Of a DNA stretch of 64,000 nucleotides, positions 1 to 64,000 are shown piece after piece (the stretch's first letter is position 1; each line of letters starts with the position of its first letter). A program made the position numbers and the translations under genes. Where the stretch lies: NCBI RefSeq assembly GCF_901933205.1, contig NC_044590.1, positions 14,659,501 to 14,723,500 on the forward strand, given 5' to 3'. The stretch comes from Camarhynchus parvulus (lineage: Eukaryota > Chordata > Aves > Passeriformes > Thraupidae). Under the pieces are notes generated by a model. That model saw nothing but the letters and a program-made list of their open reading frames with translations. It ran no database searches and was not told where the DNA came from.

Positions 1-450
1 AAACCTCCAAGTGCTGGAAGTTTTTGTTGCAGAAAGATTGACCTTGTTTGTTTTCTACCTTGCAACAGCGACACTTTGTGACACATCACACTGCACATAG
101 TTGCTTGACACAGCCCATCTGCTGCTCACTATCAGGGTAGGCTTCTGAACTGAGCTGCTCTAGTGCTGAGCTTGGTGATAGAAGTGTTGCACCTGTGTTT
201 GCTGTAATGACACTTACCATGTGCTCCTTGATAGGTGTCTTTTATCAAGCTGCCTTTCAAATGGACGTGACCAAAGACTGTTGGTTGGATGCCTGATGTA
301 GTTCCTGTTGTCTTCATAAAGTGCCAGTATATTTTTTTTATGTTTCAGTGACCATACCTTTCTGATAATACCTTTCTTTTTAATCACATTTTTCTATTAG
401 CAAAATTTTTTTGTGTTTTTTGGTGGGGTGTTGTTTTTTATCGGTGACCG

Positions 451-453
<3 letters not shown>
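1..453. other. No recognisable feature
   Basis: AT-rich sequence with no convincing ORF, RNA gene or repeat that I can name. The 61-codon open frame on the minus strand at 132-317 has no features of a real protein. Confidence 0.5.
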
Positions 454-516
<63 letters not shown>

Positions 517-728
517 TTTTTGTTGTGAGTTTTTTTTTTTATTAATAATATTATTTTTATATTACAGATAATTGTATTTATTTTTTTTTTTTTTTTTTTA
601 TTATACATTATAAAAAAGGAAATTATATTTTTTGTGTAACAAACGGGGGAAGGGTGCCCGATGGGTGGTGGGGGGTTTTTTTTTTGTTTTACGTGGGACT
701 TTGGAGTGTGAAATTGGTATAAGATAAA

Positions 729-761
<33 letters not shown>
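454..761. repeat. T homopolymer / low-complexity tract
   Basis: An uninterrupted run of 62 T lies at 454-515. Further long T runs follow at about 580-599 and 733-761, separated by AT-rich sequence. It could be an expanded poly(A) tail read on the other strand, or partly an assembly artefact. The poly-lysine ORF on the minus strand is only a translation of this tract. Confidence 0.8.
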
Positions 762-904
762 GTAGGGGTAGAGGGAGGTGTGTGGTTGTTTGAGCACAAC
801 GTGTGTCACCATTTTTTTTAAATTATTTAAATATCTTATTTTTCTTATGTAACATTTTTGGGTTTTTTTTTTCTTCCTGGACTTTTCCCTTTGTTTTCCA
901 GCAA

Positions 905-3725
905 TGTGGATGGTGGTGTTTCAGTATCTGAGTGAGCCTAGGTTCAGTGAGATCCAAAAAAAAAGCAGAGCCAGTTGTCCATCATTGTTAATTTTGTTCG
1001 CTTTTTTAAACACATCCAGGGATGGTGACTCCACCACCTCCCTGGGCAGACCATTCCAGTACTTTATCACCCTTTCTGTAAAAAACTTTTTCCTATTATC
1101 AAACCTATAATTTCCCCTGATGTAGCTTGAGACTGTGTCCTTGGGTTCCGTCAGTTGCTGCCTGGAGAAAGAGACCAACCCCCACCTGACTACAACCACC
1201 TTTCAGGAAGTTGTAGAGAGTGATAAGGTGGCCTCTGAGTCTCCTTTTCTCCAGGCTGAACAGCCCCAGCTCCCTCAGTCATTCCTCACAGGATTTGTGT
1301 TCCCAGCCCCTCCCAGCCTCGTTGCCTCCTCTGGATGCCCTTAAGCATCTCAACATCCTTTCTAAACTGAGGGGCTCGGAACTGGACACAGCACTCAAGG
1401 TGTGCCCTCACCAGCGCCGAGTATAGGGGAAGGGATGACCTCCCTGCTCCTGTTGGCCACACAATTCCTGATACAGGCCAGGATGCCATTGGCTTTCTTG
1501 GCCACCAGGGCACACTGCTGGCTCATGTTCAGCCAGTGTCAAACAGTAACCCCAAGTCCTTTTCTGCCTGGGCACTGTCCAGCCACACCATCCCCAGCCT
1601 ATAACATTGCAGGGGGTTATTGTGGCCAAAATGCAGGGCTCAATATTTGTATTTATTAAACTTCACCTTGTTAGACTCTGACCATCCATCCAACCATTCC
1701 AGATCTCTCTGCAGAACCCTCCTACCCTCCAAGAGATCAACACACGCTCCCAGCTTAGTGTCGTCTGCAAACTTACTAATGAAAGACTCAATCCCCTCAT
1801 CCATGGCATCAATGAAGATATTGAACAGAGCTGGCCCCAGCCCAGAGCCCTGAGGGTCACCCCTGGTGCCTGGCTGCCAGCTGGATGCAGCACTGCTCAC
1901 CACCACTCTCTGGGCCCAACCAGCCAGTTCTAAACCCAGCACAGAGTGCTCCTGCCCAAGCCACGGGCTGCAGGTTTTCCAGGAGTGTGCTGCTGGAGAC
2001 AGTGCCAAAGGCCTTGCTGGAGTCCAGGCACACAATATCAACAGCCTTTTCTGCATCGACCAGGTGGGTCACTTGGTCATAAAAGGAGACCAGGTTGGTC
2101 AAACACGACCTACCCCTCCTAAACTCCTGCTGGCTGGGTCTGATAGCCTGACCATCCTGTAAGCGCTGTGTGATGACACTCCGTATAAACTCTTCTGTAA
2201 CCTTACTGGGAACTGAGGTCAGGCTTACTGGCCTATAATTAACAGGATCCTCCTTTCCACACTTTTTGTGAATGGTTGTCACATTGGCCAGCTTCCAGTC
2301 ATCTGGAACCTCATCAGCGAGCCGGGACTGTTGGTAAATGATGGAGAGCAGTTTCGCAAGCTCATCTGCCTGCTCTCTCATCACCCTGGGATGGATCCCA
2401 TCTGGACCCATGGATTTATGAACATCCAAGCAGCTCAGTTCTCTGACTGCCTCCTCTTGGATAATGGGGGACCATTCTGCTCCCTGATATCATTGAGCAG
2501 CCTAAGAGGACAGTTGTCTTGAAGGCAAGCCTTCCCACTAAAAACTGAGGCAAAGAAGGTGTTAAGCACCTCTGCCTTCTTCTCATCTGCAGTTACTAAG
2601 TTCCCTTCTGCATCTAATAAACAACAAAGGTTGATCTTACTCTTCCTTTTACCATTAATATATTTATAAAGGCATTTTTTATTATCCTTTACAAAAGTCA
2701 ACGTTTTAAGTTCAAGCTGAGCTTTGGCCTCCCTAATTTTTTTTCCCATGTGCTCTAGCAGCCCCCTTGAATACTTCCTGAGAGACCTGACCCTCCTTCC
2801 AAAGATAATTCATCCTTTTTTTCTATTCCTAAGTTCCTCCAAAATCTTCTTGCCCGTCCAGGCTGGACATTTGCCTTGTTGACTCATCTTTCGGCACACA
2901 GGGACAGTCTGGTCCTGTGCCCTCAAGATCTCTGTTTTGAAGCTCACCCACCCTTCCTGAACTCCCTTGTTTTTAAGGGCTGCTTCCCAAGGAAGTCTCT
3001 GAATAAGTCTCCTGAATAGGACAAAGTCTGCCCTCCGGAAATCACATGTGAAAGCCTTATTAATGTTCCTTTTGATTTCAGCAAATATAGAGAATTTTAT
3101 AATTTTATTACTACTGTGCCCTAAGTGACTTCTGCCCACCATATCTCTGACCAGCCCATCTCTATTTGCAAATAACAGATCTAACATTGTCCCTCCCCTG
3201 GTGGGCTCACCCACCAGCTGTGACAAAAAGTTGTCCTCTGCAAACTCTAAAAATTTCCTGGATTACCTTTTTTCAGCTGTATTGAGTTCCCAAAAAATGT
3301 CCGGCAGGTTGAAATTGCCAGCAAGAAAAATGGCTGATGATCCAGAAACTTTCTCTAGCTGTTTATAGAATGAATTGTACCACCTCTTCCTTGTTGGGTG
3401 GACAATAACAGACTTCCAGTGGGATGTCAGCCTTGTTGGCCTTCCCCTTAATTCTTACCCGTAGGCATTCAACTTCATAAGTTTCAATGCCCATCATATC
3501 AAAAGCCTCCCAAAGTTGTAGCCATCCAGTGCAGCACTCCAGCCATGTGGGTCATGCCACCACATTTCTGTGATGGCAATTACATCATTGCTTTGCTGCT
3601 GTACCATGGCCTCCAGCTCTTGTTTGTAACCTGTGCTGCGTGTATTGGTATACCTGCACCTCAGCTGGGCTGCTGATTTCACTCCTGTCTCAGGCTTACC
3701 ATCCTTGGGCCTGCTTCCAGACAGC
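905..3725 (-). pseudogene. CR1 ORF2 remnant (endonuclease and reverse transcriptase)
   Basis: Segments in different frames line up in family order on the minus strand. 3494-3682 is the endonuclease N-terminus, with a VIAITEMWW stretch. 2810-3226 is the endonuclease C-terminus. 2435-2749 is the linker. 1857-2429 is the RT fingers and palm, with a NYRPVSLTSVPSK motif. 1640-2056 carries the RT catalytic FADDTKLG motif. 921-1199 is the C-terminal part, with [16 protein letters not shown]. The intact enzyme would nick target DNA and reverse transcribe its own RNA. Several frameshifts between the segments make this copy inactive. Confidence 0.9.
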
Positions 3726-3753
3726 CCAGATGCATCCCCTTTCCCCTTCAGAC

Positions 3754-4770
3754 CTAGTTTGATGTCCTTTCAACAAGTTCTGCCAGTTCATGAGCTAAAA
3801 ACCTTCTGTCCTTAACAGAGAGATGGAGCGCATCTGGTTCCAGTAGAGCAGGTGCTGTAAAAGTTGCCCCATGATCAAAGAACCCCAAATTCTGCTGATG
3901 ACACCAACCTTGGAGACACTCGTTGATAATGTGAGCTCTCCTATTCCTTTCACTGTTTTTCTCAGCCACCAAAGGGACTGAGGAAAAGACTACCTGTACC
4001 CCTATCCTATCAACCACTTGTCCCAGTGTCCTAAAGTCCCTTTTAATTGTCCTGACACTTCTCTTTTCAATCACATCACTGCCAGCCTGGAATATCTGCA
4101 GTGGGTAATAATCAGAGGGCTGAATCAGCCCAGGAAGTCACTCAGTGATATCCCAGGCCCCAGGGAGGCAGCAGACCTCTCTGTGGGGTGGGTCCCTCTT
4201 GACATGTGGGGCCCTCTGTTCCCCTTAGAAGGGAGCCACCCACTACAATTACCCTTCTTTTCTTCCTGATGCCAGAGGTGGTAATCTTTCTCACAGATGA
4301 GTCATAATTGGGAGGCTCACTGGGCAGATAATTTTCTTCTAAATCATCCGGCTGACTCTCTAGATAGAGGGGTTCATCCCTATTCTGAAGTGGCACCTGA
4401 CTTGGGGATGGGGGTCGGGAGGAATTTTCATTATTACCTCCTCAAGTAGGTATCCATTTCCACTCCCCTTCACCTACCAGGTGTCCTTCTATTGTCTGAC
4501 AGTGAGAGGCATGGGAGTTCTCTGACTCTTGGTGGGCTTGACTCAAGGATGGAAGGGCAAATCCACCCATCTATTTTCCTTTCACTCTCCTTGATACTCC
4601 TTAGTCTTTCAACTTCCTCTCTAAGCTCAGCCACCAGTGAAAGGAGATTGTTCACCTGTTCACACTGCAGGCGGGTTTCCTACACAACGCCCCCTGAAAC
4701 TGCTGCTAAGCTCAAACACTCTGCACAAGAATTGGTCTGGACAGATGCAACCTTTTTCGAGGGTTCCATT
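3754..4770 (-). pseudogene. CR1 ORF1 remnant (coiled coil and SGNH esterase-like)
   Basis: On the minus strand 4470-4655 gives a short leucine/glutamate coiled-coil-like segment (LVAELREEVERLRSI). 4142-4396 contains VVGGSLLRG, matching the serine-nucleophile block (GDSL type) of the esterase domain known from CR1 ORF1. 3754-4074 carries the C-terminal block with FFDHG and DALHLS. The pieces are in different frames, so the ORF is broken. The family protein is an RNA-binding and esterase-like partner of the ORF2 enzyme. The Asp that normally precedes the nucleophile Ser reads as Gly here. Confidence 0.75.
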
Positions 4771-4790
4771 TGATTATGTACACTTGTACT

Positions 4791-6410
4791 AACTACAGTT
4801 TTCGATCACGTAAAAACCATTAGTAACACAAACCCCAAAAACCACCAACCAACAGAAACACTGCAAACAACACACAGCTGCACCCCATCTACCATTACGT
4901 AGCTTGTGCTTGAAGGGCTGTGGGGCTAGAACCACTGCTGAGCCAAGGTGAATCTATTCTAGTTTTTTATTCAAACCTATTTTGACTATGTTATGTTCTC
5001 TCATGTTACATAAACAGCAGCCAGCTTCCTCTAGAGAAAGTTGGACTGTCTTTCTTGATGCCTAACCTGCAGCACCCCATTTTTTTGCACTTCTTGCACT
5101 AAGTCTTGCACTTCAAGACTTAGTCTTGAAGGAAACCGAGCAGCCTCTCATCTTGCGTGGCTGTCTAAACTGAAATGTGTTACAGGTGTGGAAGAGAGGG
5201 AGGAAAACTGCCAAGTCATCTCTGAGAAACTTCTCCCTTGGTTGAGAACATCCTTCACTTGTGTTTTCAGTTGCTTACCGCCTGTAGACAGAACTCTCTT
5301 TCTGTTATACATACAAGAAACCTAAGGCTTTTTTTTTTGTCTGTGTGTATTTTGAAGCCCATTTTACTGCTCCTTGTTAAACCTCTGCCAGTTCCCATGC
5401 AAAAGGGAGTGAGTGTTCTTTGTCTGCCCTGTAAAGAGTGAAGTCACTGTTCTGCAGCAAGCTGAGGTATCTCCAGGTATAGGACTCATTTATGGTAGAA
5501 GAGACCTTTCCTGTTTTGGGGAGGAAGAGGCCAAGAAGTGTTAGGGGCAGGTCTGAGTGGGGTCTGGGGGAGTTCTTTCCACTGTGGGAGCAGACTAGAA
5601 TTTGAAGGAGATGCTCCTTACCCACAGGTAAGTGGCTGAAATGTGAGCAAGAAAAGGGACACAAGTCCTGTAGTTGTAACTTAGGAGGAAGAGCTGCATG
5701 GGTATGGGCCCATGTGAAAAGCCATGGGAAGCTAAATTTAGAAGCTACTGACCTAGGATGGCAAAATTTTGCCTGTTTTCTGTCTTTTACTCTCCTCGGG
5801 GCTCCAGGTTTTAGAGGAAGTGCAGACAGCTGCTGAGCACTTTGGTGGAAGGATGGTAGGTCTGTTTCCTGCCACATGCTGCCCTGGGTGTAGCTGGAAT
5901 GCAGATTGATGGCACGGCACAGCTGTCAAGTTAGAGGAGAGGTCAGGTTATTTTCCTCAGGACAATGTGTTGTGCATGCTCTCTGTGTCCCCCAGTCACT
6001 GGCTTGATTTATCTTCCTGGTGAGCACAGGGAACACCCCAGAAATCTTTTTACCCTCGCCAAGATTAAACAAGCACCTTTATACTTGTGATCACCAAAGG
6101 TATTTCAGCCTCGGGGCTTTAAAAAAATCAAAAGCTGTTGCATGTGGGAGCTCAGTAGGGAGGGTTCCTTTTGCTTCCTGGACATGTGGCAATAAATATC
6201 GGTGACATTTCATGCCAGGCTATGCCACACTACCCAGCAGGCAGTGGGACATAATGCCTTTTTTGCCTGTATAACTGGTTGGGTTAATGGCCCTCCTTGA
6301 GGTCTAAAATACACAGGGGACAGTTTTGCTAAAAATGAGGCACTGTCTTCAGGTGGGTGCAGTCATGAGACTGCTCCAGGTGCTTGAGGAAGCCACAGAA
6401 ACTCCACAGT
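4791..6410. other. Intergenic sequence, nothing recognised
   Basis: No exon, RNA gene or named repeat is visible on either strand. The longest open frame is 166 codons on the minus strand (5377-5877). It has no recognisable motif and I do not support it as a gene. Confidence 0.4.
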
Positions 6411-7666
6411 GTTATAAATGATCAATCGAAAGCCAAATTATCAAAAATGTGAAAAGATTTTATTTTTCTTTTTCTGTGACCAAAATACAGTCCTCAAAAC
6501 CACCGCAGCCAAAGAGACAGCGTCGAGCCCGGGATTGGCACTGGGTGAACCTAGATCTGACTTCTATCGCATCAGATCTACCCCCATTCAGGAGCGCTGC
6601 TTTTTGCAGGGCTATTTTATACAGTTTTTTTATGCCCAAGACAGAGGAGTCCCAGTTTCTTTTGTAACTCTGCATATTCAAGACAGTTTCTTTCACTGTG
6701 CAGAGCTGGACAATTGCTGTTTCCTGGTTGATAGCCGGTGTTAATCGTGTCCAGGGAAGTCATGTATTCAGATGTATCTTTCTGGCGACTCCTGCTATCT
6801 TGATTGATGGTATCAACAGGGCAATGATTGTCCTTGGGCATCTTCTGATCACTCGGGATAGCGGTGATCATTGCGCTGGCCACGTCTATTCATAAGTTAA
6901 CTGAGTATTGTTCTCCTGCCACCTTCAGGAATCTCGGAATTCAAATAGACGTCTATCTTTGGGCTGCTTGTGGTCAGATACTCGTTTGGATTTCACAATC
7001 TTATAAAATACATCCTCTCTATGTGAGAAATGCATGTATTTTATGATTGGCTTTTCGCAAATATTAAAATGAATATTATATGTGTTGTGTTAGCAAGTAA
7101 TGCTGTATTAATTCTCTTAAGTACTGTATAGTTTTAGGTTATAAAAAATTGTTAAAATAGAAACTATGCTATATAAGATGCTTTGTTTAAAAGAAAGGAC
7201 TCGCAGCGAGATAGCAGCCACAGGACACCTAAATCTTTCAGAAGAGAAGAATTTATTGCTTTCCTGTCAGAAGAAACAAACTGCTTCCCGCCTCAAAGGC
7301 GCCATGGGTGTTAGAAGGGAGAAGTTGACACTGACCAGACAAAAACCCTGTGTTTGAATGGAATTTATGCATCATGTATGAAGTGTATGAATATGCAACA
7401 GGCTATTGCTCTTAAAGATTACTCCTTTTGTTAGAGGGGGGTCCTTTTTCCCCGGGCTCGTGCTGCCAGGAAAAAGGTACCCGGACGTCTGTAACTCTTT
7501 GTCTTTATTGTCTCATATTGTCCTAACTCACCTTGCACAAATTATTATTACTCTAATTGTATTACTATTTTTATAACAATTTTTTTATTACTATTAAACT
7601 TTTAAAACTTTGAAAACAAGTGATTGGCGTTTTTCACATCTATAAAGCATGAATTATTTCATAACA
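6411..7666 (-). mobile_element. Probable solo LTR interrupted by a second LTR
   Basis: The sequence begins TGTTATAAATG and ends TTTCATAACA, giving a TGTTAT/ATAACA inverted terminus around an LTR-sized body once the LTR at 7022-7638 and its target duplication are removed (about 635 bp left). An AATAAA signal on the minus strand near 6460 places the R region close to the left end, so the LTR points left. No matching target duplication is visible at the outer ends, which lowers confidence. Confidence 0.5.
7022..7638 (+). mobile_element. Solo LTR, family B copy 1 (4-bp TSD)
   Basis: The element runs from TGTGAGAAATG to TTTTTCACA with inverted TGTGA/TCACA ends. It is flanked by TCTA at 7018-7021 and 7639-7642, a 4-bp target duplication typical of ERV1 (gammaretrovirus-like) integration. 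A second copy in reverse orientation lies at 9968-10582. A TATA-like box (CTATATAAG) sits near 7168. There is no internal region, so it is a recombined solo LTR. Confidence 0.85.
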
Positions 7667-8067
7667 TATATTACCATAGGGATGTGCTTTCTTCTGACCG
7701 GCTTTGAGCAAGTACTGGATCCACTCAGCAGCAGGATAATTTGATGGTGTGGATGTCTCATTAAACTTCCTAAGTTGCACTCCTCACTCAACTCCACTGA
7801 TGACTGGATGTGGGGTCAGCACATTGAGCTTTTAGTCTGTTTTAAACTGATGAGCTCACTTGGGTTCACAAAAGTTTTGCCAAATGCTGTCAAGTCTGCC
7901 ATGTTTTGTTGTTGCATGGTCGTGCTGGTTTGGAAGTAAACTGGTGTGTCAAATGAACCCACTCAACAGCCTTAAGAGAGATTGTTATAAACAAAATTCT
8001 GCCAATTTTTTTTTTGTAGAAAAAGTTACAAAAGCAAGCAGACCAGTGTTGCTGCTGCAGTGCTACC
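7667..8067. other. No recognisable feature
   Basis: A stretch of about 400 bases between two LTRs. I see nothing in it that I can name. Confidence 0.4.
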
Positions 8068-8669
8068 TGTTGTTATGATAATCACAAGTCGTTAGAGTTA
8101 ATGGTTCTTTTTGTATCAGTAAAGGCCCTAGCTAGGGCTAAGTTAAGGTCTCTTCTCCCCAGACGGTGAAGGGAGGGTCCCTCCCTGGACAGTGAGGGGA
8201 AAGGACCAGACGTGGGAGGGGGGCATCAGAATATGCAAATTAATTTCGGGATCAGCATGCCATGGGAAGTGTCAAACTTACCGAAAAGACCCCAAAAACA
8301 ATGAGCCAATGCAGAGTTGGGAGATTGGAGTGATGCCTGGATGTGAGGAACAGAATGCTGAGCCAGCAGAGATGCTGTAAACCTTTGTGCCCCTTGCCCT
8401 GACTACAGAAGTCATCTTAAACCAGGACCTGGAGCCGGGAGGCGGGTGAAAGCAGAGCGGTCAGGGTTGTGCTCAAGCTTCCCACGAGCACTAGCCCCCC
8501 AGCTCTGCCCCTAGTGGGCAAAGCTGAGCTTATCCTCCTTCTCCGAGTCACCCTAAGAAAGAAGACGGAGACTGCAGACCTGTCAAGCTTCCCAGTCTTG
8601 AGCTGTTCACTTTTAGTAAAGGCATTAAAAGGAGAAAAGTCCCTTGCCCAGTTTATTTGAGAGGTTACA
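8068..8669 (+). mobile_element. Candidate solo LTR
   Basis: The stretch starts TGTTGTTATG (or three bases later) and ends GAGGTTACA. It has the size, G/C pattern and downstream AAAGGCATTAAAAGG-like signal of an LTR. I see no convincing target duplication and no second copy in the window, so this call rests on overall look only. Confidence 0.35.
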
Positions 8670-8875
8670 GGTCAGAGTTAAAATTTATTAAAGAGATGAT
8701 AATAAATACAATAATACAGAGAAAAGTGGTTTTAACCTACAACGACTGAATACAACCTGGCACCCTGTTGGTCAGGGTGATGGTACCAGTCCTGTCGAAG
8801 TTCTGGTCTTCCTCTAAATCTATCAAGTGGTGGTGCCAGAAGTTCCCAGGCCTAAAGATTTTACACACTCATGTT
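8670..8875 (-). mobile_element. Diverged LTR fragment related to the ERVL-like LTR
   Basis: The order of short blocks (GTCAGAGTTAA, then ATAATACAG, then GGCACCCTGT-TGGTCAGGGTG, then a CCAGTCC block) parallels the ERVL-like LTR at 45110-45230 and 50960-51080. It is much more diverged, so it is probably an older copy of a related family on the same strand. Confidence 0.45.
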
Positions 8876-9351
8876 TGTTAGGAAAATTAATCCACAGCGC
8901 CAGAGGTTTATGTCCGAAAAGGAAACAGAGGAGTCCTGTAGCTCTATTCATGAATGAAGGGGGAAGATAATGGGGCATTTTCCATAAGGTCTCTCAAAAT
9001 GATGGAGGATGCAGCCTCCTTTTTATCCTGATTTCCCAGCCAATTTTCCCTCTCTCTTTCCCAATTGGCTGAGGTACTTGAGAAGTACCGACTTCCCTAA
9101 TGGTCTAATACAGACCCCCTTCCAATGTGCACACCACACAACCCCGAGCCCCCACCCCTCTTTTCTTTATATCTCTGTTCTGTTTCTCTAAGTCCAAGAA
9201 TTTAGCAAAGCTTGGGTGAGCAACAGTGTCAATTGGTGGAATTCCTCTGGAATTTATGTTTCTTCCCATTGTTTTTTTCACCTATTGATATCTGGCCTTA
9301 TCTACAATCAGGCCCACAGTTTGTAAAGACACATCCCTCTCATTCCCTTCA
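8876..9351 (-). mobile_element. LTR family C copy 1
   Basis: It is collinear with the LTR at 15429-15931. Both begin TGTTAGGAAAATTAATCC, share the block around GAGGTTTATGTCC and CCTCCTTTTTATCCTGATTT, and end in CATTCC...TTCA. The length is 476 bp. The flanks (TGTT on the left, GGTT on the right) are only an imperfect 4-bp duplication. Orientation is taken from a TTTATT-like signal (AATAAA on the minus strand) in copy 2. Confidence 0.75.
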
Positions 9352-9967
9352 GGTTCAGGTGGGGATGCCCAGTACCTCTCTCAGGGCGGAGAGTTTCACA
9401 ATTCATGAGGTAACACTGTGTGAGTCATGGGATATTTTGAGAGTCCTTGATAGTTTAAGTGTTGCAGCTGCCCATACTGCTGTCCCATTGAGTCCTTTAT
9501 GGCCCATTAGCAGAGATGACCCCTGAGGCTCTCACCTCACCATCTGGGTGTGACTGTGCTGATGTTTCCTCAGTGGGAGTTATCACAGCTGAGTCATTGG
9601 CGTGAAGAAAAAGGAGCTCTGCCCTGTGTCACAGGGTTTGCCTCTCCTTCTTATTTAACACCCGGCTCATAGTTCTGAGGGGTCGGGTGTGCATTGGGCA
9701 GCTCCTGCAAATGATCCATCATCAACAGTTCATCAGAAATGGAGGGGTGTAGAATACACCTGTAGCTAGGACAGTGGTAAAACTGCATCCTCCTACAACA
9801 TGGAGCATGCTTCACCAACATGTACATGCTTCACGAACATGTACAACATACAGCATGCTTCCACCACCCCCAGCACTGCTTTTCAGATGGTCCAGGAAGT
9901 GCTTGCGTAAAAGGGGAATAAAGGGAATATCTGCAGGGCCCGCTTCGAAGCAACTGGCATTATGCAG
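9352..9967. other. No recognisable feature
   Basis: Unassigned sequence with a short direct repeat (ATGTACATGCTTCA-like units near 9817-9850). No gene seen. Confidence 0.4.
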
Positions 9968-10582
9968 TGTGAAAAACGCCAATCACTTGTTTTCAAAATT
10001 TTAAAAGTTTAATAGTAATAAAAATGGTTATAAAAATAGTAATACAATCAGAGTAATAATAATTTGGACAATCAGGATTTAAGACAATATGAGACAATAA
10101 AGACAAAGAGTTACAGACGTCTGGGTACCTTTTTCCAGGCAGCGCGGGCCCAGGAAAAAGGACAGCCTTTAACAAAAGGAGCAATCTTTAAGAGCAATAG
10201 CCGGTTGCATATTCATACACTTCATACTTGATGCATAAATTCTTATTCAAACACAGGATTTTTGACTGGTCAGTGTCAACTTCTCCCTTCTAACACCCAT
10301 GGCGCCTTTGAGGCGGGAAGCAGTTTGTTTCTTCTGATAGGAAAGCAATAAATTCTTCTCTTCTGAAAGATTTAGGTGTCCTGTGGCTGTTATCTCACTG
10401 CGAGTCCTTTCTTTTAAACAAAGCATCTTATATAGCATAGTTTCTATTTTAGCAATTTTTTATAACCTAAAACTATACAGTACTTAAGAGAATTAATACA
10501 GCATTACTTGCTAACACAACACATATAATATTCATTTTAATATTTGCGAAAAGCCAATCATAAAATACATGCATTTCTCACA
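9968..10582 (-). mobile_element. Solo LTR, family B copy 2 (4-bp TSD)
   Basis: This is the reverse complement of the LTR at 7022-7638 over its full length, with scattered differences and small indels. It is flanked by GCAG at 9964-9967 and 10583-10586. Its own target duplication shows an independent insertion, not an inversion of the first copy. Confidence 0.88.
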
Positions 10583-10689
10583 GCAGGTATGATTCACTCC
10601 TTGGTGTTTGTGGAGCTGAATAAGCTGCTCTGGCCTGCTGCAAAGCACTCTGTACAGCATGTGTGGATGGAGTTGTATGGCAAATCACG

Positions 10690-10900
10690 CTATGAAAAGC
10701 CAGTGTCCACAGAGAAACAGAAGAGTCCTGAAACTTTATTTCAATAGAGGGAGAGAGTCCACTTTTCTCTCTTGAGGATTTGCAGGCCACAGCCTCCTTT
10801 TATCCTAAACTCCTGGCCACATATTGCCCTCTTCCTCTGCCCGTTGGAAGGTACAGGAAGGTACAGCCCTCCTGAATTGCCTACCACATATTCCCCCTTG
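10690..10900 (-). mobile_element. Diverged fragment related to LTR family C
   Basis: Blocks such as ACAGAAGAGTCCTG, CTTTATTTCAATAGAGGGAGAG and CACAGCCTCCTTTTATCC follow the same order as in the LTRs at 8876 and 15429. Ends are not clear. Confidence 0.5.
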
Positions 10901-12032
10901 AACCTGTCATTTTACAGCAAAGTTCAGAAATTAAGGCTTGTGTAGATCCACTTGTCTGTTTCAGGAGCCAAATTGTCTGGGGTATGCAACAAACCAAAGT
11001 TAGTAGAGACATGAAGACCCATTTCAAGCGAACACCCATACCTTCAGTCATCAAATTCTTTGTAAAGACATTAGCACACATCTTTTCAATAACAAGTGTT
11101 TGGTACTGGGTGCTGAGAGGGAGAAGCAGACCCTCAGGAGGAAGAAATGCCCTCCAAAATCTGCTCAGCTCATGATTGTTCAACTGCTTTAATCTGGTCT
11201 GAATTTGTGCTTTGAAAGAACTCTGGCATCTCTATCAGCTCTCGAGTAGATAGGACTAGCTAGATTAGGCCTAGGGGCTGCATCAGGGAGCACAGCCAGC
11301 TTCTGGCACCATGTGCCCCAGGTCTCCCTCCTATCCCTCCTTGTGAGGTTGCCAGCACCCTGTGGAGCAGCTGAAGCTCCCATCCCACTGTCTGTGGATT
11401 GTCTCTGCCCTGCAGAGATCTGGCAGCTGGTGTGCTGTCCCAAAGTGCTCTGGCATCCCACCTCCACTGAGTAGTACCTGAGGTCGCTGCTCAGGAGGCT
11501 GCTGAGCATGTGCTGTTTCCTCATGTCAGAGGAGCCCAACCCTCACAATCTGAGCTGCCCTTTCCCACCCTCGCTCTGTTTGTTTTGGAGGGTTTTAGCT
11601 GCAGGACCTGTGATTTTGTGCTGGGGACAGTGCAGGGCTGGGGCTGAAAGCAGAGCCAGGCTCTGTATTCACAGACGGTGTTTCTCAGTTCTGAATTCAG
11701 CAGCCCATGTCCTTCCAAGCACCGGCTTCAACATGGCCATGTGATGGCTTCACTTCCCCTGCTGTTTCCTGCAGTGCTCCCTGGGGGTCCCTGTGGTCCA
11801 GGGCTGTCTTAGCCAGCAGAGGTGCATTCTGGGGGGCTCAGCCCGGTGGGTTGAGGGAGGGAGGCAGTACAGTCAGGGCTTCCCCTCCTCCCCGTGTGCC
11901 TCAGCAGGGGGTGCCCAGCCCATGGGCCACTGGGGTGTGGAGTGTCTGGCCGGACCGGCTGGGTGAATCGAGGTTGAGTCACTTTGGGCAGTGCACGCTG
12001 AGTGAGAGGCAGCAGGGGCCCCCACCAGCTGC
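10901..12032 (+). other. 5' flank of the ferlin gene
   Basis: No exon is recognised here. The last 300 bases before the start codon at 12033 are richer in G and C than the sequence further left, so the promoter and 5' UTR probably lie here. I cannot point to a defined core promoter. Confidence 0.35.
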
Positions 12033-12324
12033 ATGGCGCTCAGTGTTGGTGTCTGGCGGCTCTCCCAGCTGCCGGGCCATGGCGAGCGGCAGGTCCATCT
12101 CAGCTTCCGAGGTGGGCTCAGGTGGCCGGGAGGGTGGGGGTTTGGGGATTTAGGATTGGGGACTGCCTTCTCCTGCCAGCACCTTACACCTCCTCTCTAC
12201 TTCTCAAGGCTTCACCCAGAAGACAAGAAAGGTCTGCTGTGGCCCAGAGGCCACCTTCAAGGAGGTGAGGAAACTGGGATCATGTGGAACATGTGGGACT
12301 GGGATGGGACAAGTCAATGTCTCG

Positions 12325-12420
12325 GTCATAAAATCATAGATTGGTTTGTGTTGGAAGGGACCTTGAAGATCATCTCATTCCAACCCCCACACCGTGGACA
12401 GGGCCACCTTCCACTAGACT
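12325..12420 (-). mobile_element. CR1 3'-end fragment
   Basis: The stretch AAAATCATAGATTGG followed by GGAAGGGACCTTGAAGATCA and CCTTCCACTAGACT is the reverse complement of the standard CR1 3' end. It lies in the intron after exon 2. Confidence 0.85.
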
Positions 12421-15400
12421 GTTTTCTGAGAATTTCTCTGCTGTCTCCTTCTTCCTCTCTGCTTAGAGGGGCAGATGGATTCCTCACATTGTGTATGTGA
12501 CCTACAAGCCTCCAGGAAAAGAAATTCAACTGAATGACATTGCCTGGAAGCCTGGGCATATCAAAGCTGAAGGCAAAGCTGCCCCTGCCCTCAGAAAGCC
12601 AGACTGTCACTGCAGTTGAGGCCTTGTGGGACAGGAGTGGGACTTGTGTGTTTGAGTGCATGTATGTGTGCATATGTGTGAGTGTGCAGGGGCAGGGATG
12701 GGGTGGCCTGGGAAGCATGTCCGTTTCTTCAGTGCCATCCCCACTGAAGCCTGTGACAGCCCACCTGTGCTGTGCCAGTGGGTGGTTCCCACCTGTCCCT
12801 TGCTCAAGTCCCAGTGCAATGTGCTTCCTGGGGAAAGGCAGTGAAGGTGGCGGGGGCAGGAGGCACAGCCACTGTTTTTGATGTGTGGTGAGTTGAAGCC
12901 TCACGAGTGCAGCTTTTCTCTAAGCCAGATGACTCCCTGCCTGGGTGATCACTTCTCCCCAAGCACCTCTGTATGTTCCCATGTTCTGTCTCACTCCACA
13001 ACCTGCCAGCTCAGGAACCCCAGCAGGCACAAGCATCCTTCTTTTTCCAGGGCAGTGGTGCTCTGACTTCTGTAGCAGCTGGCTTGTGGCTCTGTGCTGC
13101 TGGAGGGGCTCTATGCCTGGCCAGCAGGAAAGTAACTTTCCATCACAGCTGCTTTTCATCATATCCATGGACTTGGTCACCTCACAGAGGATCCAACCAG
13201 CCATGAGACATGGGAAAGTGTGGCTGAGAATGAGTTCTCATCTCTTCCTGCTCCATTTGTTTGCAGCTCTTTCGCTGGCCACACTATGGGAAGCTTGTCA
13301 TGGGCGAAATGCTGTCCATTAAGGTTTACAACTGTAGCAAGGTTTTCAGTAACAGGTGGGTCCTTCGATTGTTTGGGTGACCAGTACAGGTGGGGGAGAA
13401 GACATACTGGTCTTTACATTGTCTTCCGGCAATAGAAAATGTTTATTGAAAATTTGATGGAAAGCAGATGAGCAGAATGCCACTTATAGAGGAAGGATGG
13501 AGCTGGTTGTTCTGGTGGGGCAGCAATACTGTATATATTAAGTTAAATAAGGGAAATTATTTAGCTGTGCCAGCAGTAACAGGGACTACATAAGGATCCA
13601 GATCAGACCCTCAGCTGGGACAAAGGTTAAACAAGGCCCTAAAAAACAGCTATAAAGGCACCTCTTGCTGCAGACTGAGGACCTACTGTCATCCTGAACA
13701 TTCTTGTGACTGTGACCATGCTGCATCCAAGTTCAACATATCTGTTGGTGTAGAAAAGCCCTGAATGCATTGTGTTATTGTTTAACCTTTAATAAGACAG
13801 CAATTTCAATTTAAAAGATCAGCCAGAATTTAAAAAGCTTCTAGGTGGCACAGGCACAACATTGTCAACCCAGGGGCTATTCCAACAGTTGTAAAACACT
13901 GCAGGGAAACCCAAGAAGGAGATGACAGATTGAGTAGTGGAGCAAGAAAGGCAACAGAGGCACGTTCTTCAGGACATGTGAAACATGAAGATACAGGGAA
14001 AGGTGCCAGCTCTGATAAGTGAATTTTAAGAACTGAAGGAAAATGCACCAGCCAATAACGCAAACCTAATAAATTTGCATACAGCTAATAATGCAAAATT
14101 TCAAAGATGCCAAAGAGGGCATGGAGAAAACAGATGAGCACAACACATGCAAAACACAGGTGACAACAGAGCATAAAGTGTGGCAGAATGTTGTGTCACG
14201 GTTTCCTGGATGATTTTCTTACGGGAGCTGGATCAGAGGAATTGTCTCTGACTGAAATGTCAACAGAAACTGCTGCAGGACAAAGAGATACCACAAACAG
14301 TAACAAAACAGTAGGACCTGACAGCCTGAAGCAAAGGAGTCCAGTGGGAAATGGGTGGATTGACACTATATCCACACAGCTCCACTGCTGGGGAGCAGCA
14401 TAATAGCAGGTGACAAACAGTACAATTCAAAAGCAGTTGGTTTGTGCACTGGGATGGTAAAAGTTAAATAGAAAGAGAGTGTGGAAAGACGGAAGGGAAA
14501 AAACTTGTTACATCGCTGTATCTGTTTATGGTCTCTGAACTTCTGTGTGTGCATCATTTCTGTGGCAGCAGCATCAAGCTGGCAAAGATGGAAAGCAGGA
14601 GGATGAGCAGACAGACTCCTTCTTTGGGGGTAGGAAGTTGGACAGGATTTGTGTCTCAGAGGAAAGGGAGGTGAGAAGGAATACAAGAGATCAACAGCTC
14701 ACAGCTGAAATTGAGATGTGTGGGGAGCAGTTCCTCTTGTCTGAGTCCTGGGTAAGCTTTTCCAGTGGTGACGCCCAGATTGCATAGGGAAGCTCTGCTT
14801 CATGCAGGGCTTAGCTTGGCCGCCAGCAGAGATGCCATGAGGAGATGGAGGTCCATGTACACACGGGCGCAGACAGTGACACACAAGCCAGGGTTAGGAT
14901 TGGCAAATGCTGTCTTGCATGCCTTGCTGCCACTTGCAGGAGCCAGAAAACCTTTCTCAAAGGAGAAGCCACTTTGGAGTAGGTAAATTTTGGCCTGACT
15001 TGCTGACATTCTTGTGGCCATAGCTTTATGTCCTAGTTCTGTATTTTCTTGTGTAAATCTTCTGTTTCCCAGTTTTTTTCTGAGAAGAGTCTCCCCAGCT
15101 CTGCTGGGTGCCCAGACACAGACTGGCTCCTGTGAAGCCCAACTCTGCTGATGGGGAGATCTCCTTCACACTCCATGAGTCTGGATCTGCACAAACCTTT
15201 AACCATCAGTGGCAGCTCAGTTGCAAGTAGCTGCATGGGCATGACTGGGGAAAAGGCAGGACCTGCTGCAGGGTCAGTCTCAGGTATTCAGCTGCCAGAC
15301 TCCCTATGAAAAAACACTTCGGGCAGCTCAGAGGGGCTGTGAGTGGGAGCGTGGTGGTCCCAGTACTCCCCAGGATGTAGGCACTGATGCTATGTACAGT

Positions 15401-15424
15401 GTTGTTGCAGTCTCTCTTTTTCTT

Positions 15425-15935
15425 CCAGTGTTAGGAAAATTAATCCACAAACCCCAGAGGTTTATGTCCAAAAAGGAGACAGAGGAATCCTGTAGCTTTA
15501 TTTGAATAAAGGGAGAGGTCATGGGTGTTTTCCATGGGGTCTCTCAAATTGTTAGAGGACACAGCCTCCTTTTTATCCTGATTTCCCAGCCACATTTCCC
15601 TTCTCTTTTTCCCCATTGGCTGGCGTACTTGAGAGATACAGACTTCCCGAAATGCCTAATACCTATGACTCCCTTGTAATTTGTATACCCCTGCCCCCTT
15701 TTTTTCCCCTTGTGTCAATCTATGGAATTTCTATGGAATGTATGGTTCTTCTTTTATCTCTCTGTGTCTAACTTTATTTATCAGCAGACTCACTGTTTGT
15801 AAAGACAAATCCCTCATTCCATTCATCAATCAATGGAATCCTTCCCATTGTTTCTTTTATCCTGCAGTACTAGTTTTATCTACCAGCAAACCCACAGTTT
15901 GTTTGTAAAGACAAATCCCTCATTCCTTTCACCAG
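15425..15935 (-). mobile_element. LTR family C copy 2, inserted at the exon 4 splice acceptor
   Basis: The LTR spans 15429-15931 (TGTTAGG to CTTTCA) with CCAG on both sides (15425-15428 and 15932-15935). The left CCAG follows a strong pyrimidine tract (TCTCTCTTTTTCTTC), which looks like the original acceptor of ferlin exon 4. The right CCAG now directly precedes the exon. The last part of the LTR is a tandem duplication of about 106 bases compared with the copy at 8876 (GTTTGTAAAGACAAATCCC occurs at about 15796 and again at 15901). An AATAAA signal is read on the minus strand (TTTATT near 15499). Confidence 0.85.
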
Positions 15936-17079
15936 GCTGCTTGGTACCCTTGTCCTCAGCCTTCAGCACCTGATGACATCTGGAAGACTAATCCTGCGTG
16001 AGTCCCTTGTGGACAAGAGCAACAGAGTCACTGATGTAAGTTCTCCATGGACAGCCTAGCTATCAGCAGTCAGTAAGGCTTTTTGGGAAACTTCACGTGG
16101 TAGTCTCCAGGTGGATTGGGGACTGAGGGGGAATCCAAAATGCTGTTTGAGCTGGAAGCACTGTGGCATTTATGCCATCTCTGCACAGACACTTCACATC
16201 CACCAAGAGGTTTCTTGGAGCATCTACAAATGCATGGGTTGGGCTGGGGCTCCTGGAGAACTGTCAAGGGCCTGAATGAACAGAGGGAGGCTTTGTAAAA
16301 GCTTCTCAACTCTGGGAAATGGATGTAGGAAGTGGCATCTTCTCTGCTTCATGCACCATGAAGTGCATGTGTATGGGCTGCTGCAGTGAATGGAGTGAGG
16401 TGGAAGGTGGTAGCGTGCCTTGGAACCCCCAGCAAGCTTTTGGGTTAAACACTAGCACTAACTGGATGGCTTAATGAGTGTCTGGGACAGCATGAGTGTC
16501 ACTGACACCTGACTGCCCCTCTGCTCTGCAGGTCCTGCTCTCCTCCAGCCCTGGCACTGGGGCTCAGTCAGTCCTTTGCACTTGTAGAAGATGAACACCA
16601 CCTTAAAATGAGCTGTTTCCTGCCAGCTGGGTGTGCAGGCACAGCTCAGTGGGTTCCAGACTGCCACACTTGTGCCAGGGCAGCTGGCAGGCAGGAAGAG
16701 CGGAGGTGGAGGCAGTGGTCCTGCAAGGTGCTGCCTCTCTGCTTGCTCTTCACACAGGCAGTATGACTAAACCACATGGTGGCACATGGTATGCAAGCTC
16801 TGTGGCCACCAGACCACCAGCCTGAGTGGCACAGGCACAAGTTGCTGGTGTTACTGGACTCCTGGAGCAGGTCCAGATAGAAATTGGCCATTTCCAGGAT
16901 AATTTTTAGCCCATGCAGCTCACTGGATAAATGTTCATGCCAGCAAAGAGACAGGGATTAGACTCACCTCTTGGTGCTGGTGATGGTTTGAAGGGACTCC
17001 ATTGTGTAAGGTCAGAGGTACAATGTGGCCCAGCCCTTTGCCCTGGGTGCCTCTTCCCTTGTGCTAACAGCAACACATG

Positions 17080-17729
17080 TGTAAGAGCCTAAATGAGAGA
17101 TGCGTGACTCAAGGTGGCTCTCCAAAATGCAGTTTATTCCATCCAAGAGGTCACAGCAGTCCAGGGTCGTGGGTGACAGAGCTGTGCCTACAGCTCCAGC
17201 TGCAGGCAGGCCTGGAGACCCTTTGGTTTTGGCTACATTGCATTCTGTACTTTTCTTTGCTTAGCATCTTAATACAGTAGAACTAATCTATACCTTAACT
17301 ATTATCTATAGCCTATCATAACTACTGTAATTACCATATTCATGTTACAATTCTCCAATCACTAAAAGTTAGTACATTACAGTTTAAGCTAGAAGTTGTT
17401 ATTCAGTTTTCTTGCAGTGGAAAATTCTGAGACCTTTTTTCTATTTGCCACATCAGCAGGCTTGTTTGCCTGTGCTATTTTCTTGCTTGGTACAAACATC
17501 TTCTTGTTTGAGGTGGGCTTATCCTTTGCTCTAAGTCATAAAAACCCCTTCCAACCAACATACCCTTTGCCTCCTTGGTTATCCAGTAATACTGGCTCAG
17601 CAATTCTTTTCTTCTATGTCAAAACTTGCTTCCATCTCTATTCCTTCATCAGACTCTACATTTAAAAATCTTTCTGCTAAGCATACATATTTGTGAGACT
17701 TTCTTGTCAAACTTTCATCCTTCCCAACA
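17080..17729 (-). mobile_element. Solo LTR with 6-bp TSD
   Basis: The 650-bp element begins TGTAAGAGCC and ends TTCCCAACA. It is flanked by CACATG at 17074-17079 and 17730-17735. An AATAAA signal reads on the minus strand near 17130 (TTTATT on the plus strand). A 6-bp duplication is usual for class II (ERVK-like) integration. It sits in the intron before ferlin exon 5. Confidence 0.75.
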
Positions 17730-19529
17730 CACATGTGCTGGTGAGCTGCTCCAACAAAAACCCAACCACATTCAGTTTTGCTGGGTTAGTTTTGGATTGT
17801 GCAACCCTGGCTGCACAACAGCTGCAGGGAATAGAAATAGGGCTGACAAGACTGCTCATTCAAGAGCAGCCTGGGACCCTCTCAGGTCAGCTTGGAAGAG
17901 ACATGGCCCCAAGAGAGAGGCTGCTTCTTTAGAAAAGTGGGAATAAAGCCATTAGTCTTCCTGCTAGTTCAAATCCAGTTCTCCTGTGGGACTAGAGTTA
18001 CTTGCACCTCTTCTTCTCCTGTGATTTGAAGGAGTGTTTTTAGGCCCTTAGCTTTTCATCCAGCTTTGCCTCAGGCTTCTTCATCCTCCAGCCTTTTCTG
18101 CTGCCTCTCCTGATCACCGTACTGCTGATTTCTTGGGCTGAATTTCTTTTCCCAGAAATATGCATTTTCCAGGGATTGAGCTCTGAACCCAGAGTACATC
18201 CCCTTCAGCCTGCTAAGGAGTGATCTCCTCCATGCTAGTGTTTTTGGCCTCTGCTGGGAAATCATTTGTGGATGTGTTGGTTTGAGATTGGGCTGGCCAC
18301 CTGCAGACCAAGGGTATTCAGACCTGTGTTGGCTGTGCCAATATCCAGCGTGCTCTGTACGTCTCTGGCTGTGCTTCCTTGTCTCTTGTGATGCAGGCTC
18401 TTGATGTGCTGGTGGCTTCTCCAGCATTTTAATCCAAGCTAGGGATTCCTAGCTTGCTAGGATCCTCTGCCAGCTGTCTTGTGCCTCCTCCAGAGAGACT
18501 GCTCCAAATCCCTGCATGTTATTGTGCAGGGCTCTCCCCAGTTCCCTTGTAAAAAATGCCTTGAGGCTATTCTCTGGGCCTCTTTATGGTAGATTTGTAA
18601 AGTTGAGCCAGCTTTTATTCAATGAAACATGGAGTTTGAGAAGCTGTGGAGGAGGGAGTTTTGTTATGTCTAGCCTATTGGTGGAGGCAGACAATGGCAA
18701 TCTGGTATAAATATGCTTCTTGTGGGGACGCTTCTCACTTCTTTTTTTCTTCCATGTCCCTCTTTTCTGTGACATTATTGCCTTTGTTTTGTAGCTACCA
18801 AACTCTCAGGCCCTTTCACTTTCTGCTTTGTAGATCTACATTGAGTTGGATTTGCGCTACCAGCCTCCAAATAGCTCAGTGGGGAGCTGGGTTGAAGAGG
18901 ATTTTCTCTATCTTATGAAAGACAGGTATGGAAATCCTAGGAAGAGCAAATTTCCAGGCAGTCTGTACAGCTGCCTTTGTCAGTGGCAGCCTTTGGGATG
19001 CAATCCAGCCTCATTTACTCTCCACTTTCTGGCCAGGCTGATGCATCTCAACTCTACAGCAGCAATAAGGGAGCAGGACTCTAAGATAAAGAGATTCCTT
19101 GTTATCACAACGAGCCTTTGACTGCAATGATCCACTGTAGGTGCTGGGGGTCCTGGGACTCCCTAGGAGAGACTTGAGAGCATTTCTGCAGCCCTCCTGG
19201 CTTGTGGCTGCAAAGTTGCAGAGAGCATGGTTTTGGCCTCCAGCAATTCCATGCACCATGCATGCTGGTAATGCCCAAAGCCAGGGGAGTTGTAGGTTTC
19301 TGGGCAAACAGGATGACAGGCAGTAGTAAGGCCTGCAGAGTGTCACTTGTGGAACTAGAGACAAAACAGCAGACGCATGGGGTGGACAGTGGATAAGCTT
19401 AGGAAAAAATTGCTGGTGTCCCTGCCAAAAAATAAACAGGAGAGTGTCTGGGGCACTGTTCCTGAAATGAATCAGAAAACAGCCGTGGCACACTGGTCTT
19501 TAGAGAAAAGCATCTTTTGTTTTTTACAG

Positions 19530-20171
19530 TTCGGAGTTAATCATCCACAATCCTGGATTTGAGCAGCTGGAGTAAGTAGCCCTTGAATGTCTTGGCTCAC
19601 CTCCTGGATGGAGGGCAGTGCACAGCCCACTTGTGAGGGCTGATGTATGGCTCATGGCATGCTGTGGGGCTTGCAGGACTGCTGAGTGGCTGAGCGAAGG
19701 AACTGGACAAGAAGGCTGCTGCACTAGGCAGGAAGCTGGCAAAAGGTCTGGAGACTGATGAAGAAGAGGAGGAAGATTTCTATGATACATCTGAGATTGA
19801 GGACTCAGGCATAATCTTCAGCACTGTGAAGAGGTATCCATGGCATGGTCTTCTCTCTTGCCCTTGCTTGGGTCCTGGTAGAAAGTGCCATACCCTGAGG
19901 AATTCCTGCAGCTCATGACAGTCTGCTTTGGCAAAATGTCAGAAAACTTCCATCTCTAAAGGCCCTAGATAGGGTGTGTTGGGGATTTGCTCATTCCCAA
20001 GGCAATGAGCCAGTATTTGTGAGGTTTTCTGTTGCTTCCCTTGGTGGGGACTTACTCAGGGTTCATGTTGACAAGGACACCTGCTCACCTGTGCTTTTTT
20101 TTCTGTGCAGCCGCTCCAGACTCTGTTCTGCATGAGACCTCTTTGCCATCCCAATGCCACAGAGTTTCCAG
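19530..20171 (+). pseudogene. FER1L4: Ferlin exons 6-8: C2A-C2B linker with frameshift and stop
   Basis: Exon 6 (19530-19571) encodes SELIIHNPGFEQLE and is open. Exon 7 (19677-19833) enters in the frame ...TAEWLSE, but the acidic run ETDEEEEEDFYDTSEIEDSG that must follow lies one base out of step, which implies a 1-base insertion near 19696. Exon 8 (20111-20171) should read ...SRLCSA then DLFAIPMPQSFQ, but TGA at 20133-20135 interrupts it. A CGA arginine codon decayed at its CpG is the simplest origin. No alternative acceptor restores the frame in exon 7. Confidence 0.8.
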
Positions 20172-21379
20172 GTACTGCAGCACTGGGTGCAGGTCTCCAT
20201 AGCTGCCTCTAGCCCTGCAGCCAGTCTCTTACTGCCTTGCTGAAGGCCTGGGCTTCTCCAATTGCCACATACTTTGCCAAGGCCTCTAGCATGAAGACCA
20301 TCATGCTTTGTGTGACTGCCCTGGGCAAGATGTAAGATTCCCTGCATCCATGAACGGCATGCAGAATGAACTGCATCCATGAGTGCTGGCCACAGTATCA
20401 GTAAACCCATGTAGTTAGCTATGGTTAAACAGGAGAAGGGAATCAGCTACCTGTGCCATTGCAAAACACTGCCTGAGCAGAGCTTCAGAGAGTACCCAGG
20501 CAGGGCTGGTGCCTGCCAGCTTTCTGCCAGGGCCTTGTCTGACTTCCTTAGGGACAGCTGTGGGACCCAGGGCCGGAGGGCTATGTGGGGGCTTGCTTGG
20601 ACATGCCAGAAGGCTGTTAGGAAGCTGTTAGGCTCTGGCTGATTATCTCACATCAGGCTAAATTGATTTCAGGGCAAGTCTCCCAGCATGGCTGTGGATA
20701 TAAATCCTCCTCTGGTTCTAAGTACACATGGACTCACATTTTGTCCTATCAACCAAGCAGGAAGTTTTTGTGAGGGTTGAATTTACTGCCATCATTCTCT
20801 TGAATCAATCATTCTGTACCTTAACCATGGTCTAATTGCCTGTACTAAGAGCAAATGTGAGAACATTTCTTTTATATCTTAGACTTGTAAGCAGTTGCAG
20901 TAAATGTAAGTAAATGGTAAGCAGCCACATTCCAGTCTCTCCAATGGTGTCCAACTCAGGTGTCCTGTCTCAGCGGGATTCAAAGAGGAGTATTAACAGA
21001 AGATACAAAAAGCATCTTCAAGATGCTCTGTGGACCCTCCCATGTGGGAGCAGTGGATTTTCAGCCACTTGGGATCAGAAACTGAGGGTACAAGTGCTGC
21101 TGGGAAGGTCAGCTCCTGTCAAAAGTATTGGGGCTCTTACACTTTATTTCCTTGCTTGTCTGAAAGAAACCAGTATCTCAAATACTACTTTGGTCTCTCC
21201 TGGCTGTAGCAAATTTCAGCAGGCACGTTTTTGCCTGCCCTAGGCATCCAGCTCTGAATTAAGACTGCCCTGTACATATGCATACTGGTATTCTTGAAAC
21301 AATCTCAGGATGGAGGTGTAAACAAGGAGAGTGCTGATTCTGACAAGGAGAGTGCTGGTTTTCTCCCATATTTTCTCAG

Positions 21380-23210
21380 GTTGGGATTAATGTAATTGAA
21401 GCACGGAAGTTGGTGGGGGTGAACATCAACCCCTTTGTTGTAGTCAAGGTGGGAGAAGAAAAGAGGCATACGGCGACACAGAAGTCAACAAACTGCCCCT
21501 TCTACAACGAAGTATGTGACATGGACAGAGGCTCTGTCCTTGCTCCACCAATGTCCCGAGTGCCTGGGACCATCCTTGCAAGGGATGCCTGGAAGCCTGA
21601 GGCTAAGCTGTCTTGCTCTTCTCTTCCAGTATTTTTTGTTTGTCTTCTATGAGCCAAGGGACATTTTATTACACAGACTCATAGAGATCTCGGTATGTAT
21701 GTCCTCCTCTTCATCTTTCACTGGTTAGTGGTACAGCCTGATGCTTCTGTGTGTAGACATTGGGTGCAATGGGCAAAGCAAGGCTACCAATACCATTGAG
21801 GTGTTCCAGCTGGAATCACCTGCCCACAGAGAGCCACAGGGCCTTCCTGTGGCTGCACTGGGGCAGAGACCTAGCCCTGCTCTGATCCAGTGCTGGGCAG
21901 TGTTGCCTTCCCAACTCCTCCAGGTGAGGATTTTTCGTCACCCTATGACTGCAGTGGGGCCTCTGGGGCATTTTCTTGCCTTTTGCCTTCTTGCCCTGCT
22001 GCTTGGCAGCAATTCCCTACTGCCCCCTTACCCTGGAGTCTCATCCTGCAGGTCCTGAAGGTAAGTGACTGATGTGAGGGGAGCTCAGAAATTATTTGTG
22101 CTGTAGAAAAGCCCAAGCAGGCAGAGAGTTTGAAAATCCCTTGGCACAAAGCACAAAGACTTTCCCAAGACACAAGGATATTCTGAAGATAGCTAAATCC
22201 AGCCAGCACGCCCTTGCCAAGTGGTCTCCAGTACTTTCCTTGTGAAAAGCTGCTGCAGAGAGTTCAGCAAGAACTGAGCAAGACTTGGGTTTTGGGAGAG
22301 ATGCTGGCCTGATGAGGTCATGGCTCTGCCCTAACCCAGCAGGATACGGACGCAAGGACTTCCTGTGGGAAAACAGATCTGTCCTATCTCCATTGTTGGG
22401 CTGTGGCTTACCTGGGACTGCAGAAGCTGAATTGTTTGCACATGACTGCCTCGGTCTAGGTTTGACTGTGGGCTATGGGCTGGTGGGCTTTGTGGGAATG
22501 GTTGGGCAGGAAAGGGTTAGTCTTACAGCTAACACAGATGAGTCAATCTGCATGAAGAGCTTGCAACCACTGCCTCAGCTGTGCTTTGGAACACCTCTTG
22601 GCAGCCCTGTGTTCCTCGGAGATACCTGGATGTGTCACCTGGCTGTCCACACCTCATGGTGCTCAGGGGAACTTGTGATGTCTGCAGGTTTTTCATTCAA
22701 AGAAGATACCATTTCTGGGAACTTGCATAGGAACGTTCAAGATGGATGTTGAGACAGTGTACAGCCAGCCAGGTATGAGAACTGCACCACATACCTGTGT
22801 CTGATCCTGGCTCTGTGTGAAACTGCTGTTTCCTTCATGCTCTGATGGGTCTGGTCAAGGCCCTGGTTTTAAAGCACTTAGTTTGCATGAAGATCTGATC
22901 TTACTTCTCCACCCAGCTGTCTGAAGACAGGTGACACCTCCTGCACCTTCAGAAGCAGGGTCAGGGCCAGAGCAGTCTTTGTGTGGACAGAGTTGGATGT
23001 GAAATGGTAACCTAGCTGCTCCCTAGGGAACTCCTCCTCTTCCCTCTCAGATCACAGGTTTTTCCAGAAGTGGGCAGTTATCAGTGACCCCATGGACACC
23101 CAGGCAGGTGTGAAAGGCTTTGTGAAGTGCAACATCTCTGTCTGTGCACCCGGGGATATTGTAGGTTTCCTTCCCACCTATTCCAGGAACCAGGATGAGG
23201 ACATCGAAAG
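21380..23210 (+). pseudogene. FER1L4: Ferlin exons 9-12: C2B domain
   Basis: Exons 21380-21511, 21630-21692, 22688-22772 and 23051-23210. They encode INVIEARKLVGVNINPFVV, STNCPFYNE, YFLFVFYEPRD, FKMDVETVYSQP and then WAVISDP...GVKGFVKCNISV. This matches the second C2 domain of type II ferlins strand by strand. Splice phases run 0, 0, 1, 2 and agree at each junction. No lesion is visible in these four exons. Confidence 0.88.
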
Positions 23211-23427
23211 GTAGGTGCAGTGGGATCTTGCATGGCCCTGGGGAACACTGCCATGTCTCTCTTCACACAACCTTTTTTCCCCCATTTTCCCCTCTTCTGA
23301 TGGGCAAAGACCCAGTGAAAAAGACCTGTTGTGAGTCAGGATCCAATCTTCCTGCCGGTCAGTGAATTTCCCATCATTGTGTTCCATGGACTCCAGGAGA
23401 AAGGCAGAACATGAATTTGTCTTTCAG

Positions 23428-25143
23428 GAATCTGCTGCTGCCTAAGACAGTCCCTGCAGAGAGACCCTGGGCCAGGGTCTGCATCAAACTCTATCGTGCT
23501 GAGGGCCTGCCCAGCATGATAGCAGGCATCATGGGTGGTATGTCCAAGATCATAGGGGAGAGAAAAGTCTTTATTGACCCATATGTGCAGGTGTCATTCT
23601 GTGGGCAACAGATGAGTCTGAGGGGAAGCTGTGTTGGGACAGGCTGATTCTCCCTTGGCTGTGTGGCAGCATGTGGTGGGCTCATGGTGCCAGCAGCCTC
23701 CATGAGGCACAGCAATCCCACTGAAAACAGGCTGGGAGAGCTCAGGTGTTGCTGCCTTTAGCAGTGGTCTGGGCTGTGTGGCCATGGCTGTGCGAAGTCT
23801 GAATGAGAAGGCTGTTCTCTGCTTTTGTCTCTACAGAGAGCTGCTTATAGGACATCCTCAGCCCCAAGCACAGCTACTGGCTGAGCTGCTGGCCTTCCAG
23901 GCAGATATTCATATCCTTAAATATAGGGATAAATGCTGGAGCAGAAGTCCTTTTTCTGTGTCAAGCTGGGCTCAGCCTGAGACCTTTGAGAGACTTTACT
24001 GAGATAATGACCCAGTTTTTGCACACAAGGTCAGGCTTTTTGATCCCATAATATCCATTAATATGATAATCAATCCCTGATTGGCAGTATTGTGGGCCTG
24101 GAGTGCTCCAGGCAATCCTTAGATACCTATGAGTCTGCTGCTCGTTTGCATTCCCTTGATTGTGTAGGTCATGCCAGGGCCTTGGGACAGCCCCCCATTA
24201 ATGAAACAGAGAGGAATTGCAGGAACGGGGATAGGAGCAGGGACACTGCCACACCCAGAGCCTGCCTGGCACTGTCTGCAGGTGGTGGTACAAGAGTGCA
24301 TGCCATTCCGAGACAAGCTTTGAGGCATCCCTTTCTCTGGGCACCAGTTGGGACAGTGACACTTTCACACCTTGTCCTTCCCAGGGGGAAACGTCAGTAG
24401 AGACCAGCACCACTGAGCCCGAGTGGAACGAGCAGATCAGTTTCATTGAGATGTTCCCACCTCTATCCAGGAAGATAAAAGTCCAGGTGCTGGATGATGC
24501 CAATGTCGGTGATGTGGCCATTGCTACGCACTACATTGACCTGCAGGAGATTTCGGACCCTGACAGGAATGGTGAGGTTTGGCATGGCTGCCTTGGGGCA
24601 GGATGTCTTGGGCAGCCATGTGCCATGCACTTTCTGCTTGGCATGCTGATGTCCTGGGGCTGGGGGCAAGAGTGGCTGAAGCACCCTGACACTCTGGTGT
24701 CCTGGGGAGTCCTTTTTGGGGAGGTCTTTCTGCAGTGGCACCCTGGAGCATAGTAAAACCCTGTCCCTGTCTCTGCAGGCTTTAACCCCACATTTGGCCC
24801 AGCCTGGGTGAACCTGTATGGCTCCCCCCAGAACTCAACTCTGCGGGATGTCCACAAAGACCTCAATCAAGGCATGGGTGAGGGCATCTTCTACCGTGGG
24901 TGCATCCTCATGGCCATCACAGTGGAGATCTTCAACAGCCCCAGTGCAGCAGAGAGGAAGCTTGGGTACAGGATGAGAGGTGCCCTGAGAAAAATGAAAC
25001 TGAAGAAGAAAAGTAAAAAATCCAAGGAGAAAACTAAAGAACTGAGCCAGCTGCAGGGAGAGGGGGAGGGTGGGAGCTCTCAGGAGGCCGAGCAGCCCAG
25101 AGAGGTCACTGTGGAGGTGGAAGACCTTCATCCACTCCCTGAG
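23428..25143 (+). pseudogene. FER1L4: Ferlin exons 13-15: C2C domain, first donor lost
   Basis: Exons 23428-23611, 24385-24571 and 24779-25143. Motifs include ERPWARVCIKLYRAEGLP, DPYVQVSFCGQQ, EPEWNEQISFIEMFPPL, VGDVAIATHYIDLQEIS and FGPAWVNLYGSPQN. Exon 15 then continues into a lysine-rich stretch (KKKSKKSKEKTKE) and an acidic tail. Exon 13 should end CAG followed by GTGAGT, but the genome reads CAG ATGAGT: the donor GT is AT at 23612-23613. Reading through adds a frame that stops at 23644-23646. The other splice sites are normal. Confidence 0.85.
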
Positions 25144-25381
25144 GTGAGTTCTATGCTGACATGGCTGATCCATGCCAGTCTTCGGCATGCACATCTGTGA
25201 AGGGAAAGAGGCAAGGTGGGAGGCAGCTGTGTTGCAGTAGCCATCCCTTAGCCTACAACCTGCTCAGTGGCTTCATGCGAGCATCAGCTAATCCATGGCT
25301 CTGCACCAACACCTCAGGCTTTCCAAGAAATCTTATCCTGCTTCTGTCAGACCAGTGGTAATCTCAGCAGCATCCTGCTGA

Positions 25382-31566
<6,185 letters not shown>

Positions 31567-31991
31567 GTGAGTGCAGATACCAGTTCTTCACATAAGCAGG
31601 AGAATAGGGAGTTGAGAGGTCCCATCCATGGATTAGTGTCTGTGGTGGTGCATTGTCCCCTCACAGTCCTTCACCTCAGGCCACACTGTGATCTGAGAAT
31701 TGTGGTATGTCTGAGAATTAGGACCTGATCTAGAGTTGTCTCCAAGGCATGACTGGGATAGGCACATCCAGTTTGATCTCATGAGGCTGTATTTGCACAT
31801 TCACAGCTAAAGCACCAGACAGAATGGGTGCCTTGTAGGCATTGAATGTGCTGCCAAAGTGGCAATGGGCATGAGTTCTGCCCCTCTGATGAGGCTAGGT
31901 GGCGCTCCCAGCAGATGCTCATAGCAGAACACTGCACATTTCACATGTTGCACGTCATGTACTTCCCAGACGTGTCTGGGGAGCCCACTGA

Positions 31992-34098
<2,107 letters not shown>

Positions 34099-34323
34099 GT
34101 AACAGGCTTGTAGAAAGCTGCACATGGTTGTGAGCTCTCTGAGGAGAGCTATGTGGGTGAGGAGCTGGTTGCATGGGGCCCACCAGAAGTTGGAGGCCAT
34201 ATCTGGCTTTCCAATGAGAAGAGGCTGCAGGGACAGCCTGTGAGCACAGAACTAGAAGGTGGAAGAGAGTGGGTTTGTCATGGCATGGAATAGAAGTGAT
34301 TTTCATCACCTGCTGTGTCCTAG

Positions 34324-35411
34324 TTTTACCTGTTCAGCCGTCAGTGCCTGAGGATGTGGAGCCCAAGGAACCAGACTGCCTGGAAGACCCCTGTGCCAGA
34401 CGGTTCATCATCCCTGAGGGCATCCGCCCAGTACTGAAGGAGTTTCGCATAGACGTGTGCCTCCTTCTGCTGCACTGGCTTTCCCCTTAAGCTGCCCCTG
34501 GGTGGAGGGCAGGGCTTGGTGAGGGAGTCCAGTTTGATGGTCTAATGTGCCTGTGAGGCCTGAGCAGATGCCAGAAATGGAAGTGCTTGACCTGAGGGGG
34601 AAACCATCTGAGTTGTTCAACAGGCAAAGCTGCTGGGCAGCTGAGCTGGGAGAGCAGGCTTGTGCCTCTTCTGGGGACTGTGTCCTGTGGGTGGGGGTGG
34701 TAGCATGGGCAGTGCCGTGGCTGGCATATCTCGGACAGCAGCTTCATGTTGTGCTTCAGATCCTGTTCTGGGGCCTGAGGGACCTGAAGAGAGTGAACTT
34801 GTTTGAGGTGGATGAGCCTCAGGTGATCATTGAATGCGCTGGCAAGAAGGTGGAGTCAGAGGTTATTGCATCCTACAAAGAGAAGCCCAACTTCACTGAG
34901 CTGGTCAAATACATGGATGTGGTGAGTGGGAAGGTGGATTCTGCCATGCCAGGGTACACCACAGCTGCTCTGCATCATCTCACTGCATGGGACAACATAA
35001 AAGGAGAGAAACTGCTTCCAGGATTTTGCTCTCCCATGACCACATGATTCAGCCGCAGAACAAAACCTTTGTGAAATTGCCCACCAAGAGCTGTCTTAGC
35101 CATGGCCTGTCATTGCAAGGCTTTGCTTTTTGGGCATAGCTGCAAGGTGCCAGCAGGCTTCTCCTTATGTGATAGGCCTGCCATAGTTTGATAGCTCAAC
35201 ACAGGTTGATCACCTTTACTCCTCTGAACCCCATGCATAATTCTTTTGCAGGAGCTCCCAGAGCAGGTATACCTGCACCCTCCCCTCAGCATCTTCGTGG
35301 TGGAAAAGCGTGCATTTGGGCGCACTGTGCTTGTGGGTAGCCATGTTGTGTCCAATGTGATGAAATTCTCTCCCAGAGAGTTGGAGGAGGAGCCGGAGGA
35401 TGTGCCCAAGG
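34324..35411 (+). pseudogene. FER1L4: Ferlin exons for C2E domain
   Basis: Exons 34324-34454, 34760-34921 and 35252-35411. They encode [56 protein letters not shown] and then [20 protein letters not shown]. Phases agree from 34454 onward. At the left end the previous exon (33925-34098) stops in phase 0, while this exon is in the family frame only if entered in phase 1. A 1-base loss or 2-base gain next to the TTTT at 34324-34327 is implied. Confidence 0.8.
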
Positions 35412-35530
35412 GTAAGCTACTTGGAGAGGTTCTCACAGGGACAACAGGCAGGTTTTGTCAGTGGCAAAGATCCCTGGCTCTTCCACTTTCTCTTAGCCAG
35501 GCAGCAGAATCCTCTCCCTGCAATCCCAAG

Positions 35531-35790
35531 GTCATAGAATCACAGAATGGTTTGGGTTGGAAGGGAGCTTAAAAGATCATTTTGTTCCACCTTCTGCCAT
35601 GATTATGGACACTTTCCACTAGACCAGATTGCTCAAGTCCTGTCCAACCTGGCCTCGAACATTTCCAGGAATGGGGCAGCCACAGCTTTTCTGGGGAACA
35701 TGTGCCAGGGCCTCACCACCCTCACAGGGAAGAATTTGCTCAATGAGACCTTCATCTTTAGGGAGCTGGTCCACTAGGACTAAGGATTGA
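35531..35790 (-). mobile_element. CR1 3'-end fragment
   Basis: GTCATAGAATCACAGAATGG followed by TTTGGGTTGGAAGGGAGC, CACTTTCCACTAGACCAG and CCAACCTGGCCT is the reverse complement of the CR1 3' end, including its ATTCTATG-type terminal repeat. Confidence 0.92.
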
Positions 35791-36676
35791 AAAGTTTTCA
35801 GTTCTCTCATGTTGTCAGGTCAAAGTCTGTTCATTGGGTAATAGCTTAGCTAAATAGCTCTATGATAGCAATAGCCAGCGCTCCTGATCTGGAAGCATGA
35901 AGAAGAAGCCAAAGATTGATCCATCTGTGGCTATTTCTGAGTAGGGAAGGTATATCTCATAATTATGAATTCCTGGAAGTCAGTAACAAGCATATTGATG
36001 ATGGTGGTTGATCTCAGTACTGTAGTTGGATTTCCAGCAGTATTTTTGCAGGGTCTGCTTTAAAAAGCTTTGAAATCAATCAGATTAGTGTTTTAATAGG
36101 GAAGATTTTCCTATGGCCGAAAGTAAGAAGTAGTGGGCAGAAATAAATGCATGGAAACATTAAGTTATTTTCATCTCAGCTTGCAATGTCTCATCTCACT
36201 GTCTTCCATCTCAGACTGTGGTAAGCATTGGACTGGCTGCTGGTGACCCAGGTTCCAGCACTCACCCCCTTAGTTTTGTGAAGGTGAGTGATATGTTGCG
36301 CCCAACAAATTTTGAAGTTTGTAAAGCCAAACTGTAGATTACAAACAACAACAACAAAAAAATTTCAGAAATTCAGTGTTATATTTCATCCACCAGGTCT
36401 TTTTCTGGACTGAAATTCTCCTCTCTCCTGCCTGCTCATTGGAAGTATAATGTGCTGGGGCTCTGGCACAGGGACATTAAGGAGGCCTGCCCTGTGCCTT
36501 GAGAATGGCTTCTTTTGCAGCAAAGAACAAAGCTGGAGCCAAGGGCAGCTTTGCACCTCTTGTGCTGTGCCTGAATGCTGAGACTTTGCCAGAGGCACCC
36601 AGGGCATTGGAGGAGGGCGCCTGAGTGTCCTGGATGGTAATTTTTCCATCTGAACCCTGTTATCTTTTCTCTCAAG

Positions 36677-38748
36677 GCTCCTTTGAAGAAAATTCCTATC
36701 AATAAGCTTGTAAAGAAGGAAGATGAATATGAAGAGGAAAAAACAGAACTGGAAGGACTGGATTGGTGGTCCAAGTACTATGCGTCCCTGAAAGAGCTGT
36801 ATAACCAGGTAATATTTTGTGACAGCTGCCAGCAGAAGGGAAAATGGGCTGCACTGGTCTGAAGAAGATATTTTCAACCATGTTGAGTGTCTCAGGAGCT
36901 CTCCTGGCATGGATCTGGAGGAAGATGTGAACTTTATTGTATCAAGCATATTTAAGGTAGCCAGGTATCAAGCATCTACCAGGTGGGCTGATTTCACTAG
37001 GAGGTGAGTATTGAAACATCCCTGAGACTCGGTGCTCAACTGGTGTGAGAATGAGGCAGCTTCTGTTGAGGGACTCCTGAAAATGTGAGGTTGCTGACTT
37101 TAACAGGGACTTTCATACTGCTTACTCTGTCCTGGTTATGTACTAGTATGTGCTATGGGAGCAGGTCTGCTCCAAATTTCCTTCCTTGCACTGTCAACTT
37201 AAATTCCAATCAAAAGAAGCTAGAAGGAGGATCTAGGGAGAAGAAAAAAGTCATTGAGATACTCGTTGAATGCCATCCTGCAATTATGTTATTGCAGAAA
37301 GATTTCAGCTATGTCTTACTTACCCTGCTGGCAGGAAAATGTCAATGTTCTGTGCTTGGAAGAAGAAGCTTTTTCTGTCAGGGATCTGAGGTGACTGTGT
37401 GTGTTTCAGGCATGCAGTGATGAGGAAGATGCTGAGAATGATGACCTGAATGATGCAGGTGAGCTCTCTAGCAATGCCTCACTCTTTAGTGGGGAGAACC
37501 AAGATTTTATACCATCCCAGAGGGTACTGGACTTGTGAGAATAGTGTCTGTGCAGACAACACCCTTGCAACATTCAGCAACAACAACATAAAAGTGAGCA
37601 GAGAGGCCAAAGACATTGAAAAGGGCTATCAGGTTATTTCAAGTTGAAAACACCAAACTTTCCTGAAAAAAATTTGGAAAATAGTCAGAAAAGTCCTGGA
37701 AAATAGTGGAGTCTTGTAAAATGGTGTTAAAGCAAGTGTTTTCCTATGTGAGAAAAATGAAGAAAAATCATCTGCAGGGATCATGGGATTGCCTAGGTGA
37801 GACCAGGAAGCAGTGGTAGGATAGAGAGAGGATGATGGACAGGAAAAACTGTCCAGGATCTGGGAATCACTCTGTGCTTATGGGGTACTCGCGTGGGGCG
37901 CAGGTGAATCAGGTAACAGGAGGTACCAGAGGCAATGGACAACAATAACAATCTTTTTATGATCTGAGAATACTGTTACAGCTGTAGGTTCAGGTTTGCA
38001 GAAGTGTAAGCAGTGACTCATATGGCTCTGACCTGAGAAAGTGTAAAGTATAAAAATGATGTAAATCATCACAATTTAAGGAGAGACTTTGAGGGTACCT
38101 GCACGCCATTAGCGCTTGAGGGATCTGGAGCCTTGGGAAATGAGACAAGCACACGCCCACTCTGTCCTTGGTTTGGTTGTGCCCCTGAGAAAGGTCTAGA
38201 CACGGTCTCTTTCAGCTGGTTGTGCTGAAAGTGGCAGTGATGCTTCAGTTAGCCACCCAAACCAACAGGCCAGCAAATAAGCTCTCATCCAAAGAGGAGG
38301 GTGGACTCTCCTCTGTGCCTTCCCTGACAGCACCTGTGAGGTGGCCCAACCACCTTCCTTCATTTGGTTTCTGGCCAATTCCTGTCTGAATGGCAGTCAT
38401 GCAGCCAAATAGGCAGGTAGGTCTGTGCCAATTTTTGTCCCCCCACCCATCCACCCATGCTGTGCTGGGAAACTGGAGATGCTGGAAGGACACCTGTTAC
38501 AAACAGCAATAGCTCCAGTTGCCGTGACAGAGGCCAAAGCCCTGGCTGAAAGCAGAAACTGTGGCTGGGGTGATTTCATGTAGAGACACTTGATATGATG
38601 GGCAAAATCAGTGTTTCCTAATCTCTTACCATCACTTCTAGATGGAGGGAATTTAAATGCATCTTCCATTGACATGGAAGCAGAGGATGAGGCAGTGATT
38701 GAAGCTGAACCTGCTCAACCCAAGAGGAAGCTCATTGCCACCCTTCAG
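36677..38748 (+). pseudogene. FER1L4: Ferlin exons for the acidic linker before C2F
   Basis: Exons 36677-36808 (GLDWWSKYYASLKELYNQ, the conserved DWWSKY block), 37410-37458 (SDEEDAENDDLNDA) and 38642-38748 (MEAEDEAVIEAEPAQPKRK). All are open and in phase. One more exon may lie at 36215-36283 (open as TVVSIGLAAGDPG with a GTGAGT donor), but its phase does not fit the exon ending at 35411, so I leave it as possible only. Confidence 0.78.
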
Positions 38749-39084
38749 GTGATAATTGGGGTGGCCCAGTCACTTTCAGCCTTTTCCTACACTTCCTGCA
38801 GTGGAAGTTATGCTGGGAGGAGAACCTGCAGTGTGTGCTGAGGCCACACCATTGCTTACCTTTGATGCAGCTAGTAAGACCTTGGAGCCAAGCTGAGATG
38901 TGCATCCACATCTAAGGCTGGCCCTAGGGACATGCAGGAAAATCATTAACATCCTGCCCTGAGTAATACAGAAGTAAGGTAGGACTAGGTGAAATGATTG
39001 AAACAGGGAAAGGATGATCTTTCTGACTCTCCTTCCCTTTGAGATGGCAAGAAAAGGTCCACAATTACTTTCTACTTATTTCAG

Positions 39085-42000
39085 ATCTACAACTCTGAGC
39101 TGGAACATGAGTTTGGTAGTTTTGAAGACTGGTTGTGTATTTTCCCCCTTCATTGTGGCAAAGCAAATAAAGATGAAGATGGAAATGAGGATGAAAATTA
39201 TGTGGGGAAGTACAAGGTACTGTTTCATTTGGATCACATTTATGCTGCTTGTGGAAGAAGATCCTTATAACATGTATTTCAGAGCAAGCCAACACCAGTA
39301 AAACCTTGCAGAGTGCATGGGTGTGCAGTTTGGGCTGCAGCACAGCCAGGGTACCGTTAGTGCCTGTTGAAGCAATTGTACTTTGGTCCTATTGTTTTTA
39401 TCTTATAAATAAATCCAATTTAGATTTTTTAGCTGCTACAAGGAGAAAGCATGAAGCATAAAGGACTCATTCTGGTTGCAGCCTCTGGGTCTATTCAGTA
39501 TGCATATAAGTACTATATAAGTAAGCTTCACTGGTTTTAAGGTTAGGAAAACTTATTTAAAAGAGGCATCATCCTCCCATCCAGGAGCTCTTGAAGACTC
39601 TGAAATATCAACTACAGAAGTTGTAGCTCTCCCTAGAAAACGTTTGGTGTCCTCTGTCTTTGGCAATCCAGAGTGCCTAGAAGTGCTCATATCTGACATT
39701 GGCAGAGGCATGACCACCTGCAGCCTAAATTGCAAGCAGGGATTGCCTGGGCCATGTGGACATGATTTGACCTTTGGAAAGCACTGTCCCCATGGGCACA
39801 GAGTGTCTGTGGTCTGCACGGGGGAAATGGCTCTGATTTTCTAGTTGGCAGGTGAAGCTGGTGGCTCCTGTCCTTTCTGAGATATCCCCATGTATATCCA
39901 ACTGTTCCTTGAAAAGTGTTTTCTGCAGGGGTCCTTCTATGTCTACCCCAGTGAGGAAGCTGTTACAGAGCCCAAGGTCTCCCAGGGCATTCCAAGGAAC
40001 AGACCCATCAAGGTTCTTGTAAGAGTTTACATTGTTAAGGTAAGTCTCTGGGAGAGGTGACAGTATTGCTTGGTGGTCTCTTCCCTCCCTGTGGACCTTC
40101 TGCCATTCTCTGCTCAGTAAATGCGAGCAGCGGTGCTTGTGAAAAATATGATGCTGGCTTGAAGCCTCTGCCAGTGGAAGGCACCTACATCCTGTCCATG
40201 GAGTCTTCCATGCTTTGCAGCTTGAGGATGGGCAGATGGGCATTTCTTGGCTCCTCACATCTGCCTTGAGATCATGAGCAAGTAGGTGGGTCCACAGCTG
40301 AAGATATTAATGGCTCGTAGAGTGAGGATTTGTGTGGGATCAAGTGCCTGTTTCACTGCTGCGGTGGTTGCTGGAGGGACCTGACCAAGCGGGCTTGGGT
40401 GGTGTCAGGCCTGTGCAGTGTTCCTTGCTCAGGCTGCCCTCCACAGCTGTGTACAGCAGTATCCCTTATATATTCCAGGCTACAAATCTCTCTACAGCAG
40501 ACCCCAATGGCAAAGCAGACCCATATGTGATGGTGACTGTGGGGAAGCAGCAGAAGGACACTAAGGAGCGATACATTCCAAAGCAGCTCAATCCTGTGTT
40601 TGGAGAGTATGCAAGAAGGTTTCATCTAGTGGGTTTAATAAGAACAGTGCAAATCTGGGGCTTGAAATGTGGTTCAGCATGTAAGGTCTTCTGTTCCTTT
40701 CTGATGGAGAATCTTGTGCTTTTACACAAAGCCCTTGGGCATGTCTCTTGCCTCCAGCTAACTCAGGAGCCATCATGCTTTGGGTTAGGAGGTGAGCATA
40801 CCCAAGGATTTGATTTAAAATTGGAAGCCAAGCATTCCCTAACTCCAGGCCCACTACCTGAGCCATACATTCCCGGAAAAGGAATTCCTTTGTTTGAGCA
40901 TGCACACTGAAAATGTCACATACTGAATTTAGAGAGAACCAAAGGTTATCAGAGGCCTTTAAGTTGTCAAATACAGTTCTTAAATATATAGGATTATTGA
41001 AGCAGAGCATGTGTTTAATTTCCATTCTCTTTGCTAATTGTGCTTTCCCTGTTTGATTCTGTCCAGAGTTGTGGAGCTGACAGTCTCCTTTCCCATGGAA
41101 TCAGAACTCACTGTGGCAATATTTGATCATGATTTGGTTGGATCTGATGATCTGATTGGGGAGACCAAGATTGACTTGGAGAATCCATTCTACAGCAAGC
41201 ACAGGGCCAACTGTGGAGTGGCTACACAGTATGACTTGTAGGTAGCAATGTGACACGTGAGGACCACAGATATTCTTCTCACCTGCCACATGTGCGTAAT
41301 AGAGCTCCTCCTGTTCTGTGAGACAGAATATGCATTTGCAGGTGCTCCACAGATTCGCTACAAGTTACATGGATAACTCTATCTCTTTAGACCCCTACCA
41401 CCTTCCTGTGATAACTCTAATTCTTACTGCAATCTAATATACCTTGCATAAAATAGCAAAAAAACCTTTTCTATTCCTTATACATTGGTGTTCTGTGAGA
41501 AAAGTGCTTGCTTGACTCCGACCTCTTTAAGAAAGTACAGCAGTTTCTCTCGCAGCATTTTGTAAGCAGCAAACTCAGGACATCTGATTTCCTTTGGCCT
41601 CCTTCCATACGGATTCTCCAGATCTTCAGCCAAATTTCAGCAAATTTCTCTTCTCCTACCCTGCTATTGAAAAATTAGCTGTGGGAATGGAGCTGAGTAC
41701 TCAGCACAACTAAAAGTTCTTTCTCACTTAGGAACTGCATCTGGAATTGCTCCTGCTCCTAGCATTGCTTCTGCTGCTCAGAAGCTAATAGTTCTGTGGA
41801 GTGCAAGTCCAGCTTGTTTTCTGTCAGGAAAGAATTTGTTTAGCTTTTCATTCATTAAGACTTTTTGTAACCTCTTTAAGCCCAGTAGAAATCTGAGCAG
41901 GGTTCTAGTGATATAGCCTGTGCTTTGGGAAGGAAGGCTGTTTCAGAGCCTAGAAAAGAAACTTAAGCTGAAGAATTTCCTGATGTTTTCTTTTTCCATG

Positions 42001-44234
42001 CAGAAATGGCTACAAGCATGTGGCAACATGCTTTTAAACCCACACAAATCTTGGATAGTTATGCAAGAAAAACTCAATCCCTGCTGCAGAGTACAGATGG
42101 GAGGAGATCAAAGTGGACAATAAAATATTCAAGGTCCCTCCAGAGGCTTTTCCTGAAGGTACAGAGGGCTTGTTGCACTGGTCCCTTAAGCAGCTGCCTG
42201 TGCTCAGCAATGCACGTGTAGGTGGGTGGTCTGTGAGCCCACAATCCTCTCTTCCCTGAGGTGTCCAGGCTGGCTTCCCCACTAGGTGCCCTGCATGGCC
42301 CAGGTTTTGGGTCACTGTGAGGTGCATCCTTGGTTCAGTGCCCTCGTTTCAGTGGACATTGTTGCACTGGGAGAAGATGTGATCCAGGCCATTAGATACC
42401 AAAGTGGCTTCCCCGGCAGTGGGTGGAACAAAGTAAACCTACTTTCACAGCAGTGCTGGTCATGGAATTTTGCTGTATGCCAACTTATTCTGGTGGCTGG
42501 CACTATCACAAAGCTGTACCTTCATCTGCTTATGATCACTATCAGCAAGATAATGAAGTCCTCTTTGGGGTTATGTGTGTTTTGCAGTTTTTTGGGTTGT
42601 GGATTTTTTTTGTTTTGTTTTGTTGGGTTGGGTTTTTTTGTGGTGATATTTTTTTGTTTGTTTAATGTTCTTTGGGGTTTTTTTTGTTTGTAGGTATTGT
42701 TTTGTTTTGTTTTGTTTTGGGTGTGTTTTGGGGTTGGGGGGGAGGGGAAAGGGAGCGTTTTTTCAGTCTTCTTCCCTGTTTCTAGCTGGCTTTGTCCAGG
42801 AATGCTCTGTGCTTCCAGTGGCTTCAGGTGCCTTGAGTGATTCCACACTGCCCCTCTCTACTGTTGATCTCAACCTTGTGGGCAGCTTCTGCTTCTCATT
42901 TGCTGTTTTCTTTCCCTCTACCTGGCGTTACAAACCCTTAGCCAGGGCCACAGATGTCCAAGAACACACCAACCTTTCACAGTCTCTACCAGCAGTGATG
43001 GAGATCTTCTCTCAGCAAAGGCCAGACCCTGCTGCTGCCAACACCTGTGCAATTGAATCCAACTTTGAGGAAAGACAGATGTGGCAGATGTGGCCCACAT
43101 GTGGATGGCTGAGTACTGCAAGGCAATGCTATGTAGCCTGTAGGAAGGATGATCCCTGGCCTTACCTGCTCAGAGTGAGGACAGCTACATGTATGGCCAA
43201 CTTTACTTTCTCCTTGTTTCAGTGAAACTGTTCCCCAGTTTCCTGGTGGTTTCTATGACTTATGCAAAGAAGGGAAAAGAAATCCTGCTCAGGAGAGGGC
43301 AAGGAGCCTCCAGAAGCCATTCCTCCTTTTTTTTCAGGTCACTGGATAGCTGGGGAGGGAGAAACAAGGTGCTCTCCTGGTGTTCCCTGACAGCTGGCTC
43401 TTGTTCCAACCCAGCTGCAGCTGGTGCCCTGTGAACCTCTGCTATGCTTGAGCACTGCTTGAAATGGTTTAGGTCTCAGACTGATATCCAAGGGGCAGTG
43501 GTGCTCCATAAACCCAGGAGTGAGTGGGTCATTATGCCCTCATCTGTTGGCTCTGGCTTATCTCCCACCAGCAAGATTTGGTCTTTGCTATGCCAAAGGA
43601 ATCAATTACTAATTGTGTTCATTAATGGACAGCACAGCTGTATGTCTTGAGACTGGCAAGTAATGCTTTCCAGTAGCACTTCTCTGGCAAAAATTAATCC
43701 ACGGATCTGTTGGCACTACCACAGAGATGTGGGGACTTAAACTGCCCCAGAGGATCACGTCCTCCTCAGTGTTCCTTGGATCTTTTTCCCAGGGCCAGAG
43801 TAAATTAGTTTTTGCCCTTTCCATTGCATTTCTCTTGGCTTGTTTTTTTCCTGCTTGCCATTTCTGTCATCACTGCAACATACTGAACTCACTCCCTTCA
43901 TCTTTGCCCTCCTGCTTCTCCCCATTTGTTTTTCTGGAAAGGTGCTTATTTGCCCAGTCCATCATCTCCTGTTGCTTGTGCTAGTGACTGATGTCCTGAC
44001 ATGACTCTTGCTGACCAGAAGCCTTCATTTTCTCCCTGGCTGTGTCCTGCTGCAGAGGATTCTGTAAGGAACAAGAGAGGAGTGGCAGATGAGAACTTGT
44101 CACTGGATGTTGAACATAAGGCTTTGTACGTCCTGCAGCACTGGAAAGAGATGCCAGGATATGGGTACAAGCTAGTACCAGAGCATGTGTAAATCCGGTC
44201 TTTGTACAACCCGGAGAACCCCGGGCTTGTGCAG
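39085..44234 (+). pseudogene. FER1L4: Ferlin exons for C2F domain, with frameshift pair and stop
   Basis: Exons 39085-39216, 39929-40039, 40479-40606, 41067-41237, 42004-42158 and 44056-44234. They contain LEHEFGSFEDWL, IKVLVRVYIVK, ATNLSTADPNGKADPYVMV, YIPKQLNPVFGE and [19 protein letters not shown]. In exon 42004-42158 a +1 shift near 42019 moves the conserved AFKPTQILDS out of frame, and a -1 shift near 42058 restores it. The true frame meets TAA at 42035. Exon 44056-44234 keeps HWKEMPGYGYKLVPEHV and then has TAA at 44190-44192 where the family has Glu. The TAG at 41238 is intronic, because the donor is GTAGGT from 41238. Confidence 0.85.
42597..42735 (+). repeat. T/G-rich low-complexity tract
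   Basis: Runs of T separated by G, including tandem TTTTG units near 42610-42630 and 42700-42720. It lies in the ferlin intron before the exon at 44056. Confidence 0.85.
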
Positions 44235-44959
44235 GTGAGATGTGTTTCCATGCTAAACCTCAACATTGTTTCGGGGAAGGACCTTCTGGACAACTGGTTT
44301 CTAGCCAGCTGTCTGGTCGCCTGTGAATCTTACATATTGTCCCCTTCCTGGGTGGGTGACTGGAGTTGTGTCTGTGGATGGCTGGCCCAGCTATGAAGTG
44401 AGGACATTGGCCATGGTTGTCCTTTGCTCACACCTACCCTCTGACCTCTCATGATGCTTCTGAATACCCTTTCCTCAAGGAAATTCTGTCCATTGATGTT
44501 GTGTTCACAGCGTTGGTGACCCAGAGTTCTTCTTGTCTCCACAGGTCATTTAGCACTGGCTCTGATGAGGATACTGTGAGGGTAGCAATAGATCTGCTCT
44601 GCTTTTGAGCCTTGCCACCAGGCACCCCCATGGGTGATGGTATCCTTGCCTATACCTGCCTCCTCTGCATTGTCCCTTATCACTGCTGTTTTCCAAGAAC
44701 CTTGTTCTCCACCCTTGGCTTCTCCATCCTTAGTTTTGTGCAATGCAGCCATCTGAACTCATTGTTTTAATGTCCTGCACTGAAATCTCCTGTTCTCTTG
44801 GGTACTGGAGGTTTGAACAAAGCAGAGTCCTGCAGTCATGCTGGCTTTCTTTGGCATTGGAAATGCATGAGTCAGACCTATCACTTAGTTTTGTTGGTTT
44901 TGCTTAAGCATTGCATTACCATATGCTCCTTATTAAGACAGAGGGACGTGTTTACCTCT

Positions 44960-45634
44960 TGTCTTGGTTTGGAAAGACAGGAGTCTGCTAAGGAAGGCAG
45001 GAGCCTCTCTTGAAATTGAGAATGTAAACTCTCTCTACCTCTCTGAATTGCTACAATTTTAAATTAAGGGGCTCTCAGGCAAAGATATGGGAGCAGGCAA
45101 TAACAGTTCTTTAATAGGGAAGAAATAAAAAGGATAAAATAAACAATACAGTCTACTGGAACAACACTGACAGAGTCAGAACTTAACTTGACACCCTGTG
45201 GGTCTGGGTGTTGGTGGCAGTCCGATTGAAAATGTGGCTGCAGTCTTCTGAAGTATCAGGCGTGATTCTGTTGGAGCAAGGGGAATCTGTAGAGAAGGAT
45301 GTAGTCTTCCTCTGAAGATCCAGGAGGAAAAGGCAGCTGCTGTTCTTCTGGGGAATCTCGTGGAGAACAAAACTGAACTGCAATTTCAGAATCTCAGAGT
45401 ATATGGGGTAGCAGTGCTTGGCTCTTCTTTCTGGGCGGAGCATCTCACAATGGGATGTTACAGTTCTTATCAGTCATGCACTGATATTCAATAGTCTGTT
45501 ATCAGCGGAGGTCCCCTCCCGAGGAAGGTGTGAATGTGGTCATTCAAAGAGAGAGATAAGGCAAACTGCTCACTTGACAAGGTAATCAGCCATACAGATG
45601 GTAATGGAAAACATCTTGCATGCAATCTTCAACA
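44960..45634 (-). repeat. 3' LTR of the ERVL-like provirus (edited)
   Basis: TG...CA ends on the minus strand. It differs from the 5' LTR at plus-strand positions 45008, 45010, 45030, 45034, 45036, 45040, 45044 and 45205. In each case T stands here for C in the other LTR, always after a C. On the sense strand that is GG to AG. The remaining bases of the 675 look identical. Seven of the eight sites crowd into the U5 end. An ATTAAA poly(A)-type signal reads on the minus strand near 45110. Confidence 0.93.
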
Positions 45635-45655
45635 TTATCTACCCCTTTTCCTATT
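45635..45655 (-). promoter_or_regulatory. Polypurine tract of the ERVL-like provirus
   Basis: On the minus strand, directly upstream of the 3' LTR, the sequence is purine-rich (AGGAAAAGGGG then TAGATAA). This is the expected plus-strand primer site. Confidence 0.6.
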
Positions 45656-48600
45656 TCTATCTGTATCACAAACAAAAACTAAAACTTAAACTTTACACAC
45701 AGTCTTCACTTAAAACTAGGTTTCTCTGTGGCACACAACGGCTTTCTCTATCTTTCTGCATTACTTACTAAGTGCAACTAGGTCTTTGAGCAAAAACAAT
45801 TCTACGGATGGGTTTATCTTTGCCTGAGGTGGGAGTAATCTAAACAGTCTTTCTTAAAATACTTTTCATGTGTACAACAGGGACTTTATCTCTATCTACT
45901 GTGTGCAGTGGTTCAGACTGGGCAGGACTAGCTCGATTTATGGACTTTCTGGTGTTGACTATCTAGGTGGCTTTTGCTAGGTTCATTTCTCAATTTCTAA
46001 AAGTCCTCCCCCTGAGTGCTTTCAGGGTAGTTTTAAGTAGTCTATTGCACCGTTCAACTTTCTCGGCAGCTGGTGCATGATAGGGGATATGATATATCCA
46101 TTCAATGCTATGTTCTCTGGCTCAGGTGTTGATAAGGCTATTCTTGAAATGAGTCTCATTATCTGACTCAATTCTCTCAGGGGTGCTATGTCTCTACAGG
46201 ATTTGCTTTTCTAGGCTAAGGATGGTGTTCTTGGCAGTGGCATGAGGCACAGGGTGGGTCTCTAACTATCTAGTGGTGGCTTCTACTATGGTCAGCACGT
46301 AGCGCTTGCTCTGGCGTGTCTGGGGCAGTGTGATGTAGTCAATCTGCCAGGCCTCCCATACTTGTACTTGGACTACTGCCCACTATACCAGAGGGGCTTC
46401 ACTCGCTTGGCCTGCTTGATGGCAGCACACGTCTCACAGTCATGGATAACTTGTGAAATACTGTCTATGGTTAGATCTACTTTTCGGTCTCGTGCCTACT
46501 TATAGGTGGCATCTCTACTTTGATGACTTGAGGCATCATGGGCCTATCGAGCTAAGAACAACTCTTCTTTATGTTGCTAATCTAAGTCTATCTTTGACAC
46601 TTTTATTTTTGCTGCCAGATCTACTTGCTCATTGTTTCGGTGTTCTTCATTAGCTTGACTTTTGGGGACATGGGCATCAACATGACGGACTTTCACAGGT
46701 AGTTTTTCTAACTGAGCGGCAATGTCTTTCTATTCATCAGCAGCTCAGATCGGTTTTCTCTTACGCTGCTAGTTGGCTTTTTTCTACTTCTCTAGCCATC
46801 TCTACAGTGCGTTGGCTACTATCTATGAATCAGTGTAAAGGTAGAGCTTTGGCCACTTCTCTCTCTCAGCAATGTCTAGGGCCAGCTGAACAGCTTTGAG
46901 TTCAGCAAGTTGGCTTGATCTACTTTCTCTATCGGTAGCTTGTGCAACTTGTCGTGTGGGGCTCCATACAGCTGCTTTCTACTTCTGGTTCATCTTTACG
47001 ATGCGACAGGAACTGTCAGTGAAAAGAGCGTAGCGCATTTCTTCTGGGGGCAGCTGGTTATATGGAGGAGCTTCTTCAGCACGTGTTACTGGTTCTTGTT
47101 CTTCTTCGTCAGTCAGACTAAAGTTCTCACTTTCTGGCCAGTTTGTAATTATTTCCAGAATCTCAGGGCGATTTGGGTTTCTAATACGGGCGCGCTGTGT
47201 GATGAGAGCAATCTACTTGCTCCATGTAGCGTCAGTGGCGTGGTGGGTGGTGGGAACTTTCCCTTTAAACATCTACCCCAGCACCGGTAGTCGGGGTGCC
47301 AGGAGGAGTTGTGCTTCTGTGCTAATCACTTCTGAGGCAGCCTGGACTCTTTCATAGGCAGCTAAGATTTCTTTCTCTGTGGGAGTGTAGTTGGCTTCGG
47401 ACTCTCTGTAGCTTCGACTCTAAAATCTCAGGGGTCGGCTTCGAGTCTCTCTAGGCGCTTTCTGCCAAAGGCTCTAGGACAAGCCATGGTTCCCGGCTGC
47501 AGAGTAGAGCACGTTCTTCACTTCTGATCTTGTCTTGACTGGGCTAAGGGCAACTGCATGAGCGATTTCTTGCTTGATCTGGGCAAAGGCTTGTTGCTGC
47601 TCTGGGCTCCAGTGGAACTCGTTCTTTTTGCGGGTGACTAGGTAAAGAGGGCTCACAATCTGACTGTATTCAGGAATGTGCATCTTCTAAAAACTTATGG
47701 CACTCAGGAAAGCTTGCGTTTCTTTTTTGCTAGTTGGTGGAGACATAGCGGTGATTTTGTTGATGACTTCAGTGGGAATCTGACGCCGTCTGTCTTGCCA
47801 CTTCACTCTTAGGAACTGGATCTCTCGGGCAGGTCTTTTGACTTTGCTCTTCTTGATAGCGAAGCTGGCTTCTAGCAGAATCTTGATGATCTTCTCTCTT
47901 TTCTCAAATACTTTTATTGCCGTGTTTCCTTACACAATGATGTCATCGATGTACTGCAAGTGCTCTGGAGCTTCACCCTTTTTTAGTGCAGTCTGGATCA
48001 GTCTATGGCAGATGGTGGGACTGTGTTTCTACTCTTGGGGCAGTCGGTTCTAGGTGTACTGCACGCCTCTCCAGGTGAAAGCAAACTGGGGCTTGCATTC
48101 TGCTGCCAGAGGAATGGAGAAAAATGCGTTAGCAATGTCTATAGTGGCATACGACTTTGCTGCCTTGGACTCCAGCTCGTACTGGAGTTCCAGCATGTCC
48201 GGCACAGCAGCGCTCAGCGGTGGAGTCACTTCATTCAAGTCACGATAGTCTACAGTCAATCTCCATTCTTTGTCAGACTTGCGCACAGGCCAGATGGGAC
48301 TGTTGAAGGGTGAGTGAGTCTTGCTGACCACCTTTTGGCTCTCTAGCTCACGGATCATTTTGTGGATGGGGATCACAGCATCTCGATTCGTCCTGATACT
48401 GCCGGCGGTGCACTGTTGAGGTGGCAATTGGCACTCGTTGCTCTTCTACTTTCAGGAGACTTACTGCGGATGGACTTTCTGATAGTCTAGGCAAAGTGTT
48501 CAACTGCTTGATGTTTTCTGCCTCTACAGCAGCTATGCCAAAAGCCCATCTGAGTCCCTTTGGGTCTTTGTAATAGCCGTTCCGGAGGAAATCTATGCCC

Positions 48601-48900
48601 AGAATACACGGGGCCTCTGGGCCAGTCACAATAGGATGTTTTTTCTACTCTTTCTCAGTCAGGCTCACCTCGGCTTCTAACAGGGTCAATTGCTGTGATC
48701 CCCCCGTCACCCCGGCAATGGAAATGGGTTCTGCCCCCACATGTCCCGATGGTATTAGGGTACACTGCGCACCAGTATCAACTAAGGCATTGTACTTTCG
48801 TGGTTCTGATGTGCCAGGCTATCGGATCTACACCGTCCAGAAAATCTGGTTTTCCCGTACTTCTCCTTGGCTAGAGGCAGGGCCCCTCTAACCCTGGGTA
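45656..48900 (-). pseudogene. pol: ERVL-like pol remnant (protease, RT, RNase H, integrase)
   Basis: On the minus strand a protease DTGA motif lies at 48768-48779. An open RT segment at 48050-48427 holds SPIWPVRKSD and RLTVDYRDLNEV. The catalytic YIDD codons are at 47942-47953. An RT thumb/connection segment is at 47474-47683, RNase H near 47000, and integrase about 46000-46700. The frame is broken by many TAG and TAA codons at places where Trp (TGG) is expected in this family, for example at 48050-48052 and 48029-48031. GGN glycines have become AGN or GAN at several sites. The damage is therefore mostly one substitution type, not random decay. Confidence 0.88.
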
Positions 48901-50264
48901 TACATGGTAGAGGTACTTTCTAGGGGATCTGACAGATCATACTCAGCAGCTCGGTCATGGGAGGTTGAGGCTACTTTTACTTTACTGGAGTTCTCTCGAT
49001 TAGTGTTTCCCTCTTTGAGTTGACGCACTCGTGCTGCCAGGACAGAAGTGGGTTTTCTATCTCACCTTCCCATGTCTTCCCCATGATCACGCAGGAAAAA
49101 CTACAGGTCAGCTCGTGGGGTGTACCCTCTCTCTGTAGTTGGGGAACGTTGGACTCTGACTCTGGGGCTTGTGACTCGCACTGGTGCCATATGGGAACTG
49201 TTCTTCCTCACCTCTTCCCTCATCTCCCTCATCTCTTCTCTGAGTTCTTGGACTACGGCAGAGACATGAGCCTGCATTGGGCCATTAATCATACTTTCAT
49301 AATTCTTAAGCTTGTTGGCCACAGAACTCACTGTCTCTCGGTTGGTGTCAGCATTAATTGTTGCAATAAAGGTGGTGTATTGGGATGGCTTTAGATTTGC
49401 CAGGCTCTACAACATTTGCCCCGTGCACCTGACTTTGTCGGGGTCATTATCATGCTGTCCATCCCTCCCAAAAAGTACTTCCAACACTGCCACTTCTCTC
49501 AGCTGTTGGATCTTTTCTTCAAGAGTCTTCCAGCGCATTCTATGGTGGTGCTCTTGCATTCTTTCTCTGTGAACAAACCTCTCTCTGACACTTATTAAAA
49601 GCCGCTCTCAGAGGGAAAGGGACCCTGGCTCCCTTACAAAAATCTGATTGATACTTGAGTCTTGGGTCAAGGGTGCCAAATTCCTTGCCTCACCACCATC
49701 CAGCTGGACACCTGTACCCATAAGATCTCAGACCTGAAGTAGCCAGGTTGTATAAGCTTCACGTCCCCGTCGTACAATGTCTTTGTGCAGATTACGGAGA
49801 CTTTCAAATGCGTCAGGGACTTCGGTGATGATCGCAACTTCTGGTTCTCCTGTGGCTTGTGAGGGCCCTCTCCTATCTGGGTGCTCTGCTTTCATCTTAG
49901 ATCTCCTTGTTTCTACAGGGGCAACTGCTGCTGGCTGTGATTGCCTTTGCAATTCAGCTGGAGCTTGGACAGTTGTAACATCTGTGGGTTCTGCTGCTGC
50001 TGCACTGTTAGACTCTCCCTCTTCAGGGTGGGGGGAAGGCCTCTCACCAGCTGGGGAAGTGTATTCTTTCAGCATCTGGCCTATCTCCTTCACCAAACCC
50101 CCCACCCAATCTGGGTAGTTCACATCTGGAGTGGGTTGTGGGGCAGGGTCAGGCTCTGGGGCAGCAGCATCCCTAGCTGGGGTGGGCTGTGGGGCAGGGT
50201 CAGGCTCTGGGGCAGCAGCATCTCTAGACTCTGGTGGCGCATTAGGTTCTGGGGTAGGTGTCAT
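48901..50264 (-). pseudogene. gag: ERVL-like gag remnant
   Basis: The start lies at 50264 on the minus strand. The first 178 codons (down to 49728) are open and begin with a proline/alanine-rich segment containing a duplicated EPDPAPQPTP unit, followed by a basic and acidic stretch. A later segment (49101-49331) has a charged coiled-coil-like run (LREEMREMREEV). The first half, next to the primer site, is clearly less edited than pol. The later part has stops. The identification rests on position and composition, because I do not recognise a standard capsid motif. Confidence 0.65.
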
Positions 50265-50786
50265 GGTAGTTATCTAGGTAAGTCTCCCCTTCTCTCTGAA
50301 TGCTAAATAGAGCAGGCTTATCAGCAACACCAGCCACTGTATGATATCATTAATATTTAGAGTGGATCTGAACCCTTCAAAAACTGGTGGGGCAGACTCA
50401 AAGAAATGGCTAAAAGGTTGGGAGAAGATTTCGCCTGGGGTCATTTCCTTACAGCAGGTGCCATTATTAAAGTAACCCCAAAAACACACACTTAATGTGT
50501 GATAGCTGTGAATCTATGTGCCTGCTTTCCAGAGGAAGTTAAAAATCCATGAATTCCTCACCTTATTCACCCATAACACAAACCGGATAACAGACACAGT
50601 AGCCTTGGTTATAGGACCCATGTTTAGATAAGGGCCTATAAATGGGAGAAATACAGCCACGATCACGTGCCACCCAAACCGGGGCAAGTTGGACCACATG
50701 GTGTCGCTTAATGAGGTTTCTATAGCCACACACAAAAGTTAGATTACTCAAGAACTGTTATTCCCTTTTGGTTTCTGTGCCCTCGA

Positions 50787-50804
50787 GCCCCACGTTGGGC
50801 GCCA
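50787..50804 (-). promoter_or_regulatory. Primer binding site, tRNA-Lys type
   Basis: Read on the minus strand the 18 bases are TGGCGCCCAACGTGGGGC, five bases inside the 5' LTR. This is the pattern complementary to the 3' end of a tRNA-Lys used by many retroviruses. It also confirms the minus orientation. Confidence 0.9.
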
Positions 50805-50809
50805 AAATC

Positions 50810-51484
50810 TGTCTTGGTTTGGAAAGACAGGAGTCTGCTAAGGAAGGCAGGAGCCTCCCCTGAAATTGAGAATGTAAACCCTCCCCACCCCTCCGAATTG
50901 CTACAATTTTAAATTAAGGGGCTCTCAGGCAAAGATATGGGAGCAGGCAATAACAGTTCTTTAATAGGGAAGAAATAAAAAGGATAAAATAAACAATACA
51001 GTCTACTGGAACAACACTGACAGAGTCAGAACTTAACTTGACACCCTGTGGGTCCGGGTGTTGGTGGCAGTCCGATTGAAAATGTGGCTGCAGTCTTCTG
51101 AAGTATCAGGCGTGATTCTGTTGGAGCAAGGGGAATCTGTAGAGAAGGATGTAGTCTTCCTCTGAAGATCCAGGAGGAAAAGGCAGCTGCTGTTCTTCTG
51201 GGGAATCTCGTGGAGAACAAAACTGAACTGCAATTTCAGAATCTCAGAGTATATGGGGTAGCAGTGCTTGGCTCTTCTTTCTGGGCGGAGCATCTCACAA
51301 TGGGATGTTACAGTTCTTATCAGTCATGCACTGATATTCAATAGTCTGTTATCAGCGGAGGTCCCCTCCCGAGGAAGGTGTGAATGTGGTCATTCAAAGA
51401 GAGAGATAAGGCAAACTGCTCACTTGACAAGGTAATCAGCCATACAGATGGTAATGGAAAACATCTTGCATGCAATCTTCAACA
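50810..51484 (-). repeat. 5' LTR of the ERVL-like provirus (unedited)
   Basis: 675 bp, TG...CA on the minus strand. It keeps the C-rich (sense G-rich) blocks that are altered in the other LTR, such as CCTCCCCTG at 50854-50862 and CTCCCCACCCCTCC at 50881-50894, so it serves as the unedited reference. Confidence 0.93.
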
Positions 51485-53114
51485 CCTCTGAAATGGATTC
51501 AGTGTAGGCGAAGTGGTTTTTCTTGGAGCAGAAATAAGCAATCTTTCATAGCCTTAATTTTTTCCCTGTGTAAAATCGAATCTCATGTCACTCTCAAGTG
51601 CTGGGAATGGAGAGAACCAAGCAGGGGCTTTCTGATGAGAACTTTCCTTGCAGGATCAAGCCTTTGGTCCTTGAAGAGCTGGAGAGTGGTCTATCTCTTG
51701 AAGTGTCTTTGCTCTCTTCTCTCGTCAGGGCTCCTTGCACATGTGGATTGACATGTTTCCAAACGATGTCCCTGCACCACCGCCCGTCAGCGTCAAACCA
51801 CGACTGCCTGTCAGGTAGCACCTGTGGGGGTAGACCTGGGGCTGGTGGGCTGCAGGGAGGATCAATGTCCCTTGCCATGGCTGGTGGGATGTGCCACAGG
51901 GGACTGGCTGAGGGTCCGTGCTAGTGTAGCATGTAGACCTCTTTCCTCCAATTCTGACCACAGGATGTTCTCTTGAGTGTATCATGTTGGGCCCTAAGAG
52001 CTTCAGCTGCACAAAGGTTTGGGGAAGGGTTGGTCAATGTCTCTATGGCTGGACATAAAGATAATAGAAACCCAGGCCAGAGTTACTCATCAAACTCTCT
52101 TCTGGCTAGTGGACAGATGTCCTTGGGAGTCTGGAGAAATGGAGTTGAGGGAGGAAATCTGCTGTTTTCAAGGATCTAAGGGTACTTTTGAGATGGAGGA
52201 TCCAGGTTATTCTCTGACGTTCACCTGAAAGGAAAAGAGATAATAAACATGAATTTCAGCAAGGGAAACTCTAGCTGACTATAGGGAAAATATCTTCCCA
52301 GTGAGAGTGAAGCCACCCTGGAATAGGGACAGAATGACTCAGATGTGCTAGGATGTCCATCCTTTGTGATATTAAAAACTGATGCAGACAAGGCCCTGCA
52401 CAATTGACCTACTATGAAGCTAGAGCAAGAGCTTGGAGCAGAGACTGCAGAGATCCCTTCTTGCCTAAGCTTTTCTGTGCTCCTATGGCTTAGTAGAGCA
52501 GGGTGGATTTCCCATGCAACGGGGATTTGGTTTGCAAAAGCTACCTGTATTGGCTGTGGGTGTTTGTCTTGTAGGGTTGTAGTGTCCAGAAAGGGTTTTA
52601 TGCCTAGCAGTGAGACTGCTGGGCTGTGCTTGGCGGGAGGAGCAGAGGGAACCACACTGCTGGGAATTTTCAAGTCCTGCTGCTCTGGCGTTGTGCTCAG
52701 GGCTTGATCTGCCCTCCCATGCACCAGGGACAAGGGAATGTGTCTCACCTCTGTGTCCTTCCCACAGCTATGAGCTCCGTGTGATTATCTGGAACATGGA
52801 CAATGTGATCCTTGATGATGTCAACCCAGTAACAGGAGAGCCTTCCAGTGACATCTACGTGAAAAGGTCTGGTGGGAATGAGTGGGAGGCCAGAGCCTGG
52901 CTGCCCTGCTCCCTGCCCTGGCCCACATGCTCACTTGCCTCCTCTGAACCTCTGGTGTGAGGTGCCTACTCCAGTCCTCTTCATGGGCTGCTCTAGCCCC
53001 AGAGATGTTGTCCAGGTGTTGCTCTGGTTTGACCCTTTCCTGCTACCCCGTGGTGTTCAGTGCTTCCATTCTTCTGCTCTGCCTCTCAGGCTGGCTGACA
53101 AGGGTAGAGGATAA

Positions 53115-53519
<405 letters not shown>

Positions 53520-54439
53520 TGAGCTACAGACAAAGCCTGGAGATAGGCACCTCCCCTACACAGACATGTAGTGCTTACATGCTTGTCCCAGGGCCTTGGT
53601 GTATTTTTTCAGGGCCTGTCACATCACAGGACTTCCAGGTTCTGCTTCCTCACAACCTTTCCAATAAACTTGCTTGTTTTCTGTGCTCTTAGATATGCAG
53701 ATCTCAAAGTCTGGGCTTAAGAACACTTTTCCCAGGACCTTATGTTGTGGGAACAGGGACAACCTGTGTGAGACTAGACAACCTTTGTGAGACTATTGTC
53801 ACTTGAGTTGCTGGGACCTCAGAGCTCCCTGGATGCTCTGAAACTTCCCAGTAATAAAACCTGCTGAGCTGGGCATGCAGCAAGGCCCAGTGCCAAAACA
53901 GAGCTAGTGGTGATTCCCCACATATTATGCTAGCACAAGTACTGCTGATTGTCTCCCACTTCTGCTGTCATCCCCAAGATTATAGCACTCTGTTCAGTTG
54001 TTCCTCCCTTCTTCAAATGTTAACCTCCCTACTAAAAAGCAGCCCCTTTCCCCTACTATCTCCTGGGCATGTTTAAACTCTCCTTATACTTCACCTTTCA
54101 TGGTGTATTTAAGAGGCTTTACTGCTAGAGGAACTTCCAGTGGTTCAGCCATGAAGAATTGAGGCACTGAAGAAAGCATTAACAATTCCAATGATTTCTG
54201 GCATGTATAATCTCAGGAACTTCTAGACAGTAAGAGGCTTCTGCAGGGTTTATTGCAATCTCCTGCCCCAAGACGGGCTGGATGCACTGTAGGTCAGGTT
54301 GCTTAGGACATTTTCTGGGTGGGTTTTGATTATCTCCAAGGATGGATTCCTAGCATGCTTCTGGAACCCTTTCCCTGGCTGCACCTTTCTCACAATTCTC
54401 AAGTTTTCTTACTTGCAGCATTTTGTGTCTGTTGCCATA

Positions 54440-54803
54440 GGTGCTTTCATTACGCATTTCTGAGAAGGGTCTAGCTCCATCTGCTATCTAGCTTCCTTTT
54501 GGCTGTGAGGGATGCAGTAAGATCACCCTCTTGACCTCTCTTCTCTGGACTGAACATATATGTGTCTCTCACCCCTCTAGCTGTGGCACCTACTTCATAC
54601 TTGACTATCTCAGCCAATAAAAACTATTTAGTTGACACCTTTCTTGTATTGGGGGTCCAAAACTGGGCACAGTATCCAGACGCAGTCTCACTTGGAAATG
54701 AGAAGGGAACACTCACATCCCTTGTCTGCTTTTACCAGTACAGACCAGGACGTGGTAAGATTGTTTTGTTGCAAGAGCTCAGTGCCAGAGTGGAACAGGA
54801 ACT
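54440..54803 (-). mobile_element. Probable old CR1 fragment next to the provirus
   Basis: GGTCCAAAACTGGGCACAGT, GTATCCAGACGCAGTCTCAC and CTTCTCTGGACTGAAC resemble, in order, the CR1 3' region on the minus strand. It is diverged, and the ERVK-like provirus lies at its right edge. Confidence 0.5.
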
Positions 54804-54809
54804 CATTCC

Positions 54810-55148
54810 TGTTGTATTGCATCTAGCTGTCCCCTCCCATACCTGGTTCGGTGGGCTGTCCCACGGGTGGTCCCTCCCCATTGGCATCCCATTGGCCATG
54901 GTCCTCTTTCCTCGCCCCCTCTCCCCTGGACAAAACCCCATAGCAGGCTGTCTGGGGTTCTCTTTCTTCACCTGGGTGGCTGCACCACCTCACGTCCTGT
55001 CTCAAGCTAATAAACGGATACCTACACCCACGTGGAGGAAGAGCGCTCCTTGTGTTTTGTCCTTCGTCTATGCTGGTTCCGTGCTGGGCTTGGATTCGTG
55101 CTGGCCAGATTGGACTCATATAAGCCCAGAAACCCACGGAACGCAGCA
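54810..55148 (+). repeat. 5' LTR of the ERVK-like provirus
   Basis: TG...CA, 339 bp, with an AATAAA signal at 55009-55014. It differs from the 3' LTR at three bases: a C/T in the TTTC[C/T]TCGCC block, a G/C in CCCTG[G/C]ACAA, and C/T in CCTCA[C/T]GTCC. Confidence 0.92.
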
Positions 55149-55972
55149 GGTGGCTCCCAACGTGTTTGTCACCCACGACGACCACGAAGAGGCTGGTACT
55201 CCCCACTGGTGGATTATGTTAGCTTTTGGGAATTCCACCTTCCTCTGCCTTTTTGTCGCATTTTTGCTGGTGAAAAGCCTGAGGTTGGACCGACATCCCG
55301 CCAGCGCCCGAGGCGGACCGGTTCCGGCGAGGAACTTTTTACAGCCATCACAGCCTAGACACAGTCCCCAGAGCGGGGTGAGTATTCCCCACGGCTGTTA
55401 GGGGACCCCGGGGGGACCCTCAGAGGGTGGGGGGGCACTCCCGGTGCAGGGAAAATCCAGTCCTAAAGAGGATTTGCGGTTTCCGCGCGGCTGCGCGGCA
55501 GCGCGGCTCCGCCACTCCGGCAGTGCCTGTGCACGGTTTCAGGGACTCCAGCAGCGTTTACCCACGGCGAGCGGCTCCCGGGGCCGGTGGCACCGCCGCC
55601 GGGGAGCATGGGTTCGCAACACAGGCGAGATTCGCGCGTTCCACTGCTGCGGCAGCGCGGGCGGAGGGGCAGACTCTGCCGCTTGTGTTTTCGCTGGGAG
55701 CGGAGGACCCAGAGCGGCGCCGGCACCTGGCACGGAGGAGCTCCAGCCGACCACGTGGCAGCCACGTGGTGGGGGGTTGCCGAGCAGCTGCTGCTCACCC
55801 TTTTAAAAAGCCGCGGGGGCTTACGTAAACAGCTTCGTCTCCCCCGCAGAGGCGGCGGGGGGCGGGGGGAGCTGCCTGGATTCTTTCCCGGTTTGGCTGT
55901 GGACTAAGTGCTTTCGGTTTTCGTTTGTACAGGCTGTGAAAAGGTAGATTTACGTGCTGCAAAAAGCTAAAA
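55149..55972 (+). other. ERVK-like leader with primer binding site
   Basis: Two bases after the LTR comes TGGCTCCCAACGTG (from 55151). It agrees with the tRNA-Lys-type primer site at 13 of the first 14 bases and then diverges, so the primer tRNA is uncertain. The rest of the leader is very GC-rich (about 55400-55860) and should contain the packaging signal and the splice donor for env mRNA. Open frames of 100-130 codons here are by-products of the GC content. Confidence 0.65.
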
Positions 55973-57949
55973 ATGGGTGCGAAGTTTTCTGTAGCGCAGA
56001 GGAGCATTTATACCCTACTTTTAAAACTCCTAAGTAGTCAAAAGGTTACAGTTTCCAAAGCAGTTCTGAAACAGTTTGCAAGTTGGTTGTATCTTCATTT
56101 TCCTGAGCTTACCCAGCACAATGTTAACTCTATGTCTACCTGGAACAAAATTGGAGCGGTGTTAACAGCAAAGGTCGAACAGGGAGATAAAACAGTGTCT
56201 CCGTTTTTCCCTGTGTTCCTGGTCATTCGGAAAGAGGTTTCACAAAGAGATGTAAAAGGAAAGCCAGAGGAAATCTCACCTGCAGTTTCCCCTGTCCCCA
56301 AGCCCAAACCCTCCGCCCCTGAACTGAGAGAAAGTGGTGTTTCCCGGCAATTACGGGGTGCCTGGTGCTGCCAATGCTGCTGCCCTCCCTCCCATTCCCA
56401 AAATGGCTGCGACCACATGGTGGGCATGCATAATGCTGCTGGCCGCATGGCTGGAGCCCAAAATGGCGGCAGCCACATGTTTCAGCCCCCCACTCACCCT
56501 TCTTCTTCCCACAATCCCTTTGGCCCACCTGTCCCCTCCCCCAACCCCTTCCGGTCCAACAATCCCTTCCTTCCCCTAGACGCTCCTCCCCCTCCCTTCG
56601 GGTCTCCGCCCCCCATTGCATCATCCGGTTCCCACGGTTGCCTCGCCCCCCTGCCTGCAGCCCCCTTACCTGGGCCCCAAGAGGGTCGAGGGCTGGGGGG
56701 ATGCGGCCAGGGCCTGGGGGGGTGGGGCCCTGCCCGGTTCCCACGGGGGTGGGGCAGGGGGAGGGGAGGTCCCTCCTCCCAGTTACCAAGGTGCCGGGGT
56801 GGGGGGGGCAGAGGCAGGGGGTGTAACCCCTCCCAGTCTCCAGGGGGGTGGGGTAAAGGACGTTTCCCTGCCTGCTTCCCAACGCAGTGGGGGAGTGCGT
56901 GGTCCCCTTCCTGGTCCCCAAGGCGGTGTGGCATGGGGAGGGGGTAGCCCCCCCACCGGGTCCCATGGGGGTGGGGCTGAAGGGACAAATCCTGGAGTCC
57001 CAAACCGGGAGGAAGGATTTATCCCCATGGTAGCCCCTGTCCAATACACAGGTGGTAGGACTGGTCCTAGAACATACCAGCCCTTCTCATATCACTCTAA
57101 GTGTGAGTTATGTAAAAGTCAATTAGAATTTGGAAGAAATAGTGAAATTTTTAGAAGCATGATGAAAGCCACGTTAACATCTCTTGAATTTGTTCCTGCT
57201 GACATTGTAGATCTTTTCCGATGCTTGCTTACCCAGTCAGAGTTCGACCTATGGGAAAGCTCTTGGAAGAGATTGCTTAGGGATCTCATGGAAGAACTTA
57301 AACAAAACCCCCAGGGTGCCAAAGATTTAGAGAATAATAACATTACTTATGAACATCTGTGTGGTGAAGGGGAGTGGGCTAAGCCGGAGGACGAGGCTCG
57401 GGTGTTGTCAAAATTCAATAAGATGAAATCCTCTAGATAAGATTTCAAATATTGCACATAAGGCTTTTAACCAGCTACCAACTGCTGAAGCTAGTGGTAG
57501 CTTCTTTGACAATAAACAGTCTCCTTCAGAAAGTTTCTTGCAGTTTGTCGACCAGCTCCGTGCACAGGTTGAGAGACAAGTTCGGGACCCCAACACACAG
57601 ATGGAGATAGTGAAAGAGATGGCACAGAGGAATGCCAATGAAGTCTGCAGCAGGGTACTCCTTGGACTGCCCCTCAACCCCCCACCTACACTGGCAGAGA
57701 GGATGGAAGCCTGTGCTAGGAAGGCGGAACTGTTTGCTGCACGGGAAACGGGGTCAACGCTGACAAGCCCAGAGATGGTGGCCGCTGCAGTCAGGAGGCA
57801 ACACATGTCACCAGAGCAACTTCATCTGCTTCATATGCAAGAAACCAGGACACTTTGCCCAGGACTGCCCCCAAAGCCAGCAACTAAAGACACCCTTCAC
57901 ACCAAAAAACCCCGATGCCAGCGCCCACCCGCTCGGCGCCTCGACATAA
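55973..57949 (+). pseudogene. gag: ERVK-like gag, frame-broken
   Basis: Matrix starts at ATG 55973 with an N-terminal MGAKFS, a myristoylation-type signal. A proline-rich region follows, then a Gly/Pro-rich degenerate repeat (about 56690-56990), capsid (57050-57815) and a zinc knuckle of the form CX2CX4HX4C at 57827-57868. The matrix and zinc knuckle are in one frame, the first capsid half one base on (open to 57440), and the second capsid half one more base on (57436 to about 57815). Three indels are implied, together a multiple of three. Gag would end at TAA 57947-57949. Confidence 0.85.
57904..57910 (+). promoter_or_regulatory. gag-pro -1 ribosomal frameshift site
   Basis: The heptamer A AAA AAC lies exactly in the zinc-knuckle (gag) frame, 37 bases before the gag stop. 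A one-base back-slip enters the protease frame. This heptamer is the classic slip site of betaretrovirus gag-pro junctions. The GC-rich bases just after it could form the stimulating structure. Confidence 0.8.
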
Positions 57950-58746
57950 ATGCAGCGGGTTTCCCTGAGGGGGAGGCCTCCCCCAAAACAGGACAGGGGG
58001 AGGAAGGGAAGCGGGATGCGGGAACACAAAATAACCATTTACAGGGTAAAATCTGGTGGTCTCACAAGCGTTTCAGGCTTGTGACCACCAAAGATTTTGC
58101 TTTCAGGTCTACCCAGTGGATGGTCATTGGAGTGGACTTGCCAGAAGAGTTCCAGAACTTGACCAAAGATCATACAAGATTGTACAGTGAGTACTTTGTC
58201 ATTGGGGACACTGCACACACACCTATGGAGATTGAGGTGGCCCCCATGACCATCAGAGGGGACATACCTAACCTCATTCTCCTGGCGCGCTGTCCACAGC
58301 CACCCTTCCGTTTGGCCCAGGGGCAAATCATCGCCCAGGCCATTCCTGTTCCAGCAGAAATTTCAGTAGATGACAAGGCACCAGGTGTATACTGGGCAGA
58401 AATAGTTGGCGAGGACAAACCCATTATGGGATGCAACCTGAAGCGTGGAACAGAACACCTCCACGTGGAAGGGTTACTTGACACTGGGGCAGATGTGACA
58501 ATCATACCTGAAATGTTGTGGCCGTCACATTGGGATCTGCAGCCCGTGGCTGGTCAAATTCAAGGTGTAGGAGGATTCACATTGGCAAAGATATCAAAGA
58601 GCATCGTGCAAATTGAGGGACCAGATGGAAAATTGGCCAATGTCCGCCCATTTGTTACTAATTACAAAGCTCCCCTGTGGGGTAGAGACACCATGTCCCA
58701 GTGGGGGGTCAAATTGGTCATCCCTAAAACACCCCAGGGTTTTTAA
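57911..58746 (+). CDS. pro: ERVK-like pro (upstream domain and aspartic protease)
   Basis: It is open from the slip site to TAA at 58744-58746. The first part (about 58040-58350) is in the place where betaretrovirus-like elements carry dUTPase and looks like a degenerate version of it (FRSTQWMVIGVDLP, QGQIIAQAIPVP), but I do not see all catalytic motifs. The protease has DTG at 58480-58488 within LLDTGADVTIIP and a C-terminal LWGRDTMSQWGV block. The enzyme cleaves the Gag and Gag-Pol precursors. The frame is intact. Because of the gag indels, an open frame from 57538 runs straight into pro without frameshifting. Confidence 0.8.
58737..58743 (+). promoter_or_regulatory. pro-pol -1 ribosomal frameshift site
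   Basis: G GGT TTT, in the pro frame, sits immediately before the pro stop TAA at 58744. A -1 slip enters the pol frame, which then runs open into the RT. The position and pattern fit a pro-pol slip site. Confidence 0.7.
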
Positions 58747-61700
58747 AAGCAGCCACTGTCGAGCGCCCCGCCCACAAGTTAACATGGCTGAGAAATGATC
58801 CAGTCTGGGTAAAACAGTGGCCACTCAGTAATGAAAGGATAGAGGCGCTCGAGGAGCTTGTGGCAGAACAATTGGCCAAAGGACACATTGAAGAGACATC
58901 TAGCTGCTGGAATTCCCCAGTCTTTGTAATAAAAAAGCCAGGGAAGAACAAGTGGCGGCTCCTCCATGATTTAAGAGAAATAAACAAGAGAATTGTGGAC
59001 ATGGGGTCTCTCCAACCAGGGATGCCCTCCCCAACGATGCTCCCCCAGAATTGGCAATTGGCTGTCCTGGACATCAAGGACTGTTTCTTCCATATTCCCG
59101 TACACCCAGAGGACGCGCCACGGTTTGCCTTCTCGGTTCCCACCACCAACCGAAAAGCCCCAATGAAGCGCTACCACTGGAAAGTATTGCCTCAGGGCAT
59201 GAAATGTAGTCCATCCATCTGCCAGGGGTACGTGGCTTTGTTGCTGTCCCCAGTGTGCGCCCAGAAAAAAGAGGCAATCATCCTACACTACATGGATGAT
59301 GTGCTTGTGTGTGCCCCCGATGACATAATACTCCAAGACACACTTGACCTAGTGGTTAAAGTTTTAACCTCTGCTGGATTCCAACTGCAGGAAAACAAGG
59401 TTCAGAGAATGCCACCTTGGAATTACCTGGGTTTACAAATCACTGCGCGGACCATTGTTCCGCAGAAATTGGAAATTAAGATTGATCCCAAAACTCTAGC
59501 AGATCTCCATTCCTTGTGTGGGGCTTTGAACTGGGTCAGGCCTTGGCTTGGTCTCACTAACAGAGACCTAACTCCCCTTCTTAATTTACTGAAGGGAGAG
59601 AGAGAGCTAGCCTCTCCCAGGGAACTGACCCCAGAGGCAAAAAAACCGCCCTCCAAAAAGTGCAGAAGGCTTTGGCCGAGAGGCAGGCTCACCGTTACAA
59701 GCCTGAGCTGCCTTTTGAATTCATTGTTTTGGGGAAGTTACCACACTTACACAGGTTGATATTCCAATGGTTTGAAGTACAAAAGGATCCACTTCTAATC
59801 ATAGAGTGGGTTTTTCTCTCTCATCAGCGATCCAAAACCATCACACAGCCACAGGAGCTAATAGCTCAGCTGATCTGGAAGGCCAGGGTAAGATTGCGTG
59901 AGCTGGCCGGTTGTGACTTTGAGTGCATTCACCTTCCAGTCAGCCTTTCTAAGGAGGGAAAGAGCTCTCCCGAGAGGCTGACCAGAAAATGGTTCGACAA
60001 CCTGCTCCAGAGCAATGCCAGTCTCCAGCTATCCCTGGACAGCTACAGTGGACAGGTATCAGTCCAGGCCCCATCACACAAGCTGTTCCACGAGGAATTC
60101 CACCTCATTGCTCCTGAGAAAAGGAGTCTTAGGCCACTCAAGGCGCTTACAGTGTTCACTGATGCATCCGGAGCCTCCCACAAGTTGGTGATGACTTGGA
60201 GAAATCCCCAGACCCAGCATTGGGAAGCTGATGTTGAGTTTGTGGAAGGGTCGCCCCAGATTGCTGAGCTTGCGGCGGTGGTAAGAGCCTTTGAGAGGTT
60301 CTCAGAGCCAATCAATTTGGTTACTGATTCAGCCTATGTGGCGGGGGTAGTGTCCAGGGCGGAGCAGGCAGTTCTCAAAGAAATCAAGGATGGGCATCTC
60401 CACAGGTTGCTCTCAAAACTAATTTACTTGGTTTCGCAGCGGGAGCACCCCTTCTATGTGATGCACGTGAGGTCACACACTGATTTGCCAGGCGAGATCG
60501 CAGAAGGTAATTGCAAGGCAGATGCCCTTGCCACTCCGGCAGAAATGGCACGCCTTCCAGACATCTTTCAGCAGGCAAAGCTAAGTCACCAACAATACCA
60601 CCAAAATGTTCCAGGTCTAATCCGTCAGTTCCAACTAACTCGCAGTCAGGCTCGAGCCATTGTGGCCACCTGTCCCAATTGCCAGCTTCAGGCAGTGCCA
60701 TCCCTGGGTGTTGGGGTTAACCCCCGAGGCCTTGGGAGCTGTGAAGTGTGGCAGACAGACATCACACACATTCCCAGTTTTGGTCGCATGAAATACGTAC
60801 ATGTCAGCATAGACACATACTCAGGTGCGGTTTATGCCTCTGCCCACATAGGGGAAAGGGCTGCGCATGCCAAACAGCACTTGCTGCAAGCCTTTTCAGT
60901 ATTGGGGGTCCCTAGGGAAATTAAAACTGACAATGGCCCAGCGTATGCCTCCAAGGAGTTCCTAGAGTTTGTCCAGCAGTGGGGAGTGGAGCATAAGACA
61001 GGCATTCCCCACTCCCCCACAGGTCAAGCTGTGATTGAGCGTGCCCACCACACGCTCAAAGAGGTCCTGGCTAGGCAGGGTAATTCTGCAGCGTGGATGA
61101 CACCACAACAAAAGCTCTGCAAAGCCTTGTTTACTATCAATTTTCTCAATTGTTCCTTTGAAAACATGAATCCTCCGGTAATATGTCATTTCAATACTAA
61201 CAACCAGTTTAAGTTGTCACAGCGTCCACCAGTTCTCATTAAGGACCCGGAAACCAAGGGTCCTTATGAGCTCGTCACCTGGGGTGTCGGGATCTCTAGC
61301 TGGTCAGAGTGACCCCGAGAAAAGTTCGAAAGTCTCTTTTCCCAGCCCGGCGCTTGAAGAAGGAGTCAGGGCTCTTCATTTCTCGGTCTCAAGGTTGTTT
61401 ATTTTATCTTATCTATAAAAAGTTTTCTCCTGCCCTGCCGAGGTCAGCTCAGCAAGACAGTTCCAGGCACTCTCCGCCCGCTCCCAAGGCTGTGTCGTCT
61501 TTTATACTACAAATCACGTATATCATATTTACTTTTACTTTCCAATACCTATCACCCATGTTAGACAGTGCACCTCTATTCTAAACCAATCCCCAAGTGC
61601 CAACATCACAGCAGAAGATGGAGGCCAAGAAGAAGAAGGAGAAAGGCTGGACACACCCAGATTCCTCCATCTTGCCTCCTGAACCCCCATACCAAAAAAG

Positions 61701-62081
61701 CCAAAATCTTCTTTTCCAGCCCATGATAATTTCACTATTATTCTACCTAAACTGTTGTGGCTTGCTGATCTTCATATAAGGTTGGTAATTTGCTCCATGG
61801 GTCATAATCAAAACCACAGGTGTCTTGGGCTCTGTGACAGGGTCTCTGAGACCCCTAGCAGGGGTCCTGGTGTCCTGGACAGCCAGAGGTGTGTCCTGGG
61901 TCCTGACACTGGGGGTGTGGTTACGCGTGTGTATCCACCCCCTCAGGCCTTCGATGGATACCCCAAAAGTGGGTAAAACCTTTTGTCCCCAAAAATGCAG
62001 CTCCAGCAGATGGGGAGAAGAAGCAAGCAGCTGTCGCTTCCAAGAGAAGACGCCGCTGGAAGAAGAAGGAAGAAGCTTCCT
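58744..62081 (+). pseudogene. pol: ERVK-like pol (RT, RNase H, integrase), two breaks
   Basis: The RT frame runs from the slip site, with LDIKDCFFHIPVHP and YMDD at 59289-59300. At 59639-59645 a run of seven A (six expected) shifts the frame. The second frame (open to 61312) has RNase H (FTDASG near 60155) and integrase with an HHCC-type zinc motif (HQQYH, CPNC) and the catalytic Asp, Asp and Glu blocks (WQTDITH, KTDNGPAY, QAVIERAHHTL). The integrase C-terminus is interrupted at 61284 by a nested LTR, and its frame resumes at 61915 with a lysine/arginine-rich end, stopping at about 62081. The intact enzyme would copy and integrate viral DNA. Confidence 0.88.
61279..61914 (-). mobile_element. 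Nested solo LTR inside integrase, 6-bp TSD
   Basis: A 624-bp LTR spans 61285-61908. On the minus strand it starts TGTCAGGACC and ends GATCCCGACA, with TGTC/GACA inverted ends. CTGGGG flanks it on both sides (61279-61284 and 61909-61914). On the minus strand a TATAAAAG box (near 61500) and AATAAA (near 61397) are in the right order for an LTR. The family differs from the host provirus. The class II type is inferred from the 6-bp duplication. Confidence 0.9.
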
Positions 62082-62189
62082 AAACCAGTTAGCTGTATTC
62101 TGGCAGACCCATGAACTTGTATGTGTCTTGTTCAAAAATGTTTGTTTTCCTTTGTAGAATAGAAAATCTACCTCCCACCTAACCTCAAG
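62082..62189 (+). promoter_or_regulatory. Probable env splice acceptor region
   Basis: The stretch TTTGTTTTCCTTTGTAG (62141-62157) is a good pyrimidine tract and AG about 30 bases before the env-type ATG at 62190, as expected for a spliced env mRNA. Confidence 0.5.
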
Positions 62190-62718
62190 ATGAGCCCTGC
62201 CCGAGTGGTCATCCTGTTCACGCTGAGCAGTCGCACAGCTGCGTGGATCGTTTCTCAGCCACGCCAAAACATCTGGGTGACCCTGGCACAGACACTCCAA
62301 TATGCCTGTCCACAGCAGCAGCAAAGGAGATTTCCTCCTGCTGCTGCATGGACACGAGTGCCAGGAATTTGAGGGACTGTGCTGCATGAACCTAACATCA
62401 AAAGCACCCAACGTCCACGCAGCTCTCTAAGAAATGAAAGGCCTGATCGGACGAGTTGAGCAGGAACTCGAAGACTGGTTCTGCGGATTGTTCAGGGACT
62501 GGGGTTTCTCGGGGTGGTGGGCCTCTATAATTAGGACAATTTTGTTGTTTCTTGTTGTTCCTTTCCTAGTCATGTTAGCATTTGGGATTCTACGCCGCAT
62601 AATTTTAAAGGCTATTAATGGTTTGGTCTCCAGCACCACAGGAGTCAACTGCTCAGAGTTTGTGGAACTAAAGCAAATTGACAGGCCCGCAAACTATGAG
62701 TGGTGGACAAATTCATAA
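62190..62718 (+). pseudogene. env: ERVK-like env remnant, surface subunit deleted
   Basis: ATG 62190 begins a short signal-peptide-like segment and the start of a surface-subunit-like region. This breaks off near 62310. The sequence then jumps to the transmembrane subunit in another frame, with a CX6CC motif (62359-62385), a TAA at 62428-62430 and an open 94-codon C-terminal part (62434-62718) with a hydrophobic membrane span (IIRTILLFLVVPFLVMLAFG). Most of the surface subunit and the fusion region are missing. CX6CC is the covalently linked, gamma/alpha-type env arrangement. This remnant cannot make a functional envelope. Confidence 0.8.
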
Positions 62719-62764
62719 TCAGCAGCAGAAATAGTCTGGTACATTTCCTTTTAGTTTTAGTTAA

Positions 62765-62779
62765 CAGAAAAGGTGGAGG
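62765..62779 (+). promoter_or_regulatory. Polypurine tract of the ERVK-like provirus
   Basis: The bases from 62765 (CAGAAAAGGTGGAGG) directly precede the 3' LTR and are nearly all purine, as expected for the plus-strand primer. Confidence 0.7.
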
Positions 62780-63118
62780 TGTTGTATTGCATCTAGCTGT
62801 CCCCTCCCATACCTGGTTCGGTGGGCTGTCCCACGGGTGGTCCCTCCCCATTGGCATCCCATTGGCCATGGTCCTCTTTCCCCGCCCCCTCTCCCCTGCA
62901 CAAAACCCCATAGCAGGCTGTCTGGGGTTCTCTTTCTTCACCTGGGTGGCTGCACCACCTCATGTCCTGTCTCAAGCTAATAAACGGATACCTACACCCA
63001 CGTGGAGGAAGAGCGCTCCTTGTGTTTTGTCCTTCGTCTATGCTGGTTCCGTGCTGGGCTTGGATTCGTGCTGGCCAGATTGGACTCATATAAGCCCAGA
63101 AACCCACGGAACGCAGCA
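62780..63118 (+). repeat. 3' LTR of the ERVK-like provirus
   Basis: 339 bp, TG...CA, collinear with the 5' LTR and differing at three sites. It is followed directly by the right copy of the CATTCC duplication. Confidence 0.92.
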
Positions 63119-63124
63119 CATTCC

Positions 63125-63592
63125 GAGCAGGACAGAGGCACAAGACCAAACAGGGAGATGAACTGAGGCTGTTGCAGATATATGATAAACTTGAAACACT
63201 TAAAGCACTTATAATTTTAAATCATTATTATTTTATAAGTTTAATTGACATTTCCAGGAATTAGAGAGGAAGATTGTCTTGGACATGTGAGGAGAGCAGG
63301 GTGGGACATAATAAAGGGGTGAAAATAACTCACCATAGGAACTTACCAAACAGCCTTTATAAAAAATGAGATGAGACCTGGGGCTTCTGCCTCTTAGTCT
63401 CTAACTCCTAAGCTAGTAATTTCTTATGCATAATTTCAGGTTCTCCATCTGTAAATGTGCAGGGTGCTGCTAGATAATTGCAGCAGCTGGGACCTGCTTG
63501 TGGCAGTTGGGAGCCTGGCAGAGACAGCCAAATGTTGTGTGGGGCTGACCTCAAGGTTTTACCATGTGGTCTCCTTTTCCCTGTGCCTGCAG
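63125..63592. other. Rest of the ferlin intron, nothing recognised
   Basis: The sequence between the provirus and the last visible ferlin exon. I see no repeat or gene. It ends in a normal acceptor (CCTGCAG). Confidence 0.5.
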
Positions 63593-64000
63593 GCTCCATC
63601 GAATTGAAGCTGCATGACATGGTGTGAGCAGCCAAGAGCTCTGAGCATTGCACCATCAAAATGGCCAAGGAGAATGCAACACCTTGATTCTCCATCTCCC
63701 GATATAAGCGCATGAGGGGCTGGTGGCCCTTCATCAAACTCAGAGATCAAGAAGATGACGAGAGACAGGAAAGAGAGTACAAGAAGAAGAAAACGAAGTG
63801 GAGCAGCTCAGTCAGACCAGAGGACATGGAATTCACAGACCCCAGTGGGAACAAGTATTTCCTGACGGTAAGGTGGGGAGCTGGCACTGGTGAGCACAGC
63901 CAGTGTTTTTCCTCTGCCTTGATGTGGCAGCCTGTCCTACACGCACACAATCTACAAGGGAAGCAGTGACCCAGCTTCTGCAGGATCCTGAAGACTTCTT

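Follow-up and report, generated by a model that had tools for sequence, protein, structure and literature searches.

A provirus in the genome of Camarhynchus parvulus raises the question of when, and by what, so many of its G residues were changed to A. The element occupies positions 44960-51484 of the window, a stretch of 64,000 nucleotides (NC_044590.1, positions 14,659,501 to 14,723,500) whose numbering is used throughout, and a 5-bp target-site duplication (CCTCT) lies on both sides of it. Its features are as follows:

44955..44959, no strand: target-site duplication, copy 1 (CCTCT)
44960..45634, minus strand: 3' LTR, 675 bp, with ten edits common to both LTRs and eight private ones
45008..45205, minus strand: the eight edits of the 3' LTR alone, seven inside 45008-45044 and one at 45205
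45642..45652, minus strand: polypurine tract (PPT), adjoining the 3' LTR, its GG sites edited less than their neighbours
46373..48442, minus strand: pol frame as compared, heavily edited, TGG of the comparison copy turned to stop at 19 of 32 codons
48050..48427, minus strand: reverse-transcriptase piece without stops (Pfam RVT_1, 4.8e-8; top solved chains 'Pr125Pol', 7e-14)
48443..50264, minus strand: gag/protease frame as compared, less edited, TGG of the comparison copy turned to stop at 8 of 13 codons
50787..50804, minus strand: primer-binding site (PBS), which the editing minimum adjoins in each of the four edited copies compared in full
50810..51484, minus strand: 5' LTR, 675 bp, with ten edited GG sites, every one also edited in the 3' LTR, and no private edits
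51485..51489, no strand: target-site duplication, copy 2 (CCTCT)

ERVL (class III) elements have a tRNA-Leu primer-binding site, a dUTPase and no env, and their pol is nearest to foamy-virus-like pol. The PBS found here is, we assume, of the tRNA-Lys type. The 'Pr125Pol' chains, which we take to be of foamy-virus type, scored best against the reverse-transcriptase piece, with lentiviral reverse transcriptases behind them, in a comparison by score. The provirus is a young, full-length, ERVL-like element on the minus strand. Searches for relatives in IMG/VR and GTDB genomes, and in a phage collection, found none.

Alignment of the two LTRs, 675 bp each, required no gaps and gave 8 differences in 675 positions. 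At each of them a plus-strand C in the 5' LTR is a T in the 3' LTR, that is, a G-to-A change on the viral sense strand, and at 8 of 8 the edited C is preceded by an unchanged C. The original prediction had listed precisely these positions (45008, 45010, 45030, 45034, 45036, 45040, 45044 and 45205), reading each as a sense-strand G-to-A followed by G, and had seen no ordinary substitution; the alignment likewise contains none. Comparison with other copies revealed ten further edited GG sites, which are present in both LTRs of the focal provirus.

The internal region had been predicted to carry the same bias, with Trp codons turned into stops, and the alignment to relatives from the same genome that had been proposed as a check bore this out. 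With one natural copy as the reference, 206 of 453 internal GG sites were edited, but no more than 11 of the 993 G residues in other contexts (Fisher, 3e-105). Relative to copy C2a, the internal region showed 217 G>A, 3 C>T, 4 T>C and 1 A>G changes together with 3 transversions. With six copies that are not markedly edited taken as references in turn, G>A changes numbered 215-228, all other substitutions summing to 10-24. Neither equal counts of G>A and C>T nor a lack of GG bias, the outcomes named beforehand as speaking against editing, was found. The 27 new in-frame stops in the two frames compared all fall where the comparison copy has TGG. The ratio GG/(GG+AG) is normal in the host flanks (0.39 and 0.42), whereas the 3' half of the provirus has 0.16.

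We sampled 39 copies in this genome, with a bias towards edited ones, and 16 of them were edited. Besides the four edited copies compared in full, five others were so compared, and in these one or two GG sites out of about 450 had changed. Among 29 further copies, six lacked a 5' LTR at the expected position and one had a partial 5' LTR, leaving 22 pairs, and 33 LTR pairs were kept in all, 11 of them edited. C2b, C2_16.6, C3_99.2 and C4_66, among the 33, have no clean matching target-site duplication; none of these belongs to the 11 edited pairs, in all of which the 5-bp duplications match. At the GG sites of the edited pairs, the two LTRs share 89 edits; a further 82 are confined to the 3' LTR and none to the 5' LTR, with 206 sites edited in neither (p 4e-25). 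One GA-type difference, in C16_18, runs the opposite way, in the 5' LTR. Six 5'-only GG differences occur among the 33 pairs, and every pair concerned (C31_0.99, C4_66, C2_85 and C24) shows ordinary differences as well. By LTR thirds from U3 to U5, 3'-only edits rise weakly, in the direction expected (12/47, 17/41 and 26/57 of the GG(A/T) sites, those with an edit in both LTRs being set aside). Edits common to both LTRs amount to 8/55, 40/81 and 19/76 in the same thirds, and are highest in the middle one.

These data refute a post-integration origin of the LTR differences, whether through ordinary decay, mutation at CpG or gene conversion. We found nothing in favour of such an origin, and it has practically no chance of being correct: the focal LTRs show no ordinary substitutions and eight of eight differences in CC context, the edited pairs divide 82 to 0 between 3'-only and 5'-only sites, the flanks are normal, and the six 5'-only GG differences are confined to pairs with ordinary changes.

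The edits could also have been inherited from a parent copy that was already edited, with at most the LTR differences being new. Pairwise independence was tested on 4 of the 16 edited copies, and shared edits exceeded the expectation from context and position in 6 of 6 pairs (z 1.6-3.2). The excess is modest, however, and site preference would yield one of this kind. Moreover, the copies share far from all of their edits: the focal provirus and C31a, with 206 and 205, have 143 in common where context and position predict 132, and the private 3'-LTR edits are not the same from copy to copy. Inheritance is very unlikely. The edits of the four fully compared copies are for the most part independent of one another, in keeping with one event per copy and with the earlier proposal that this copy was edited during one reverse transcription.

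Along the focal provirus, editing is weak near the PBS and strong near the PPT. For the four edited copies compared in full, a hazard proportional to distance from the PBS outperformed a constant hazard (AIC gains of 92, 111, 28 and 32). Eight further edited copies had both a PBS-near and a PPT-near piece, and in all eight the PBS-near piece was the less edited (p 0.033 to 2e-11). Step and linear models described the rise about equally well in the four copies (AIC, step/linear: 468.2/469.4, 442.6/441.1, 429.5/428.7 and 263.4/266.6), the best step position lying 2.07-2.69 kb from the 5' LTR in all of them. Over the first 768 bp from the PBS, pooled for 12 edited copies in 128-bp bins, editing was 6/24, 26/84, 28/60, 6/36, 13/46 and 15/70. 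Pooled editing is thus above zero close to the PBS and shows no rise over these 768 bp, so that a simple exposure model is incomplete.

Template-switching recombination between an edited and an unedited template, rather than exposure time, might also produce a rise. A reference-free reading gave some reason to think so, as GG/(GG+AG) passes from 154/370 to 63/396 near 48534, with a step beating a linear trend, and when real edits are used step and gradient models perform equally. Separate crossovers would not be expected to coincide, however, and the four copies agree on the region of the best step; in addition, edits are found on either side of the step, and the PPT side is the more edited in all eight of the further copies. 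We regard recombination as unlikely. The sharp step at 48534 was itself rejected: with real relatives it becomes a rise, for which gradient and step are about equal in the four copies.

Within the last 1.3 kb, GG(A/T) sites of the PPT were edited at 19 of 48 positions, as compared to 696 of 1043 elsewhere (16 copies; p 2.6e-4). This is suggestive of protection of the PPT from editing, and is put no higher because G runs, within or next to which the PPT sites are found, themselves reduce editing (C at +1).

The sequence context of the edits bears on the identity of the enzyme. In the 3' half of the focal provirus, 24 of 58 GGG sites were edited, along with 71 of 83 GGA and 38 of 44 GGT sites; in C1a the corresponding numbers were 1/58, 26/83 and 17/45. 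Isolated GGG runs in the focal copy read GAG in 21 cases, AGG in 4 and AAG in 11, and were untouched in 30 (GAG 8 and AGG 1 in C1a), so that the middle C is edited above the last; the first positions of GGG are the least edited. WRC-type targets, GT and GC on the sense strand, were edited at 0 of 124 and 0 of 155 sites in the same 3' half. The preference is for (A/T)CC*, with CCC* disfavoured, unlike that of human APOBEC3G and unlike the WRC preference of AID. To our knowledge, no host enzyme is known to prefer (A/T)CC*. TCC has also been named a hotspot of mouse APOBEC3.

A single search of the genome with the PF08210 family returned six exon matches, which we assigned to AID, two APOBEC1-like genes and APOBEC2; no APOBEC3 gene was seen among these six. 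Both APOBEC1-like exons carry HxE...PCxxC. The original prediction had invoked a bird AID/APOBEC enzyme (APOBEC1-like or another) acting on minus-strand cDNA with a CC preference, a footprint typical of mammalian APOBEC3G. Strand, GG context and gradient uphold the action on minus-strand cDNA. At the dinucleotide level the editing resembles that of APOBEC3G, but it disfavours CCC, a hotspot of the human enzyme (PMC5391955). An enzyme with human APOBEC3G specificity would account for the CC dinucleotide preference and the minus-strand gradient, yet the order of editing within GGG is the reverse of what that hotspot predicts and the six PF08210 exons were assigned to other genes; this reading is scarcely credible. 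AID acting with its usual WRC preference seems improbable: an AID exon is present, and A/T at -2 together with avoidance of CCC recalls the hot and cold spots of AID, as far as these are set out in PMC5391955, but the unedited GT and GC sites already contradict it, unless the host AID has changed specificity. One of the two APOBEC1-like proteins is the leading candidate and may well be the editor; AID is an unlikely one, and an enzyme beyond those found here is a further alternative. The enzyme would presumably be located in the reverse-transcription complex.

Deamination of minus-strand cDNA during reverse transcription, including a late stage at which the 3' LTR is single-stranded, is strongly supported because strand, GG context, the rise from PBS to PPT, the 3'-LTR-only edits and the normal flanks all point to it, and it is very probably the work of a host enzyme of the AID/APOBEC family. 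Such an enzyme would convert C to U at 5'-(A/T)CC* on minus-strand cDNA, during the single reverse transcription that preceded the focal insertion. Editing would track the time for which each part of the minus strand is single-stranded, shorter on the PBS side and longer on the PPT side. Edits that precede the copying of plus-strand strong-stop DNA would enter both LTRs; the minus strand of the 3' LTR would then be displaced again, and edits made after that would appear in the 3' LTR alone.

Ultra-edited LTR elements were reportedly found in the zebra finch by Knisbacher and Levanon in 2016, a study known to us through citations in PMC6523648 and PMC12548423. For the zebra-finch element TguERVl1_I-int, G>A accounts for 392 of 475 mismatches in 5,486 bp (Table 3 of PMC12548423). 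The likeness, so far as those citing papers convey it, lies in bird ERVL elements with a massive G>A excess. LTR asymmetry, gradient and trinucleotide context were measured here. The consulted parts of PMC12548423 describe 3'-LTR-specific G>A in 4 of 21 two-LTR Mtv proviruses of mice (39 G>A), explained by a second single-stranded stage of the 3'-LTR minus strand; its authors state that no other retrovirus had been reported to show such LTR differences, and go on to describe some in MLV. As here, edits common to both LTRs accompany G>A private to the 3' LTR, and one Mtv provirus shows a sharp drop of editing in its 5' half. The Mtv editor is mouse APOBEC3, with T(T/C)C or XTC (PMC12548423), whereas we found GG sites with (A/T)CC*, 82 sites in 11 pairs, and no APOBEC3 in the PF08210 search. 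HIV-1 hypermutation by human APOBEC3G shares the sense-strand G>A and a gradient tied to the PPT, but has twin gradients (Suspene 2006, as cited in PMC7760323 and PMC12548423) with two peaks, whereas we fitted one rise to the PPT and found CCC* disfavoured. Anole lizard APOBEC1, a DNA mutator that restricts retroelements in a species without APOBEC3, offers a possible non-mammalian parallel to the APOBEC1-like candidate; in the portion of PMC3880073 consulted the editing is in L1, not in LTR elements as here.

Earlier publications already cover heavily edited ERVL elements in the zebra finch and, in mice, edits restricted to the 3' LTR; what is added here is the combination of both in a bird, together with the (A/T)CC* motif. 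For birds, the literature searched yielded no account of edits private to the 3' LTR, in a search whose LTR-directed part did not recover even PMC12548423. Counts against a reference cannot place massive G>A editing within the life cycle. The two LTRs of one insertion provide an internal clock, being identical by construction and then marked in the 3' copy only, and the 82 versus 0 marks in 11 edited pairs tie the editing of this family, like that in mice, to reverse transcription, even though the PF08210 search showed no APOBEC3 gene. For edited insertions, raw LTR divergence overstates age. Together, the (A/T)CC* signature and the presence of AID plus a pair of APOBEC1-like genes yield a short list of candidates for the editor of bird retroviruses.

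The provirus occupies the minus strand of the window and is bounded by two LTRs of equal length:

50810-51484, minus strand, 5' LTR, 675 bp
44960-45634, minus strand, 3' LTR, 675 bp

A 5-bp target-site duplication is found on either side of the element. The ungapped alignment of the two 675-bp LTRs recovered the eight differences of the original prediction at the same eight coordinates. As had also been claimed, in all eight the 3' LTR shows a C to T change on the window's plus strand, which corresponds to the element's minus-strand cDNA, and the preceding C is unchanged in 8/8. A stop-free piece of the reverse transcriptase matched Pfam RVT_1, and its first match among solved structures was to 'Pr125Pol' chains, which we take to be those of foamy viruses; a match of this type would agree with an ERVL-like element. 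Elsewhere in the window, we noted an exon encoding a C2 domain whose nearest matches are ferlins (40332-40910; otoferlin and myoferlin, about 2e-11), an inverted pair of about 617 bp that is 94.5% identical (7022-7638 and 9968-10582) and a minus-strand reverse-transcriptase piece (1857-2429; RVT_1), presumably from a LINE of the CR1 type.

Relatives from the same genome were taken from the best 40 of 2487 candidates in a search with the LTR, and from the best 40 of 198 in a search with the stretch adjacent to the polypurine tract (PPT). The whole internal region was compared in 10 copies, the window copy included; for 29 further copies the last 1.3 kb was compared, together with the first 0.77 kb in the 23 for which the 5' LTR was found. 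Every comparison set one natural copy against another, with no consensus. At least 20 GG>AG changes (G to A before G on the viral sense strand) were present in the sampled parts of 16 of 39 copies (4/10 fully compared and 12/29 further), a share that is uninformative on prevalence because both source lists were ranked by similarity to an edited sequence.

Relative to copy C2a, 206 of 453 internal GG sites of the window copy were changed to AG versus 11 of 993 other G residues (Fisher 3e-105), and the internal region thus has the bias attributed to it. The corresponding numbers of changed GG sites were 205 in C31a, 112 in C1b and 56 in C1a, with one or two in each of the five remaining fully compared copies. 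Alignment to relatives from the same genome had been proposed as a check; over about 5.1 kb, the window copy differed from each of six copies by 215-228 G>A changes, all other substitutions together amounting to 10-24. Sense-strand C>T, the expected product of plus-strand editing, accounted for only 3 or 4. The predicted conversion of Trp codons was also found, with 27 new stops in the compared frames, every one at a TGG codon (8/13 in gag/protease, 19/32 in pol). The ratio GG/(GG+AG) was 0.16 in the internal 3' half and normal outside the element, at 0.39 and 0.42 in the 1.5-kb flanks and 0.43 in the 45 kb to its left.

On the plus strand, at a distance of 3.3 kb, is a second provirus (54810-63118) that has 339-bp LTRs (54810-55148 and 62780-63118) and gag p24, protease, RT, RNase H and integrase domains. 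Its two LTRs differ at three sites; no G/A before G on its own sense strand is among them, and one is a C/T after C. The most edited copy seen was C66 (DNA pieces L057 and L058), in which all 69 GGA and GGT sites of the last 1.3 kb were edited (41/41 and 28/28). Edits in this copy spill over into GA (32/109), and 17 GA changes are private to its 3' LTR.

That each copy was edited in a single event, as first proposed for the window copy, agrees with the finding that the four fully compared edited copies share edits only modestly beyond expectation. The window copy and C31a have 143 edits in common, against 132.2 expected from context and position, and the excess over the six pairs of these copies corresponds to z values of 1.6-3.2. 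So modest an excess argues that the four copies, out of 16 edited ones, that this pairwise test covers were edited separately, their common ground being site preference and not descent.

The sites preferred by the editor were defined by the bases around the target. Within the window copy's 3' half, edits were present at 71/83 GGA, 38/44 GGT, 20/42 GGC and 24/58 GGG sites; in the lightly edited C1a the values were 26/83, 17/45, 4/42 and 1/58. Read on the minus strand, the edited base is a C that follows another C, with A or T favored and C or G disfavored at position -2. A regression over four copies ordered the -2 bases as T, A, G, C, and favored T after the target. Isolated GGG runs of the window copy read GAG in 21 cases, AGG in 4 and AAG in 11, with 30 untouched, so that the middle C was edited more often than the last. 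TC targets (sense-strand GA) were seldom edited (8/215), the exception being the nearly saturated C66. The APOBEC3G-like CC preference of the original prediction holds for the C before the target, but the hotspot given for human APOBEC3G, CCC (PMC5391955), is not preferred in the edited copies. AID is described as preferring WRC and avoiding SYC (PMC5391955), whereas WRC targets, sense-strand GC (0/155) and GT (0/124), were untouched in the 3' half of the window copy. For mouse APOBEC3, the context given is TCC (PMC5391955); this context is used here also, yet ACC is used equally.

An edit made before plus-strand strong-stop DNA is copied would enter both LTRs. Once the strong-stop DNA had transferred to the opposite end and the 3' LTR had its minus strand displaced, a later edit would be confined to the 3' LTR. 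In all, 33 LTR pairs could be compared: the first set supplied 11, and the 29 further copies 22 after six without a 5' LTR at the fetched place and one with a partial 5' LTR had been set aside. Among the GG-type differences, A was in the 3' LTR in 83 cases and in the 5' LTR in 6, and these six all fell in C31_0.99, C4_66, C2_85 and C24, pairs that have ordinary differences too. In the 11 clearly edited pairs, each with matching 5-bp target-site duplications (11/11), GG sites of the comparison LTR were edited in both LTRs at 89 positions, in the 3' LTR only at 82, in the 5' LTR only at 0 and in neither at 206; the window copy has ten edits in both and eight in the 3' LTR only. In C16_18, a single GA-type difference runs in the opposite direction. 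This is the pattern expected from minus-strand editing in time order. A 2025 paper on APOBEC3-edited Mtv proviruses of the mouse gives the same displacement explanation, with 39 such 3'-only sites in 4 proviruses (PMC12548423) against 82 in 11 pairs here. By LTR thirds, the GG(A/T) edits present in both LTRs of the 11 edited copies numbered 8/55, 40/81 and 19/76, with a peak in the middle third.

Editing rose along the element. Over the 250 bp that follow the 5' LTR, 0, 1, 0 and 0 of 21 GG sites were edited in the window copy, C31a, C1b and C1a, respectively, and in the last bin 15, 14, 8 and 6 of 20. With distance from the primer-binding site (PBS) as the sole positional parameter, a proportional hazard gained 92, 111, 28 and 32 AIC units over a constant one in these four copies; a step model performed comparably, with a small advantage in two copies and a small disadvantage in the other two. 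The best step lay 2.07-2.69 kb from the 5' LTR in all four (about 48100-48800 in the window). Of 12 further edited copies, the 8 with both end pieces entered a comparison of the PBS side with the PPT side, and the PBS-near piece was less edited in 8/8 (p 0.033 to 2e-11). During reverse transcription, minus-strand synthesis runs from the 3' end to the PBS, and the plus strand then covers the minus strand from the PBS back; the time that the minus strand spends single-stranded therefore increases with distance from the PBS. The direction of the rise is the one predicted from this established knowledge. When the first 768 bp were pooled over 12 edited copies, however, there was no rise and the start was not near zero (6/24, 26/84, 28/60, 6/36, 13/46, 15/70), so the simplest exposure model fails in places. 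Within the last 1.3 kb, 2 GG(A/T) sites of 69 stood out as the only ones edited in fewer than 30% of the 16 copies: one in the PPT (45642-45652), the other about 360 bp upstream of it in a second run of purines (about 46006-46012). The second run could possibly be a second plus-strand primer, or could simply show an effect of the G run.

A search of the genome with the APOBEC_N profile gave six exon matches, including those in one cluster:

G000:C1:86731000-86760999 (host DNA pieces L105-L107), AID and two putative APOBEC1-like genes, the two opposite in strand to AID, APOBEC_N exon matches

The closest solved chains to the AID gene were AID (4e-53); the Pfam AID model was not listed for the same exon. 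The two further genes lie at most 25 kb from AID. The first is clearly APOBEC1-like in sequence (best Pfam match APOBEC1, 7.7e-40; closest solved chain APOBEC1, 1.9e-23). The second may be APOBEC1-like, less surely so: its closest solved chain is APOBEC1 (1.8e-17), and its best Pfam matches are SNAD4 (6.6e-33) and APOBEC4_like (2e-28), with APOBEC1 fifth (2.6e-22). By eye, the two diverge clearly after PCxxC. The fourth gene is APOBEC2 (Pfam 3.5e-60), and the HxE...PCxxC motif is present in 4/4 genes. Lizard APOBEC1 is described as a DNA mutator that restricts retroelements (PMC3880073). We infer, with somewhat more confidence than doubt, that a candidate APOBEC1-like enzyme was the editor.

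The kind of phenomenon is known: zebra finch is described as standing out among 111 vertebrates for especially strong editing (PMC6523648), and a zebra finch ERVL element with 392 G>A changes is listed in Table 3 of PMC12548423. The literature searched yielded no description of 3'-LTR-only editing in any bird. What is added here is the occurrence of 3'-LTR-only marks outside mammals, a trinucleotide signature of the editing and a pair of candidate genes.
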